Below, one piece after another: positions 1 through 64,000 of a DNA stretch of 64,000 nt. Below the pieces are notes generated by a model, which was not told the DNA's origin, did no database searches, and saw only the letters and a program-made list of their open reading frames with translations. A program made the translations under genes and the position numbers. This stretch comes from Bacteroidaceae bacterium (GTDB lineage Bacteria > Bacteroidota > Bacteroidia > Bacteroidales > Bacteroidaceae): NCBI GenBank assembly GCA_024697785.1, contig JAILEU010000079.1:1-64000 (forward strand), read 5' to 3'. The first letter of the stretch is position 1. The number at the start of each line of letters is the position of its first letter.

Positions 1-48
1 CGGCGCGAATTGCGCCATTTGTGACACTTCGATTGTTTGTTCTGTCAT
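1..48 (-). CDS. 5' end of a truncated CDS running off the window (MTEQTIEVSQMAQFAP...)
   Basis: Open frame from ATG (complement of 46-48) to the window edge; very short. Confidence 0.3.
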   Translation of the reverse strand, partial: MTEQTIEVSQMAQFAP

Positions 49-103
49 GCTGATTCCATTATGTATGTTTTTCTCCTTTTCCTGGCGGCGTAAGGAGTTT
101 TTC

Positions 104-196
104 TTAAAACGCAACTGGGTTTTAATAAAAACGCAGCTGTGTTTTAATTAGAACGCAATCGGGTTTTAATTAAAATCCAATTGCGTTTTAAGAAAA
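104..196. repeat. Tandem degenerate palindromes (AAAACGCAnCTGnGTTTTAAT-like)
   Basis: Three to four consecutive units: aaaacgcaactgggttttaat / aaaacgcagctgtgttttaat / gaacgcaatcgggttttaat / aatccaattgcgttttaag. Confidence 0.7.
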
Positions 197-412
197 GAGA
201 AAGGGAATGTCCCTGTCTCTGTGGCTTTTCTGCGATAAAGGGCGAATAACGCTTCGGACTGTAGTGTGACGCAGAAATTGTGCGTCACACGTGCGTCATG
301 CGTTGCGTCACACTTTATCCGTCAAGGAATCTGTGCGTTAGATGAGGTGTGACGCACGCGACGCAGAAAAACAACTTTTTTGTGGGGGAGAGGCGTTTTT
401 CTGCGGGGGCGA

Positions 413-895
413 TTACTCTTTCAGGAAGCTGCCGTCGAACGTGAGGGGGAGAATCTGGCTGACGCTCTCGAAGACATAGACGCCCTGTGTGCCGTAGAGC
501 AGGATGCGCATGGGGCGTCGGGAGCGTGTCTCCGTCTCTAGCATCACCTGGCGGCAGGCGCCGCAGGGCGGGGTGGGGGTAGGCGTCAGTCCGTTTGCGT
601 CGGCCGCCGCGATGGCCAGCGCATCAACGGCGCGGTCGGGGTACTGCGCTCCGGCGTAGAACAACGTGGTGCGCTCGGCGCAGAGGCCCGACGGGAAAGC
701 CGCGTTCTCCTGATTGCTGCCGGTGACCACCGTGCCGTCGTCCAGGCGTGCTGCCGCACCCACATGGAAATGGCTGTAAGGCGCATAGCTGCGTTGCGTC
801 GCCTCCTGGGCTGCCAGCACCAGCGCGCGGTCGGCATCGGAAAGTTCGTCGAAGGGGTATAGCGTGTAGTGGCACACGTGAGTGAATTCTTTCAT
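413..895 (-). CDS. cdd: Cytidine deaminase
   Basis: Zinc/catalytic motifs (...GLCAERTTLF... and TPPCGACRQVMLE); start trimmed to MKEFTHV at 895. Confidence 0.9.
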   Translation of the reverse strand: MKEFTHVCHYTLYPFDELSDADRALVLAAQEATQRSYAPYSHFHVGAAARLDDGTVVTGSNQENAAFPSGLCAERTTLFYAGAQYPDRAVDALAIAAADANGLTPTPTPPCGACRQVMLETETRSRRPMRILLYGTQGVYVFESVSQILPLTFDGSFLKE

Positions 896-998
896 TTTCT
901 TTCGCAGATTTTCTGCAAAAATAAAGGAACTGTTGCATAAAAACAAAAAATTCTGTATTTTTGTGCGCTGAAACCCATAAGAATCCTCTTTTTAAACG

Positions 999-1880
999 AT
1001 GAGACGCCTTCTTCTGACTGTTTTCGTGGCTGCCACGACCCTATCTGCCTCGGCGCAGAACCAGCAATATCTCACATACATCAATGAGCATAAAAGTCTG
1101 GCTGTTGACCAGATGAAGAAATACCACATCCCGGCCAGCATCACGCTGGCGCAGGCGTTGCTGGAGTCGGGCGCCGGTCAGAGCGAGCTGGCCCGCAAGA
1201 GCAACAATCACTTCGGCATCAAGTGTCACGACTGGGCCGGGCGCAAAGTCTATCACGACGACGACCAGCGCGACGACTGCTTCCGCGTCTATAAGTCCGT
1301 CCGCGACTCGTACGAAGACCACTCCATCTTCCTCTCGTCGCACCAGCGCTACTCAGGCCTCTTCCGGCTGAAGCCGACCGACTATGTCGGCTGGGCACGC
1401 GGGCTGAAGACGGCAGGCTATGCCACCAGCTCGACGTATGCCGACCGGCTCATCAACATCATCGAGTCGTACAGCCTCGACCGCTACGACTCAGACAACT
1501 GGAAGTACGCCCCCACCTACTATCCCGAAAGTCCCCACACGCCCCATCTGGCCAACGGCCTGGTGTACGTCATCGCCCGTCAGGGCGACACCATGCAGGG
1601 CATCGCCGACGAATTCAAGATTCCGCGCAGCAAGCTCATCCGCTACAACGACCTCTACAAGACCTACGTCCCCCAGAAGGGCGACATCATCTACCTGCAT
1701 CGCAAGAATGCCCGCGCCCAGAAGGGCTATGCCCTCCACATCGTCAAGGACGGCGAGAGCATGTACCTCATCTCGCAGATGTACGGCATCCGCCTGGCCC
1801 GCCTCTATAAATTAAATAAGGATAAGGGCGACATCTATACCTACAGCCCCCGTGTGGGCGACCTCATCCGCCTCCGCTGA
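999..1880 (+). CDS. Secreted glucosaminidase (GH73-like) with C-terminal LysM repeats
   Basis: Signal peptide; ITLAQALLESGAGQSELARKSNNHFGIKCH; two LysM-like repeats. Confidence 0.88.
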   Translation: MRRLLLTVFVAATTLSASAQNQQYLTYINEHKSLAVDQMKKYHIPASITLAQALLESGAGQSELARKSNNHFGIKCHDWAGRKVYHDDDQRDDCFRVYKSVRDSYEDHSIFLSSHQRYSGLFRLKPTDYVGWARGLKTAGYATSSTYADRLINIIESYSLDRYDSDNWKYAPTYYPESPHTPHLANGLVYVIARQGDTMQGIADEFKIPRSKLIRYNDLYKTYVPQKGDIIYLHRKNARAQKGYALHIVKDGESMYLISQMYGIRLARLYKLNKDKGDIYTYSPRVGDLIRLR

Positions 1881-1904
1881 TTCATAAACCATATACGATA
1901 CGCC

Positions 1905-2939
1905 ATGAAGATATTGATTATTGGTGGCACGGGCACCATCAGCAGCGCCATCACCCGTCAGCTTTCCGAGAGCGGCCACGAGCTGTGGCTGCTGAATCGC
2001 GGCAACCGCAAGAGTGAAGTACCGTCAAATGTCCGTCAGGTCGTCTGCGACATCAACGACGAGGCCGGGGTGCTGCGTCAGGTGGGCAGCGAACGGTTTG
2101 ATGCCGTCTGCGAGTTCATCGGCTTTGTGCCGTCGGACGTGGAGCGCGACATCCGTCTCTTCCGCGGCCGCACCCGCCAGTACGTCTATATCTCGTCGGC
2201 TTCGGCCTACGCCAAGCCCGCCGCCAGCCACGTCATCACCGAAGGCACGACGCTCGCCAATCCCCATTGGCTCTACTCTCGCAACAAGATTGCCTCGGAA
2301 GAGGTGCTGATGAAGGCCTACCGCGAAAGCGGCTTCCCCGTCACCATCGTCCGCCCCAGCCACACCTATTGCGAGCGGAGTGTGCCCGTGAGCATCCACG
2401 GCCCGAAAGGCAGCTGGCAGGTGCTGCGCCGGATGATGGACGGCAAGCAGGTGCTGGTGCAGGGCGACGGCTCGTCGCTCTGGACCATGACGTGGAACGA
2501 GGATTTCGCCCGCGGCTTCATCGGCCTTCTGGGCAATCCCAAGGCCATCGGCGAAGCGTTCCAGATCATGAGCGACGAGTCGTTGACGTGGAATCAGATA
2601 TACCAGAGCATCGCCCATGCTCTCGGCGTCAGCTTCCGCCCCTATTACGTCGCCTCGGATTTCCTGGCTGCCGTTTCGCCCAAGGAATGGGACTTCGAGG
2701 GCAACCTCCTGGGCGACAAGAGCGTATCGGTCGTGTTCGACTGCACGAAGCTGAAGCGTGCCGTGCCCGGCTTTCAGGCAACAATACGCTACGACGAGGG
2801 CGTCCGCCGCTGTGTCGCCCACATCCTTCGTCACCCTGAGCTGCAGGTTGAAGACCCCGCCTTCGACGCGTGGTGCGACCGGGTCATCGCCGCGCAGGAG
2901 GCGGCCAGGCAAAGCCTCCTTCCGCCCCACACGGCGTAG
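1905..2939 (+). CDS. NAD-dependent epimerase/dehydratase (SDR family)
   Basis: N-terminal Rossmann motif MKILIIGGTGTISSAI. Confidence 0.85.
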   Translation: MKILIIGGTGTISSAITRQLSESGHELWLLNRGNRKSEVPSNVRQVVCDINDEAGVLRQVGSERFDAVCEFIGFVPSDVERDIRLFRGRTRQYVYISSASAYAKPAASHVITEGTTLANPHWLYSRNKIASEEVLMKAYRESGFPVTIVRPSHTYCERSVPVSIHGPKGSWQVLRRMMDGKQVLVQGDGSSLWTMTWNEDFARGFIGLLGNPKAIGEAFQIMSDESLTWNQIYQSIAHALGVSFRPYYVASDFLAAVSPKEWDFEGNLLGDKSVSVVFDCTKLKRAVPGFQATIRYDEGVRRCVAHILRHPELQVEDPAFDAWCDRVIAAQEAARQSLLPPHTA

Positions 2940-2978
2940 CAAACGCCATCCTTTTTCAAGAGAAATGAGGAGGGAGGA

Positions 2979-4199
2979 TTATTTCATCCTCCCCGTATAA
3001 GCGTCAACGCCCGAATTGTCGAAGGACTGGGCGAAGAACTTCTCGGCTGCCTTATCGACAGCTGCCGACCAGGGCTGCGGGCCGCCGGCGCTCTGGATAA
3101 CCCAAAGCCGGAGCTCCTTCTTGTGCCAGTTGACGGAGCAGTTCGTGCCCCACGCGCCTCCGTGTCCGAACCACGCATTCTCGTTGTCCTCCACCGGAGC
3201 CGACAGGCCGAGCGAGTATCCGCTCATGCCCTCGGGGCGGGTGGAGCGTGCCAGGATGTTCTTGACCGTCTCTTCCTTGAGGATGCGCACGCCGTTCTGG
3301 CCCACACCCAGATTCATCAGCATCATGTAGAACTTCAGCTGGTCGTTGGCCGTTGTCCACAGCCCGGCGCCTGCCGAAGGAAACACGTGCGAGTCGTTGT
3401 ACGGCCGCTGTTCCCATGCCATCTCCTCGCGCCACTCGGCCGGAGCATCCGCCTTGTATTCATAGAGTTCAATCTTCTTCTTGAGCTGTTTGTCGGTGGG
3501 CCAGAACCACGTCGATTTCATGCCCAGCGGGTCCAGCACCTCCTTCTTGAGGTATTGTTCCCACTTCATGCCTGTGATGACCTCCACGACGGCGGCTCCG
3601 ATGTCGATGCCCGTGTTGGAGTAGAGCTCGCGTGTGCCCGGTTCGAACATCAGGGGCGAGGCGGCAGCAATAGAAGCCGTCTGGCGGAGTGGAGCGCCGC
3701 CCGACCATCCGCCTCCGCGGACGTCGCTACGCTTGGCGCTGATCTCGAAGGGGAAACCGCCTGTGTGGTTGAGCACCATGCGGACGGTCAGCACGTTCTT
3801 TGCCTTGTGGAGCGTCTTGATGCCGTCTTTCTCTCCGTCCAGCACCCACAGCTCGCCGAACTCAGGCAGGTACTTCGATACGGGGTCGTCGAGCGACAGA
3901 CGTCCTTCCTCCACCAGCTTAGCTATCGTCACACCGCAGAATCCCTTTGTCTGCGAACATTGCATGAAGACGTTGTCCATGCGGATTGGGCGTTTGGCCG
4001 CCACGTCGGCATAGCCGATGCAGCAGGTCTCCTGCACGCCGTCGTGATAGAACACGCTGATGGCGCCAGCCAGCTGACCGCTGTTCACGTAGGGTTGTAA
4101 TGCTTCCTGAGCATAATGAGTCTTAGAGTCTTTCGGCCCTGTTTTTGCTGACGCCGTCAGACAGAACGATGCAATCAGCAGGATGATTACTTTTCTCAT
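2979..4199 (-). CDS. Serine hydrolase, beta-lactamase class C family
   Basis: Signal peptide at MRKVIILLIASFCLTASA; VFMQCSQTKGFCG (SxxK), YSNTG, HGGAWG motifs. Confidence 0.85.
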   Translation of the reverse strand: MRKVIILLIASFCLTASAKTGPKDSKTHYAQEALQPYVNSGQLAGAISVFYHDGVQETCCIGYADVAAKRPIRMDNVFMQCSQTKGFCGVTIAKLVEEGRLSLDDPVSKYLPEFGELWVLDGEKDGIKTLHKAKNVLTVRMVLNHTGGFPFEISAKRSDVRGGGWSGGAPLRQTASIAAASPLMFEPGTRELYSNTGIDIGAAVVEVITGMKWEQYLKKEVLDPLGMKSTWFWPTDKQLKKKIELYEYKADAPAEWREEMAWEQRPYNDSHVFPSAGAGLWTTANDQLKFYMMLMNLGVGQNGVRILKEETVKNILARSTRPEGMSGYSLGLSAPVEDNENAWFGHGGAWGTNCSVNWHKKELRLWVIQSAGGPQPWSAAVDKAAEKFFAQSFDNSGVDAYTGRMK

Positions 4200-4663
4200 A
4201 CTCTTGTTACTATTAAAGATGAATGAATGCCTTTCAATGGTTTTTTCCTGTGGGGAAAAAGTATAAAACAACAATTACTTTTCAGCGTCTTTTGCAAAAG
4301 GATATATCACAACTAAGAAAAATATCACGGCAAAGGTATGAAAGAATTTTGTGATATGCAAGAAATATGCGAAAAAATCTTCCCGCCGACCAGGGCTGTA
4401 ATTAAATAAGGAAAGAGACGCGATTTGCGTCCGTAGCCTTTTGCGGATAGTCTTTTCTGCTCCGTTCGTCTGCTGACGTGTTCGTTCTGCCTGTGTATGT
4501 CTGCAAGAATATGCGAAAAAGTTCGTTTGGCCGCGAAAAAAAAACGGAAAAAGTTGCAAATGCAAAATTTTGTTATTTACTTTGCGGGTCATTAGTGGCG
4601 AAAAGTAGGCAACAAAAGAAAGTGATTGATAATTAATAAATGTTTAACTAAAAAAGTAAGCTT

Positions 4664-7600
4664 ATGAAACTGAGAAAATTACTTCTCTGTGGCGTATGTG
4701 CTCTGAGTGCTACCTTCGCATTTGCTCAGAACCAGACGTTCCCGTTCACGCTGACTACGGCCGACGGTCTGCCCGAACAGACTTCAGCTGCAGCAAACTC
4801 CTTCTCGAAGTGGATCTCTCCGACGTACACGTTCGACGAGCCTGTCACTTCATTCCGCTTAACGGTCACCCACACCAGCTGGCAGGATGCCTACAACACC
4901 AGCCGTAACGGTGGTAATGGCTACATCTTCTTCACCATGGGTGAGTTCTACCTCTACGATGCTGCCGGCAACCAGGTCGCGCTGACCGCCGACAACTTCT
5001 ATGGTAACGCTACCGAGTCCCCCGCCACCAACGACGGCGTCATCGGTAACCTGTGCGACGGCGATATCAGCACGCACTACCACACCATGTACAGCGCTAC
5101 CGAGGAGCCCCGTCCTATCGGTAAGGAGTACTATCTGGAAATCACCCTTCCCGAACCGATGCAGTCGTTCTCCTTCGGTTTCCAGAAGCGTAGCAACAGC
5201 GCCAACATCCCCAGCGAGATCATCGTGACCAAGGGTGGTGTCGATGCTGACCCCTATGCTGAGTTCGGCTTCCAGCTGGGCGAAAAGGTGACCGAAATCG
5301 AAGGCGGTGGCCTCTACGTCTTTGCTGACGAAGGCAACATCAAAACCGAAAACTGGGAAGGCGAGCTGACCACCTGGCTGGCCACCGGTAGAGATCCCCG
5401 TTACGAAAGCCCCGCCGGTACCGACAAGTACTATCGTATTCGTCGTACCCCCAATGTGGACTGCATCTTCGAGGCCATTCCCGCTGGCGACGGCAAGTTC
5501 TTCCTGAAGTCCTACCTCGGCGAATCCTACATCAAGGCTGCCAACGAATCCGACGGCTCCATCTTCGTCGATCAGACGCTCAGCGTTGCCGAAGCCGGTA
5601 AGTTCTCGCTCGATGAGGAAGGCTATCTGGTGTGCAACAACCACTACTATGCCACCAACAGCCAGGAGACCCTCGTGGCCTACGATCACGCCGTCCGCAT
5701 CCTCTCCATCTACAAGGCCAGCATCAACAACACGTACCTCCTGAAGGACCTCAACAAGCTGATTGCTGAAGCCGAGAGCGCTCTTGCCGCCAACAAGGAG
5801 AAGCTCGCGTCTGCTTCCGACGGCGAGATTGAAGCCCTCGAGGCTGCTATCGCCAATGCCAAGAAGGTGACCGACGCCAACACCGCCGAGGAGATTTCGA
5901 CGGCCAAGGCTGATGTCGATGCCGCTGCTGTCGCCTTCATGAAGCTCTACATCTATTATTATATGGACTACATCCAGGAGCTGCTCGACGAGGACAACTT
6001 CGGTATGTCCTTCGGCCAGTATCCTCTGGGCGACAAACCCAAGCTTGAGGCTAAGCTTGAGGAACTCCAGGCCGACGAAGAGAACCGCTCGTTCTCGTCG
6101 CTGAGCGATGTGTCCACCTATGTGGCTCAGCTCCTTGCCTTCTTCGATCAGATCCAGCCCATCCAGGAGTACGACACCCTCCCGCAGACCATCGTCGCTG
6201 CCGACGGTGAGAAGCAGCTGGGTACGCTGGTTGACTACGCGGGCTATCCCAACGTCTCGAGCAACAACAACAAGTACGTCTATACCTCGAAGACCTTTGT
6301 CCTTGAGCAGCCCATCGGCGACTTCTACGTGACCTTCGTCCACACCAACGACGGTGACCACGGCGGCGGCTACGAGTGCACCGCTCTGGCTAACTTCTCC
6401 GTCTTCGATGAGAACGGCGACGAGGTTGACCTCGCTTCCACCGACTTTGAGACCAACGCTCAGGAGTCCTCTGAGGGCCCGATGGAAGGCATCTGCGACA
6501 AGTACGACGACGGCACGCCCGATGTCAGCACCTACTGGCACTCGCTCTGGAGCAGCTCTGACAAGTCCACCGGCGAGCACTACATCCACGTGACGCTTCC
6601 CAAGACGCTCAGCGCCTTCAGCTTCCAGTACATCACCCGTGGCACGGGCATCGCCCCGAAGGAAATCGTGGTCGGTCTTGAGCCTTATCACTACATTCCC
6701 GATGCAACGGTCAACATCCGTCAGCAGATCACGAAGGCTTCTGAGCTCGACCCGAGCAAGTACTACATCTTCTACGGCAACATCGAGAAGGTTTCTGCCG
6801 GTAAGGATGGCACGGGCTTCTACGCAGGCCTCAGCTCCACCTATGGCAGCACGCCGATGAAGGAAGGCGTCTTCAAGGTCATTCCTGGCGAAGCCGAAGG
6901 CTCGTACAAGGTCAACTTCGTCGTTGACGGCATCTTCCTCACACGTCCTACTTCCTGGACATCCGCTACCTCTACCATCAACTCTGCCGAGGCTGGTGAG
7001 TTCTTCTTCACCGAGAGCGCTAACCTGGCCGACGCCTTCAAGGTCTGGGCTGGTCCCACGGAGGCCGACGAGGCTGACACCAAGTACATGCTTCAGGACT
7101 GGAGCGGCAACATGGGTTACTTCAAGATTGCCGGCGAAGGCTTTGAGGCTGACGATACCGACGGCGAGTCCGACTGGTATGTCTATGAGGTCGATCCCGT
7201 TGCTTACAACGTCTTTGTCACGCCTATCAAAAAGGCCTCTCAGCTCAACACCGAGGATCAGTACGCCATGTACGGTAACCTCGAGGTCGTCAGCAAGGGC
7301 GCTTCTGGCTCAGGCTTCTATCGTGGCTTGAATTCGCTGGGCGCTGGTGTACAGGCCAACAACTTCACGCTCTTCAAGCTCGAAGAGGGTGCTAACGGCA
7401 CGTACAAGATCCACTTCATCGATGACGATGTCTATCTGAAGGCTCCCACCTCATGGGCTGCTATGGCTACGACCGAGAATGCCGCTGAGGCTGGCGAGTT
7501 CGTCTTCGACGAGAGCAGCAACCTCTCTGGTGCATTCAAGATCTACGCTAAGGGCACGTTCGAGAAGGATAACGCTCAGATGGAAGGCCTCAACATGCTG

Positions 7601-8326
7601 CAAGACTGGGGCGAGTACATGGGTTCATTCCCCATCCCCTCTCTGGCCGATGACGATACCGACGGCGAGTCCGACTGGACGCTCTTCAAGGTCGGCGACC
7701 CGAACGAGGAGGAACTCTTCCTTGAGGACTTCCTTGGCGACTACGAGTACAGCTGGAACAACTACTGGGAGACCTCCGAGACCAAGACGTTCGACTGCAC
7801 GCTCGTTGCCGATCCCGATGTTGAGAACGGCATCATCATGCAGAGCTACTACAACGAAGGTCCGTGGAAGGGCGTCTTCGACGGCAAGGCTCACACCATC
7901 ACCTTCCCGGGTGCTCAGATCATCAACGACACCAACGACGAGCGCTGGTATGGTGTTGTCATGCGCACCAGCGGCATCGACGACGACATCATCTTCCAGA
8001 TCGACCTGCTCAACAACACCATCGTTGCCAGCGGCCAGATTGGTATCCAGTATGTCGATCGCTACTGGTACGAGACCCGCACCGGCGAAGCCAGCAATGG
8101 TGGTTGGTGGATGCTGTCCAGCTCTTGGACCAAGCTCACCAAGAAGGGTGGCGACGACCGCATCGACCAGCCCATCGTGGACAACGCTTCCGATGCTAAG
8201 GTGGTCAGCGTAAGCTTCTACACCGTCGGTGGCCAGGCTATTGCCGAGCCCGTCCAGGGTGTCAACATCGTCCGCACCGTCCTCTCCGACGGCACAGTCA
8301 AGACCGCAAAGGTGCTGGTGAAGTAA
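4664..8326 (+). CDS. Large secreted protein with duplicated beta-rich domains and a C-terminal sorting-like domain
   Basis: 1220-aa ORF; N-terminal signal MKLRKLLLCGVCALSATFAFAQ; C-terminal VVSVSFYTVGGQAIAEPVQGVNIVRTVLSDGTVKTAKVLVK resembles T9SS/type A sorting domains. Confidence 0.8.
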   Translation: MKLRKLLLCGVCALSATFAFAQNQTFPFTLTTADGLPEQTSAAANSFSKWISPTYTFDEPVTSFRLTVTHTSWQDAYNTSRNGGNGYIFFTMGEFYLYDAAGNQVALTADNFYGNATESPATNDGVIGNLCDGDISTHYHTMYSATEEPRPIGKEYYLEITLPEPMQSFSFGFQKRSNSANIPSEIIVTKGGVDADPYAEFGFQLGEKVTEIEGGGLYVFADEGNIKTENWEGELTTWLATGRDPRYESPAGTDKYYRIRRTPNVDCIFEAIPAGDGKFFLKSYLGESYIKAANESDGSIFVDQTLSVAEAGKFSLDEEGYLVCNNHYYATNSQETLVAYDHAVRILSIYKASINNTYLLKDLNKLIAEAESALAANKEKLASASDGEIEALEAAIANAKKVTDANTAEEISTAKADVDAAAVAFMKLYIYYYMDYIQELLDEDNFGMSFGQYPLGDKPKLEAKLEELQADEENRSFSSLSDVSTYVAQLLAFFDQIQPIQEYDTLPQTIVAADGEKQLGTLVDYAGYPNVSSNNNKYVYTSKTFVLEQPIGDFYVTFVHTNDGDHGGGYECTALANFSVFDENGDEVDLASTDFETNAQESSEGPMEGICDKYDDGTPDVSTYWHSLWSSSDKSTGEHYIHVTLPKTLSAFSFQYITRGTGIAPKEIVVGLEPYHYIPDATVNIRQQITKASELDPSKYYIFYGNIEKVSAGKDGTGFYAGLSSTYGSTPMKEGVFKVIPGEAEGSYKVNFVVDGIFLTRPTSWTSATSTINSAEAGEFFFTESANLADAFKVWAGPTEADEADTKYMLQDWSGNMGYFKIAGEGFEADDTDGESDWYVYEVDPVAYNVFVTPIKKASQLNTEDQYAMYGNLEVVSKGASGSGFYRGLNSLGAGVQANNFTLFKLEEGANGTYKIHFIDDDVYLKAPTSWAAMATTENAAEAGEFVFDESSNLSGAFKIYAKGTFEKDNAQMEGLNMLQDWGEYMGSFPIPSLADDDTDGESDWTLFKVGDPNEEELFLEDFLGDYEYSWNNYWETSETKTFDCTLVADPDVENGIIMQSYYNEGPWKGVFDGKAHTITFPGAQIINDTNDERWYGVVMRTSGIDDDIIFQIDLLNNTIVASGQIGIQYVDRYWYETRTGEASNGGWWMLSSSWTKLTKKGGDDRIDQPIVDNASDAKVVSVSFYTVGGQAIAEPVQGVNIVRTVLSDGTVKTAKVLVK

Positions 8327-8565
8327 AAAATGGTTAGAGGTTAGGGGTTAGAGGTTAGGGCGTATGCCTCTCCAACCTTTACCCAGACCCTCGTAAACCC
8401 TCTCAAGTGGGGCGGCCGAAAGGTCGCCCCACTTTTTTCGTGTCTGTACGTCTTGCCAGAAAAATATAAATGATTATCCGCCATCACCCGACAGACGGCC
8501 TGAAAGGCCAACAGCTTATAGCCCAGGGCATCGCCCTGGGTATAATTCAAGCACACATCATCCCA

Positions 8566-8618
8566 CGCCCTGAAGGGGCAAAAGCATTGTTATTAAAGGC
8601 TTTTGCCCCTTCAGGGCG
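8566..8618. repeat. 20-bp perfect inverted repeat (REP-like)
   Basis: CGCCCTGAAGGGGCAAAAGC-N13-GCTTTTGCCCCTTCAGGGCG. Confidence 0.85.
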
Positions 8619-8649
8619 AGAGTTTCTTATGCCGTTTGTACCCAGGGCG

Positions 8650-8806
8650 TTGCCCTGGGCTATGTTCTTGCTGCCCCTTCGGGGCGCTCCTTTCAATGCA
8701 ATTATCACGTTGCCCTGGGCTATGTTCTTGCTGCCCCTTCGGGGCGCTCCTTTCAATGCGATTATCACGTTGCCCTGGGCTATGTTCTTGCTGCCCCTTC
8801 GGGGCA
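8650..8806. repeat. 60-bp tandem repeat, about 2.6 copies
   Basis: ttgccctgggctatgttcttgctgccccttcggggcgctcctttcaatgcaattatcacg repeated at 8650 and 8710, partial at 8770. Confidence 0.95.
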
Positions 8807-8963
8807 CCATCGAGTGATTGCGGATAATCGTAAAAACCTATTACCGTCCGCTCAAAACCCCGAGGGGCTATAGCGGTCAGCCGTAATCTCATTTCAGCTT
8901 CTTTGCGGCCAGCCACAAAAAAACGGACATTCGCGTTATGAAACGTAAATGGGTTTGAAATTA

Positions 8964-9132
8964 GGGGGATTATCGTTTATCGTTTAACGTTTAATGTTTA
9001 ACGACCCTGATAACTTCGTTAATTGACAATTGACAATGGACAATGGATAATTCTCAATTTCCAATTATCAATTATCAATTGCGCCAAAGGCGCCAGACGT
9101 GTTCGTTAAACGTTAAACATTAAACGTTAAAC
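8964..9132. repeat. Inverted arrays of GTTAAACGTTAAAC / CAATTGACAATTGACAATGG repeats
   Basis: cgtttaacgtttaatgtttaacga ... tcgttaaacgttaaacattaaacgttaaac read directly. Confidence 0.8.
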
Positions 9133-9156
9133 CCAAATCTAAGGCCTCTTTGTAAG

Positions 9157-9227
9157 AGCGGAATACGGGAATCGAACCCGCCTCCTCGGCTTGGGAAGCC
9201 GATGCACTACCGATGTGCTAATTCCGC
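9157..9227 (-). tRNA. tRNA-Gly(CCC)
   Basis: GCGGAAT...ATTCCGC acceptor; anticodon loop TTCCCAA; T arm GCGGGTTCGATTCCCGT. Confidence 0.93.
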
Positions 9228-9256
9228 AAATCTGATTTCGGCTGCAAAGATAAGGA

Positions 9257-9391
9257 CAAAAATGCGATTAAGCAAGAGCAAAGGAAATTTTTTTCCTTTG
9301 CCGAGCGTGAGCATTTAAGACCGAAGGTCAAAAATGCGATTAAGCAAGAGCAACGGAAAAAATATTTTTCCTATGCCGAGCGTGAGCATTT
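9257..9391. repeat. Direct duplication of a ~60-bp hairpin repeat
   Basis: aaaatgcgattaagcaagagcaa(a/c)gga...ccgagcgtgagcattt present twice. Confidence 0.8.
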
Positions 9392-10570
9392 TCACATCTT
9401 CTTCACCACCAGCAGTTCGGTGGCGTCGGCGGGAACGCGGAAACGTTCGTCGCTGCGCAGGCCGACCACCCAGGCGATGTCGTTGCCGATGCAGAGCACC
9501 ATCTGGTTGTCGCGCTCGGCGCGGCTGAGGTGGGCGTCGGTAAGAAGGTCGCTGACGAGCTTTGTCCTTCCGCCCATGCCGAAGGGACAGAAGCGGTCGC
9601 CCTCCTGCCAGCGGCGCAGGGTGATGGGGGCGCCGAGCTGGCGTATGTCAAGGTAAAGGATGTCGCCGGAACGGCATAGGCCGTCCACCCCTGCTTTCTC
9701 TATGCTAAACCGTAGGCTGGGGATGGCTGCCTGGAGGCTGGCGACGGAACGGGGGATGAGCGTGGAGCGATGGTGGCGAAGGGCTTCAAGTAGGTTCTGC
9801 ACCTGGGTGCTGTTGTAGCCCGACGGGGCGAGGTAGTGGTGGAGGAGGGTAGTGGCCGCCTCGTCGGTCACCTTGCTGTCGCAGATGTCAGCCGTACCGC
9901 GCAGGTTGCGAGCCGTAGTGAGGATGTTTTGCACAGCGGCAGGATTCATCTCCTCCATGAGGGGCAACAGGCGATGGCGGACACGGTTGCGGGCATAGTC
10001 GTCGGTGGCGTTCGTGCTGTCGTCCACCCACGTCTGGCCGAGGGCGTTGAGATAGGTGGTGATGTCGTGGCGGGTGACGCCGAGCAGGGGACGCACGATA
10101 TGGCCGTTCCGGGGACGAATCCCCGTAAGCCCGTCGATGCCTGTGCCGCGGATGAGGTTCATGAGGACTGTCTCGGCGCTGTCCTCGGCATGATGGCCCA
10201 CGCAGATGGCGTCCAGCCCGTGGCGGATGCGCAGCTGCTCAAACGCCTCGTAACGCTGTTCGCGTGCCGCCATCTCGATGGACACCTTATGCTCGGAGGC
10301 ATAAACTGCCGTGTCGAAGTCCACCACGTCCAACTCAACCTTCAGCTGTTGGCATAGGTTACGCACGAACGCCTCGTCGCGTTCCGACTCCTCGCCGCGG
10401 AGGTGGAAGTTACAATGTACGGCGCGGCACGTATAGCCAAGGCTAATCATCACCCGCAGCAGCGCCACGCTGTCAGCCCCGCCACTTACGCAGACCAACA
10501 GATGGTCATCGGTACGGACGAGAGCATTTTGCTGGATAAAGTCACAGACGCTATGCTTGAAGTCTTTCAC
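9392..10570 (-). CDS. tilS: tRNA(Ile)-lysidine synthase
   Basis: PP-loop SGGADSVALLRV; GHHAEDSAETVLMNLIRGTGIDGLTGI. Confidence 0.93.
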   Translation of the reverse strand: MKDFKHSVCDFIQQNALVRTDDHLLVCVSGGADSVALLRVMISLGYTCRAVHCNFHLRGEESERDEAFVRNLCQQLKVELDVVDFDTAVYASEHKVSIEMAAREQRYEAFEQLRIRHGLDAICVGHHAEDSAETVLMNLIRGTGIDGLTGIRPRNGHIVRPLLGVTRHDITTYLNALGQTWVDDSTNATDDYARNRVRHRLLPLMEEMNPAAVQNILTTARNLRGTADICDSKVTDEAATTLLHHYLAPSGYNSTQVQNLLEALRHHRSTLIPRSVASLQAAIPSLRFSIEKAGVDGLCRSGDILYLDIRQLGAPITLRRWQEGDRFCPFGMGGRTKLVSDLLTDAHLSRAERDNQMVLCIGNDIAWVVGLRSDERFRVPADATELLVVKKM

Positions 10571-10681
10571 GCCGCGAAGATACGCATTTAATCAGAAAAA
10601 ACCCGCCCGGAATGAAAAAAAGTGCGCCTAAATGTTGGAAGTTCGGAATTTTGTCGTACCTTTGCGCCGCAATACGCTCTT

Positions 10682-10752
10682 GGTGAGTTGGCCGAGCGGT
10701 TAGGCAACGGTCTGCAAAACCGTGTACAGCAGTTCGATTCTGCTACTCACCT
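10682..10752 (+). tRNA. tRNA-Cys(GCA)
   Basis: GGTGAGT...ACTCACC acceptor; anticodon loop CTGCAAA; T arm CAGTTCGATTCTG. Confidence 0.93.
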
Positions 10753-10755
10753 CAC
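10741..10755 (+). other. attL core (3' end of tRNA-Cys)
   Basis: TGCTACTCACCTCAC identical to 59051-59065. Confidence 0.88.
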
Positions 10756-10765
10756 TTATGATTCG

Positions 10766-10796
10766 GATAGCCATCCCGCAAAACGGGGTGGCTATC
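10766..10796 (+). terminator. Hairpin just inside attL (possible substitute terminator for tRNA-Cys)
   Basis: GATAGCCATCCCG-CAAAA-CGGGGTGGCTATC followed by GGTAGTTTT. Confidence 0.55.
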
Positions 10797-10948
10797 GGTA
10801 GTTTTAAGAGGATGTGTAAGTTACGATGGGCAGAAAATAGGAATTTTTTCGTACTTCCGTGCAACAGTTCGGACGAATGGGCTGCAAAACGGTCTACACA
10901 GGGACAAAACAACATACATATTTCGCAGATAAATAAAACATTATAGCC

Positions 10949-12109
10949 ATGAACGTAACATTCTACATTAGGAAAACCAACAAGGAGGACGAGGTGGGAA
11001 CGGTGTCCTATTCGTTCTACGTGAAAAGAGAGAAAGTAAACCGCACTACGAAGCTGCGCGTCCACGAGAAGGACTGGGACGAACGGCGCGAACGCCTCCG
11101 CCGTGGGGCCGAGCATGCCGCGGACTACAACCTTATCCTGGACAAGATAGCCGCACGCATAACCGACGTCGAGGTGCGCTTCCGCCTGATGAACCGCAAC
11201 CCCACGAGAGAGACGTTCATGCGTGCGCTCTTCAGGCCGTGCGACTACGACAACTTCTTCGACTACGTGGACAGCATACGGGCGAGGGATGCGCGTCTGG
11301 GCGTGAGCACGCGGAAGACGGAGAAGACGGTCTTCGACAAGCTCCGGCAGTTCCGGCCCGGGCTGGCCATCGAGGAGATAGACCGGCAGTTCCTCGACGA
11401 GTTCCTCGCCTGGCTGATGAAGGACCGCGACAACAACCTGAACACGGCCAACAAGAATATCTCCGTGCTGCGCAAGTATGTGCTGGCGGCGAAGCGCGAC
11501 GGATACATCGACACGGATCCCTTCGAGGGCTGGCGCATGCCGCGGCGGCAGCCGTCGGTGGTGTTCCTCACGGAGGAGGAGCTGCAGCGCCTGGTGGAGA
11601 TGTACCGCGACAGCAACTACGACTACCTCCACCACCGCGCGCTGGAGACGTTCCTCTTCCTCTGCTTCTCGAGCCTCCACATCGGCGATGCGCGCCAGCT
11701 CACCATCGAACAGTACGGCGACGGGACGTTCACCTACCGGCGCAAGAAGCTGGAGACACGCACCATGACCGACATCATCGTGCCCATCAGCGAGCCCATG
11801 CGCACCCTCACCGCCAACATGGTGGGCACGCGGCGCCGTGGGCCGGTCATCGTCGGCGCTCCCTCGGACCAGGCCATGAACCGGGCCCTGAAGGACATCG
11901 CCGACGATGCACGCATCAACAAGAACCTCTCGCTGAAGGTGGGACGACACACGTTCGCCACCATCTTCCTCCGGAGGACGCACGACCTGCTGTCGCTGAA
12001 GAGCATCCTCGGACACGCGGACATCAAGGACACGCTGGTCTATGCCCACGTGATGGACGAAGATAAGAGGACGGGGGTTCATACGGCCTTCGGGGAATTC
12101 GATGTATAA
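10949..12109 (+). CDS. int: Tyrosine recombinase / phage integrase
   Basis: C-terminal catalytic motifs GRHTFATIF, LGHADIKDTLVYAHV. Confidence 0.92.
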   Translation: MNVTFYIRKTNKEDEVGTVSYSFYVKREKVNRTTKLRVHEKDWDERRERLRRGAEHAADYNLILDKIAARITDVEVRFRLMNRNPTRETFMRALFRPCDYDNFFDYVDSIRARDARLGVSTRKTEKTVFDKLRQFRPGLAIEEIDRQFLDEFLAWLMKDRDNNLNTANKNISVLRKYVLAAKRDGYIDTDPFEGWRMPRRQPSVVFLTEEELQRLVEMYRDSNYDYLHHRALETFLFLCFSSLHIGDARQLTIEQYGDGTFTYRRKKLETRTMTDIIVPISEPMRTLTANMVGTRRRGPVIVGAPSDQAMNRALKDIADDARINKNLSLKVGRHTFATIFLRRTHDLLSLKSILGHADIKDTLVYAHVMDEDKRTGVHTAFGEFDV

Positions 12110-12144
12110 AACGTGTGCGAAGAGACACATGGCGGTCACATGAA

Positions 12145-12429
12145 TCATGGCCACCTCTTTTCAACCTTAATGGAAGCCAGTCGCAGGAAGTCGCGACGGA
12201 TGCCCCAGATGGTCTTGATCAGGTCCAGCTTATCGATGCCTTCGCCCACCTCGATCTCCTCACTGAGGATAAGGTCGGCAAGATGCTCCATGTCCTCGGC
12301 ATCGTCTTCTGCCCAGCCGCAGACATCGGCCAGCGTCGCCAGTTCGGACTCGCCGAGCTCGGCCGTATAGCCGCAGAGGTCAATGCTGGCCACCTGACGT
12401 ACTACGGCGGTCGGTTCATTAGCACTCAT
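12145..12429 (-). CDS. Hypothetical acidic small protein
   Basis: 94-aa ORF overlapping the upstream gene by 4 bp on the same strand. Confidence 0.55.
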   Translation of the reverse strand: MSANEPTAVVRQVASIDLCGYTAELGESELATLADVCGWAEDDAEDMEHLADLILSEEIEVGEGIDKLDLIKTIWGIRRDFLRLASIKVEKRWP

Positions 12430-12917
12430 ACGGCACCTCCTTCCTGGTCGTCATCGTCCGACGTCGAGTCGTCGACCTCGTCGTCATCGTCCGACGGCGA
12501 GTCGTCGACCTCGTCGAACAGCAGGCCGCAGGTATAGACATCAAAAGGATCCGCCCAGAGCAGGTCGCCCGATTCGCTGTGGTCGAGGACGTAGCTCACG
12601 GGGGTTGATGTGACAGAAAGCACCGCCTCATAGCTCCAGCTGTGGTCCGAAATGGGACAGACGCAGCGGAGGCGGGGCGTCCTTTCACGGCCTCCCAGAT
12701 AGGTCTCTATGTGGAACTGGATGCCGAACTCCCTGGACACCTCTTCGGCCTTGCGGCGCAGGTCGGCCACAATGAACGGCCACGAAGAGTCGGGGACGAG
12801 GCAGCTGTCGTAACGCATGAAGGCATAACGCTGCAGCTTGTCGTAGGCAGCAGCCGGCTCGGGAAGCGGATTCATGCCGACCTCGAGGAAAAACAGTCTG
12901 TCGTTCTGGTGTCTCAT
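12426..12917 (-). CDS. Hypothetical protein with repetitive acidic C-terminus
   Basis: Start trimmed to MRHQNDRLFF (12917), ATGA overlap with the upstream ORF; tail DEVDDSPSDDDDEVDDSTSDDDDQE. Confidence 0.6.
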   Translation of the reverse strand: MRHQNDRLFFLEVGMNPLPEPAAAYDKLQRYAFMRYDSCLVPDSSWPFIVADLRRKAEEVSREFGIQFHIETYLGGRERTPRLRCVCPISDHSWSYEAVLSVTSTPVSYVLDHSESGDLLWADPFDVYTCGLLFDEVDDSPSDDDDEVDDSTSDDDDQEGGAV

Positions 12918-13183
12918 AAGGCACCTCCTTCCATGCTGCCCACGAGGCCGAGGATGACGAGGAACAGGAGCACGCCGGCGTAGCACGCCAGCACCTGCAG
13001 GCGGGTGAACGCCTCGCCCGTGATGCGCACCCACAGACGGCTGGGACGGCGCAGCCAGGCGCGAAGGCGCACGGACAGGGATGCGACGGATTGTTTGACA
13101 CTGGCCACCGTGTCGGTGACGTTTCTTCTCTCTCTGACCGGAACTAAGGTGAAGCCGGTCACCACCTTCAATGACTGTTGCAT
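12914..13183 (-). CDS. Small predicted membrane protein
   Basis: Start at MQQSLKVV; hydrophobic segment LACYAGVLLFLVILGLVG. Confidence 0.55.
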   Translation of the reverse strand: MQQSLKVVTGFTLVPVRERRNVTDTVASVKQSVASLSVRLRAWLRRPSRLWVRITGEAFTRLQVLACYAGVLLFLVILGLVGSMEGGAL

Positions 13184-13186
13184 TGT

Positions 13187-13252
13187 GTATGTTTTGTTAG
13201 CAAGGCAGACAAAAAGAACGGCTGCCGATCCGTTGCTAACAAAACATACGAC
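13187..13252 (-). other. Long stem-loop in the 5' leader upstream of 13183
   Basis: GTATGTTTTGTTAGCAA ... TTGCTAACAAAACATAC, 17-bp perfect inverted repeat enclosing GGCAG/CTGCC. Confidence 0.8.
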
Positions 13253-13424
13253 GGTGCCCTTCGGCATCAGTTGGTTTTCGGATGGCAGCCGCCTCTGTTT
13301 CGTACAACATCATTTTCTTGAATTCGAGAAAATGATCGAGGGCATAAAGAAGGCCCATTTCGCGATGGGCGTCTCTGCGACGCCGGAGGGACGGTGGCTG
13401 ACCGTCATATGTATGTTAGCGCTG

Positions 13425-13456
13425 CAAAGGTAGGGGATATTTACTAACTAACCAAA
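13425..13456 (-). promoter_or_regulatory. Bacteroidetes-type promoter (-33 TTTG, N20, -7 TACCTTTG)
   Basis: Reverse complement of CAAAGGTA (13425-13432) and CAAA (13453-13456). Confidence 0.6.
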
Positions 13457-13594
13457 GAAAACAGCGGAAATTTTCGAAAAATTTCCCGAAACATGCTGCA
13501 CAACATAAAAATCCCCGGCGGACTGACCGTCGGGGATGCGCGCAGGAAGCGAGTTTCGCGCCGTCAAACAAAAACGCAACTTTTTTTTGCAATT

Positions 13595-14002
13595 CTATTC
13601 TTGTGCGCCAACCGCAAATTTATAGTCTTCCTGAATGGTGTTGGACACGTCAAAAGAGGGGAGGATGATGTTGCCCATCATAGTTCCCTCAGTCTTACAG
13701 TGCAGTATTCCGCGTGATGTTCCTATGGTCTGGACTACAAAATACTCCATTGTCTGCTTGGGGATAGTAATCATTCCATCAGCCATGCAAGCGTTCCAAT
13801 CTTCGGGGAATATGGCAAACTCACAGAATACCGACAGGATCATAAAGCACGTATCCTGTTCATAAAAGGAAAAGCTCGCAAGCACTCCTATCTGCTTCTG
13901 GGCGGGAGCGTGTTTGGGAGTTATGGTCAAGCGTACTTCATATTCACCAGGGACAGGCGCTTGTGTAAGTATCGCAAACTGCTCTACAGTGATTTTTACC
14001 AT
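13595..14002 (-). CDS. SecB-like chaperone-family protein (tentative)
   Basis: MVKITVEQFAIL...EFAIFPEDWNACMADGMITIPKQTMEYFVVQTIGTSRGILHCKTEGTMMGNIILPSFDVSNTI resembles the SecB-like layout (late TxRGxLxxKTE...ILPxxxV segment). Confidence 0.5.
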   Translation of the reverse strand: MVKITVEQFAILTQAPVPGEYEVRLTITPKHAPAQKQIGVLASFSFYEQDTCFMILSVFCEFAIFPEDWNACMADGMITIPKQTMEYFVVQTIGTSRGILHCKTEGTMMGNIILPSFDVSNTIQEDYKFAVGAQE

Positions 14003-14013
14003 TCTAATCCGTA

Positions 14014-14445
14014 TCATGCGGCCTTTCTGTTTTGATTTGGCATAATAGTTTCAAACGATTCGGAGGAGGACGAAACCACGGATTCCTGATTCTCGGATTC
14101 ATAGGTTACATGTCCCTCCCAAATGACAGCACAGCTGGTAATAATCAAGGGAATGGAAACCAGAGTGCCTTGGAAGACCTCGGCATGTCCAGAAAGACGG
14201 AAGAGTCTTTCTTCGTCGCAGAATAGGGGGGCATCGTCGGGGAACATCAGATTCATCTCATCCTCAAAGCTCATCGACTCCCTGCAGAACGCTTCGTTGT
14301 CTTCTATGACTGCCGATGGGGAGTAAGATACAAGATAGCGGTCCCGAGCATCGCTGTACTCAAACTTGATGGTAAGCCATTCGTATTTTCTTACCATCTC
14401 CTTTGCCCAATCGCGGAGGGCCTGCCCAATCTTATCTTTATTCAT
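14014..14445 (-). CDS. Uncharacterised middle gene of the HEPN cassette
   Basis: 143-aa ORF overlapping the HEPN stop by 4 bp and directly abutting the SecB-like gene. Confidence 0.6.
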   Translation of the reverse strand: MNKDKIGQALRDWAKEMVRKYEWLTIKFEYSDARDRYLVSYSPSAVIEDNEAFCRESMSFEDEMNLMFPDDAPLFCDEERLFRLSGHAEVFQGTLVSIPLIITSCAVIWEGHVTYESENQESVVSSSSESFETIMPNQNRKAA

Positions 14446-14837
14446 GATGCTGTTTTAATGAACCTGTTAAGTTGTGAGACCAACCTTTCCGCCTGCGATT
14501 TGCAGTCAACTCCCTCGTCGAGCGTAAAAACCCTGCCGGTGTAGTCCGCTTCCTTTCTCTTTTCTTTCAAGTCTCTGAAATCTTGGGCGAATTGCCTTTC
14601 TTCTTTGTAATCCTTAATCTTGTTTTTTATCTTATCCAGTATCAATTCATGTGAGTCCTTGCTCCTCGTCAACGCCTTCTGTTCTTCATACGAAATTGGG
14701 TCGTCAATCGCATTGGCCAGCTTGTAACACATCAGCTGAAGAACCCCGTAATAGGAACAATGCACGCTTTGCGTAGGACATCTCTGTTCAATGAGAATCT
14801 GGGCAGCATGCAACGTGGCATCTGATTTTTTCTTCAT
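14442..14837 (-). CDS. HEPN-domain protein (UPF0332-like)
   Basis: SVHCSYYGVLQLMCYKLA...SHELILDKI...DFRDLKEKRKEADY: HEPN/UPF0332 pattern with R..ADY; RSKDSH also fits RX4H. Confidence 0.65.
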   Translation of the reverse strand: MKKKSDATLHAAQILIEQRCPTQSVHCSYYGVLQLMCYKLANAIDDPISYEEQKALTRSKDSHELILDKIKNKIKDYKEERQFAQDFRDLKEKRKEADYTGRVFTLDEGVDCKSQAERLVSQLNRFIKTAS

Positions 14838-14882
14838 GTGGTTTGACGGTATGCGGTATTGGTATCCAGCTCAAATTCGATG

Positions 14883-14914
14883 CAAAGATATAACTAACTT
14901 ACTAACCACACAAA
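14883..14914 (-). promoter_or_regulatory. Bacteroidetes-type promoter for the HEPN cassette (TTTG-N20-TATCTTTG)
   Basis: CAAAGATA (14883-14890) and CAAA (14911-14914) on the + strand. Confidence 0.6.
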
Positions 14915-14958
14915 AAAAACAATGTTAATTTTTTCGTTTCATGAAGAAATCCCTTGCG

Positions 14959-17166
14959 TCAGTAGGCGGTGGCGGTGCGGGTGACGGTGACCTCGGTGGA
15001 CGAGGTACGGGTGGACTCGCCCTTCTCCCAATGGTTCCAGCCTGTGCGCTTGTAGCTGTAATGACAGTCGAGCACCAGCCGGTAGGTGTAGGTGAAGTGG
15101 GCGATGGAGGCCACCTGCTCGGCCGTGGGCAGCTCTGCATCGTTGGTGATATGCTTCCCAATTTCGGTCCAGGTGCACTCGAGTATCTCGATGGTGGCGC
15201 CCGGGTACTGCGTCTCGAGCGCGCTGCGCGCGTCCTGCAGCAGGGCGGCGCGGACGGCATCCTCATTGCTGTCCACGGCCCAGTAGCCTGCTGGTCGTGC
15301 GACGTCGGCAACGGGGACGGGCTCGGAGGGCGACAGTTCTTTCATCGTGCGCAGGGTGACGCCACGGGTGGCGTGACGGGAGAGCGGGAAGGCCTGGCTG
15401 AGGGTGTCTATGAGCACGGGCTGGCCGAAGAGCGTCTTAGGCCTTGCGAAATCGGCCACGTCGGCGGCATATATGCCGTGCAGCCGTGTCTCCACGCGGC
15501 GGTTGGAGTAGCGCAGCAGACGGTCGTAGGCTGCCCAGTACTGGGCATAGGCGCCGCTCTCGCCGACGTAGAGAAGGCTGCTGTGGTAGGGGTTGCCAAA
15601 GCTGTCCACGAAGTGGCTGCCGTCGGGGGCGTAGCAGAGGGGACTGCCGTAGAAGAGCCCGTAGGGCTGTCCGTCGCCGGGGGTGACGAAGTCCCCATGG
15701 GCGAAGCAGAGGGCAAGGTCGGTGGAGCGGGTGAGGGTGTCGTCGTCCTGGGCAGAGGCGGCAAGCTGTGTGTGGGCATTGCGCACGCCACTCAGGTAGA
15801 GAGGCAGCGCAAAGAGGTTGAAGGGAGGCAGACCGCCGACGGTGGCCGTGCCGCGGTACTGGTACATGGGGACGAGGGTGTCGGCACCGTCCACCGCCTC
15901 GGCTGCCACCCTGTCCGTGCGGCGGTTCCAAGGCCAGTGCATCGAGGTGAAGAAGGTCTTGTGCATCTGCGTCTCGCCGTTCATGAAGATGGTGCCGGTG
16001 AACAGATCCTGCTCGTACTTCGGCACGCCTTTCACAAGACGGCCGCCGGCATTGGTGTCGGTGAGCGCACCGTACTTCGTCAGGAACGTGGCAAAGCTCT
16101 CCTCGCGTGTGTCGCCGTAGGTGTAGCTGCTCTTGCTGGAGAGCACCAGCTGGCGGGGCTCGTTGAAGTCAAGCGCCGGACGCGAGGCATGGAAGGGGGT
16201 GAGGTCGTCGTCGGGCTCCGCTGCCAGCGTGTCGCGCACCAGCACGCAGCGGGCCGTCTGGCTGCCGCCATCGAGATAGAACACCGCGCCGAAGTGCGCC
16301 CTCAACGTGTCAAGCAGCTCGTTGACGGTGCAGTCCGGCAGCAGGTCGGCATAGGAGAGCGAGCCGGTGACAATGGCGTCGGCCGTGTTGTTCAGCATCA
16401 CAAGGTGGCGGAGCTGGGGGTCGGTGTCGAAGACGTTGTCGGCAAGCACGTAACCGTAGCAGTCGAAGAGGATGCGGAGGAACCGCCCCACCTTCAGGAA
16501 CGGCGTGATGCCGTAGCCGCGCGGCACAAGCACCGTGTTGCCCTTCGCGCTGTCACCCACAGCCACCGTGCGCTCGGCACTATATAATGTAGTGCCGATG
16601 AGGTCTCCAGGGCGGCGCACAGTGTCGTCGCGATACACTTCGTTGAGCACCGTGCAGACGGGGATGGCGTCTGCGCCTGCATCGTCCGCGGGTTCATCGA
16701 ACTCAACGGCCACCGGGAAGACGTGGTAGTCCAGCTCCACTTCCCGGCGATAGCAGGCGTTCATCAGCCCGATGAGCGTGCCCAGCGGGTCGATGTCGTC
16801 GGGCGTATAGACGGGAAGCCCGGGGATGTCGCGGAGCTTGCGGTCGGCCCACTCGGCATACACCAGGCTTTCATCCGTCCCGAGGGAGACGGCGATGCCG
16901 TCATCGGACACGCCGACCAGGTTAATCTTGCAACGGCGCCAATAGACGCCGTCGGCAAAGGCGCCATCGCGCACGTCGTGACGGGTGGCGGCATCGATAC
17001 GCCCGGGGAAGCCGAGCAGCCGCATGTTGTGGGGTGTCGCGGGAAGCGTCACAGGGAGGGACTGGCTGCCCCGCTCGTTGAACAGCGGCGAGGTGAGGCC
17101 CCACTCCAATGTGCAGTTGCGAGGGAGGTCGAGGACCTCGTCGCCGATGTAGATCTTCAGAGCCAT
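14959..17166 (-). CDS. Phage tail-associated protein downstream of tape measure
   Basis: 735-aa ORF directly after tape measure; MALKIYIGDEVLDLPRNCTLEWGLTSPLFNERGSQSLPVTLPAT. Confidence 0.65.
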   Translation of the reverse strand: MALKIYIGDEVLDLPRNCTLEWGLTSPLFNERGSQSLPVTLPATPHNMRLLGFPGRIDAATRHDVRDGAFADGVYWRRCKINLVGVSDDGIAVSLGTDESLVYAEWADRKLRDIPGLPVYTPDDIDPLGTLIGLMNACYRREVELDYHVFPVAVEFDEPADDAGADAIPVCTVLNEVYRDDTVRRPGDLIGTTLYSAERTVAVGDSAKGNTVLVPRGYGITPFLKVGRFLRILFDCYGYVLADNVFDTDPQLRHLVMLNNTADAIVTGSLSYADLLPDCTVNELLDTLRAHFGAVFYLDGGSQTARCVLVRDTLAAEPDDDLTPFHASRPALDFNEPRQLVLSSKSSYTYGDTREESFATFLTKYGALTDTNAGGRLVKGVPKYEQDLFTGTIFMNGETQMHKTFFTSMHWPWNRRTDRVAAEAVDGADTLVPMYQYRGTATVGGLPPFNLFALPLYLSGVRNAHTQLAASAQDDDTLTRSTDLALCFAHGDFVTPGDGQPYGLFYGSPLCYAPDGSHFVDSFGNPYHSSLLYVGESGAYAQYWAAYDRLLRYSNRRVETRLHGIYAADVADFARPKTLFGQPVLIDTLSQAFPLSRHATRGVTLRTMKELSPSEPVPVADVARPAGYWAVDSNEDAVRAALLQDARSALETQYPGATIEILECTWTEIGKHITNDAELPTAEQVASIAHFTYTYRLVLDCHYSYKRTGWNHWEKGESTRTSSTEVTVTRTATAY

Positions 17167-17190
17167 ATATCAAAGACTGTCTTTAAGGTA

Positions 17191-20100
17191 CTAACGCTTA
17201 TCCCTGCGGGTGAACGGGGCTTCGCTGCGGCTCCGCAGGTCTTCTGCCTTGTCGATATCCGTAAGGAGGACGTAGGCCTTCAGGAGGGTGGGCCATGCGC
17301 GCATGAGGGCCTTGATGTCGTCGAGACGCTCCAGCACGGCCGTGTCATCAGAACCTGACACGTGCGATGCTTTCGGGGGGAGCGCCGCGTAGTTGCCTTC
17401 AGCACGCTGGGGGACCGTGCCCCTGCGGGCGTCGTTGATCGCATCGACGACCAGGCCGTAGTTCACATGAGCCTGCAGGCGGCGGAGGTCGGTAGCATTG
17501 ACAATCAGTTCCGCCCCGCTCTCAGCGATCAGGGCGGGCTGACTGACGATGCCCGTCTGGGGACGGCCTACCCACGGCACATGTGAATAGGTCTTGCCGT
17601 CCGATGCTCCGATGACGTCGTAGCGGCCGGAGGCATACTGCACGACGCGCTCCATCGCAGCCGGCGCCGCCGACGCCGCCGGACCGGCGGAGGGTCCCGA
17701 CGACAGACTCATGGCCTTGACCTTATTATATTCAGCCAGGGCAGAGACGTACTGCGCCGCACCCGTGGCCGCCAACATGGTGGCTGCTACGGCACCGGCC
17801 ACAGGACCGAGCTGGGCAAAGCCGGTCATGATGGCCACCGCCGTGTCGGCCGTGATCTGCGACAGCTTCATGACCAGGTTCGAGAGGGCGTACTTTTTCT
17901 GGATCTCGAGCTTGGCATTGGCCTGCTCGGTCTCCAGGGCCTGCGTATCCTCGCCGTTGTTCTCGGCGGCACGGATAAGCACTTCGTACTTGGCCTCCAC
18001 AGCATCGATCTCGGCCTGCTGCAGGGCAGCGACGGCATCCGATGCTACGCTGTGCAGCCGGTCGTAGTAGGCACGTGCCTCAGAGAGGCGCAGCTCGCGC
18101 AGCGCCCGCTCATGCTCGGCCTCGGTCATGTACTTATACTTCAGGTAGAGGTCGAGTTCCTTACGCTTCAGCTCGTACTCGCTGGCGATGCTGTCCTGCG
18201 TCAGCATGCCGTGCCACTTCTCCTCGGCGGTGAGCTCGCGCCGCTCTTCCTGGAAGGCGCGGCGCCGGGAGTCGCGCTTCAGCTTGTCGCTCTCGTCGAA
18301 GTACCACTGGTCGAGTGCCAGCATCGCCTGCTGGTAGAGCTGATAGGCCTGCAGGTTGGCCGCCTGACGCTCCTGCTCGTCCTGATAGAGCTTCTCGTTC
18401 GCAGCCAGCACCGCCTGATAGTACTCTTCCAGGGACTGCTGCTTCTGTGCGTATTCATTATCGACGGCGTCGAAGGGACGGGCACGACGGCTCACCAGGT
18501 CGCGCCCTTCTTCCAGCTTCTTAAGACTATTCTGCATGACCTCTTCAATCCGGATGCGAGCCTTCGCCGACTCATCGGCGGCCTTCTCGCGCTCGCGATG
18601 GATGCTGCGCAGCTTCTTCGTGCGCTGCCCTTCCTGATCGGTCTCCACGCGGCTCATCTCGGCGTGGTACGACGTGAACAGTCCGGACAGCTGCTCGTAG
18701 TGCGTGCGGTCAAGCTCGGCCATGCGGACATTGTACTGTTCCTTGGTGACAAGCTTCTGCGCCAGCTGTCGCTCGAAGTTCCGCTTGTCATCCTCGTACT
18801 GCTCGTTGAGCAGCGTGATCAGCCCGTTCTCGCCTTCGTACTTCTCGACGAGGATATCAAAAGCGGTACTTACATCACCTCCGTCATCGCCTCCGTCATC
18901 GCCACCGCCACCGCCGGTGCTTGAAGTGGCGATAAAAAAGCCATCGGCCTCAATCTGTTGAGTTATCTCACGTATCGCAGCAGCATACTGACGCAATTCC
19001 TCTTCAGTCTTTATCCTAACATTACGCGCTTTGTTATAAGCATCTTCCAATGATTTGTCCACGGCATTGGCATTGGAGGCAATGGATCGAGTTCCTGGCG
19101 TTGACAATTTCTGTTGCGCTTGGAACATTGTTTCCCTCTTGGAAGAATTCCAAAGACGCTTGGATTTCTCTTCTTCCTCTTGCAAGCCGGGAAGTTCACG
19201 CTCCAGCCTCATTTGTTCTTTGGTGAGCTTCAGGAGTTCTTCCTTGGCCGCCTCGAGACGGATAGCTTTGGTTAGATTATCAATGTATGTCGTGAGGGCT
19301 GTATTATTGTCATTGATAAGCGTGTTCTCTTTCGTAAGTGCCCCATGATAGTCGGGTACAATCTTCTTCAGCTCGTTCAGCGCGGACAAACGTTGGTTGT
19401 AGGTTAGGGCATTATTGTGTATGGCATCGTTGAGGATTTTTATACGTGCTGCCTCTTCTGCCATACCGTCAGCCGTTATCTTGGCAATCTCGTTCATGCT
19501 GCGTTGCGCTACGGTCACCTCGCGCGTATGTTTAGCATAGTTTCTCAGGAACGAAACAGCAATCGTCAATACGGTTAAAAAGGCTCCAAGGGGATTTGCC
19601 TTAATTGTAGCCCACAATGTCCTAAAACTCTTCTCCAGTGTTTTCGTCCAGAAAACCTTCAGTTTGTCTGCTATGACAGCCCTATTCACCATTATGGTAT
19701 ATGCTGAGAGGGCAATAGTTGCCGTTGCAATTGCAGTTCCGTAACGGGCAATTAAAGTGACTGTTTCGGAGATTATCTTCAATGAAATCGTCCCTAACGA
19801 ATAAATACTCGCAACGACCGGCTGGAGCTTTTCACCGAGCTCCACGCGCAGCGCCTGAATCTGCTTGATGTGTTTCTCGCGCTTGGCCTGAAGGGTATTA
19901 TTCATCACATCGAACTCATGCTGCGCCTCAATATTCTCGGCATAGGCTTCACTGGCTTGCTGCTGGGCTATGCGAATCTTGTCGGTATGCTGCGCCAAAG
20001 TGGTAAGCACTTGAACAGCGCGTTTACCGCTCATATTCATCTCGTCGAACATGGGTGCAATCTCCATAAGGCCGCCACGGTCATTCATTTTCTGAATGAA

Positions 20101-21414
20101 AGTGATGACAGCCTCGTTCATATCCTCGCGGACGAGCTTCGTGAAGGTCTCAACCTCTAACGAAGCGAGACGGGCGAACTTGGCAGGATCCTTGGCCATA
20201 TTCACGATGAGCGTCGAAAGAGCTGTGGCTGACATCTCCACCTTCTGCATATTCTGATCGAGCGCACTGCCGAGGCCGAGGATATCGGCGATGGTTATGT
20301 GGGCCGTCTCGCCGACGCCGCCGAGGCGCGAAGCGAATTCAACCAGGTAGGGTTCGGAGGCTGAGGAACTCTTGGCCAGTTTCGTCACAGCACTCGCTGA
20401 ACTCATCATGGCGGTCTCAAGACCGAGACGCTTATCTTCACCGAAGAGCTGCGACAGCTTTCCAATATTCTTCACCGCGTCCTCTCCGAGATCTTCACCC
20501 AAAGCAATCTTTATTTTGTCGGCCGTTTCGACGAAACGAGTCAAGTTCTCCACTCCCTTGATGCCGAGACGGCCGGCGTCAGCAGCAAGAGCCTCCAGCT
20601 CCAATTGCGAAGTCCGGGTGTTGATTTCTCCAAGCGAGCGGTTGAGTTTATGCACTTCTTCATCGGTGAGACCCGTGTATTTACGCACTTTAGCCATTGC
20701 TTCCTCTATATCCCGCAAGGCGGCTACCGCCTTACGGCCTGCACTGATGAGCGCCGTCAGGCTGGTCATCGAGGCGGTCATCATCAATGCGTATCTATTG
20801 ATCGCCCGCGCAGCACGTGACAACAACCCCTGGCGCGCGGCCAGATCGCTATTCCATTGTTTATCGACAGCCTTCAGGCGGACGGTGGTATCGCGCAGCA
20901 GCTCCAGCGTGCGATTATATCGCTCGGTACCGGGAACCAGCTCACGCAACTCGCGCTTCAGCGCAGCCTGTGCGACCTTCAGCTGGTTGTAGGTGGCGCC
21001 GGAGAGATTGTTCAGCGTCTGGCGCAGCTGCTCATTCTTCTGACGCTGCGCCTCCACCTTCTTCTCAAAGCTGGCAAGCGAAGTTTCGGCGCGTTTCGTC
21101 TCGCGCGAGCAGTCGGCAAGCGTTTTATTCATCTTCCTCAGGTCACCCTCATAGGCGCTGATCTTAACACGCAGCTCGGAAGCCTGCTCACTCTCGCCCT
21201 TGCCTGCAGCCTCCAAGGCGGCAAGCTGCTGCTTCATCGCGCCAAGGGAGACAGTAAGATTATCAACGGACGTCTTCTGTGCAGCTCCGGCTGCTCGAAG
21301 ATCATCCAACTTCTTACGGTAACCCTCCAGTGCAGCCTCCATGCTCTTTAGCGACTGTGCATACTGACTGCTGTCAAGATAAACCTTGATAGATCTCGTT
21401 AAATCCTGTGCCAT
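17191..21414 (-). CDS. Phage tail tape measure protein
   Basis: 1407 aa; long coiled-coil regions, central hydrophobic segments, TP901-like layout (LSALISAGRKAVAALRDIEEAMAKVRKYTGLTDEEV). Confidence 0.88.
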   Translation of the reverse strand: MAQDLTRSIKVYLDSSQYAQSLKSMEAALEGYRKKLDDLRAAGAAQKTSVDNLTVSLGAMKQQLAALEAAGKGESEQASELRVKISAYEGDLRKMNKTLADCSRETKRAETSLASFEKKVEAQRQKNEQLRQTLNNLSGATYNQLKVAQAALKRELRELVPGTERYNRTLELLRDTTVRLKAVDKQWNSDLAARQGLLSRAARAINRYALMMTASMTSLTALISAGRKAVAALRDIEEAMAKVRKYTGLTDEEVHKLNRSLGEINTRTSQLELEALAADAGRLGIKGVENLTRFVETADKIKIALGEDLGEDAVKNIGKLSQLFGEDKRLGLETAMMSSASAVTKLAKSSSASEPYLVEFASRLGGVGETAHITIADILGLGSALDQNMQKVEMSATALSTLIVNMAKDPAKFARLASLEVETFTKLVREDMNEAVITFIQKMNDRGGLMEIAPMFDEMNMSGKRAVQVLTTLAQHTDKIRIAQQQASEAYAENIEAQHEFDVMNNTLQAKREKHIKQIQALRVELGEKLQPVVASIYSLGTISLKIISETVTLIARYGTAIATATIALSAYTIMVNRAVIADKLKVFWTKTLEKSFRTLWATIKANPLGAFLTVLTIAVSFLRNYAKHTREVTVAQRSMNEIAKITADGMAEEAARIKILNDAIHNNALTYNQRLSALNELKKIVPDYHGALTKENTLINDNNTALTTYIDNLTKAIRLEAAKEELLKLTKEQMRLERELPGLQEEEEKSKRLWNSSKRETMFQAQQKLSTPGTRSIASNANAVDKSLEDAYNKARNVRIKTEEELRQYAAAIREITQQIEADGFFIATSSTGGGGGDDGGDDGGDVSTAFDILVEKYEGENGLITLLNEQYEDDKRNFERQLAQKLVTKEQYNVRMAELDRTHYEQLSGLFTSYHAEMSRVETDQEGQRTKKLRSIHREREKAADESAKARIRIEEVMQNSLKKLEEGRDLVSRRARPFDAVDNEYAQKQQSLEEYYQAVLAANEKLYQDEQERQAANLQAYQLYQQAMLALDQWYFDESDKLKRDSRRRAFQEERRELTAEEKWHGMLTQDSIASEYELKRKELDLYLKYKYMTEAEHERALRELRLSEARAYYDRLHSVASDAVAALQQAEIDAVEAKYEVLIRAAENNGEDTQALETEQANAKLEIQKKYALSNLVMKLSQITADTAVAIMTGFAQLGPVAGAVAATMLAATGAAQYVSALAEYNKVKAMSLSSGPSAGPAASAAPAAMERVVQYASGRYDVIGASDGKTYSHVPWVGRPQTGIVSQPALIAESGAELIVNATDLRRLQAHVNYGLVVDAINDARRGTVPQRAEGNYAALPPKASHVSGSDDTAVLERLDDIKALMRAWPTLLKAYVLLTDIDKAEDLRSRSEAPFTRRDKR

Positions 21415-21475
21415 AGATTTATTATATTTCCATAGCACAAAAATAGCCTGTCAGGAACAGGCGGCAAAGGACAAA

Positions 21476-21682
21476 CTACGAAAGAATAGCGGCAAGTAGG
21501 ACGCCGAAAATAACAGCGCAGACTACGAATGAAGTGAAGGTTGAACTGCCAGATTCAGATGGTCGATTCTCCGAAGGTAATGGCCTTGCATGACGTGGGC
21601 GTGTACGCTCTTCCTCCTCGTCAGCCTGAACAGTAGCGTTAATGAGGGTGATGTCGTGCAAGGTTGGGTTCTGAAATAACAT
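21476..21682 (-). CDS. Small membrane protein
   Basis: 68 aa with C-terminal TM FTSFVVCAVIFGVLLAAILS. Confidence 0.4.
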   Translation of the reverse strand: MLFQNPTLHDITLINATVQADEEEERTRPRHARPLPSENRPSESGSSTFTSFVVCAVIFGVLLAAILS

Positions 21683-21763
21683 GGCGGTTCTTTTTTCTGC
21701 TGCAAAGATAGGTCATCTTCCGGACTCCTGCAAGAGGAGGATATATGTTTTGCAGCATATACA

Positions 21764-22426
21764 TTATAGGTATAGGAACTCACTATGCACAACCATGTCG
21801 GCGCAGTAGCGCGCAGCGATGTCGAGCAGCTGCGGGGCGTAGCGGTCCATGACGGGATTGAACCAGTCCTTGGGTGACCGCCTGCCGTGCCCGGCCTTGC
21901 CGAGACTGGCGGGATTGGTCTCCATGCGCTGCCCCAGACGGTTCAGCCAGTGTGAACCCTGTTTGCCACCCTCGCCACGGCCTGCACCATGGTGCAGATA
22001 GATGCCGTGGCGGGCAAAGCTGAAGCCGATGGACACCGGCTCCTTGCCGAAGCGCTTATCGTAGCGCACCTTGTAGCTGATGGAGTAGGTCAGCCGTCGC
22101 GACGGATCGGTCTCTTTCGACAACCCCGTATGTTGGGCTGAACTGATACGTAGAGCCTGCACGACCTCATCGCCCCACTTCTTCAGCGCCGTGTCGAAGG
22201 CCTTCAGGGATTCCCTGTCCTCGAGGCGCACAATCTGCATGGCATCGGCGGGGCTTTCGAACACGACGTGAGGCTGCTGGCTGCGCCCCCTCACCTCGTA
22301 GGGCACGAAGATGTCAGCCTTCGTGGCCAGCGCCTTCATGCTCCGGAACCGCCAGGCGGGAAGCGCGTGCTGCGCCTCCAGCCAGTCGTTCAGGGTGAAC
22401 TCGTCAAGCGGCTTGTTGAGCGGCAT
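21764..22426 (-). CDS. Phage tail-completion/head-tail protein (putative)
   Basis: Position in the tail operon; overlaps neighbour context. Confidence 0.55.
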   Translation of the reverse strand: MPLNKPLDEFTLNDWLEAQHALPAWRFRSMKALATKADIFVPYEVRGRSQQPHVVFESPADAMQIVRLEDRESLKAFDTALKKWGDEVVQALRISSAQHTGLSKETDPSRRLTYSISYKVRYDKRFGKEPVSIGFSFARHGIYLHHGAGRGEGGKQGSHWLNRLGQRMETNPASLGKAGHGRRSPKDWFNPVMDRYAPQLLDIAARYCADMVVHSEFLYL

Positions 22427-22428
22427 GA

Positions 22429-22917
22429 CTAAACCCCCTCCACGGGCATAAACAGCGTCTCGTCGGGCGCGTAGTCATCATACGCCACCATGGAGAACTC
22501 CAGCGCCACGCCGTGGAAATTGTCGGCTATCGGACCGACGGCGAAGATGCTTGACGAGCGCGACATCTCCATTGGGTAGCGCCTGATGAGCACGTTGCGT
22601 ACGGCTTTTGCCAGTAACCGGCATGCCTGCTGTGCGGCATGCACCGTGTCGGGATGGTCGTTGTCGGTACTCTGGGCCAGGATGATGAAGAACTTGTTGC
22701 TGTCCTCCAGCCCCTCTGCGCCGAAGCCCCGCGTGTCTGTCTCGCCGGTATCGACACCGATGAGTACCGTACCGCTCACCGCGCTCAGCCTGTCCTCCAG
22801 GTCGGCGAACCATTCGCCTCCGCTGGCCTTGAAAAAGCGCTGCCGTTTGTCGGTGTGGCCGACAGCCCGCAACCTGCGCGCCATCTCCTCGCAAAATTCA
22901 TAGTGATTGTAGTTCAT
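22429..22917 (-). CDS. Phage tail terminator/minor tail protein (putative)
   Basis: Start at MNYNHYEFCEEMARRL (22917); position upstream of 21764..22426. Confidence 0.5.
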   Translation of the reverse strand: MNYNHYEFCEEMARRLRAVGHTDKRQRFFKASGGEWFADLEDRLSAVSGTVLIGVDTGETDTRGFGAEGLEDSNKFFIILAQSTDNDHPDTVHAAQQACRLLAKAVRNVLIRRYPMEMSRSSSIFAVGPIADNFHGVALEFSMVAYDDYAPDETLFMPVEGV

Positions 22918-23328
22918 AGGCCGTTGTTCCTTGGGTGCGAGAGCAAAATTAGAAACCATACGCCTGAGCCCAAAGGACAAACCACGCTGCCGCTGTACCA
23001 GGGACATCTGCGGGGTCACGCGCAGCACTCTTCTTCCTCTCGTGGCCATGATGGAGCATGGTCCTGACTTCGGCAGGAGCTGCCACCACATAGGCGTTCA
23101 TCCATTTACGCCGCGAAGGTAGCGCATCCTCTCTACGCCTGTCAAGGGTGAATGGAACACGCTCTGAAAAATTTGAAAAACTTTTCCTGGGAAAACTTTT
23201 GTAAAATTTTTCCGGCGTGCCCTTGACTGGCTATCGCTTCTGCGCTGTTCCTTGCCGCGTAAATGGGCATGAACCCTACGTTCAGCAGCCCCATTACACG
23301 AAGTCAAACCATTTAATTCTTATCCATC

Positions 23329-23757
23329 ATGGCAACAAAGACAAAGAAAGAGAGTGCTAACACGCGTATCGAAACCCCGCAGACAACCCCGGCACAGCCG
23401 CAGAGCGAGGCCGCCAAGAAAGGCGTACAGTTTACTAACCCATTCACCCTCACACCTAAGGAGGAACGGCGCAAGCGCCTGCACGAAATCACCGGCAAGC
23501 TCGTCGAGGAGGCGAAGGCCACGGGCGACTGTTCCAACCGCAACCAACTGCTGCTGCGCTACTACAAGGACCAGTGCGGGGCTACCGTCCTGAGGACGAT
23601 GGAGGCCTGGGCCGAGCAAGGCAAGCGGGTACGGAAGGGCGCCAAGGCGTTCCTTCTCTGGGACAGACCGCAGGCATCCAGCGAGGAGGAGGCAGGGAAC
23701 TTCTTCCCCATGAAATTCGTCTTCGACATCCGACAGGTGTACAGCGTCAAGGGATAA
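23329..23757 (+). CDS. ArdC-N-terminal-like protein (putative anti-restriction/ssDNA-binding)
   Basis: NRNQLLLRYYKDQCGATVLRTMEAWAEQGKRVRKGAKAFLLW resembles the ArdC N-domain pattern (W...G..V.KG.K....). Confidence 0.45.
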   Translation: MATKTKKESANTRIETPQTTPAQPQSEAAKKGVQFTNPFTLTPKEERRKRLHEITGKLVEEAKATGDCSNRNQLLLRYYKDQCGATVLRTMEAWAEQGKRVRKGAKAFLLWDRPQASSEEEAGNFFPMKFVFDIRQVYSVKG

Positions 23758-23803
23758 ACAACCACGGGCGGGCCACAAGGCTCGCCCTTCAATCTACACA
23801 GCC

Positions 23804-24331
23804 ATGCTACGTTACGCCCTGCACGACTACTGGCCAAAGCGCCGCCTAAGACGAGCTTCGTTCGAACAGAAGGAAACGAGCCGCCGCATCCTCGACTTCA
23901 AGGACGGACGCCGCTATGCCACAGCCTGGGCAGCCAGGGAGGTAGCGAAAGCGCTTGCCGCCATCAATCTCCGAGATGTAGTCATCGCCTGCTGTCCCGC
24001 CTCGTGCCAGCGGACATACGTCCGCCGCTACCGTCGGTTCTCGGCTGAGCTGTGCCAGATAAGCGGCGCTGCCGACGGCTTCAGCCATATATCGGTAACC
24101 GGCCGGCGCAGCAAAGTGCACATCGACAGACAGGCGATGGCAGGTGGACAGTGGCTTGCTAACGTTGCCGTCGACGCCGGCTTCTTCCAAGGCAGAAAGG
24201 TAATCATCTTCGACGACATCTGCACGACAGGGAAGACGGCCGACGGCTTTATCAGACTGCTCAGCGATGCCGGGGCTGAGGTCAAGATGGCGATATTCCT
24301 CGGCAAGACAAAACGGTTTATCCATCACTAA
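23804..24331 (+). CDS. Phosphoribosyltransferase-like protein
   Basis: PRTase motif KVIIFDDICTTGKTADGF. Confidence 0.72.
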   Translation: MLRYALHDYWPKRRLRRASFEQKETSRRILDFKDGRRYATAWAAREVAKALAAINLRDVVIACCPASCQRTYVRRYRRFSAELCQISGAADGFSHISVTGRRSKVHIDRQAMAGGQWLANVAVDAGFFQGRKVIIFDDICTTGKTADGFIRLLSDAGAEVKMAIFLGKTKRFIHH

Positions 24332-24337
24332 ACAATC

Positions 24338-24502
24338 ATGATCATGTATAAAATCAAAGTTGCCTACGACAAGAAGGGAATGAAGATATACTGCGTCTGC
24401 AGGGACGGAAAGCTGAAGTACTGTACCAGCTCGCCTGACAAAGCCTGGCGGGTTAGGCAGATGTTCCTGAACTTCTACCGCAAGGAGGGCGTAGCCGTGT
24501 AG
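24338..24502 (+). CDS. Small hypothetical protein (54 aa)
   Basis: ATG at 24338: MIMYKIKVAYDKKGMKIYCVCRDGKLKYCTSSPDKAWRVRQMFLNFYRKEGVAV*. Confidence 0.5.
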   Translation: MIMYKIKVAYDKKGMKIYCVCRDGKLKYCTSSPDKAWRVRQMFLNFYRKEGVAV

Positions 24503-24610
24503 GTGGCGGCTATAGCCGCCCTTCTTGGTGGGTTACAAACGTTTGTTTAAGCCCAAACGGCTCAAGCAAGCGTTGTTTTATTTTTATCCAAGGGGTCTAT
24601 CTCTCTGTTT

Positions 24611-24822
24611 GTACAAAGTTACGGCGTCCGGCTGACACGTCCAAAAGGGTCTGAATAAACGTTGTAGGGAACCCACCATTTTTTCTGCGAAAAAATCGTT
24701 ACCCCTTCAAAGTTTCTTCAGCTTCCTTTTGGAGCCAGTCAGCCGGAGGTAAGGAACGGTAGCGCAGCGGCATAAGCCGCCACGCTACCGTCCCTTACTG
24801 GCGCCGTTGTCTCTGTACAAAC
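24611..24822. other. Nested inverted-repeat intergenic element
   Basis: CTGTTTGTACA...TGTACAAACAG outer arms; GTCCGGCTGAC/GTCAGCCGGA; internal ACGGTAGCG...CGCTACCGT hairpin. Confidence 0.65.
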
Positions 24823-24890
24823 AGATGAGAACGTCCGTGTTTGAATCTGTTAGTTTATTTATTGTTTAACCCTTTAATACCTCAAAAACT

Positions 24891-25109
24891 ATGGTAAACA
24901 AAAGGAACCGCGCTCAGCTGGAAGTTGCGCCCAGCAAGTTCTATGTGATTTCGGGACATCAGGACTGGCCCGAAACGTTCTACATGGTCTTCTTCTCGGA
25001 GAAGGAGGCAAACGAGGCCGCAGAAGCCGAGGCAGACAACAACTGTTGGTGCTACGTGGCTACGTCGTTGCCTAAGTCAAACAAGCCGTATCACGAGATA
25101 TGCGCTTGA
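24891..25109 (+). CDS. Small hypothetical protein
   Basis: 72-aa ORF in the + accessory cassette. Confidence 0.5.
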   Translation: MVNKRNRAQLEVAPSKFYVISGHQDWPETFYMVFFSEKEANEAAEAEADNNCWCYVATSLPKSNKPYHEICA

Positions 25110-25178
25110 CACATCCGGAGGGCAGCCGCAAGGCTGTCCCCTTCATTTCCTTTCGTTCAACATTTAAACCTCAATCAT

Positions 25179-25442
25179 ATGGAAAAAACATTCTCAACCA
25201 TCAACGATTTCGTCACAGTAACCGAAACCCACTACCACGTCTGCTTCAACGGGTGGACACGCGCGACAAAGAAATCTGTCACCTACGCTTCCTTCAGGGA
25301 TGCTTACGAGGCATTCGTCGAAGGGCGCATGAGAGCGGTCAGGAAGAACATTGAATCCAGGAGGGACAGGTTCTCCATTCAGATCAGCTGGGACATGCCA
25401 GTCATCGGCAAGTACGACCACAAGCACAGCTTCGTAGGTTGA
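25179..25442 (+). CDS. Small hypothetical protein
   Basis: 87-aa ORF in the + accessory cassette. Confidence 0.5.
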   Translation: MEKTFSTINDFVTVTETHYHVCFNGWTRATKKSVTYASFRDAYEAFVEGRMRAVRKNIESRRDRFSIQISWDMPVIGKYDHKHSFVG

Positions 25443-25704
25443 GACAGGGAGGCGGCCGCAAGGCCGTCTCTTTTTTTGTTCGACAGGGTGAAACAAAAAT
25501 GAACGGCGCTACTGGTAAGGCAAAGGAAAAGCCCGTGCAGCGCCGCTCACCTCAAAAACTGCGACAAAAATAGGGAGAATATCCCGGTTGGCCAAACATT
25601 GACGCGAAAAAAAGCTGAGCCTATGCTGCAGAACATAAAAGCCCCGGCGCAATGGCGTCGGAGCTTCTCCCGGGCATGGGTGTGATAAGATGATGCCTGA
25701 AGTG

Positions 25705-26145
25705 TCAAACAAGGCGGGTGCCCAGGAGTGTACGTCCAAGGTCATGCAGGGCATCCTGCACCATCTTCGCCTCTTCGGAGGTGAAATGTGCTTCGCGCCC
25801 GTTCACCTTGTGACCGCAGAGACGCTGCGACAGCCACGACTTGCTCTTTCCGCAACGCCCTGCAATATAGCTCAGCGACACGGCCTGCGGCACGTCGCCC
25901 AGCTTGCGGCGCATGGCTTCGGCACGGAGGTCGGCGATGTCTTCGTCGATGGCGGACAGGATGCGGTAGTGGTCTTCAACGCTCTCCCTGGTGTAGGCTT
26001 CCAACTCTTCGGGGGTCATGGCGGATTCTACTTCAAGCTGGTACTGTTTGGCTGCTTCCTTCTCTTCGGGAGTTACGGCGCGGTCATACCGCTCCATGAT
26101 CTTCTTCATGGTCGGGTTTTGAATTTGGTCATGTAAGTTTCTCAT
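25705..26145 (-). CDS. HTH protein, DUF5053-like
   Basis: VSLSYIAGRCGKSKSWLSQRLCGHKVNGREAHFTSEEAKMVQDALHDLG. Confidence 0.65.
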   Translation of the reverse strand: MRNLHDQIQNPTMKKIMERYDRAVTPEEKEAAKQYQLEVESAMTPEELEAYTRESVEDHYRILSAIDEDIADLRAEAMRRKLGDVPQAVSLSYIAGRCGKSKSWLSQRLCGHKVNGREAHFTSEEAKMVQDALHDLGRTLLGTRLV

Positions 26146-26199
26146 TGCTTTTCTTTTTATGGTTTTTTGTGGGCAGCCCCTACGGGGCCGCCCCTGTGA

Positions 26200-26400
26200 T
26201 TACTTCTCTTCGTCTTCGTCTTCTCCTTCAAGCGGTATTCCCAGACCCTTCAGGGCTTCATCGACAATCTTCCAGCGCTCGAGGTAGTAGTTTATGAGCT
26301 TGTTTCTCGTTTTCTCGGATATCCCCTTTTGATTGGCAATACCAGCGAGGAGATTCTCGATGTACCTCTTGTAGGCTAAGGCTTCTTCTTTGGTAGGCAT
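26200..26400 (-). CDS. Small hypothetical protein
   Basis: Start trimmed to MPTKEEALAYKRYIENLL (26400), preceded by a consensus promoter. Confidence 0.55.
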   Translation of the reverse strand: MPTKEEALAYKRYIENLLAGIANQKGISEKTRNKLINYYLERWKIVDEALKGLGIPLEGEDEDEEK

Positions 26401-26448
26401 TGTTTCGTTGCTTTGAGGTTTGACACTTATGTTGTTCTTATCACGTTG

Positions 26449-26479
26449 CAAAGATAATAAACTTTTGTTTATTGACAAA
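26449..26479 (-). promoter_or_regulatory. Bacteroidetes-type promoter (TTTG-N19-TATCTTTG)
   Basis: CAAAGATA (26449-26456) and CAAA (26476-26479) on the + strand. Confidence 0.65.
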
Positions 26480-26559
26480 GAAAAAACCGATATTTTTTTC
26501 AGAAAAGCCGATTTTTTAACATTTCAGGGATGGATGCTACCTAAGCGGGTAGAGAGGAC

Positions 26560-26621
26560 GCTGCGCCGACCGAGCGCGCCCCGTTCAGCAAGCTGGGCGT
26601 GTCGCGCTCCGTCGGTGCAGC
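26560..26621. other. Long GC-rich imperfect stem-loop
   Basis: GCTGCGCCGACCGAGCGCG ... CGCGCTCCGTCGGTGCAGC (17 of 19 pair). Confidence 0.7.
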
Positions 26622-27117
26622 TTAAAAGCGGTGTCATCGAGCGCAGCGAACCCCGATTTCGCTCCGCGATGCTCTGCGAAATTGGATTTCGCTACGCACG
26701 ATGCGTTTTGAGGGCGCGTTTTGGGGCGTGGGGCGGCTCTCGGGGCGGTAGGGCGGCGGGGCGGCGGCGTTACATATAACAGCACAAAGGCTTTTCGGCC
26801 GAAGCCGTCCGAGAGGGCGGCGCGCGGTTCCGTGCGGTAACAAGGGAAGAATCCGTTCTTCCCTTGACCCTTCCGGTTTTAAACACAGCCCGTTAAAGTG
26901 CGCCAACGTGGGAATAAGGCGCGAAAGCCAGGAAAGCGGTTCCCGGGGCATCGGAAACCGCATGAAAAAGGCAGGACAGCACGTGTCCCGCCCGCTCAGT
27001 CAAACAATGAAAGAGAACTGTATCCGGCGGCCTGCATCGCTGCTGTCCGCCGGCAGGGGTTACAACCCAACACACACATGAATTATCCTGAATCCAATTA
27101 CCATAAAAGATTATACG

Positions 27118-27927
27118 TTATTTCTGCAAGGCTCGTTTAGCATCTTCCGCCCTGCGGATGGTCTCATCCATGCTGAAGAGGGCGTCGTAGAGAAGGCCGC
27201 GACGGACGGCGTCTGCCTTTGTCATGTCACCGTCGGCCAGGGCGTTGATGACACGCTGCTGCTCTTCAAAGACATTGCCTCCTGAGGCGCCACCGCTGAA
27301 GACACGCGGAAACAGCTGGCGGATGGCAGACAGGCAACCGCACCAGTACCAGAACATCACTGTCTGGCGTTCCTTGGACAGACGTGAGAGACGGCGGGCG
27401 TCACGCTCAATGAGCGACGGGTCGAAGTGTTGACGACGGTGCCACAGGCAGGCCAACAGGCGCGGGAGGGCCTGCAGGTCGCTGGAGGTGAGCTGAGACA
27501 TGTAGGTGTGGGCATAAACAAACTGGTCGTAGGTGAGGCGGTCAAGCACGTCGCCGGGGCCAAAGAAGGGAAACAGGCCGTCGGTCAGGTGTGGATAGGG
27601 GTCTCGGGTGAGACCTGAGACAACAATATAGGTGCCTGGCTTTTCCTCAATCTCGCCGAAGAGGAAATCATAGACGGAGATGAGTCGGGCCATCTCGTCG
27701 GTGGTGATGGTGCCGCGACGATGACGCCAGACGAAGCGGAAAGTGTCGTCCCCAACCTTACGCGTGATACGCAGTGCTAGCAGGTTGAGGACGAGATAGA
27801 GCTTGACCGTCTCGACTGGGAGCGAGCTGGAGACAAGACGGGCAATGAGCTCGAGCTGGGCAGCGCTGAACTCCTGCCATTCGGACGGCAATTGTACGGT
27901 CTTGGAACCTATGACAACGGGACGCAT
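27118..27927 (-). CDS. Phage structural/tail assembly protein (putative)
   Basis: 269 aa, in the late operon after portal. Confidence 0.5.
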   Translation of the reverse strand: MRPVVIGSKTVQLPSEWQEFSAAQLELIARLVSSSLPVETVKLYLVLNLLALRITRKVGDDTFRFVWRHRRGTITTDEMARLISVYDFLFGEIEEKPGTYIVVSGLTRDPYPHLTDGLFPFFGPGDVLDRLTYDQFVYAHTYMSQLTSSDLQALPRLLACLWHRRQHFDPSLIERDARRLSRLSKERQTVMFWYWCGCLSAIRQLFPRVFSGGASGGNVFEEQQRVINALADGDMTKADAVRRGLLYDALFSMDETIRRAEDAKRALQK

Positions 27928-27930
27928 GAC

Positions 27931-28839
27931 TTATCCATAGAGGTTGAAGATTCGTTTGCCAGGACCGTTCCAGTCGTCGGCGATGGACGAGGGCTGGACG
28001 TCGAGCTCCTCGGCATGAGCCTCGATGAAGGCCGTGACGCTAGCGAGGGCAGCGTCGGCCATCTCGCCATACCAGTTACCGTCGCCTTCAGCATCATCGA
28101 AGAGCGGACGTACGACGGGATGCCATTCGACGACGTCAACGCGACTTCGCTGCTGGCGGGTGGTCTTGCTGGTGTGGAGCTGGGCACAGCGGTAGATGAC
28201 GTAGGGCTTACAGAGGTCGGCAAGAGCCGTGATGGTCTCCGTACGCTCAGACTGCAGCAGCCGAGCGAAGAGCGACTGGCCGATGCTGGCAGCAAGACGC
28301 TCCTGAACGCCACGCATCAGAGGCAGCAGGTCGAAGAATGCCACGTAGTCACCCTGAAGACTGACGTAACTCTCGAAGGTCTCGATATCTGCCACAAGCA
28401 TGCGCTGCAGTTGTACCAGCATGGGGCAGCCTGAGCGGTCATAGACTGCCGATGCCAGGGCATAGCGGATAAGGTCGCTCAGGGCGGCCATGCCGCGAAG
28501 TATCAGGCTGCGTTTCGCTGCGGCAATCTTCGCGTCGCTGGCCGGACTGCGCTTCCCTTGGTCGTTCTGAACGGTGATGCCGCTGTCACCGATGCTGATG
28601 CTCATCTCGTCGGCCGAGAGTGCCACGGCCAATGGACCGACGGCACGGCGGGCATGGCCCCAGAATACAACGTCCGTTTCGGGAACCAGGTCAAGGTAGG
28701 CAGCGCTGAAATAGCGGAGCAGATAGATGTTCCAGGCGCTGTCGATATACGGCAGCAGCGACGACCAGGGAATGCTTGCGTTGATCTTGACAACAGAGCG
28801 AAGATCCTCCGCGTCGGCGAATAGGGTGATGCTTGTCAT
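27931..28839 (-). CDS. Phage head-tail connector-like protein (DUF6712-like)
   Basis: 302-aa ORF abutting portal; FNLYG end; typical Bacteroides phage neighbour. Confidence 0.5.
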   Translation of the reverse strand: MTSITLFADAEDLRSVVKINASIPWSSLLPYIDSAWNIYLLRYFSAAYLDLVPETDVVFWGHARRAVGPLAVALSADEMSISIGDSGITVQNDQGKRSPASDAKIAAAKRSLILRGMAALSDLIRYALASAVYDRSGCPMLVQLQRMLVADIETFESYVSLQGDYVAFFDLLPLMRGVQERLAASIGQSLFARLLQSERTETITALADLCKPYVIYRCAQLHTSKTTRQQRSRVDVVEWHPVVRPLFDDAEGDGNWYGEMADAALASVTAFIEAHAEELDVQPSSIADDWNGPGKRIFNLYG

Positions 28840-30254
28840 GAGTCGTGAGTGTCTTGGTTGGTATCAGGGCGAATGCCCTTCTGTTTGACGGCGCCGCTGT
28901 TGGCGTCGAGCACAGTGAGCTGCAGGTTGGCGATGGCAAACTCGAGGTCGGCATCCCAGCCGTTCATTGACTTGGCGAAGTAGAGAGGCTGAACCACCAG
29001 CTGCTGGAGGTACTTGCTCAGCGCCTGCTGGATGGTGAACAACTCGCGGGCCTCGGTGCCGTTGATGGTCTTACTCTTGCCAGGGCTGTTGCCGAGGATG
29101 CTGCTGTGTACGCCCATGCCATAGCAGAGCACATTACTGCTCTCCTCGCTGTCCTCGATGTAGTCGCCGCCCTTCTGTTTGTCATCGACGTTATCAATGA
29201 TGATATCCTTCATCTCGCCGCCCTTCATCTGATTGTACTCGAAGGGACTGAGGATGCCGGTACCGGCATTTTCCTCTCCGGCAAGGAAACTGTCAATGTC
29301 CTTCAGGAATTTTGTGCGGACAGCTTTCTTCTTATCGGGCGTGTCTGCTCCGTGGTCCTTGTAGAGCTTCTCGTAATAGCTATCGCGGATATAGACGATG
29401 TGGCGAGGCACCATCTCGTTATGGATAAGGGCTTTCTTGAAGGTGATGATGCTGTTTGAGAAGTCATACCATCCGCTGTCGAATATCGACCACCAGTAGG
29501 GATGAGCGTAGTAGAACCTGCCGCTCGTGGGCAGCGAGAGCATCTGCACCAGACGGCGCTCGCCTGTGGGCTTCTGCTCGCCGTTGTCGTCGGGTACCAT
29601 GCCCATGTGGCGCTTCAGGTCGTAGAGCGGGAAGTTGCGGTCGAGCAGGGGAGTGGCCAGGGTTTCCGTATAGCTCTTGCGCGCCCAGTCGTCACAATAA
29701 CCATGGTAACCAATGTGACCCTTCTTATCCATCCGGCTGATCAAGCTGTAGCAGGTCTCACGCGAACGCATCTGAACCAGGCGATGACCGTCGGTGTTGC
29801 GGTCGAAGATATACTCCACAAACGCATCGCCAAAAATGCGCAGGTCGTTGATGAGCTCCAGGATGAAGCGGTTGACATCGTTGTGCTCCAGAAAGTCGAA
29901 CACCTCAGGCGCCTCGCTGCGCAGCACCTCGTCGACGTGAATCTTGCCGTCATCGGCACGATGACGACGCAGCACCTGAACACCCTCACCATAGGCAATG
30001 GCAGTTTTGAAATCGAGGTTGCTTGAAACAGTGACGTTGCTGCCCGACTTGCGGATGATGTCGAGAGGCAGCGTGTTACTGCCGCCGTCGCGGGGGACGA
30101 AGTCAATCTCCTTGTTGAGGTTCTTCGGCGTCACCTTGAATCCAGCGACGTCGAAGTCCATGATGGTGTCCGAGGTGTCAAAACCAAGCACCACCGAGTT
30201 GCTCTTGCCGAGCAACACGTATTGGCCGAAATCTTCTATGTGGGAGTGTCTCAT
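28836..30254 (-). CDS. Phage portal protein (putative)
   Basis: Portal-like layout with GDAFVEYIFDRNTDGHRLVQMRSRE and C-terminal LSKYLQQLVVQPLYF. Confidence 0.65.
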   Translation of the reverse strand: MRHSHIEDFGQYVLLGKSNSVVLGFDTSDTIMDFDVAGFKVTPKNLNKEIDFVPRDGGSNTLPLDIIRKSGSNVTVSSNLDFKTAIAYGEGVQVLRRHRADDGKIHVDEVLRSEAPEVFDFLEHNDVNRFILELINDLRIFGDAFVEYIFDRNTDGHRLVQMRSRETCYSLISRMDKKGHIGYHGYCDDWARKSYTETLATPLLDRNFPLYDLKRHMGMVPDDNGEQKPTGERRLVQMLSLPTSGRFYYAHPYWWSIFDSGWYDFSNSIITFKKALIHNEMVPRHIVYIRDSYYEKLYKDHGADTPDKKKAVRTKFLKDIDSFLAGEENAGTGILSPFEYNQMKGGEMKDIIIDNVDDKQKGGDYIEDSEESSNVLCYGMGVHSSILGNSPGKSKTINGTEARELFTIQQALSKYLQQLVVQPLYFAKSMNGWDADLEFAIANLQLTVLDANSGAVKQKGIRPDTNQDTHDS

Positions 30255-30256
30255 TG

Positions 30257-30526
30257 TTAATGATAGACTTTCTTGTGGTTGAACTCAGTAATCAGGCACG
30301 TCCTCACCTTGCGGGGGTGGAGGGTGTGGGGTGGCTGGATGTTGACCGTCCCGCCGCTGCTGTGGCGCGAGGTAAGGGAACAGCCCGTCCACGTGATAAA
30401 CGCCCGGTCGCTCCGGCTGAAGAAAGTGAGCGAAAACCGCACTGGTCGACCATCTGGCCTGAGACTGGCCATATCTTCCAACATCTTCTGATATTTGATG
30501 AAGTGTTCATTCATCGCGGGATGCAT
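30257..30526 (-). CDS. Small hypothetical phage protein
   Basis: 89-aa ORF between portal and lysis genes; overlaps neighbour by 20 bp. Confidence 0.5.
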   Translation of the reverse strand: MHPAMNEHFIKYQKMLEDMASLRPDGRPVRFSLTFFSRSDRAFITWTGCSLTSRHSSGGTVNIQPPHTLHPRKVRTCLITEFNHKKVYH

Positions 30527-31097
30527 ATTGGGCTATACGGCACAGCAGCTTAAAAAGCAGGGCCACTATAATGGACAACAATATGAAAAGCACAAAACCC
30601 ATCAGCCAGGCCACCGCACGCGAAAGGCCGCCTTTCATAGGGTCGTCTTCTGAAAAAGAAGAGGCTGCCGAGGAAAGGGTGTCGGCGTTGATGAAAAGCG
30701 ATGTGTCAACAGCTGCAGATGTGGAGAGCGACATAGTCTCGGACGCCGACTGTTCTACCGTCAACACCGACCGCTGCGACTGCGAGGTGTCGTGGCGTGA
30801 GGTGGTGCGGTGCCGGACGGCAGACGTCAGAACCACACGGCCACCCAGCGTGTCCCACGTCAGCGCCAGACTGTCCATTTCGGACATCTGTTCATCACGG
30901 ACTGTGTACGCGCTGTCATCTGTTATAGCAAGAAGAGCGGATAGGGCGCGAATGCTATCGGTGGCCGATTCTATATGAGCCGACATGGTCTGAACAGCAT
31001 TGTGCCTCACCGTGTGGCGACGGCTGACACAAGATGCCAACAGCACAAGCAGCATGGCGGTAGCGAAGAGGGGGAGAAGGTTACGGTTCGTCTTCAT
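30507..31097 (-). CDS. Lipoprotein with C-terminal TM: candidate unimolecular spanin
   Basis: Start at MKTNRNLL (31097); lipobox LLASC; C-terminal TM AWLMGFVLFILLSIIVALLFKLLC. Confidence 0.55.
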   Translation of the reverse strand: MKTNRNLLPLFATAMLLVLLASCVSRRHTVRHNAVQTMSAHIESATDSIRALSALLAITDDSAYTVRDEQMSEMDSLALTWDTLGGRVVLTSAVRHRTTSRHDTSQSQRSVLTVEQSASETMSLSTSAAVDTSLFINADTLSSAASSFSEDDPMKGGLSRAVAWLMGFVLFILLSIIVALLFKLLCRIAQYASRDE

Positions 31098-31344
31098 CTT
31101 TCTGGGTAATGGTGACCGACGTGTTGTTGTGCTCAACCTTTGCACCAAGGCCCTTGTCGATGGCGCGGTGAACTTCGTAGAGCGCGGCGAAGGCGAAGAT
31201 TTCGCCCACACCGGCAAAGACGGACGGGTCGATGGCACCCGTGGGAGGCAGCACGAACGAGGCAATGATGAGCCCCAGACTGGCCAGCGAGAACACCTGA
31301 AACAGGATGTCGCGCTTCAATACGGAAATAATCTTCTTGGCCAT
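31081..31344 (-). CDS. Small membrane protein, candidate holin
   Basis: MAKKIISVLKRDILFQVFSLASLGLIIASFVLPP...VFAGVGEIFAFAALYEV; two hydrophobic segments, next to the spanin candidate. Confidence 0.5.
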   Translation of the reverse strand: MAKKIISVLKRDILFQVFSLASLGLIIASFVLPPTGAIDPSVFAGVGEIFAFAALYEVHRAIDKGLGAKVEHNNTSVTITQKDEDEP

Positions 31345-31401
31345 ACACAACGTTTTTTCTCATACAAAAGTATATACGTAGATAACGCGCGGAAAGGACA
31401 A

Positions 31402-33111
31402 TTATCGCCCGATAAACACGAGACCTCCACTGCGCTCGGAACCGTCGGTATAATAGAAATTCATACCATACCAAAGAGTATCGAAAGCATCGGTGACGTG
31501 CGTCTTGTACTCATCTGGATTGTCAGGGGTGTCCTGTGTGCCTTCGGGAGTCTTGTCTTTTTCAAAGCCGTTCTTACCCTGGCGAATACCTGTCTGCTCC
31601 ATGGCCAGCTTCAGGAACTCTGTCCCCATGGCATTGAAACGGATAGCCAGATAACCTGGATCACCTTTGAGGGCGAGGTCGATGGCTTCATGCTTCCACG
31701 CATGCTGAGGGGGCGGGCCGACGAATCTCATGGTGACCGTCCAGCCGTTCTCCTCAAAAACTCGCTCGATCAAGTCGGCATAACTCTCACTGCTGCTGCC
31801 GGTCTCCCAGACAAAGGTGGAATCATAATAGACTGTGCACGTATGCGACAGCTTGGGCGCGTAATAGTCGCAGACGTTCTGTACGAGCTCCTGTAGCTTC
31901 AGGGGAGTCTTCACGAAAAAACTGTGCAACACCTTCATGGTGTGACCGTCTTTCTGTGCTACCACAGCGCTGTTGATGGCAGCATTGGAGTCGAAAGCCA
32001 TGTGAAGCGGACGGTTGTAGTCAACGTCATCGTCGCCCAGGCAATTGGCTGAAGTGGCGATTAGCGACTTCCAGTTGCGGGGAAGACTGTCTATCGTCCC
32101 GCTGTCTGAAGGGATATAGAAATGAACGTTGTCATCCAATGCGGAGTAGAACCCATTGGGCACCTTGAAAAGGCGCTCGTTTAAAAAGGCCGTCCGCCAG
32201 ATCAGAGGAGGGGAGTCGCGGTACATCTGCCAGATGTAATCTTCTCCGACTACCTCGAGATTGTCAAAGATGTCATATTCGCCATAGAACACCGTGAACT
32301 CCCTGGTCTTTCCTTTCTGTTTAATGACGGGCGGCTGGAACTTACGGGCAAGGTCCAGATCCTTGCGCAGCAGACGGACACAGCGGTCGCGGTACTCCTC
32401 AGTGATTCCTTCCGTTCGCTCCATCGTCTTCAGCTGGCGATAGAGGTTCCTGATATAATTAATGTGCCCGGCATCCATCTCTTCCTCCTTATCGAGAATC
32501 CATCGCCCGCGGCTGGAGGTAGGCATGTCGGTGGTATAGCAGACGCTGTGGTGATGGGGGCAGTTGCCGAAGTACTGTTCGTTACCTCGGTTGGCGGGAT
32601 TGACTTCGCTCTTGATCTTCTCGTAGTCGAGAAACTTGGCCTCTGGACCGATGACCCAGTCGAGGCTCATGGAGTTAGCACTCATGCCCTGGTTGAAAGA
32701 CAGGACAACAACAAACGTGCCGTTCCAGAAGTGCATCCCGTTCTTATAAGCATCCATCAGTACGGGCCGCTTGGGCTGTGCAAAATTCATGCTCGGAGGC
32801 GCTTTGTGACCGACTACGTAATGAACGCCTTCAATGTAGCCCCATGTCTTCAGGGCGTGGCAGATGGCAGGAAGGGTGTTGTTCCATGCCTTGCTGTAGG
32901 TGGGCGACAACAGTGCTCCGGTGCTGCCAGGCATTTCCCATACGTTGCGGAGGATGAAACGGGCATCGACACCTTCGCTCTTGCCGGTTCCGCGGCTGCA
33001 TACAAGGTATTCGTCGTGCGCTCCAATGGCCATGGCGGCACGCTGCATCTTATTGAAGAACTTCTTCTGGACGTCGGCCGCACGCTTGCGAAACATCTGC
33101 TCGTCAATCAT
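31402..33111 (-). CDS. terL: Terminase large subunit
   Basis: Walker A-like CSRGTGKSEG; LDWVIGPEAKFLDYEKI; nuclease-type C-terminus with MAFDSNAAINSAV. Confidence 0.82.
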   Translation of the reverse strand: MIDEQMFRKRAADVQKKFFNKMQRAAMAIGAHDEYLVCSRGTGKSEGVDARFILRNVWEMPGSTGALLSPTYSKAWNNTLPAICHALKTWGYIEGVHYVVGHKAPPSMNFAQPKRPVLMDAYKNGMHFWNGTFVVVLSFNQGMSANSMSLDWVIGPEAKFLDYEKIKSEVNPANRGNEQYFGNCPHHHSVCYTTDMPTSSRGRWILDKEEEMDAGHINYIRNLYRQLKTMERTEGITEEYRDRCVRLLRKDLDLARKFQPPVIKQKGKTREFTVFYGEYDIFDNLEVVGEDYIWQMYRDSPPLIWRTAFLNERLFKVPNGFYSALDDNVHFYIPSDSGTIDSLPRNWKSLIATSANCLGDDDVDYNRPLHMAFDSNAAINSAVVAQKDGHTMKVLHSFFVKTPLKLQELVQNVCDYYAPKLSHTCTVYYDSTFVWETGSSSESYADLIERVFEENGWTVTMRFVGPPPQHAWKHEAIDLALKGDPGYLAIRFNAMGTEFLKLAMEQTGIRQGKNGFEKDKTPEGTQDTPDNPDEYKTHVTDAFDTLWYGMNFYYTDGSERSGGLVFIGR

Positions 33112-33676
33112 CGGCCACCTCCTCGTACTGTGCGTCCTCAGCCCTGCCCAGGAAAAGCTCGCGGAGACGCTTCCTTTTTGCCTCCAGCTCGTCAGTAGGT
33201 ATAGCCTTCATCCCCTCTATAAGCGTGAGGTCGTCAGATGGCTCGAAGATAGGAGGCAGCATCTCACTCCAGTCCATGGACTCGTCATCCTTATCAAGCC
33301 GCGTATATTTGCCCAGTTTGTCGAGCGCGGCTGCTGCACCCTTGGCATCCTCCTTGCGCATGGCCATGGCATAGATTTCCTTAGCCCCTTCGATAACAAG
33401 ATGCCGGTACCAGTTCTTACCGGCAAGGGATATGTTGCCAGTAATCTTGGTCACGGCAGCCACATCGCGGTATGCCTGGCTCTTTCCAACAGGGTCACAA
33501 AGACCGTTGCAGCCGTGCATAAGGTAGTCCACTATCTCCTTGTCAGGCGTCAGCGGATTGTCCATCTTTCGCGTTATACACAGTTCATAGCGACGCTTCA
33601 CCTGCAGCTCCAAAGGAGAGAGAGACGAGCAGACGGAAGCATCCTTAAACAGAAACTGTGTGATATCGCGCTTCAT
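33104..33676 (-). CDS. Terminase-associated protein (small-subunit-like)
   Basis: Overlaps terL start by 8 bp; DNA-packaging neighbourhood. Confidence 0.5.
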   Translation of the reverse strand: MKRDITQFLFKDASVCSSLSPLELQVKRRYELCITRKMDNPLTPDKEIVDYLMHGCNGLCDPVGKSQAYRDVAAVTKITGNISLAGKNWYRHLVIEGAKEIYAMAMRKEDAKGAAAALDKLGKYTRLDKDDESMDWSEMLPPIFEPSDDLTLIEGMKAIPTDELEAKRKRLRELFLGRAEDAQYEEVADD

Positions 33677-34011
33677 AAATAATCGTTTTCTTGAAGGTAA
33701 CTGTCGGCCAATGGCTGTGCTGCAGGACTCCCCTTCAGGGCGAAGTCGACGACTTTCTTCCTCAGCTTTAACTTGGTGTCGAGACGGCCTTTCTTATAGG
33801 CTATGGATAAGGGGGTGTTGATATCATTCTTCAGATTGTAAATAAAAAGGCCCGTCTCTTCAGGTGTCATCCCAATGAGCAGAGCGACCTCACGGGCTGG
33901 CATCAGAGCTGCCGCCATGCGTTCTATCTCTGAACACGACTCGGCATCCTCAAACCTCGACAGGGAGGGCTGCGTCAAAGATGGAGTCAAAGGATTCTCT
34001 GAAGTATTCAT
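33673..34011 (-). CDS. Small HTH-like protein
   Basis: MNTSENPLT...LMPAREVALLIGMTPEETGLFIYN; overlaps the next gene by 4 bp. Confidence 0.5.
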   Translation of the reverse strand: MNTSENPLTPSLTQPSLSRFEDAESCSEIERMAAALMPAREVALLIGMTPEETGLFIYNLKNDINTPLSIAYKKGRLDTKLKLRKKVVDFALKGSPAAQPLADSYLQENDYL

Positions 34012-34432
34012 AATGCCGTCCTGATGTAAAGTAAAAACCACTTTCGATACGGGTGGCTCGGTTTAGATTGGCGCTGCCGGTGATGCCGAACTGATAGCAT
34101 TCGTTCTCTATGAGCAGCAGCTTAGCGTGGGTGTGATCGATACGGATATCCGTTGTTAGGCTGGAGGCGAAAAGGAGAAGGCCAATCTTGTGACGCTGAA
34201 TGCCGAGGTCGAGCACCATTTTCAGGTTTCGGACGTTGGCGGTACCGCTGATCACACGCAGGCTCTCCTCACTGATATTGTATGACATGAGACGCAAATC
34301 GGCAGGTCCGATGGTTTCTAACAGAGAGGGCAGCACATCATGTACTGCCCAGTCTCCTCTGTTCATGAAAGGCTCTATCGAACCAGGCTCTAAAGCCATG
34401 GGGAAGAATTCGTCAAGAAGCTGCTTCCTCAT
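33950..34432 (-). CDS. Phospholipase D-like (single HKD) domain protein
   Basis: HTHAKLLLIENECYQFGITGSANLNRATRIESGF. Confidence 0.6.
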   Translation of the reverse strand: MRKQLLDEFFPMALEPGSIEPFMNRGDWAVHDVLPSLLETIGPADLRLMSYNISEESLRVISGTANVRNLKMVLDLGIQRHKIGLLLFASSLTTDIRIDHTHAKLLLIENECYQFGITGSANLNRATRIESGFYFTSGRHYEYFRESFDSIFDAALPVEV

Positions 34433-35201
34433 CGGCTATCTGTTTCTCGAGATCCGCCAGTTCCTGCTCATATCGGGCGAGGCGCTCAAGAGCCTTGGCG
34501 GCAGCTTCGGCATTGCCTTCAGCCTGATATTTCTCCGCCGCCTTGCGGTTAGTGCGGATGTTGTCATTGAGCCGTTTCAGATTACGTGTGAGCTCTATGC
34601 CCTTGGCAACATCGCTGCGCTGCATCCCAGCATCGTCGGTTGACGAGCCGTCCTTGTCTGACGCCCAGTCGTCAAGTTCGTCCCAGAGCTGACGACGTTC
34701 ATCGTCCAGCTTGCACAGCTCATCGGCGATGGTAGCGGCTTCTTCGCCCTCTGCATGCGAGAGGTCGGCATGCAGCCTGGCCATCAGGGGAACGAGCTCC
34801 TTGATGCGCCCGTACTTGGCCGACATCTCTTCAGGAAGGTCGCCCTCCAGGAACTTCTTTGTGCCTCCAGCGAGCTCGATATAGGCAGGAGCTTCGTCCT
34901 TCGCATTTGGAGCAGGCTGGGCAGGCGTAGCTGCGGGCTTGCTCGGAGAGACGTACTCCGCCTGCAGCACTTGCTGGTAGGGAAGCGGATTCAGCGAAAT
35001 GTTCTCCGCGATGCGCTGCAGCTTGGCAACAAGCAACGTCATGTGCTGGGCTCCGGCCGGAACTGCTGCGACGCTATGGAAGTAGACTCCATAGCGTTCT
35101 ACGAGCTCCTTGTTGGCCAGGCGGTCAAACAGCACGAGACCCTCAGCGTAGTTGCGCTGAGGTTCTCGTAACCATTGATTAAGTTTCTCTAATGTCGTCA
35201 T
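34413..35201 (-). CDS. Phage virion-associated coiled-coil protein
   Basis: 262-aa ORF, highly charged helical C-terminus. Confidence 0.45.
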   Translation of the reverse strand: MTTLEKLNQWLREPQRNYAEGLVLFDRLANKELVERYGVYFHSVAAVPAGAQHMTLLVAKLQRIAENISLNPLPYQQVLQAEYVSPSKPAATPAQPAPNAKDEAPAYIELAGGTKKFLEGDLPEEMSAKYGRIKELVPLMARLHADLSHAEGEEAATIADELCKLDDERRQLWDELDDWASDKDGSSTDDAGMQRSDVAKGIELTRNLKRLNDNIRTNRKAAEKYQAEGNAEAAAKALERLARYEQELADLEKQIADEEAAS

Positions 35202-35213
35202 AGCTGTTGAAAC

Positions 35214-35903
35214 TTAGGAGGGATAGGTCAGCGTACCCGCAACGGGGTCAACGGTGAACTGGTCGTCCAGATAGACATCGGACTGATTGCTCGGTGCCGA
35301 GAACTCGAACTTCGAGCCGCGAAGATCTGCGCGAGCCTGGCCGCCAGTCTTGCTGGGAGAAATGTGGCAGGGAAGGGCGGGAGTGCCGACCATCTGCTGC
35401 TTTCCGTCTGGATCAGCGATGATGACGATGCAGGGACGGTTCTTGATAAAGGCCGCGAAGCCGGCTATCTCTGACTCATTGCCAGGATAGAAGAACTCAC
35501 CCTTCTGCTCAAAGCTCTTACCATCCACCTCACCAACACTGTCTGCATTGTAGGTTACCTTGGCCTCGGTGGAATAGATGAATATAGGAGCATACTTGTT
35601 TTCCGTCTCGCCGATATTCTTGAAGATAAACTTACCGGCAGCGGTTACATAGTCCGCCCAGTCGGCTGGAACTGCGGGAAGGGCTGGAGCTGCAGAGATG
35701 TAGTCCAGGGGAATCACGGCAGCCCAGTTGCTGTAGCCGCCCATGTTATTCTTTCCCTGCTGATAGAGCAGAGGCCCCATCACAGCGAGGGACACGGCAA
35801 CATCGTCGCCAAGAGGAAGACCGAACGCCTGAGCGCCCGAGAAAAGGAGAGCCGTGGCCAGCAGCCCGGCGAAAACGAGAAGAATTTTCTTAAAAGTTTT
35901 CAT
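35214..35903 (-). CDS. Putative major tail/virion protein with N-terminal hydrophobic segment
   Basis: Start at MKTFKKILLVFAGLLATALLFSGAQAFG; adjacent to major capsid gene. Confidence 0.5.
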   Translation of the reverse strand: MKTFKKILLVFAGLLATALLFSGAQAFGLPLGDDVAVSLAVMGPLLYQQGKNNMGGYSNWAAVIPLDYISAAPALPAVPADWADYVTAAGKFIFKNIGETENKYAPIFIYSTEAKVTYNADSVGEVDGKSFEQKGEFFYPGNESEIAGFAAFIKNRPCIVIIADPDGKQQMVGTPALPCHISPSKTGGQARADLRGSKFEFSAPSNQSDVYLDDQFTVDPVAGTLTYPS

Positions 35904-35953
35904 TTTATTCTTTTTTAGCGGGGAGCCGCGCAAGCGACTCCCCTGGTGAATGG

Positions 35954-37222
35954 TTAGTTAGCGGTATAAGACGCCGTCTTGACGATGTCTTCACCGGCCT
36001 TGACCGTGATGCTGATGTCAGCAGGAGCGGTATAGCCTTCGACAGCCTCGAACTTGATGGTGTAGCTGCCAGGAACAAGGCCGAGGATGTACTGGCCGGA
36101 GCTGCGATGCTTGGTGTAGCCATCCAGATACCAGCGGGCAGCAGAGGGACCGGTGATATCGACACGAACGGCACCCGTGGAGGTGTAGTCGCCGGCAAGG
36201 TTCAGGCTGTTGTTGGTCTGGTCGTTCACACGGAACATCTTCTCGTGCCAGTCGCGGAGACGCGTGCCATAGCTGGCCTGCAGCCAGAACTGCACATCGT
36301 TGGGATCCTCGTAGGGGCTGCGAACCAGCACGAACTGCGAGGCGGAAGAGGTGTTCCAGCCGAAGTCGAGCAGACCGGGCTTCATGAGCATGACACGGTT
36401 GCCCGTGCCGATGGCGACATGGGAGATGAACTCCAGACCGGGGCAGAGGGCGTCCTCGCGAATCTGTGTCTTCACCTGCTCCATGGTGGGCATGTCGAAC
36501 GCCTTGACCTTGTTGCGGAAGGCGGCACGGACGTTGACAAGCACGTTCTCCGGAATGTAGAGCAGCGGGGCACCACCGATGTTGCTGCGGAGCATGTTGT
36601 GAGCACCGCCGATGAAGTCGACCAGGTTCTCGTAGGCAGCCGTATCGTTGCTGTCCACAGGGGCGTCAAAGGCTCCGGTGGGGGCATAGTTGCCGCGGGC
36701 TGCGGTGATGTTGCCGCCGGTGATGAGGGCGTCGATGATAGCATCGAAGCCGTTGAAGCACGAGAGGGCGTTGACGCCTTCGTCGTTACGCTCGGCGGGG
36801 AACAGGGCAAACATCAGGTCTTCGGCGTGAGTCTTGATCATCGTCTGGATGATCTTATACTCCAGGGGGTGCTGCTTCGTCTTGTTGTCGAAGGGTTTGC
36901 CACCGAGGAACTGCACGTCGGTATCCTTGTAGTTCGTGATGTTTTCCTTGGCCGAGAAATAGGTCTCATAAACCGAGAGGTCGGAGCTCTCGTAGGCGAG
37001 CATGCCATCCTTATAGGAGACTGTGAGACCAGCCACGTAGGGACGGGTACCGCCGCTCTTGCGACGCTCGTTGTGGATGACATCCTTCATGTCCACCTTC
37101 ATCACGTTCAGGCGGAGGGCCTTGATGGCCTCGGTCAGCGCAAAGGCCGGCAGCTGGCGAAGCAGAGGATCATACTTCTCAGCAGCCTTGCGCAGACCGT
37201 CAACAGTTACAATTTTTGCCAT
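35954..37222 (-). CDS. Major capsid protein with C-terminal PEGA/Ig-like domain (putative)
   Basis: Follows protease-scaffold gene; C-terminus VRVDITGPSAARWYLDGYTKHRSSGQYILGLVPGSYTIKFEAVEGYTAPADISITVKAG. Confidence 0.68.
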   Translation of the reverse strand: MAKIVTVDGLRKAAEKYDPLLRQLPAFALTEAIKALRLNVMKVDMKDVIHNERRKSGGTRPYVAGLTVSYKDGMLAYESSDLSVYETYFSAKENITNYKDTDVQFLGGKPFDNKTKQHPLEYKIIQTMIKTHAEDLMFALFPAERNDEGVNALSCFNGFDAIIDALITGGNITAARGNYAPTGAFDAPVDSNDTAAYENLVDFIGGAHNMLRSNIGGAPLLYIPENVLVNVRAAFRNKVKAFDMPTMEQVKTQIREDALCPGLEFISHVAIGTGNRVMLMKPGLLDFGWNTSSASQFVLVRSPYEDPNDVQFWLQASYGTRLRDWHEKMFRVNDQTNNSLNLAGDYTSTGAVRVDITGPSAARWYLDGYTKHRSSGQYILGLVPGSYTIKFEAVEGYTAPADISITVKAGEDIVKTASYTAN

Positions 37223-37260
37223 GGATAGGAAAGGTTAAAAGGTTAGTTGTTCGTGGCTGA

Positions 37261-38229
37261 TTAGTCCAGCATGCCGAGCTTGTCGGCGCCGGCAATGATG
37301 GAAGCGTAGTCGTCGGTATTGGCAGCTGCCTGGAGGAACTTGTCCACGTCGCTCAGCGTCTCATCGGCAGGATCACCGGCAGGGTTGAGGTCGGGCGAGG
37401 GGACGGCCGACTTCTTCAGGTTCTCAACTTGCTGCTTCAGGGCGGACTCGGAAGTCTTGAGCGAAGCAATCTCGCTGTCCTTGGATGCCAAGGCGGTGGC
37501 GTGAGAGGCGATGACATCCGAGAGCTCCTTCGTCTTTGAAGCCAGCTCCGTGGTCTTCGTCTCCAGCTCGCTGCGCAGACGCGCCATCTCGCCGTCAAGC
37601 GACAGCAGCTGCTCGTCGGTCAGCTCTGTTTCCTGAGCCTTATCCTTCGGAATACCGAGGAAGGCCAGCACAGCAGAAAGGGTTTCTTTCAGTTTCATAG
37701 GCTGTTTTTGGGGGTTAGAGGTTGGTAATGAGGGTATGTAGTTCACATCGTTTTTCAGCGAAAGGGCAAGTACGTTGTCCGAGGGGCCATAGAGGCGCAC
37801 GGCGTTGGCGTTGGCGGGAATATCGACGAAGCTGGCCTCCATGAGTTCCCACTCCGTTACAGACTCGCGCGTCTGGCCGGGAAGAAGATCCTTCTCGTTC
37901 TTCGACGTCGAGATGACGACAAGGCCGATGGAGGTGGCGCTGATGGTGCCCGCCTCCACCTTGGCGCAGACAAGCTTCGACAGATCGTCCACACAGTCGA
38001 ACACCGGCACGGCCGTGATACTTTCGTCCGTCACCTCGATGTCCTCCCAGTGGCCGATGGGCTTAGACTCGCCCCAGTACTGGTTACCCTCATCCCTGAA
38101 GTGCATCCAGAGCATGACGGGGTTCTTCTTGAAACGCTCCAGACGGCCGCCGCTCGTGATGACGCGGTAGCCATAAGAGTTCAGACTGTTGTCTGTAAGA
38201 ACAAAGCGCTTGTCAATCTTCTTGGCCAT
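37261..38229 (-). CDS. Prohead protease fused to coiled-coil scaffold-like region
   Basis: MAKKIDKRFVLTDNSLNSYGYRVITSGGRLERFKKNPVMLWMH... then coiled coil MARLRSELETKTTELASKTKEL... Confidence 0.68.
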   Translation of the reverse strand: MAKKIDKRFVLTDNSLNSYGYRVITSGGRLERFKKNPVMLWMHFRDEGNQYWGESKPIGHWEDIEVTDESITAVPVFDCVDDLSKLVCAKVEAGTISATSIGLVVISTSKNEKDLLPGQTRESVTEWELMEASFVDIPANANAVRLYGPSDNVLALSLKNDVNYIPSLPTSNPQKQPMKLKETLSAVLAFLGIPKDKAQETELTDEQLLSLDGEMARLRSELETKTTELASKTKELSDVIASHATALASKDSEIASLKTSESALKQQVENLKKSAVPSPDLNPAGDPADETLSDVDKFLQAAANTDDYASIIAGADKLGMLD

Positions 38230-38291
38230 AGCATGATTATTTACGCTACAAAGATAGGCAGACGCACCCCGCGCGAAAAAGACTAAAAACG

Positions 38292-38735
38292 CTATTGCAA
38301 CCCTTGGTAAGGGACCTCCGAGACAAGTTTCAGCCGATAGTTGTGACCGTCGGCTGCTGTCGTGCCTGGTACCCGCACCAGCGAACCGTGCATCGGCCAT
38401 TCCTTGGTGCCATAGAAAACGACGTCACCCGAGGCGTAGAAGCAGCGCAGCAGGCAACCCTTCACCGTCGCCAGCGAAGCATAGCTCTTCAGCGGTTCCG
38501 TCACACGGAAGAGGTTCAACGTCGCCTCCGTATGCAGCAGCTTGCCCGCATCGGAGTCCTCTACGTCGGGGCTGACCGTCGAACGAAGCTGAGCCAAAGG
38601 GAGCGACACCCAGACAGCACCCGGCTCTAACACAAGCGACACTACGTAGCCGTCGGCAATCTCAACCGACGCTACTTCGTCAATACACACAATGTCCGCG
38701 GCCACAATACCGCCAAGCCTATTCTCTATTTCCAT
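38292..38735 (-). CDS. Hypothetical phage protein
   Basis: Start at MEIENRLGGIVAADIV (38735). Confidence 0.5.
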   Translation of the reverse strand: MEIENRLGGIVAADIVCIDEVASVEIADGYVVSLVLEPGAVWVSLPLAQLRSTVSPDVEDSDAGKLLHTEATLNLFRVTEPLKSYASLATVKGCLLRCFYASGDVVFYGTKEWPMHGSLVRVPGTTAADGHNYRLKLVSEVPYQGLQ

Positions 38736-38814
38736 ATTATAGGTGTTTTGTAGTGATTCTGTAAAAATCCGCCCAGGGACGGAAGACAAAATGAACGAAA
38801 ATCGGCATGCATTT

Positions 38815-39297
38815 TTAAGATTTTTTTGCAGAAAAATGGATGTCTATGCGCTCTTTCTTCTCACGCTGCTGCATCCGCTGGTAATTCTTCAGCAGCATGT
38901 CTTCGTTTGACTGCGTCAGACCGTTCACGCTGATGAAGAGTAGGACGGCGTCAAGGATCCTGTCGCCATAGACATGGACACGCCTCGACATGAACAGATG
39001 GAACTCCCGCCAGTACATCCGATATACGGCGCTCGCGATGCGCCCCTTCGCCTGGCGGCTGATGAAGTTCGTCCGGCTGGTGACGCGGGCACCGCCCTGA
39101 CGCTTCGGATCCGGAAGGATAACCTCGACGTTCCCCTCCTCCTTCTCGCCGATGGGCCGCTTGCGCAGACTGTCATAGACCATCTCATACAACCGGCTGC
39201 TCGGCGGCAGCTTCACCATTCCGGGCTCTCCGGCAGGGTAGCGCTTCTGCAAGTACTCCGCAAGATAGGGCTTCAGGGTAAGTTTAATGGTATACAT
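38815..39297 (-). CDS. Hypothetical phage protein
   Basis: Start at MYTIKLTLKPYLAEYL (39297). Confidence 0.5.
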   Translation of the reverse strand: MYTIKLTLKPYLAEYLQKRYPAGEPGMVKLPPSSRLYEMVYDSLRKRPIGEKEEGNVEVILPDPKRQGGARVTSRTNFISRQAKGRIASAVYRMYWREFHLFMSRRVHVYGDRILDAVLLFISVNGLTQSNEDMLLKNYQRMQQREKKERIDIHFSAKKS

Positions 39298-39465
39298 GGC
39301 ACTTTCAATGGACAAATAAATCGTACAAAGTTACTGAAATACATGTAAAAAAGCAAGTGAATTGCTGTTTTTTTTCGGGGAATGAAACAACTTTTAACGC
39401 CCCGCACAAAACTACCCGTTCAAAAAATGGGGTCAAAAATCGTGCAAACTCTTTTTTTGTGCAAA

Positions 39466-39481
39466 TGTTTCACGTGAAACG
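39466..39481. promoter_or_regulatory. parS-like site
   Basis: TGTTTCACGTGAAACG, 15/16 match to the ParB consensus TGTTNCACGTGAAACA. Confidence 0.7.
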
Positions 39482-40090
39482 CTGATTATTAGCGCGTTTA
39501 GTGCTGTACAAAAAACGTACAGTTTCCGCACTGCCCGTACTATTTCGCCAATTCGTGCGAATCGTGCAGAAGTGTGCAAAATCGTGCAAAAATCGTGCGG
39601 ACGTAGTACGTTGATTCCCTTTGCGTTTAGCGTGCCTTCCGTACGTTTCGTACGAAAGTACGATTTTTTCCCTATTTATAGGGTAGGGTATTTTTGAGAG
39701 AAGAAAATTTTTAAAAAAAGAATAAGAGCGCCCGCGGTTTTTCGCAGACGCTCTTGATAGTGAGGCCGTTCGCTTGTGCGGCTTCCCCCGCACCCCCTCC
39801 TCATCACGCCAGTCCGGCTGTACGGTTGTCCAAATGCTTTTTGATTTAAATAGGGGAGTCAAGAGGGGAAGCGGTTCGGATGAAACGCTGGGCGGCCGAG
39901 CCGCCCAGCGGAAGGAAGAGGGGTTGAAATGCTCCAGGATCGACATCCAATAAAACCCCGCAGGACTATGGGAAGACTGCGGGGCGGGACAGAGGTTCTG
40001 CTGGATTGGTGGGCGAGGCTGCCTGTGATAGAACCCTTAGCTTAACGCACGACAAAGGTATGGAGCCGTTGTTGAACCGGTAAAGACAAA

Positions 40091-40522
40091 TCAGGCGATG
40101 CGGACGTAGTAGCGGCCGTTCCATCGGAGGACCTGACGGCGGATCACAGGCGCCCAGGAGACATGCACCCACTGGGGATAGGCGGCAGTGCCCTTTTCCC
40201 AAATGAGCTGGTCGAAGGGGAGATGGTCGGCGATAATCCGGAAAAGGCGGGCATTGTCCGTCAGGTCGCGGGCACGGATGTCGGCGGCCTGACCGAGCAC
40301 GTGCTGCGAGCTGGGGGCGCCGCCAAGCAGCGTGTTGAGCATCGGGCTGCGGTAGCCGCTATTGACATAAACGGGACGGCCGTAGAGCTCGCGCAGGGGG
40401 TCGAGGACGTTGGCCACGAGCCGGCACAGGTTTTCCTCTTCAGCTCGCCCGGGCGTGTTGGCCATATGGCGCGCTTCAGCATAGTCGCTGTGGCAGAGCT
40501 CGGAAAGGGTGAAGTACTTCAT
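40091..40522 (-). CDS. Peptidase M15-family protein (putative endolysin)
   Basis: VYVNSGYRSPMLNTLLGGAPSSQHVLGQAADIRA; WVHVSW. Confidence 0.82.
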   Translation of the reverse strand: MKYFTLSELCHSDYAEARHMANTPGRAEEENLCRLVANVLDPLRELYGRPVYVNSGYRSPMLNTLLGGAPSSQHVLGQAADIRARDLTDNARLFRIIADHLPFDQLIWEKGTAAYPQWVHVSWAPVIRRQVLRWNGRYYVRIA

Positions 40523-40532
40523 AGGGTATGAC

Positions 40533-41012
40533 CTAAGCATCTTCTTCCGGCGCGTTCCACAGTACGCCGAACAACAGTTCTTCGACGATGCCGCTAAACA
40601 CGTCCTTTGCCTGTCCCCCGGGGCTGTCTTGCCTGTTCTCGTCCTGCAGCTTCCGCCACTCCTCGTAGGGGATGGTCTTCACGCCATCCAGCGTGACCTC
40701 CTCGTCATGCAGCTCTTTCCGCTGCCGCACCAGCAAGCGGTACCGACCGTTCATCTCTTCCAGTTCCTTCCTCTCGCTCTCCGACGGCTTCTCCAGCGAT
40801 GCCAGTTCGGCACGCCTCATGTCAAAGGCCTGTGCGTCCTCGATGCCACATTCATTCACCAGCTCGTCGTCCTGCGCCAGCAAGGCGTTGAATGCCTTAC
40901 GTACCTGGCTCTTGAGTTTGAATACCTTGTACGCGTGAGCCATGCTCACCGTGTGCTGCGTAGCCTCCAGCACACCGCCCTGCACCAGGGCCAGAATCTC
41001 TGAATTCTTCAT
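40533..41012 (-). CDS. Hypothetical phage protein
   Basis: 159-aa ORF in the late operon. Confidence 0.5.
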   Translation of the reverse strand: MKNSEILALVQGGVLEATQHTVSMAHAYKVFKLKSQVRKAFNALLAQDDELVNECGIEDAQAFDMRRAELASLEKPSESERKELEEMNGRYRLLVRQRKELHDEEVTLDGVKTIPYEEWRKLQDENRQDSPGGQAKDVFSGIVEELLFGVLWNAPEEDA

Positions 41013-41059
41013 TTCATCTTGTTTTTTGGGTTAATACTATTTAGATGTCTTCTTATATG

Positions 41060-41908
41060 TCAGCTCTCTGCGAACTGCTTCAGTTCCTCCCACTCCTTAC
41101 GGTATGGGGCCACCATGTCGTCTGTGGGGTTACACTGTGCGAGCTGCTCCAACCCGTACCGGTAAGCCTCTTCCCACGGGTAGGCGTCCAGCCATCTCGG
41201 GTCGTACTCAGCGAAGAACCTCACAAGGTCTGCGATGCACAGGGTCTTGAACAGGGCTGTTTTGAAGGCGTCGGCCGTGTGTGTCAGACTCCCCGCATTG
41301 TACATGTAATGGTAGCCCTGTCCGCCCACGAAGCACACCAGGCCCGCCCACCAAAGCAATTTCACGCAAGTCGGAACATCTTCTATATACCGCCTGTCCG
41401 AATAAGGCACCTTGCCGTATAGCGACCTCCTGACGAGGCGGTTGTTCAGGAACATCGTCGTCTGCATGAAGTAGTCCGCTATCTTTGCGTCGCCCTCCAC
41501 CGTCCTTTCCGCATAGCTCATCTCGCACACGCGGCCGTCGCCTCCGTGCATCGTGACGCCGCCTGTCACGATGTCGGCGTCCTCTTCCATAGCTTTCCGC
41601 GCCAGTCGCTCCACATAGTCCGGCTCTATCCAGTCGTCGCCGTCCAGCAGCAGCACGTAGTCGCCCGTCGCGTAGCTGATACCCCTTCGGCGGGCCAGCC
41701 CTGCACCGACGTTCCTACTGCAGAGCAATACGGTCACGTCAGGATATTTCTCGGCAAGCTCGAAGAGAACGTCACGGGTGCCGTCGGTCGATTTGTCCTC
41801 AACGACTATCACCTCCACGTCATCCCACGTCTGCCATACAGCACTCTCCACAGCCTTCCGCAGCGTGTGCCCGACATTGTAGGCCGTTATAACGATGCTC
41901 ACCTTCAT
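41060..41908 (-). CDS. Glycosyltransferase family 2
   Basis: MKVSIVITAYNVGHTLRKAVESAVWQTW; LLLDGDDWIEPDY. Confidence 0.88.
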   Translation of the reverse strand: MKVSIVITAYNVGHTLRKAVESAVWQTWDDVEVIVVEDKSTDGTRDVLFELAEKYPDVTVLLCSRNVGAGLARRRGISYATGDYVLLLDGDDWIEPDYVERLARKAMEEDADIVTGGVTMHGGDGRVCEMSYAERTVEGDAKIADYFMQTTMFLNNRLVRRSLYGKVPYSDRRYIEDVPTCVKLLWWAGLVCFVGGQGYHYMYNAGSLTHTADAFKTALFKTLCIADLVRFFAEYDPRWLDAYPWEEAYRYGLEQLAQCNPTDDMVAPYRKEWEELKQFAES

Positions 41909-41915
41909 GGTATGC

Positions 41916-43493
41916 TCATTGCCAGTCGTGGCTGTCAAGGCTGTAGCCCCGGCTCTCTATCAGGGCCGCTATCTCACTCTCGCCGGAGGCTTCCACGACA
42001 AATCCCCCGGCCGTCGCCAGCACCGCCACTTCGGTATCCGACCCGTATTCGCAGGCATAGACGATGAAATCCACGTCACCCGTCACGCCTAGCGTGGTCT
42101 TGTCACATACCTCCACCAGCCTGTGCCCGACGGCGTTCAACGTCATGCCAGACCAGTCATACTGGGCCTCGCTGCTGATGGCTCTTCCCGTTGCAGAGTC
42201 ATATGCCTGCACCCAGACCTCATCGAGCGTCATCGCCGCACCGGAATAGTTGTAGAAGGCGACCGCAAGCGACCATCTCGTCTGCCCGTTCGCGCCATCA
42301 ACACCATGCTTTCGCATCCATGCCAGTCGGAGCTGTACCGTCGGAATGGTGCTGTTACGGCGGACAAGCTTCAGCCCCGTTGCTGTCGCTTCGCTGCCGC
42401 GGACACAAAGCGTCGTCCCTTGTGGTATGTCGCTCAGCAGGAGCCTTTGGGAACAAAAGAACGTCTTCAGCTTCCACCCCTTCATGGCTGTAATGCCCGC
42501 GACAGTGTCCGCGTTGGAGCCGGTGGGCAGCTCAATGTAAATCCGCAGCCAGTTGCCAAGATTGTCGCTGTGCCTGCCTGCCGCGCTACCCCACAGCATG
42601 TAGTCAACGTGCCCGTCCACCTCGTCCGTGTGGTACAGGACGCCGCAAAGGTACATGTTTTTCGGGTTGAAATCCGTGTCGCGCAAGGCAATGCAGGTGC
42701 AGAGTTCGTCAAACGTAATGTTGCCTCCGACGACAACATTCCCCACTTTCCGGCTTTCTGGAAGGCCGCCCGGCAGGATGGCATCGGCTATGACCTTCCA
42801 CGTGCCGCCGTCCTGATAGACGCCGAACTCCAGACCGCTTTGTACAAAAGGCAGTGGGCTCACGGCGTTCCCGTCATAGCCGTCGAAGTCCAGAATCCTG
42901 AACGGGATGAAGCTCGTACCCTGATCCTTCAGCGGGGGCTCATAGCGCCAGCGAAGCGTCGTAACGCGTGTGTTGATTACCCTCTCCCCGTCAAGGACCA
43001 GACCCGCGAGGAAGCCTGTTGATGGCAGCCCGTCCACGCTCGTAGGCAGCCCGTCAGCCAACACCGACCCCGTCCCTGTTGTAATGGCCTCATTGAACAG
43101 TGCCTCGCCTGACGGAATCTCCATGCCGTAGGCCATCTTGAAAGGCCTACCTGTGTACGCATCCGTCCTGTAACCCTCGCCGTTGCCTTGCTGGCGTGCC
43201 ATTATCTGCGCCGCCGTCGCGTCAGGGCCGAGGAAGCTCTGCGAGCCCGTGAAAAACACCGGCTTAGCCTTCGACCAGCAGTTAATCTGGCCTACATAGG
43301 CATTGCTTTCCGCATACGTGGGGTTTGTGCTCACACCTTCGGCATGGCCGTCCTCGTAGTCTTTCATGCCCTGACAAAGCGTGCCAAGGTCGCGGGAGGC
43401 AAGCCCGATGCCCTTAGCGATATCGTCGAGGCTGACACCCTTAGGAGGGGTCGTGCTCGTGTCTCTGTAAATCTTTCCGTTATTAACTGGCAT
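41916..43493 (-). CDS. Tail fibre/receptor-binding region protein
   Basis: 525-aa ORF between fibre gene and GT2. Confidence 0.5.
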   Translation of the reverse strand: MPVNNGKIYRDTSTTPPKGVSLDDIAKGIGLASRDLGTLCQGMKDYEDGHAEGVSTNPTYAESNAYVGQINCWSKAKPVFFTGSQSFLGPDATAAQIMARQQGNGEGYRTDAYTGRPFKMAYGMEIPSGEALFNEAITTGTGSVLADGLPTSVDGLPSTGFLAGLVLDGERVINTRVTTLRWRYEPPLKDQGTSFIPFRILDFDGYDGNAVSPLPFVQSGLEFGVYQDGGTWKVIADAILPGGLPESRKVGNVVVGGNITFDELCTCIALRDTDFNPKNMYLCGVLYHTDEVDGHVDYMLWGSAAGRHSDNLGNWLRIYIELPTGSNADTVAGITAMKGWKLKTFFCSQRLLLSDIPQGTTLCVRGSEATATGLKLVRRNSTIPTVQLRLAWMRKHGVDGANGQTRWSLAVAFYNYSGAAMTLDEVWVQAYDSATGRAISSEAQYDWSGMTLNAVGHRLVEVCDKTTLGVTGDVDFIVYACEYGSDTEVAVLATAGGFVVEASGESEIAALIESRGYSLDSHDWQ

Positions 43494-43525
43494 ATATCTT
43501 CGTTTTTTCTGTTCTTTTTCGTTCG

Positions 43526-45676
43526 TTACAGCGCCTTCGTATATTTGGCCAAAACCTTCCAGCCCGACGAGTAGCCTATCTCAATGAAGTTGACTTCGAC
43601 TGTGCCGCTGTTGGGACAGGAATAATAGTATAACAGGATGCTCGAGCTGCCTCTGCTTCCCACATGTACGTCCAGACGCACGTTGTAGCTCACCCCGTTC
43701 ATGCTTTCCACCGCCCTTACGTGCAGTCTCGCCCTCCCGTTGGCAATGTTCGTCAGAAAGTTCGGGAGGTTCAGGACCGAGGTGGGGATGGACGTCCCCG
43801 CCGTGTAGCCGAACACGGTCGTCAGGTTATACTCATAGACGCCCTTGACGTTGCCGCCGTTCGCGTCGATAATGCTGCTGCCGTACAACGTCAGCGAGGC
43901 CGACCGGGAGGAGTTGCCGACATACACCTCCCCGCCCGATCCGCCCCACAGGGCTTTCGCAACCACCCCGTTACCCGCCACGAAGAGGCCCTTCCCCGAG
44001 GCAAGCGTGACGTCCTGGCCGAGCAGGGCCGCACGGCTGCCCTCGTCCCACGACATCACGTTATACACGCTTCCGCCACCCTCAAGGAACCACAGCGACC
44101 CGCCAGGGGCTATCTTCACACCGTCCAGCGTCGCCGTCCCGTCCTTCACTCCTGACAGCGACGCACCCAGCGTCACGGCGTAGTCATACACCTTCTGCAC
44201 AGCATGGGCATTGAACACCGTCCCCGCGTCGCCCGCCGACAGCGCATCGCCCATGTGGCTCCAGTCCAGAACGGTCTCCACCACGCTGCTGCCCGCCGGC
44301 ACGCCGTCGCTCACGCCGCCGCCGCTCACACTGCTGTCGCTGTAGAAAGGTAGGTTCGTGTGAAGGTATCTCACCCCACCGACGGTCTTGACCTCTAAAT
44401 AGTCCGACGTTCCGCCGTTGAACCCTATCTTCTGCCCCGAAGCCACCGTCAGACCGGCGCTGAACGTGGCCACGCCCGTCGACGTCAGCGACGCTACCGT
44501 CGTCGCACCTGCACCCAGCGTCCCGTTCACATGCAGCAGGTATAGCGGATCGGCAATGCCGATACCCCAGTAGCCGCTGTTCGTCGCTCCGCTATACGTC
44601 TTCGAGCCCGTGTACGTCAGCGCACCCATGTATCCCGCATAGCTCGTGCCTATCACCAGCGGGTAGTAGTACGCGTCCTCATAGCTGTACAGCTTCCATC
44701 CTTTTACCGTGTCGCTGCTGTTGCTTAGGCCGAACAGCTGTAGCGTCACGTCTGACACGTGCGTCCCCTCGTCATAGGTCACCGTGTCATACAGGTGAAG
44801 CTCCCTCGCATGCAACGGCCCGTAGGGCATGGTCGCCGTGCCTATCGGCCGCGTCCGCGCTGCATCGGGCGTCATGGCATGCGTCGTCAGCTCACCGCCC
44901 ACATACAGCTTCTTGGCAATGTAGGCGCCGCCGCGTATGTCCAGCGCAGCGCTCACTACACCTTCCGAAACGCTGTAGTCCGTTGTCAGCGAGCTGGTCA
45001 CCTTGCCCGTCGACGTAACAGACGGCACCGTCAGCGCGCCCGTCAGCGTCAGGGACCCAAGCTTGCTCGCCGCTCCGCCCACGCCCAGGTAATAGGAACT
45101 GCTCCCCAGACGCACCTGGCTCGTGAAAGTCTTGATTCCCGCCACCGTCTGGTCGCCCGTCAGCGACACCGCGTCCGTGATGCCGTAGCCGGATAGCGTC
45201 GTCGGCTTACCCGACACAATCTTATCCCATCCCAGCCCGGGGATGTCGGACGCATTGAGCAGCGAGCCCACGTTGCCCGTGTGCAGGAGGGCATGGGTGT
45301 CGTACGTCACCCCGTCCGTGCCTATGCACAGCTGGTGCTTGCCCACAGCGTCCACCCACCACTCCGTGTTCGCCTGGGGGCTCAGCACCAGCTTCTGCGC
45401 CGTGTTGTGGAACCCGATGTAGCTCGTCAACGCCCCGCCTGCCGCATAGCTCGCCACAAGGTACTTGGCCCTCGACGTGTCCACGTCGTACGGCACCGCC
45501 CACGGCTCTCGAAGCGACTCCAGGCGTCCTTTCACCGCCGATGCCGTCAGCGCCCTCGTCGTCCCGCCAATCCGCAGGCGGACAGCGTCCGCACCGTCGC
45601 ACTCCAGGGCGAATTCCTCCACCCAGCCCTTCGTCACCAGGTCGGCGCCATCGTCAAATTCACCAAGGTTCTTCAT
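43526..45676 (-). CDS. Tail fibre protein
   Basis: Repetitive Gly/Ser/Thr-rich; LSGYGITDAVSLTGDQTVAGIKTFTS fibre motif. Confidence 0.72.
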   Translation of the reverse strand: MKNLGEFDDGADLVTKGWVEEFALECDGADAVRLRIGGTTRALTASAVKGRLESLREPWAVPYDVDTSRAKYLVASYAAGGALTSYIGFHNTAQKLVLSPQANTEWWVDAVGKHQLCIGTDGVTYDTHALLHTGNVGSLLNASDIPGLGWDKIVSGKPTTLSGYGITDAVSLTGDQTVAGIKTFTSQVRLGSSSYYLGVGGAASKLGSLTLTGALTVPSVTSTGKVTSSLTTDYSVSEGVVSAALDIRGGAYIAKKLYVGGELTTHAMTPDAARTRPIGTATMPYGPLHARELHLYDTVTYDEGTHVSDVTLQLFGLSNSSDTVKGWKLYSYEDAYYYPLVIGTSYAGYMGALTYTGSKTYSGATNSGYWGIGIADPLYLLHVNGTLGAGATTVASLTSTGVATFSAGLTVASGQKIGFNGGTSDYLEVKTVGGVRYLHTNLPFYSDSSVSGGGVSDGVPAGSSVVETVLDWSHMGDALSAGDAGTVFNAHAVQKVYDYAVTLGASLSGVKDGTATLDGVKIAPGGSLWFLEGGGSVYNVMSWDEGSRAALLGQDVTLASGKGLFVAGNGVVAKALWGGSGGEVYVGNSSRSASLTLYGSSIIDANGGNVKGVYEYNLTTVFGYTAGTSIPTSVLNLPNFLTNIANGRARLHVRAVESMNGVSYNVRLDVHVGSRGSSSILLYYYSCPNSGTVEVNFIEIGYSSGWKVLAKYTKAL

Positions 45677-45706
45677 CGTCCATCCAGCCTATCCAGTCCA
45701 TCCAGC

Positions 45707-47737
45707 CTATCTGCCTACAACCACCACCTTGAACGTCTTTCCTGCAGACGCTGTGCCCTGCGCCTGCCCGAAGACGAGCTTCACCGTGTCCTCGCCCGTA
45801 ATCGTCACGTCCGTCATAACCAGCTCCCACCCGGCCGAGTCGCTTCCCGTGTAGAGGAACACCGCCACGTTTCTCGTCCCCAGACCATGCGTCACCGTCT
45901 TTTCCGTGACGCCGGTCAGCGTCACGCTCCCCGCAAAGCTCTTTGTCCGGTAAGCGCTCGCCAGGCTCACCGTCCTGCTGCCGCTCGACGTGATGGCGGC
46001 CGCGTCGCTCACCGTTATGCCCGTCCCGGCCGTTATGGTCACGCTCGTCACCGTGCCCGTCTTCTTCAGGCCGGCAAAGTTCGTCTCGTTCACGTACGAC
46101 GTGTAGTTCCCCGAGTGCAGCAGCTTCACCCACTCCGGCCAGCTCTCTGAAAACACGCCATTGCTCGTCTGGGTCGAGCACGCTCGGTACCAGATGTCCT
46201 GTCCCGACGTGGGGAAGGCTATCTGGGGCAGCAGGTTGACGGTCCCGTCCGTCTTGCCCACGGCCCTCGCCATCTGCAGCAGAAGGCCGGCATTAACGGG
46301 GGCATGACTGTCGCCGATGGCTCCGAGGCTGAACAGTGACAGCCACAGACCCGCAGAGTCCGGGAAGTTGTTGAAGTCTGCCGTCTCTCCGTCAAGATAG
46401 CCGAAGCTCTTCAGCGCCACGTGCGACGCCTCACCCTTCGTCACCGTCAGGGTCGTTCCGCTCTTCGCGACGCCTGTCACCACGTCGCCCGCCCCCGACA
46501 CGGTCAGCGTCGTCGCACTGCCGCCTTCCAGACTTGCTATACGCCCCCCGAGCTCCGTCCATATCCTGTTCACCGTGTAGGCGTTGAACACCTTGGTCGT
46601 GTCGCCGTCGGTCAGTGACGATTCCAGGCCGCTCCAGCCCAGCACCGTCTCCACCACGCCGCCGCCCGACGACCCGCCGCCGCTCACGCCGCTGCCGCTC
46701 ACGCTGCCGTCGCTATAGAACGAAAGGTTCGTATGAAGGTATTTCACCCCGTCAACGGTCACTACCTCCAGATAGTCCGACGTCCCGCCGTTGAATCCTA
46801 TCTTCTGGCCCGACGCCAACTTCAGGCCAGCACTGAACGTCGCCGCACCGCTGAAGGTCTTCGCACCCGCCAGCGTCTGCACACCCGTCGTCACCACACC
46901 GCTCGCCGTGGCCGATGCCGACGGAACCGCCACCGCCGTGCTTGTGTTGCCCATCGCCTTGACCTTCAGTGTCGGGCCGGACGTCGTGCCGCCCGTCCAT
47001 GTCACCACGGGCGTGTCCCGCACTACCGTGCCGCGCAGCTCCTGACCGCTCATCACCAGGTTCACGTCGCCGACCGCCGTCGAGCCGCCACGCAGCGTCA
47101 CCGCACCTGTCACGCCGCCCAGCGTCGTCACGTAGTTCGTCAGGTTCGTCTGGATAACGTCGTAGCTGCCCTGCGTCGTGCCCGCGCCGTCCTGGTTCAC
47201 AATCACCATGTCGCCGGCCTCCACAGCAACCGTCCCGAACCAGCCGCTGCCCGTCACCTTGAACGTCCAGCCCTTACCCATCTTCGACAGGTCAACGGTC
47301 GTCCCGCCTGCAACCAGGCCTCCGCCCGATGACGAACTGCCGGATATCGTGAATTGCGACGCCTGGATGCTGCCGCTCGAACCCGCGGCAGCTACCGTGC
47401 CCATATACACCATCGCGTCCGCCATCTTCAGTGCGTCTCGCACGTATGCATAGACCGCACCCGTCGACGGAATCTTCTCACCGCCGCTCACAATGTCGCT
47501 CACCGACGTCGTGAAGTCCGCCAGCATCGGTATCGTCACACAGCCCGCACGGCCGTCAAGCAGCGTTCTCCACGCCGCTACACCGTTCACCGTGCCATAC
47601 ACCTTCGGCGCATGCACACCCGCCGTCGAGTCAAAATACACAGCTCCCGTCTTCGCCGTCGGCGCCGTACCGCTCGGGTGAAGGACAACGTTCTGAAGCT
47701 GATTCGAATGAAGATTCAGATTGCTAAGTACATTCAT
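45707..47737 (-). CDS. Tail fibre protein
   Basis: Shares ASGQKIGFNGGTSDYLEV...YLHTNL.FYSD.SVSG module with 43526..45676. Confidence 0.72.
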   Translation of the reverse strand: MNVLSNLNLHSNQLQNVVLHPSGTAPTAKTGAVYFDSTAGVHAPKVYGTVNGVAAWRTLLDGRAGCVTIPMLADFTTSVSDIVSGGEKIPSTGAVYAYVRDALKMADAMVYMGTVAAAGSSGSIQASQFTISGSSSSGGGLVAGGTTVDLSKMGKGWTFKVTGSGWFGTVAVEAGDMVIVNQDGAGTTQGSYDVIQTNLTNYVTTLGGVTGAVTLRGGSTAVGDVNLVMSGQELRGTVVRDTPVVTWTGGTTSGPTLKVKAMGNTSTAVAVPSASATASGVVTTGVQTLAGAKTFSGAATFSAGLKLASGQKIGFNGGTSDYLEVVTVDGVKYLHTNLSFYSDGSVSGSGVSGGGSSGGGVVETVLGWSGLESSLTDGDTTKVFNAYTVNRIWTELGGRIASLEGGSATTLTVSGAGDVVTGVAKSGTTLTVTKGEASHVALKSFGYLDGETADFNNFPDSAGLWLSLFSLGAIGDSHAPVNAGLLLQMARAVGKTDGTVNLLPQIAFPTSGQDIWYRACSTQTSNGVFSESWPEWVKLLHSGNYTSYVNETNFAGLKKTGTVTSVTITAGTGITVSDAAAITSSGSRTVSLASAYRTKSFAGSVTLTGVTEKTVTHGLGTRNVAVFLYTGSDSAGWELVMTDVTITGEDTVKLVFGQAQGTASAGKTFKVVVVGR

Positions 47738-47773
47738 ATTCTCTCTTTTTTCTAAAATCTGATTACGCTAATT

Positions 47774-48403
47774 TCAGTTCAGGTATGCCCTCCCGCTGAA
47801 CTCAGCGTTGAAGACCACCCTCACCGTGTCCTTGTTGATGTAAAATACGTCGCCAACCACCACATTGCCCGCGTCATCCACTATCGTCACGCTCGGCCAT
47901 TTGTCCAGATTATGAACAATCACCCAAACGCTCGACGCCTCTGTTTGGAGGTGCTCATAATGGCGATCTCCGCCAACACCGTCAGGCGGACTATCGCCTT
48001 CCTCCTCGATGCCATCATCGACGCCCGTCCCGCCACCCGCCACCCAGCTGTCGCTATAAAACGGTAGCGTGCTATGAAGAACATATTCCGGCATCTCAGC
48101 TGTGCCGAGATTGATGACTTCCAAACGATGACGGTTGTCTCCGAATATCAATGAACATACAATTTGGGAGAAATGCAGGTTACCGCTCACATCTGCACTG
48201 CCATCGAACTGATTCCCCCAAAGAAAAACAGGATTCTTGAACTTGACGGCTTCAGCAGTAAGTACCTGCTCGCTTAATTCTTGTGACCGTCGATTCAAAA
48301 AGTCCAGGATAGTACCTACCATCACGTTTGTCACGCTTCCGGCTTCGACGGCATCGTTGATGGCCTGGATAAGCTGGTCTATATAGGACTGAGCGGTTGT
48401 CAT
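47774..48403 (-). CDS. Tail fibre-associated protein
   Basis: Start at MTTAQSYIDQLIQAIND; carries HSTLPFYSDSWVAGGG module. Confidence 0.55.
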   Translation of the reverse strand: MTTAQSYIDQLIQAINDAVEAGSVTNVMVGTILDFLNRRSQELSEQVLTAEAVKFKNPVFLWGNQFDGSADVSGNLHFSQIVCSLIFGDNRHRLEVINLGTAEMPEYVLHSTLPFYSDSWVAGGGTGVDDGIEEEGDSPPDGVGGDRHYEHLQTEASSVWVIVHNLDKWPSVTIVDDAGNVVVGDVFYINKDTVRVVFNAEFSGRAYLN

Positions 48404-48404
48404 A

Positions 48405-48863
48405 TCAGTTGAACTGGGCTGCAAAGACAGCCGTATGGATTCGGTAATCCGAGGGAACGGAAACAGGGAAAGAGCTGGTGTAGCTATCAGCTGAAGCAAA
48501 CCTCAGCCGCAGTTTCAGCGACTGCGGCGAAGAGGTGGAGAGCTGAAGAAGCACATCTTCTGCAGAAGGGATTACTTTGACATTATGGCCACGCCACGCC
48601 AACAAAGTAACGTCAGAACTTAGAGCCATATCGACGATGTTCATCAGGTTCGGCAGGTCGAGCCATGAAGATACAACTACCAGCTCAGGACGAATAGGCG
48701 TTCGAAGGCTGTTCTCCTGGAGGCTGTCAGATAGGGCGTCGTATGAGTCAGCTGCAGCTCCGCCCTCATCGTCTCCGATATACAGGGATCTTCCGTTCAG
48801 TATAAGGGAGCGATAGATGCCGTCGGCATCAAGATAGCGGAGGGTATAGGTGGACGTTCCCAT
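48405..48863 (-). CDS. Hypothetical virion protein (paralog of 48863..49912 C-terminus)
   Basis: Shared pattern YD.L.DS...R......DVTLL..RG. Confidence 0.5.
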   Translation of the reverse strand: MGTSTYTLRYLDADGIYRSLILNGRSLYIGDDEGGAAADSYDALSDSLQENSLRTPIRPELVVVSSWLDLPNLMNIVDMALSSDVTLLAWRGHNVKVIPSAEDVLLQLSTSSPQSLKLRLRFASADSYTSSFPVSVPSDYRIHTAVFAAQFN

Positions 48864-49912
48864 CAGCCTGCGGCGATATCTGCGTCAACAAAACGGAACT
48901 CAAAAACAAGACTCCCCGGCGAGAAGGAAGCCAGCGCCACCTCATAGTTTTCGCACTTTGCCGTCACCTTTCGATCGGCGCCACGGTAGGATAGCAAGGT
49001 GACATCCTCGCTCTGCAGCAGCTCCTGAAGGAACATCAGTTCAGACTCCGTCTGATAGCCGGTGTTCATGGTGATGACAGGACGGGCCTCAATACGGCTC
49101 CGAGCTTCTTCGAAACTGTCTGTCAACTCATCGTATTGTTGGAAGGTAGCATCTTCGCCTGAGTCAATACCCTGACGGGCCAGACCGCGAAACTCGACCA
49201 CACAATAGCATCCGAGAGAATCAAGGAAACGTACAAGGTAAGCGTCTTTTGTCAGGGGAGACGGCTCAAAGACAATACTGCAGCATTTCCCACCGTATCC
49301 GAATACATCGAAGTGGTCAGGAACATAACCATAACGAGTCTGCCAGTAGGCACGGAGCCGTGACAGGTTCAGCGCTGCAAAACTTCCAACGGCAGCATCT
49401 GAGGTATAGGTGTCTTCACCGCACTTCAGCTGAAGATTGGCCGGGACAATCATCGGCAACGGAGCTATCTCCGTCTCCTTCATCTTAATCAGCGACGACG
49501 TGCCACGCGAAGTGAAGAAAAAATTGGTAACGTTCATGAAACGGACGGTGAAGATGTTTCGGTTGCCAAGCGAACGAACAGTCTGCTTAGACACACCACC
49601 CAAATAAACGGAAAGCGAGCGCTGAACCGGAGTGTTGTCATCATCCCATACCTCCACTACCACGTTCACCATTTGCCCAGTGATAGGAATAACTATGTTT
49701 TGGTTGTCGTTGCTACATAGCTGTGCGGCCAGATAGGGCTGAATGAGCTCGCCAAGAAAAACAGAAAAGGCGCCTGAGCCGCTGCCGGTGAAGACATTAT
49801 CTCCGCCGACTAAGACGCGGTAGAAGGCGATGCCGTCCGATGCCACGGATAGCTTGATAGGGTTGCCCACAAGAGCCCTCCCCGAAGGGGTTAAGGTGAC
49901 TGCAAGACTCAT
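48863..49912 (-). CDS. Hypothetical virion protein
   Basis: Start at MSLAVTLTPSGRALVGNP (49912); first gene of the late operon. Confidence 0.55.
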   Translation of the reverse strand: MSLAVTLTPSGRALVGNPIKLSVASDGIAFYRVLVGGDNVFTGSGSGAFSVFLGELIQPYLAAQLCSNDNQNIVIPITGQMVNVVVEVWDDDNTPVQRSLSVYLGGVSKQTVRSLGNRNIFTVRFMNVTNFFFTSRGTSSLIKMKETEIAPLPMIVPANLQLKCGEDTYTSDAAVGSFAALNLSRLRAYWQTRYGYVPDHFDVFGYGGKCCSIVFEPSPLTKDAYLVRFLDSLGCYCVVEFRGLARQGIDSGEDATFQQYDELTDSFEEARSRIEARPVITMNTGYQTESELMFLQELLQSEDVTLLSYRGADRKVTAKCENYEVALASFSPGSLVFEFRFVDADIAAG

Positions 49913-49919
49913 AGTAAGG

Positions 49920-50021
49920 CAAAGGTATAGTCCAGAGGATATAGTATAAAGGACAAAATTGACAACTTGGCCTTCTTTCCTATTGCCGTGCAAAGGTAGC
50001 AGCTGCCGTCAACCGCAGTAA
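49920..50021 (-). promoter_or_regulatory. Two tandem Bacteroidetes-type promoters (TTTA-N19/20-TACCTTTG)
   Basis: CAAAGGTA at 49920-49927 and 49990-49997 on the + strand, TAAA 19-20 bp further. Confidence 0.5.
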
Positions 50022-50132
50022 AGCGAGCTGAAGGGGAACGCCCCTGCCAATCTTTTCAAAACTTTCCAGAACTTTCAAGTTCGCTCCAACCTGGAAACTT
50101 TTGTCCCCTCCGGAAAACATTGGCCAATTCAC

Positions 50133-51131
50133 TTGACTGCGTATCCGGCTGCTGCTGATATAAGCACGTCAATAGAAGAAAACCAAGTTCAATTTATGTT
50201 TAACCTTAATTCAATCTCTATGGGAACTGAACTTATGGCCGCTGAACCTACTCAGCAATTCGATTTTACCACCAACAAGGTGCAGTGTATGACACTTGAC
50301 ACGCTCAAGCGAACCGTCAAGGAGAAGGATTGGGACGGCAACCCCGTCAAGGGAATCTACCATTACGAGGCCATCGAGCGGGTTGGCGAGATATGCAATC
50401 GCTACAATCTCAACTGGAGCATCCACGAGATCTTCGCCAGCTCTACTGGACCAAAGGCCATGATGGGCGTGTCTGTCGCTCGAGAACTCGAAGAACAGTA
50501 CGGAGAGAAAGCTGTTGAAGCCCATATCCTCCGCCGCGTCTTCGCAACCATCGACATCCGCAACTGGGAGACCGACGAACTGACAACGGCACTGGCCATC
50601 TCATTCCATCAGGACGGACTAACTTTCGCCATCGGACCTTGCGTCAAGATTTGCCACAACCAGTGCATTCTTGGCGCCCTTCATCGCTGCTCCAACTATG
50701 GAGGAAAGGATAAGCTTACCATCGAACAGATGTTCGAGCGCGTCGACGGATGGCTTAAGAACTTCGAGACCGAGATGACGGAGGACCGCGAAAGAATCCG
50801 CCGCCTGAAAGAGCGGATCTTGTCTGCCACCGACATCTACGTGCTCATTGGTATGCTGGTGACTGAACGCGTCACGCATGACAGCAGCGCCATCAACGCC
50901 AAGATTAGCGATGACGAGAAGGTGAGGCAGTACGCCCTTAACCAGGCGCAGATATCCACGTTTACCGAAAACATGCTGCTGCTATCGCGTGAAAAGGCAG
51001 AACGGGGACAACTCGTCACCGCATGGGATGCCTACAACGTGGCAACCGAAATCTACAAGCCGGGCAAGACAGACTTCCCGTCTATCATCCCGCAAAACGC
51101 TGCCATGGCCGAAATGATACTTGATTTCTAG
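50133..51131 (+). CDS. DUF932/DUF3871-like phage protein (tentative)
   Basis: 332-aa ORF (start may be MGTELMAAEP at 50220); AHILRRVFATIDIRNWETDELTTALAISFHQDGLTFAIGPCVKICHNQCIL. Confidence 0.45.
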   Translation: MTAYPAAADISTSIEENQVQFMFNLNSISMGTELMAAEPTQQFDFTTNKVQCMTLDTLKRTVKEKDWDGNPVKGIYHYEAIERVGEICNRYNLNWSIHEIFASSTGPKAMMGVSVARELEEQYGEKAVEAHILRRVFATIDIRNWETDELTTALAISFHQDGLTFAIGPCVKICHNQCILGALHRCSNYGGKDKLTIEQMFERVDGWLKNFETEMTEDRERIRRLKERILSATDIYVLIGMLVTERVTHDSSAINAKISDDEKVRQYALNQAQISTFTENMLLLSREKAERGQLVTAWDAYNVATEIYKPGKTDFPSIIPQNAAMAEMILDF

Positions 51132-51169
51132 CAGGAGGGGCTTCGGCCCCTTCTTAATATATTCAAGTC

Positions 51170-51505
51170 ATGAATACGATAGTAATGAAACAGTTCCGGG
51201 ACCTGAAGGCGAAACATCCTGACGCCATCCTCCTGTTCCGGTGCGGCGACAACTACGAAGCATATAACGAGGATGCCGACGCCACGAGTGAAATCCTCGG
51301 CCTGGCGATTCAAAGCGTGCCCGGTACGCGATGGACGCAGTTCCCGCACCACCAGCTGGACATCAACCTGCCGAGACTCGTAAGAGCCGGCAAGCGTATT
51401 GCCATCTGCGACCAGCTTCAGCCGCCGAAGCCGAAAGGGAATACGAGAGGGCTGCTGTTAGAGAAGAAAGCGAAATCAGAGCCGATACAACTAAGCCTAT
51501 TCTGA
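51170..51505 (+). CDS. Orphan MutS domain I protein with C-terminal clamp-binding motif
   Basis: [37 protein letters not shown] aligns by eye with MutS domain I; ends EPIQLSLF. Confidence 0.78.
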
Positions 51506-51506
51506 T

Positions 51507-52292
51507 ATGGAAACAGTAGTGCCGAACCTGGCCAGGGAGATTGAGAAGTTCAGCTACCGAAACGGACTGAGGATGGCCGAGACTCTTACAGCTCTCCTCG
51601 ATTATATCATCGGTTTTGCCGACCCCGACGGCAAGCCTGTTGAAGGATGGAAGTACAACCAGGAGCAAAATGAAGGATTCTACTCGCTGATGAGATGCTA
51701 CTTCCTGACGATGCAGGAAAAGCTGAAGGGAGACAGATGGCATGATGCCTTTGGCGATCTGTTCCTGGAGTTCGGGGCAAACAAAAGCGGACTCGGCCAG
51801 GTATTCACGCCGAAGCACATCTGCGACCTCATGGCCGAATGCTCAATAGGAGAGATAGACGAGGAACCGAAGTTCTGTTGCAGAGGATTCGGCAAGAGAA
51901 TAACAGTCAATGACCCGACATGCGGAAGCGGACGCATGCTGCTGGCCGCTGACAGCGTATTCCGGAAGAGAGAACTGCCGAAGCCTTATCTGATAGGAGA
52001 GGACATAGACCCGACTTGCTGCAAGCAGACGGCGGTGAACATGATGATGCATGGCTGCTTCGGCGAAGTCATCTGCCATGACACACTTACAGAACCAGGC
52101 GAGGTAAGGGTCGGCTACATCGTCAACGAAGGCCTGTATCCGTTTCCCGCAGTTCCTACAATCCGACGCTTCAGCGACCCGGGAAGATTCGTCGGCTGCA
52201 GGGTATGGAACTACAGGAAAACAATAAAGGAGACCGAGCCGACCGGCACAACGGAAAGACTGCCGCAGCCCGTTCAGCTGAGTCTATTCTAA
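51507..52292 (+). CDS. N6-adenine methyltransferase-fold protein, motif IV degenerate, C-terminal clamp motif
   Basis: GLGQVFTPKHICDLMAEC; VNDPTCGSGRMLLAAD (motif I); no NPPY/F; ends PQPVQLSLF. Confidence 0.75.
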   Translation: METVVPNLAREIEKFSYRNGLRMAETLTALLDYIIGFADPDGKPVEGWKYNQEQNEGFYSLMRCYFLTMQEKLKGDRWHDAFGDLFLEFGANKSGLGQVFTPKHICDLMAECSIGEIDEEPKFCCRGFGKRITVNDPTCGSGRMLLAADSVFRKRELPKPYLIGEDIDPTCCKQTAVNMMMHGCFGEVICHDTLTEPGEVRVGYIVNEGLYPFPAVPTIRRFSDPGRFVGCRVWNYRKTIKETEPTGTTERLPQPVQLSLF

Positions 52293-52396
52293 AAGAGGGC
52301 ACGCATTGGCGCACCCTCTTTCAAAAACAACTCAAGCACATGGGCGCTCCTTTCGCCCGGTTAAAGTTAATAATGATTGTTACCTGCCTTTCGGCG

Positions 52397-52527
52397 TGGA
52401 GGAGTCCGGACTCGAACCGGCGCTCAGCGAGCTTTCAGGACATCACAAGTTCAAGGGCAGGAACTTTGAATCATATTGCCATCGTATTTATTCCATCGTC
52501 TTGCTCCATTTAGACGCTTTCTCCCCC
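52397..52527 (-). ncRNA. tRNA-like element with expanded anticodon region
   Basis: Acceptor GGGGGAG/CTCCTCC, D arm GTCT-AAATGGAGCA-AGAC, variable-arm hairpin GCTC-GCT-GAGC, T arm GCCGG-TTCGAGT-CCGGA; 131 nt; intergenic. Confidence 0.5.
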
Positions 52528-52619
52528 GAGATTGCCCGTGCTGTTTCGGGCCGTCACCGGTTTAAGGCCTTTACACGGGGATTCCGTTCCGTTGGCACTG
52601 GTATATAGAGAGGGTACTT

Positions 52620-52883
52620 TCAAATATGTCCAAGTATAGAATCCCTATTATCCCGTAAGTCCACCTCGCGACCGTCTGGATAGATGCAGAATAGTTTCTT
52701 CCAAAGACCGAGCCTTTCATCGAACACCTTAACGATTATCCCTATCTCGGGATGGTGTAGTTTGCCTTCCATGCTCTTAGCATGAAGCATGGCTTCACTT
52801 CGGGCGTCCTCCATGGTCAACTCCTTGGGAGGAGTAGCTAAGGCTCCGCCATAGCAAAAGATAAAAAGATGTTTCAGTTCCAT
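52620..52883 (-). CDS. Hypothetical phage protein
   Basis: 87-aa ORF. Confidence 0.5.
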   Translation of the reverse strand: MELKHLFIFCYGGALATPPKELTMEDARSEAMLHAKSMEGKLHHPEIGIIVKVFDERLGLWKKLFCIYPDGREVDLRDNRDSILGHI

Positions 52884-52897
52884 AGGACGGAATAACC

Positions 52898-53281
52898 TTA
52901 TAGAAGATGAGGGTTGTCATGAATGTTGCCGACAACTTCCGCCCATTCATGCGTTGGTGACAGAGTGGGAAACTCATCATCCAAATCACCACCCCAAAGA
53001 AAGGCGAAAACACCTCTGACAAAGCGGACTTCAAGGAGTTCTTTTTCTGCATAAAAAGACAGTATATCTCCTTCATATATCTCCTTCCCGGTCTTGTCTC
53101 TTAAAGAAGTGAATTGAGATATGGTCTCGGGTCGAACAGCCTCATTCATCCAACCGCTCTCAGGGTCTCAATAGTTAATAGAATACTCTTCGTCCGATGG
53201 ATCTGTGCCAGAACGGAAGAGGTCACCGAAAATCCATCTGGTATTTCGCAATGTCTTAGCTCTGAATTTAATTGTTCTCAT
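52898..53281 (-). pseudogene. YopX-family gene interrupted by one in-frame TGA (at 53168-53170)
   Basis: MRTIKFRAKTLRNTRWIFGDLF...SINY[TGA]DPESGWMNEAVRPETISQFTSLRDKTGKEIYEGDIL...VVGNIHDNPHLL, same frame throughout. Confidence 0.7.
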
Positions 53282-53288
53282 TAGTAAG

Positions 53289-53621
53289 TCATATCTTAAT
53301 TAGGTCAGACTCATACCATACTTTGCAGAGGAAGCGATACTTCTCGGGCAGATAGCTGGTACCGACGACCACAGCTAGCCCAGAAAGGGATAGCTGATAG
53401 AGTCGTTCAATGAGCTCAGGGCTATGGCGGAAGTCGAGGAAGTCGGCCAGCACGAAATAAGGATCTGAAGCCAGCACGCTCTCATCGACCACAGGGACGA
53501 TGATCTTACGGGCATCGCTCCTAGTACGAGCAAAGCCAAAACGAACGGCAAGAGACGCAACAAGAGTGCGTCTAATAGCTGGATCGCTACAGAAGACAAC
53601 GTTAATCTTTCTCGGCTTCAT
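53289..53621 (-). CDS. Hypothetical phage protein
   Basis: 110-aa ORF overlapping the upstream gene by 4 bp. Confidence 0.5.
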   Translation of the reverse strand: MKPRKINVVFCSDPAIRRTLVASLAVRFGFARTRSDARKIIVPVVDESVLASDPYFVLADFLDFRHSPELIERLYQLSLSGLAVVVGTSYLPEKYRFLCKVWYESDLIKI

Positions 53622-53938
53622 TGAATAGCATTCATTTTTTTTATACCTGAGCAGTCCGGCAACATCTCATAAACGACGGCCTTACGACGCTCTTTCTTAT
53701 CCATCTTGGCATAGGAATGCTTCGAAAGAAAGGCGCGCCAGCAGAGCCATTTCACAACGAGGTTGTATTGTCTCGGAAGAGAGGTGCAGTCCGTTACGAG
53801 CAGCGTGCCCCCAAGAGGCAGAGCCTCTAATCTGGCATTAAGCATGCATGTGAACTCAACAAAGCGCGTTGAGTCGAACCTTATAAATACCTCCAGCTCT
53901 GAAGGAGAATTGAGTGCAAAACTACGAAAGTCAGGCAT
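53618..53938 (-). CDS. Hypothetical phage protein
   Basis: Start at MPDFRSFALNSPSELEVFIRF, overlapping the upstream ORF. Confidence 0.45.
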   Translation of the reverse strand: MPDFRSFALNSPSELEVFIRFDSTRFVEFTCMLNARLEALPLGGTLLVTDCTSLPRQYNLVVKWLCWRAFLSKHSYAKMDKKERRKAVVYEMLPDCSGIKKMNAIQ

Positions 53939-54218
53939 CGGGCTTGATTTTTCGATACAGCATATCACAAGGAAGAAGGCCATTCTCCTGGAGCAAAAGA
54001 AGTAGGCGTAGAGCTCGGGCACTACAATGAAGACGGGCAACTGCGCCTTCTGGAAGAATCGGCACTGGCTGCTGGCCATGGACAACAAGCATATCGCACA
54101 GAATGGCCGCATCATGATTCTGTAGGTTAGAAAATTCAACCTCATACAATAGCGGCTCATAAGGGGAGGGGGAGGGGCTAGGAAACAACATCAGGAGAAG
54201 GCTTAAAATCAAAACCAA
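53931..54218 (-). CDS. Hypothetical phage protein
   Basis: ORF with overlapping stop/start to the next gene; start uncertain. Confidence 0.35.
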   Translation of the reverse strand: MVLILSLLLMLFPSPSPSPYEPLLYEVEFSNLQNHDAAILCDMLVVHGQQPVPILPEGAVARLHCSARALRLLLLLQENGLLPCDMLYRKIKPDA

Positions 54219-54292
54219 ATTGAACCTGAATACCAGGCTTGATATAACGTCGTTTCTTTGACATCATAATAAAGAGCTGAAGGGTTAAAGGG

Positions 54293-54685
54293 CTAATCTG
54301 CCACATCTTCAACCGGCCGAGCAATGTAGCTATTCGTCGCCTTAAGGTAGTAGGTGACGTAGCCAGAACCCAAATACATGCCCCAAGCACGCGCGGCACT
54401 GTACTCGGTACTCGTCCAGTACAAGCCTTTAAGAGGAGACCCGCCTGCATCCTGCAGAGCTTCATTTATCACGTCAATGAAAGCTTCTATGATGTGAGCC
54501 TGCTTCTTTGTAAACATCTTTTTACCCTCCTCAGCTAGAAGACGGGTTGCTTCAAACCAATTCTTGCGATCACCGTTGAAGGCGTCATGAAGGGCAATGA
54601 TGAAATCTTCATCGCCGACATGGACGCGCACGCCGTCTGGCATTCCGGCATCATAGTTAATCTTTAGAAATTCATTTGTTTTCAT
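54293..54685 (-). CDS. Small protein with C-type-lectin-like C-terminal segment
   Basis: LKGLYWTSTEYSAARAWGMYLGSGYVTYYLKATNSYIARPV. Confidence 0.6.
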   Translation of the reverse strand: MKTNEFLKINYDAGMPDGVRVHVGDEDFIIALHDAFNGDRKNWFEATRLLAEEGKKMFTKKQAHIIEAFIDVINEALQDAGGSPLKGLYWTSTEYSAARAWGMYLGSGYVTYYLKATNSYIARPVEDVAD

Positions 54686-54726
54686 ATGGAATATAAATTA
54701 ATAGTGAATTGCATCTAATGCTAATA

Positions 54727-57700
54727 CTAAAATGGCCCATCTTCGTCTGGGGTTGAAAGTCCGTCGGGAATATAGTCAAACTTGGGCGGCTGCCCGTCCT
54801 TGGTGCCGACCATGAAGTACTCCACGCCCCCCTTTTTATAGTCAGTGACGGGCCGTCCGTCGCGATCAAACTGGAAGGGCTTGCCTGTAGTCTGATCATA
54901 CATGTTTGGGTTGAACACCCAGCCATAATACTCGCAGGCTTTCTTGAAGCGTTTCTTGAACAGCGTAGGAGACGTGTTCATCTCTGTCTTCTTGCGACAC
55001 TGTTCCTGCAGCTCGCTGCGTGGTAGCAGTACGCCGAAGCGCCCAGCATCGCTGAAGTATTCGCTGAACCACTGCAGGAAGCCTTCGGTAATCTCCTGGC
55101 GCAGCCGGCGGTGCTCGGCTCGGTCACCCGGAGCCTGAACGACGCCGTAGGTGAGGTACAGCTGGACGCACTGGGCAATCAGGTTCCATGTCAGCGACCA
55201 TTGCAGGAACTCCCATTCAGAAAAAAACTGACAGCCGAAGTCGTCTATCGGCTTGTGCGTCTCGTTGTAATAATCGGAGAAAAGAATAATCCATTGTCTG
55301 TCTCTGAATGAGGATCCGCTGCCTACGACCGCGTGATTGGTCGGAATATAGATCTTCGGTGAACGCTCAAAGGGCAGCGTGACACGCTCGCCCCCCTTAT
55401 GGTTGACCATCCAGTCGCCGGTGATGAGCGGGAAAAGCATCTCAAAGTCGAAATTCTGCTTCACGTCATCAATGAATACCAGGCGAGTTTTCTCGGTTAT
55501 GCCGTCCCAGATGAACTGATCATCGAGCAGCTTATCTTTTTTGCCACCTATGTAGGCGACCGTTGTGACGCGACGCATCAGCTCGCCGACAAGGCTCTTT
55601 CCACTACGGCCGTTGCTCTCGCCGACTTCGCTCTGCTTACCGTCCATGGCTACGACAGCCCGCGTAACTCCGGCGTCTTTGATGTCCATGGACATGTAGC
55701 CAATAGCGCAGAGCTTCGAGAGCAGATGTTGCGCCATCTCGGCCTTCTCTGCTTCGTCGATCTGGCCATTGTCCTCCTTGCGCCAGGAGAAATTCGAGGT
55801 ATTCTCAAGGAACCGGAGGAAATGGCACATCTCGCCAACTGGAGTTATAGTATAGGTGTAATGACCATTTTCATCCTGACTGAAATCAACCAGGGATGGG
55901 TAGCGAGTTACCTCTACATCCTTGCGCATGTCAGCCCATACATCATGGGTAAGCATGTTGTACTTCATCTCCTCGATGCCGCTTCTCGTTACACGCCAAT
56001 AGACATCACGGAAGTAGAAAAACTGGCATTCGCGCGAAGGCTGAAGGAATCCGGGCTTAAGTTCCTTCAGCATGCTCAGCTTGTCAGGTCCAAGATACTG
56101 GACGCTGCCCTTCAGCAGCATCTCGAGCACCAGTTTCCCACAGTTGTCCTCGGCAAAGGTAACAAGGTAGTCGCGGACATCAAAAGGCTGAACCATGGTC
56201 ACAAAATGCTTCTCGAGATGAACGAACTCATACGACCTGTCGCTAATGCGGTAGCGACCGAAACCATGTCTATGGAGAAAGTTGCGTGCATTAACATAGC
56301 TATACTGGCACTCCACGCGCTCGTTGCCGTTACGGTCTGCCTTCGTTAACTCTTCCCAAAACTTCTCATCATCATCGAAAGCTTCCGCAAGTTCCGCCTT
56401 ACCATTAACGATACGATAGCGGTGGCCATGGAACGTAAATTCGGGGAGTAGGGAAAGTTCCTGAAGATGCATCTCAGCAAAAGACTGAACATTCTCCAGA
56501 CCCCAGAGACGCATCAGCTGGGCATCCTTCATCGTTGAGACCTTATCGACATGGACATAGGTGCCAGTCATAACCTTCTGCGTCATCAAATGGTCTATGT
56601 CGACCAGCAGCTCATCTTCGCGTCCCTTCAGCGTATGCGCAAGGAGGTCGTCGATGCCCTTGTCGCCATTGTGGCTGATGGTGTGGCCTATATAGATCTC
56701 GACATTCAGATCGTAAGCCTCCAGGCCGCGCATGTATTCCTTGAAGTTCTTGGCTGCATGAAAGAAGTTATTCGGGCGTTTCTCGGCTGCTACGCTAACA
56801 CGCAGCCCATGGCTAAGATCATTCCAGTCGGAGTCAAAGAGAAAGACAACCTCTTGAACCTTACATTTTCGTATGAAGTTCACGATGTCCTGAGGCAGAG
56901 CACCATTATAACCGAGATTCTGAATGCCACTTATGCCAAAGGATAGGATGCCATGCTTACAGGCCTTTTCGGCTTTCTTTTCGCCTTCCTGAATAAATAG
57001 CCTCCTAACCTCCTCTCCATTCTGGTAGGCTGTCCGAAGACGCTGAGGAATATAAATCGGGGTACCTGCACCATATGGCGACTTATATTTAAAACTATTC
57101 CCCTCTTTGTCTTTATGCGCTTCAGGATATTGCCATCGGACGCGATAGTAGGCCGACATGACACCCGTCCCGCGACGTTTATAGTCCTTACGTTCATAGG
57201 TGACAGGCTTTCCCTCGAGGTCGTAGTATTCGATGATGGCGTCATCACCCTCCACAATCTCGCCTTTGTCGTTCACTGTCCCAGGGCGGAAGGTTCGGGC
57301 TGTGGGCTTCGTGGCGCCGTTGCCAAGGTCAACCGTAGCCGTCACATCCTTATACGTCAGGCCGCTCTCCTTCAGCATCCGCTCGCAGAAAGACCTCCCG
57401 CCTACCTTAGACTCATGATGGATTGGGGCAGGGTCACCATCTCCAATGCAGATATTGTATTTAGAAGCCACGGCACGAAGCCCGTCTTCATAAGAACTGC
57501 TTGTGACGGCCTCCATAAGGGTGAATATATCATCGCCCTTGAAGCCACACGATTCACAACGCCATAGGCGACCCTTGTCCAACGGCGTAACATACAAACG
57601 TTGAGCCTTACAACGAGGACATAGGCCGGCATAACCGGCATCCTTTCGTGTTAGACTGATGTAGTCGCCTATAATCTCCAGTTCGCGACCTTCAGCAATC

Positions 57701-57732
57701 TTACGAATTTCCTGAATCTTTTCTTTAGTCAT
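54727..57732 (-). CDS. Phage DNA primase-helicase
   Basis: CHC2-type zinc finger CPRCKAQRLYVTPLDKGRLWRCESCG; Toprim-like FIQEGEKKAEKACKHG...VVFLFDSDWN; Walker A GRSGKSLVGE. Confidence 0.85.
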   Translation of the reverse strand: MTKEKIQEIRKIAEGRELEIIGDYISLTRKDAGYAGLCPRCKAQRLYVTPLDKGRLWRCESCGFKGDDIFTLMEAVTSSSYEDGLRAVASKYNICIGDGDPAPIHHESKVGGRSFCERMLKESGLTYKDVTATVDLGNGATKPTARTFRPGTVNDKGEIVEGDDAIIEYYDLEGKPVTYERKDYKRRGTGVMSAYYRVRWQYPEAHKDKEGNSFKYKSPYGAGTPIYIPQRLRTAYQNGEEVRRLFIQEGEKKAEKACKHGILSFGISGIQNLGYNGALPQDIVNFIRKCKVQEVVFLFDSDWNDLSHGLRVSVAAEKRPNNFFHAAKNFKEYMRGLEAYDLNVEIYIGHTISHNGDKGIDDLLAHTLKGREDELLVDIDHLMTQKVMTGTYVHVDKVSTMKDAQLMRLWGLENVQSFAEMHLQELSLLPEFTFHGHRYRIVNGKAELAEAFDDDEKFWEELTKADRNGNERVECQYSYVNARNFLHRHGFGRYRISDRSYEFVHLEKHFVTMVQPFDVRDYLVTFAEDNCGKLVLEMLLKGSVQYLGPDKLSMLKELKPGFLQPSRECQFFYFRDVYWRVTRSGIEEMKYNMLTHDVWADMRKDVEVTRYPSLVDFSQDENGHYTYTITPVGEMCHFLRFLENTSNFSWRKEDNGQIDEAEKAEMAQHLLSKLCAIGYMSMDIKDAGVTRAVVAMDGKQSEVGESNGRSGKSLVGELMRRVTTVAYIGGKKDKLLDDQFIWDGITEKTRLVFIDDVKQNFDFEMLFPLITGDWMVNHKGGERVTLPFERSPKIYIPTNHAVVGSGSSFRDRQWIILFSDYYNETHKPIDDFGCQFFSEWEFLQWSLTWNLIAQCVQLYLTYGVVQAPGDRAEHRRLRQEITEGFLQWFSEYFSDAGRFGVLLPRSELQEQCRKKTEMNTSPTLFKKRFKKACEYYGWVFNPNMYDQTTGKPFQFDRDGRPVTDYKKGGVEYFMVGTKDGQPPKFDYIPDGLSTPDEDGPF

Positions 57733-57964
57733 ACCAAATCTCCCAGATCTGTTCAGGTGTCAGGTCGCACACTTCCTTAAAAAGAGCGTCGATACTGACT
57801 TTTGTCTCATAAGGTATATTGGGATAATCATTGACTCGCTCATAGAAGAAACTTCGACGAGGGTTGCCCAATATCACCCTCAAACGGCCGCGAACACTTC
57901 GGCGGCAATTCTCAGGGACGGCATCATAGCCAGGCCGGCAACTGTAATGAGCTTTTGTTTTCAT
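57725..57964 (-). CDS. Small hypothetical protein
   Basis: Start MKTKAHYSCRPGYDAVPENCRRSVRGR; overlaps primase start by 8 bp. Confidence 0.5.
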   Translation of the reverse strand: MKTKAHYSCRPGYDAVPENCRRSVRGRLRVILGNPRRSFFYERVNDYPNIPYETKVSIDALFKEVCDLTPEQIWEIWYD

Positions 57965-57975
57965 GGGGGGGGTAA

Positions 57976-58173
57976 TCATAGCATGCGTGTTACGCGTACA
58001 GTGTTGGACTCTTTTTGTATCTTGGTTGAATACACACGGCCACGCATAGTTCCCAATATCGACGCGGTCGACTTGACAACATCATAGCGCTCGAGAGGGT
58101 ATTCGACCCAAGAGCCTATACCAAGGCCCTCCAGAATGGGGCGAATAGGCTGGTGCTCTTTGTTTTTTGCCAT
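57976..58173 (-). CDS. Small hypothetical protein
   Basis: MAKNKEHQPIRPILEGLGIGSWVEYPLERYDVVKSTAS; first gene of the early operon. Confidence 0.5.
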   Translation of the reverse strand: MAKNKEHQPIRPILEGLGIGSWVEYPLERYDVVKSTASILGTMRGRVYSTKIQKESNTVRVTRML

Positions 58174-58215
58174 GATTATTTTGAATTGTAAAATAAACTT
58201 ACTAACTTTCGGGTG

Positions 58216-58247
58216 CAAATGTAACCATTTTCATTACAAATAACAAA
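58216..58247 (-). promoter_or_regulatory. Early operon promoter (TTTG-N20-TACATTTG)
   Basis: CAAATGTA (58216-58223) and CAAA (58244-58247) on the + strand, in the divergent region next to the repressor. Confidence 0.6.
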
Positions 58248-58334
58248 GAGAAAAAAGAATTTTAACATTTTGAAGAAAGATATTCCCTTACAAAAAGGAT
58301 AATGTTTAACCATTCTAAAGTTTAATTTTACATC

Positions 58335-58643
58335 ATGAAATTCGAGAGAGTAAACATGGGGGAAATAATCCTCCAAAAGATGAATGAAAAGGGGCTGAAA
58401 AAGAGCCAACTTGCAAGGTTGCTTGGAAAAAACAGGCAAGACATCGACCGTGCCGTGTTCAACAAAAGAAGCATAGATACGGAGTTCCTTTGCGAGATTT
58501 CAGAGAAGCTTGATTGTAACTTTTTCGACTACATAAAATGTAGTGAAAATGATGACAATTTGAAGGTCATTGCAAAACTCACCCTGGAGATAGAAGGAGA
58601 AAACAAAAGCAAAGAAGTGAGATTTGAATTCAAAAAAACATAG
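58335..58643 (+). CDS. XRE-family HTH transcriptional regulator (putative repressor)
   Basis: LKKSQLARLLGKNRQDIDRAVFNKRSIDTEFLCEISEKLDCNFF. Confidence 0.72.
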   Translation: MKFERVNMGEIILQKMNEKGLKKSQLARLLGKNRQDIDRAVFNKRSIDTEFLCEISEKLDCNFFDYIKCSENDDNLKVIAKLTLEIEGENKSKEVRFEFKKT

Positions 58644-58647
58644 AAAA

Positions 58648-58926
58648 ATGAAGGAGCGTAAGAAGACCCTATACACATTGGAAGAAGCCTATAAAGATAT
58701 TAAAAAGGCCGAGAAAGCATTGAAACTACTTAAAAAAGAAATAAGAAACGATACTGAAGATAACTACGAGAAAGAAATAAAAGTTCATATAAAGGGTTTG
58801 TTCACGCCATACAAAAAATTAGTGGAGAGAATCAGAGTCAAAGAAAGATGGGAACAATACCAAAAAAGGAAGTTCGAAAAAGAAATGAAAGAATGGGAAG
58901 GAATACCTTCAATGGAAGATTCATAG
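58648..58926 (+). CDS. Hypothetical charged small protein
   Basis: MKERKKTLYTLEEAYKDIKKAEKALKLL, downstream of the repressor. Confidence 0.5.
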   Translation: MKERKKTLYTLEEAYKDIKKAEKALKLLKKEIRNDTEDNYEKEIKVHIKGLFTPYKKLVERIRVKERWEQYQKRKFEKEMKEWEGIPSMEDS

Positions 58927-59050
58927 GAGAAAGTAGCCCAAGACGTAGTCCGGAGAAAAACAAGACTTAAATTCCGAAAAGATACAATCATGCACGGAAC
59001 AAAAATATATGAAAAATCGATCTTTACGAACATCAAGGGATGTTCATCTG

Positions 59051-59065
59051 TGCTACTCACCTCAC
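59051..59065 (+). other. attR core
   Basis: TGCTACTCACCTCAC identical to 10741-10755. Confidence 0.88.
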
Positions 59066-59074
59066 CCTTTTTTC

Positions 59075-59108
59075 AGACTTCAGACGCAACGAGCTGAAGT
59101 CTTTTTTA
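59075..59108 (+). terminator. Rho-independent terminator (original tRNA-Cys terminator displaced to attR)
   Basis: AGACTTCAG-N10-CTGAAGTCTTTTTT. Confidence 0.8.
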
Positions 59109-59127
59109 ATATCTGACGGAACAGCCT

Positions 59128-61491
59128 ATGGCCATGCAAAACGACCGAATCATCATCCGCGGTGCGCGGGAGAACAACCTCAAGGATATTTCGCTGGAGA
59201 TACCCAAACATCAGATAACGGTCTTCACGGGCGTCAGCGGCTCGGGCAAGAGCTCGCTGGTGCTCGACACCATCGCCGCCAAGAGCCGGCGCGAGCTCAA
59301 CGACACGTTCCCCACCTTCGTGCAGCAGTATCTGCCCAAGTATGGCCGCCCGCATGTCGATGCCATCGAGAACCTGCCCATCGCCATCGTCATCGACCAG
59401 AAGAAGCCCAGCCAGAACTCCCGTTCGACGGTGGCTACCTACACCGATGTGGCGGCCCTGCTACGCCTGCTCTTCTCGCGCGTCGGACAGCCCTTCGTAG
59501 GCTATGCCGAGTCGTTCAGCTTCAACCACCCCGAGGGCAGCTGCCCCCGTTGTTCCGGTCTGGGCGAGATTCGCGAGCTCGACATCCACAAGCTGGTCGA
59601 TTTCGACAAGAGCCTCAACGACGAGGACACCATCCACTACATCGCCTTCGGCAAGGGTGGCTGGCGCTGGATACGCTACGCCCACAGCGGGCTCTTCGAC
59701 CTTGACAAGAAAATCCGCGACTATACCCCCGAGGAGCTCGACCTCTTCCTCAACAGCCCCCAGATACGTCTGAAGAACCCTCCCTCCAACTGGCCTAAGA
59801 CAGCCAAGTACGAAGGACTTATCCCCCGCATGTACCGCAGCATCATCAACAGCGAGGAAGGACTGCTGCACGCCGCCGTGCTGAATCCCATGCTGCGTAT
59901 GGGCGTCTGCCCCGACTGTGGCGGCACGAGGCTTAGTCCCAGGGTGCTGTCATGTAAGATCGACGGGAAGAACATCGCCGAGGTCAGCGCCCTCTCCATC
60001 ACCAAAGTGAACGCCTGGATACGTTCGCTCACATCGCCTCTGGCGGCCGACCTCAAGGTGGCCATCGGCGCTCGTCTGACGGCGCTGGAAGAGATTGGCC
60101 TCGGCTACCTCAGTCTCGACCGTGCCGTCGGCACCCTCTCCGGCGGCGAGGCACAACGTTGCAAGATTGCCAAGTACATCAACTCCTCCCTCTCCGACGT
60201 CCTCTATATCCTCGACGAACCCAGCACGGGGCTTCATAACCACGACATCGAGCTGATGAAACACTCCGTGCGCCGTCTGCGCGATGCCGGCAACACCGTC
60301 CTGCTCGTCGAGCACCATCCCGAGATGATCCGCATCGCCGACCATGTTGTTGATATGGGTCCGGGACCGGGCGCCGACGGAGGGCAGATTGTCTTCGAAG
60401 GCAGCTACGACGCCCTGCTGCATAGCCGGACGGCAACGGGACTGGCACTCGGCGCTCATGGCCGTTTCAAGGAGCATCCCCGGACAGCTTCACGCCACTT
60501 TGCCCTCTCCCATGCCACGTTGCACAACCTCAATGACGTCACGCTGTCGTTGCCGCTCGACGTGTTGGCGGTGGTGGCCGGTGTGGCCGGTTCGGGTAAG
60601 AGCTCGCTGATGGAGTGCTTCCGCCAGTCGTGGCCCACGCCCGCCGACGTCGTCTATGTCAGTCAGAAGAACATCGGCGTCAGCCTCCGCTCCACCCCCG
60701 CCACCTACCTCGATGTCGCTCCCGACATCCGCAAGCGCTTTGCCAAGGCCCACCACATGAAGGAACTCTATTTCACCTTCAACGGCGCAGGCGCCTGTCC
60801 CGTCTGCGGCGGCAAGGGCGTCGTCATCTCCGAGATGGCCTTCATGGATAACATCGAGACCGTCTGCGAAGCCTGCGGCGGCCTCCGCTACTCGGACGAG
60901 GCGTTGCAATACACCATCGAAGGTTCGTTCGCTGAACATCCGGAAGCCGGCAACGTTTTTATTAAGCCAAATGACCAAAGCAAAGCTTGCTTTAGCTTTG
61001 GCATGGCGAGAAAACGAAGGATGGAATCCAAGGTTTCGTTGAACATCGCTCAGGTCTTCGACCTCTCCGTACGGCGAGCCAGCGCGTTCTTCCGCGGCAC
61101 TATTATAGAGGAAAAGCTGCGTCCGTTGATGGATGTCGGTCTCGGTTACCTCCATCTCAACCAGGCCCTCTCGACCCTGTCCGGCGGAGAGCTTCAGCGC
61201 CTCAAGCTCGCCTCCCATCTGGGCGAGCAGGGCAAGATCTTCATCATCGACGAGCCTACCGACGGGCTCCATCTCCGCGATGTCCACCACCTGATTGCCC
61301 TCTTCGAGCGTATGGTCGATGCCGGCAACACGCTTTACGTCATTGAGCACAACATCGACGTCATCCGTGCCGCCGACTACGTCGTCGAGCTTGGCCCCGG
61401 CGCCGGCGAGAACGGCGGCAACATCCTCTTTGCCGACACTCCCTCCGCCCTCAAGTCCTGTCCCACATCCGTCACCGCCCCTTACCTTTGA
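59128..61491 (+). CDS. UvrA-family ATPase paralog (UvrA2-like)
   Basis: [52 protein letters not shown], CxxC zinc motifs. Confidence 0.88.
60952..60986. repeat. Dispersed repeat inside the UvrA-like CDS
   Basis: aacgtttttattaagccaaatgaccaaagcaaagc, 34/35 identical to 61874-61908. Confidence 0.85.
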
Positions 61492-61494
61492 ATC

Positions 61495-61887
61495 ATGCCG
61501 TTCAACCACACCAACAGGCCAGGCTTCTGGCTCGGGTTCATTGATTTCCTAACCTTCGGGCTGTTTTTCTTGTGCTACATGCCGTTAGGCGGTCTGCAGC
61601 AGGAGTTGGATGTCATTCTTGGCCGACGGACTCAGCGGTATTGGGTGGCGTATCTTTTAGGAATACCCACACTTTTCATTTACACGCTTGTTTGGATGGC
61701 GCGGATTGCTGAGGAGTTGAAAGCCAAAGCCATAGAGATGGGAATTGAGGGGCCCTATACATCGTGGTGGCACATGTTCGGATGGAATGTGTTTGGCCTC
61801 CCCCTGATGGGTCCAGCTGTGGCTACGCAACGGTTCTTTGACACCCTAAATAGGGTTGAACGAAAGTTAAATGAACGTTTTTGTTAA
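61495..61887 (+). CDS. Small membrane protein
   Basis: MPFNHTNRPGFWLGFIDFLTFGLFFLCYMPLGG...; DUF4234-like appearance. Confidence 0.55.
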   Translation: MPFNHTNRPGFWLGFIDFLTFGLFFLCYMPLGGLQQELDVILGRRTQRYWVAYLLGIPTLFIYTLVWMARIAEELKAKAIEMGIEGPYTSWWHMFGWNVFGLPLMGPAVATQRFFDTLNRVERKLNERFC

Positions 61888-61908
61888 GCCAAATGACCAA
61901 AGCAAAGC
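61874..61908. repeat. Second copy of the dispersed repeat
   Basis: aacgtttttgttaagccaaatgaccaaagcaaagc. Confidence 0.85.
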
Positions 61909-61993
61909 ATAACCATTCCTTGCCTGAAACCACAGACAGCCTACGGCCCCAGCAGTACAACCAAGAAAAACCGTAAAAAAACGAAAGCAGAGT

Positions 61994-62115
61994 CAAGTTT
62001 GCTTGAACCGACGCCAAACCGAGAGCCATCAAGCTTGCTTGAACCGACGCCAAGATGAGAGCCATCAAGCTTGCTTGAACCGACGCCAAGATGAGAGCCA
62101 TCAAGCTTGCTTGAA
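61994..62115. repeat. 36-bp tandem repeat, three copies plus a partial fourth
   Basis: caagcttgcttgaaccgacgccaagatgagagccat at 61994, 62030, 62066; partial at 62102. Confidence 0.95.
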
Positions 62116-62660
62116 TGGCCGAGGCGCGAAGGAGGAAGACGAAGTCAATGGCCGAGGCGCGAAGGAGGAAGAGCGAAGCTCAACCGAAGGAGCAGCGAGC
62201 GCAGAGTCAAACTTGTTTGAACTCTGCCGAGTCGCGACGGAGGAAGAGCAAAGCTCAACTATGCTGAGGTGCATCCTGCTTTGCAGCTCTGTCCTGTGTG
62301 CTAACGGTTTTCTAGCGATAGCGGGGTTTTTCTTTTGCTCTGGTATCATCCAGTATGGATGGTGTTATGGCTGTAGGCTTTTATCTGTAAGCTGGCTTAC
62401 AAGGAAAAGCCTACAGCCAGAATATCTGAGACAACGTCTCTGAACAGAGCAAAAGGGTTTTGATGGTTTTGGTTCATGGAAACACAGGTTTCTGCAAGTG
62501 AACCAAGAAATCCAACACGAAAACCATACCGCACCACACAAAGGCGTTTCTAACCAGGCGAAAGGCCTTTCTTAACTGCACGAAGGCCCTTCTAATTGTT
62601 CGAAAGGCCATTTTATGAGAACAGAAAACGGGATAGACGTATTTGTTTAAGCTCCCGTCA

Positions 62661-62722
62661 ATTCCAAGCGCTTGGAAGTTATAATCCAAGCGCTTGGATT
62701 TTACATTTCAAGCGCTTGGAAT
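62661..62722. repeat. Three spaced copies of palindrome CAAGCGCTTGG
   Basis: attCCAAGCGCTTGGaagttataatCCAAGCGCTTGGattttacattTCAAGCGCTTGGaa. Confidence 0.9.
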
Positions 62723-63332
62723 TACGCTATACTCCTACGTTTTTTTCCTGATCGCTACGCAGAATCATAGAGTGATAGAAAAAGGACAAACTGAATCAAA
62801 TAACCACCCCCTGATTTCTTCCCCTGATTCCTGTGATTCCTGTCCCCCTGATTCCTTATCGTGCGCCGTCCATCTTACATCTTCCATCTTACATCTTCCC
62901 TCTTACATCTTTGAGCGTGACGGGTTCCGAAAGAAGCGATTCCACTATAGAAATGGTCTCTGCTGAGCGGTTTCCTTTTCAACCCGTCACTCAACCAAAG
63001 GTGTTTTCGGGTCGAGAAGGGCATCAGAATGGAGTGGAGAAAAAGGTTACAATCTGAAAGCAGGAGCAGAAGGGAGGGCATTTCCGAGTGACGGGTCAAA
63101 AAGGAAACCGCGCAGAAGAACGGAGTTTCTCCGTGGAATGGAGGAACCGAAGGTCCTTCGTTGCCGTCTGTCCTAACCTTCTCCCGGCCTGCAAACGTCG
63201 TCTTTCCAGGTCGTAGTTACAGATTGTAAGCAGGGAGATATGATTTCTCGCTTAAACGCCAAGCTGTCAGAATCAAACGCTATCCCGCCAGAATCAAACG
63301 CTGTGATGTCAGCCCCTTGCTTTGTGCGCCCA

Positions 63333-63408
63333 GCGCACTACGTCACGGCCACGACGTAGTGCGTCCGCAGATAGACGTAGTGCGTCCCGATGCAGACGCA
63401 CTACATCA
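63333..63408. repeat. Four direct/inverted copies of ACGTAGTGCGTC-like motif
   Basis: cgcactacgtc ... gacgtagtgcgtc ... gacgtagtgcgtc ... gacgcactacatc. Confidence 0.8.
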
Positions 63409-63782
63409 ATGGTCAATCGCAGTCCAGCGAAGTCTTGATGGCTATAGATGCCAGTCCTTTGTTATATCGGATACAAGGAGGAAAGGAGTTGGTTATAACC
63501 ACAAATCATTAATCTTAATCATAAACCCTATATGCCCTCAGCCCTCATACATCATACATCAGCCATCAGACTTCATTAACCCTTAACCATATATGCCCTC
63601 ATACATCAGCCATCTTCTTTCTCTTGTAAGTACAAAATGTCCTGTCCCCCTCGATTAGTGACGTTTTGATGCCAAAATGCGGTAAAAAACGCCTTCTTCA
63701 CCTTATTTAATATGGCAAGTTATCTGTAATTGGTGGAAAAGTTGTAACTTCGCGGCGCAAAGTTTGTAAAACAGCAGACAAT

Positions 63783-64000
63783 ATGGCAAAGATAACAGTA
63801 CAGAATACGCAGATAACGGTCATTAGGCAGAATGAAGATGACTACATCAGCCTAACAGATATGTTGAAGGCTAAGGATGGTGAGTTTTTCTTCTCCAATT
63901 GGCTACGCAATCGCAACACCATAGAGTTCCTTGGAATATGGGAGCGGTTGATGAATCCGAATTTTAATTGTGCCGAATTCGACATAATTAAATCTCAGGC
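63783..64000 (+). CDS. KilA-N domain protein (3' truncated by window end)
   Basis: MAKITVQNTQITVIRQNEDDYISLTDMLKAKDGEFFFSNWLRNRNTIEFLGIWERL. Confidence 0.75.
   Translation, partial: MAKITVQNTQITVIRQNEDDYISLTDMLKAKDGEFFFSNWLRNRNTIEFLGIWERLMNPNFNCAEFDIIKSQ

Follow-up and report, generated by a model that had tools for sequence, protein, structure and literature searches.

Toxin-antitoxin-chaperone (TAC) modules, recently recognised as phage-defence systems, have been described in the HigBA, HicAB, MqsRA and CmdTA families, with RelE-type, HicA, MqsR and ADP-ribosyltransferase toxins. The rules used here to judge a candidate TAC were taken from published work (PMC5105189, PMC6377645, PMC11618068, PMC9519451). 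It has been reported that TAC antitoxins of other families carry a C-terminal extension that is lacking in their two-component homologues (PMC5105189), and that CmdA, like other TAC antitoxins, ends in the ClpXP signal LAA (PMC11618068). Two systems tested in E. coli, CmdTAC and MqsRAC, defend against phages. We found no TAC with a HEPN toxin in the open-access literature searched, in agreement with an earlier sequence-only reading of the present DNA which knew of no described HEPN/SecB trio; most subscription papers and preprints fell outside this search, and priority is thus not certain.

The 64,000-nucleotide stretch of DNA analyzed here (the window) contains a Bacteroidales prophage in which three packed minus-strand genes lie next to a tail-module gene (Table 1). 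The three open reading frames proposed by the sequence-only reading were verified, as was the 4-bp overlap of genes 1 and 2, which is ATGA. Its start of gene 3, at 14002, proved to be an internal ATG: we placed the start at 14017 because both the viral contig L019 and L020, a HigBA relative, keep this overlapping start, giving a second ATGA overlap, and the three frames together span 14837 to 13595 with 4-bp overlaps at both junctions. The predicted promoter between the cassette and the tail gene was an exact match to TTTG-N20-TATCTTTG and sits 45 nt beyond the tail-module stop codon (14959).

Table 1. Positions of the prophage, cassette and sequence features in the window.
Feature	Position	Strand	Remark
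Host prophage	10741..59065		48 kb, between 15-bp att repeats
att repeat TGCTACTCACCTCAC, 15 bp	10741-10755 and 59051-59065		First copy at 3' end of tRNA-Cys
Integrase	10949..12109		Prophage gene
Tape measure	17191..21438		Prophage gene
Major-head/protease match	37261..38400		Prophage gene
Promoter TTTG-N20-TATCTTTG	14883..14914	-	Bacteroidetes-type, exact match; cassette's own
Gene 1	14442..14837	-	HEPN-domain protein, 131 aa, predicted toxin
Invariant H63 codon	14649-14651	-	In gene 1
R94-K-E-A-D98-Y99 motif	14541..14558	-	In gene 1; R..[AS]DY in place of RX4-6H
Gene 2	14014..14445	-	Middle protein, 143 aa, predicted antitoxin
Gene 2 C-terminal extension, residues 94-143	14017..14166	-	Predicted chaperone-addiction region, ends KAA
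Upper edge of DNA similarity to L020 HigBA-TAC chaperone gene	14017..14022	-	blastn
Gene 3	13595..14017	-	SecB-like chaperone, 140 aa

The motif TTTGN18-22TANNTTTG occurred 11 times in the window, every time on the minus strand, against 0.32 expected (~30-fold); 10 of the 11 exact TTTG-N18-22-TANNTTTG minus-strand motifs fell within the prophage. Upstream of related trios the full promoter motif was present in 6 of 23 cases, compared with 42 of 2954 background windows. A second promoter (13425-13456) lies downstream of the cassette, and between it and the next small gene we observed a strongly structured leader on the minus strand (13170-13424; MFE -86 kcal/mol, z -4.6). Within it are a stem of 17 perfectly paired bp (13187-13203/13233-13249) and the small ORF LYETEAAAIR, found in L019 as well. 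The leader matched nothing in Rfam, and 120 further genomes of the family contained no DNA relative of it.

The viral contig L019 carried the cassette at 77.6% DNA identity, the match running from 14928 to 13589, i.e. from shortly before the promoter to just past gene 3. Here the promoter is kept at the same distance (-75) with a different spacer; the tail gene lies outside the match, and a primase-like gene stands upstream of the cassette instead. Conversely, L087, from the same genus, has a 68%-identical tail gene with no cassette behind it. Promoter and genes are thus kept as a block in a differently arranged phage, and the label "moron" given to the cassette earlier is supported; a moron equipped with its own promoter would give this pattern. 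It could be argued that the three genes are unrelated leftovers of the late operon whose HEPN and SecB labels reflect chance resemblance, as Pfam, NCBIfam and PHROG searches returned nothing above cut-off for the three window proteins. However, the block from promoter to gene 3 survives between different flanks in L019, the structural models were of high confidence with specific PDB matches, and the conserved co-occurrence of the trio described below refutes this explanation, whose probability we regard as negligible.

The sequence-only reading had called for a check of gene co-occurrence. A pattern scan of GTDB and IMG/VR gave 88 HEPN loci, three of which were cut by contig ends. Among the 85 assessable loci, 76 showed a HEPN gene followed by a middle gene and a SecB-like gene, and the other 9 had the HEPN and middle genes without SecB. 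The 76 trios comprised 71 called by script and 5 called by hand (L097, L144, L151, L161 and L164), in some of which the HEPN or SecB frame is interrupted. In sampled genomes from the order and the family of the window organism, profile searches likewise found such trios; because some genomes occur in both sets, the counts are not additive. As in known TAC systems, a SecB-like chaperone gene therefore forms the third gene of the operon. In several loci (L144, L151, L161, L164, L139 and L045; trios or pairs) the HEPN frame was broken and the antitoxin frame intact, which is what a toxic HEPN protein would lead one to expect. A further observation was made at L079/L081 (G066:C96), where a HEPN trio is directly followed by a second HEPN paralogue with the C-terminus KAA.

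The AlphaFold model of gene 1 (pLDDT 94) had the HEPN protein AF_0298 (2hsb) as its best PDB match, followed by HepT toxins, including 5yep and 6m6u, and Csm6; the Foldseek E-value for 2hsb was modest (0.011) with a match probability of 1.00. Similarly, PF05168 matched 14 of 17 members of the gene 1 family alignment, two of which exceeded the curated cut-off when tested singly, and the family profile found PDB entries 9xbd (R..SDY) and 9xbc (R..SDF), both HEPN proteins. Model and profiles agree with the earlier assignment, and gene 1 is predicted to have the HEPN helical fold. A match to CowN covered 22 residues and was discarded as chance.

Because HepT toxins, which appear among the fold matches, pair with MNT antitoxins, the locus might be a type VII HEPN-MNT system: the middle gene would then encode a minimal nucleotidyltransferase, acting on the HEPN toxin by AMPylation, and the SecB-like gene would take no part. 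Neither the window's middle protein nor those of relatives matched any nucleotidyltransferase family, and this identity was rejected for want of such a partner. Besides, the SecB gene was present in 76 of the 85 loci, and the evolution of the antitoxin tail follows its presence (see below). We consider a HEPN-MNT system very improbable.

The canonical RX4-6H catalytic motif was absent from the window HEPN protein and present in 4 of its 79 relatives, in which H63, R94, D98 and Y99 were invariant (79/79). The invariance of H26 to Q34 in the pattern-scan set was forced by the search pattern; in L062, from the profile-based set, N replaces H26. According to Anantharaman et al. (2013), another H is retained in HEPN proteins whose motif H is replaced by D, and AF_0298 was cited as an instance of a possible alternative active site; the gene 1 family, with D98 and H63 in all 79 relatives, shows the same arrangement. 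The same authors predicted that HEPN domains without the conserved polar residues are non-catalytic. The loss of RX4-6H would suit a module which is still TAC-like, but whose HEPN protein is not a nuclease and acts as a non-catalytic RNA-binding or sensor subunit that sequesters RNA or ribosomes. The four invariant residues suggest instead that an active site has been kept, and the top fold match is itself the published example of a D-for-H protein that retains another H. A non-nuclease role is therefore unlikely in our view, and RNase activity of gene 1 is plausible from its residues.

For gene 2 we found no family match in Pfam, NCBIfam or PADLOC. Comparison with its relatives in L076-L078 divided the protein into two parts, an N-terminal part of 93 residues with 47-54% identity and a C-terminal part with 18-22%. 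Antitoxins of trios were 118-218 aa long (median 143) and SecB-less partners 102-120 aa (Mann-Whitney 1.3e-6), and a terminal AA (mostly ALAA, typically YALAA) was found in 64 of 73 script-called trio antitoxins, compared with 70 of 680 background ORFs and none of the 9 SecB-less partners (Fisher 1.7e-7); both p-values overstate independence, since the loci are related and L137, L139 and L143 are near copies. Hence both the extension and the AA tail were missing in the SecB-less relatives (n=9). The tmRNA tag of the host genome is GEYNYALAA, whose end matches the YALAA tail of the trio antitoxins; the tail of the window antitoxin, NRKAA, matches the tag less well than YALAA does. The trio antitoxins thus carry a ClpXP-type (LAA-like) C-terminal recognition sequence, as do other TAC antitoxins, the KAA of the window being a weaker match. 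From the way in which length and AA tail track the presence of SecB, we infer a signature of chaperone addiction.

The gene 2 tail of the window was also compared with HigA tails of the chaperone's own lineage, and the similarity was not significant for L020 and L021 and marginal for L022 and L023; the idea that the tail was co-transferred with the chaperone from the same HigA lineage was dropped as insufficiently supported by this similarity. In other classes of the phylum, we observed distant R..DY HEPN genes together with a partner of ~90 aa (L063-L073). The partner mostly overlaps the HEPN gene by ATGA and mostly matches no known family; these units represent a candidate two-gene HEPN toxin-antitoxin class. 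Profile comparison of the middle protein with these partners aligned 36 columns at 8% probability, which is not significant, and common descent of gene 2 with them was not retained.

The model of gene 3 (pLDDT 92.7) had 5mtw, M. tuberculosis Rv1957 with the ChAD peptide, as its top PDB match (probability 1.00), and compared with E. coli SecB (1qyn) at a TM-score of 0.60. Sequence profiles connected the two SecB subfamilies weakly, and the link of gene 3 to SecB rests on the model, by which it is a SecB-type chaperone nearest to the TAC chaperone Rv1957, as the resemblance noted earlier had suggested. Its close relatives were third genes of HigB-HigA operons (L020-L025, L032 and L036), with 71% identity to L020 and 42-44% to L021 and L022, compared with 19% to the L078 chaperone. 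Genes 1 and 2, on the other hand, had L076-L078 as their nearest relatives after L019 (39-53% identity). The trees gave the same picture: window, L019 and L020 chaperones grouped together (100/100) and those of L074, L076 and L078 in another clade (100/99), whereas in the HEPN tree the window grouped with L076-L078 (90/89). DNA similarity to L020 (blastn, 73.7% over 14022-13617) began at the antitoxin/chaperone junction. Judged by these sequence relationships, the window chaperone is of the HigBA-TAC lineage and represents a natural chaperone swap, and the direction, from HigBA to HEPN modules, is suggested by the outer branches, which are HigBA chaperones. The third gene of most other HEPN trios was a PF02556-type SecB matching PADLOC CmdC (PD-T4-9_C) at up to 1e-28; gene 3 of the window matched PDC-M64C weakly and is not of the CmdC type. 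Pattern scans using the window SecB alone gave no relatives, and tblastn searches for relatives found none in phage records and one plasmid record. Solitary SecB-like genes were also seen in the family of the window organism (L026-L028, L031, L034 and L035), with no TA partner seen nearby; four were tested and formed their own clade, and they are possibly the general SecB of these bacteria. Given this separate clade, gene 3 was not taken to be a housekeeping SecB.

We consider it very likely that the three genes make up a TAC module whose toxin is a HEPN protein. The reading of the three genes as HEPN toxin, middle antitoxin and SecB-like chaperone, proposed earlier, is the best one: it withstood two of the checks that could have refuted it, as both folds were predicted and the co-occurrence is strong. 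It needs correction in the start of gene 3, in the HEPN motif, which is R..[AS]DY and lacks RX4-6H, and in the lineage of the chaperone, which is that of HigBA TACs. Gene 1 would inhibit growth, most likely through RNA cutting or binding. Gene 2 would bind the HEPN protein through its N-terminal domain, while the variable C-terminal extension with the terminal AA would serve as chaperone-addiction region and ClpXP-type degron. As in CmdTAC and the M. tuberculosis TAC, gene 3 would hold this extension, so that the antitoxin can fold and is spared from proteolysis. Titration of the chaperone, in CmdTAC brought about by proteins of an infecting phage, would lead to degradation of the antitoxin, release of the HEPN toxin and growth arrest.

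Being prophage-borne with its own promoter, the module most likely protects its lysogen from other phages or serves to stabilise the prophage. Stabilisation is the classical role of TA modules, which counts for the narrower view that the cassette serves addiction to the prophage and has no role against other phages, as does its position inside the prophage near the integrase and under its own promoter. But HEPN relatives occurred in just 8 contigs of IMG/VR and in none of the phage or plasmid records, so most copies lie outside recognised phages, which also calls for caution over a phage-defence role; in addition, the TAC systems tested in E. coli protect against phages. A purely stabilising role is possible, but we hold it to be the less probable alternative.

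The module apparently represents an undescribed, widespread HEPN-toxin class of chaperone-addicted TA systems. That this new class has an alternative H63/R94/D98/Y99 site, a tmRNA-degron-like tail and chaperones exchanged whole between unrelated TACs is a proposal towards which we lean slightly. A Bacteroidota-wide HEPN class, with SecB-less, tail-less versions and a chaperone swap, offers material on how chaperone addiction arises, and whether R..DY HEPN proteins without RX4-6H act as toxins becomes a directly testable question. If that proposal is true, prophages would carry interchangeable chaperone-gated phage-defence units.

Among known systems, HEPN-MNT (type VII; HepT/MntA) shares the HEPN-fold toxin, but has RX4HXY and a nucleotidyltransferase where the window has R..[AS]DY and a chaperone, no nucleotidyltransferase being found. 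AF_0298-type proteins (HEPN-T class, Anantharaman et al. 2013) share the fold, the D for the motif H and a conserved H elsewhere; no antitoxin or SecB partners were described for them in that work, and we found no assigned function for AF_0298. CmdTAC (PD-T4-9) shares a non-HTH antitoxin, which ends in LAA, and a SecB-like chaperone; its toxin CmdT is an mRNA ADP-ribosyltransferase, whereas gene 1 is a HEPN protein, and the window chaperone, unlike the third genes of most HEPN trios, does not match CmdC models. The HigBA-SecB TAC (M. tuberculosis Rv1955-1957; Bacteroidales L020-L022; PADLOC PDC-M64) shares the toxin-antitoxin-chaperone order, overlapping genes, an antitoxin C-terminal extension ending in (A)A and, in L020, a chaperone 71% identical to gene 3. 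Its toxin, however, is the RelE-type HigB in place of HEPN, and the window antitoxin lacks both a recognisable HTH and similarity to HigA, so that just the chaperone belongs to the HigBA lineage.
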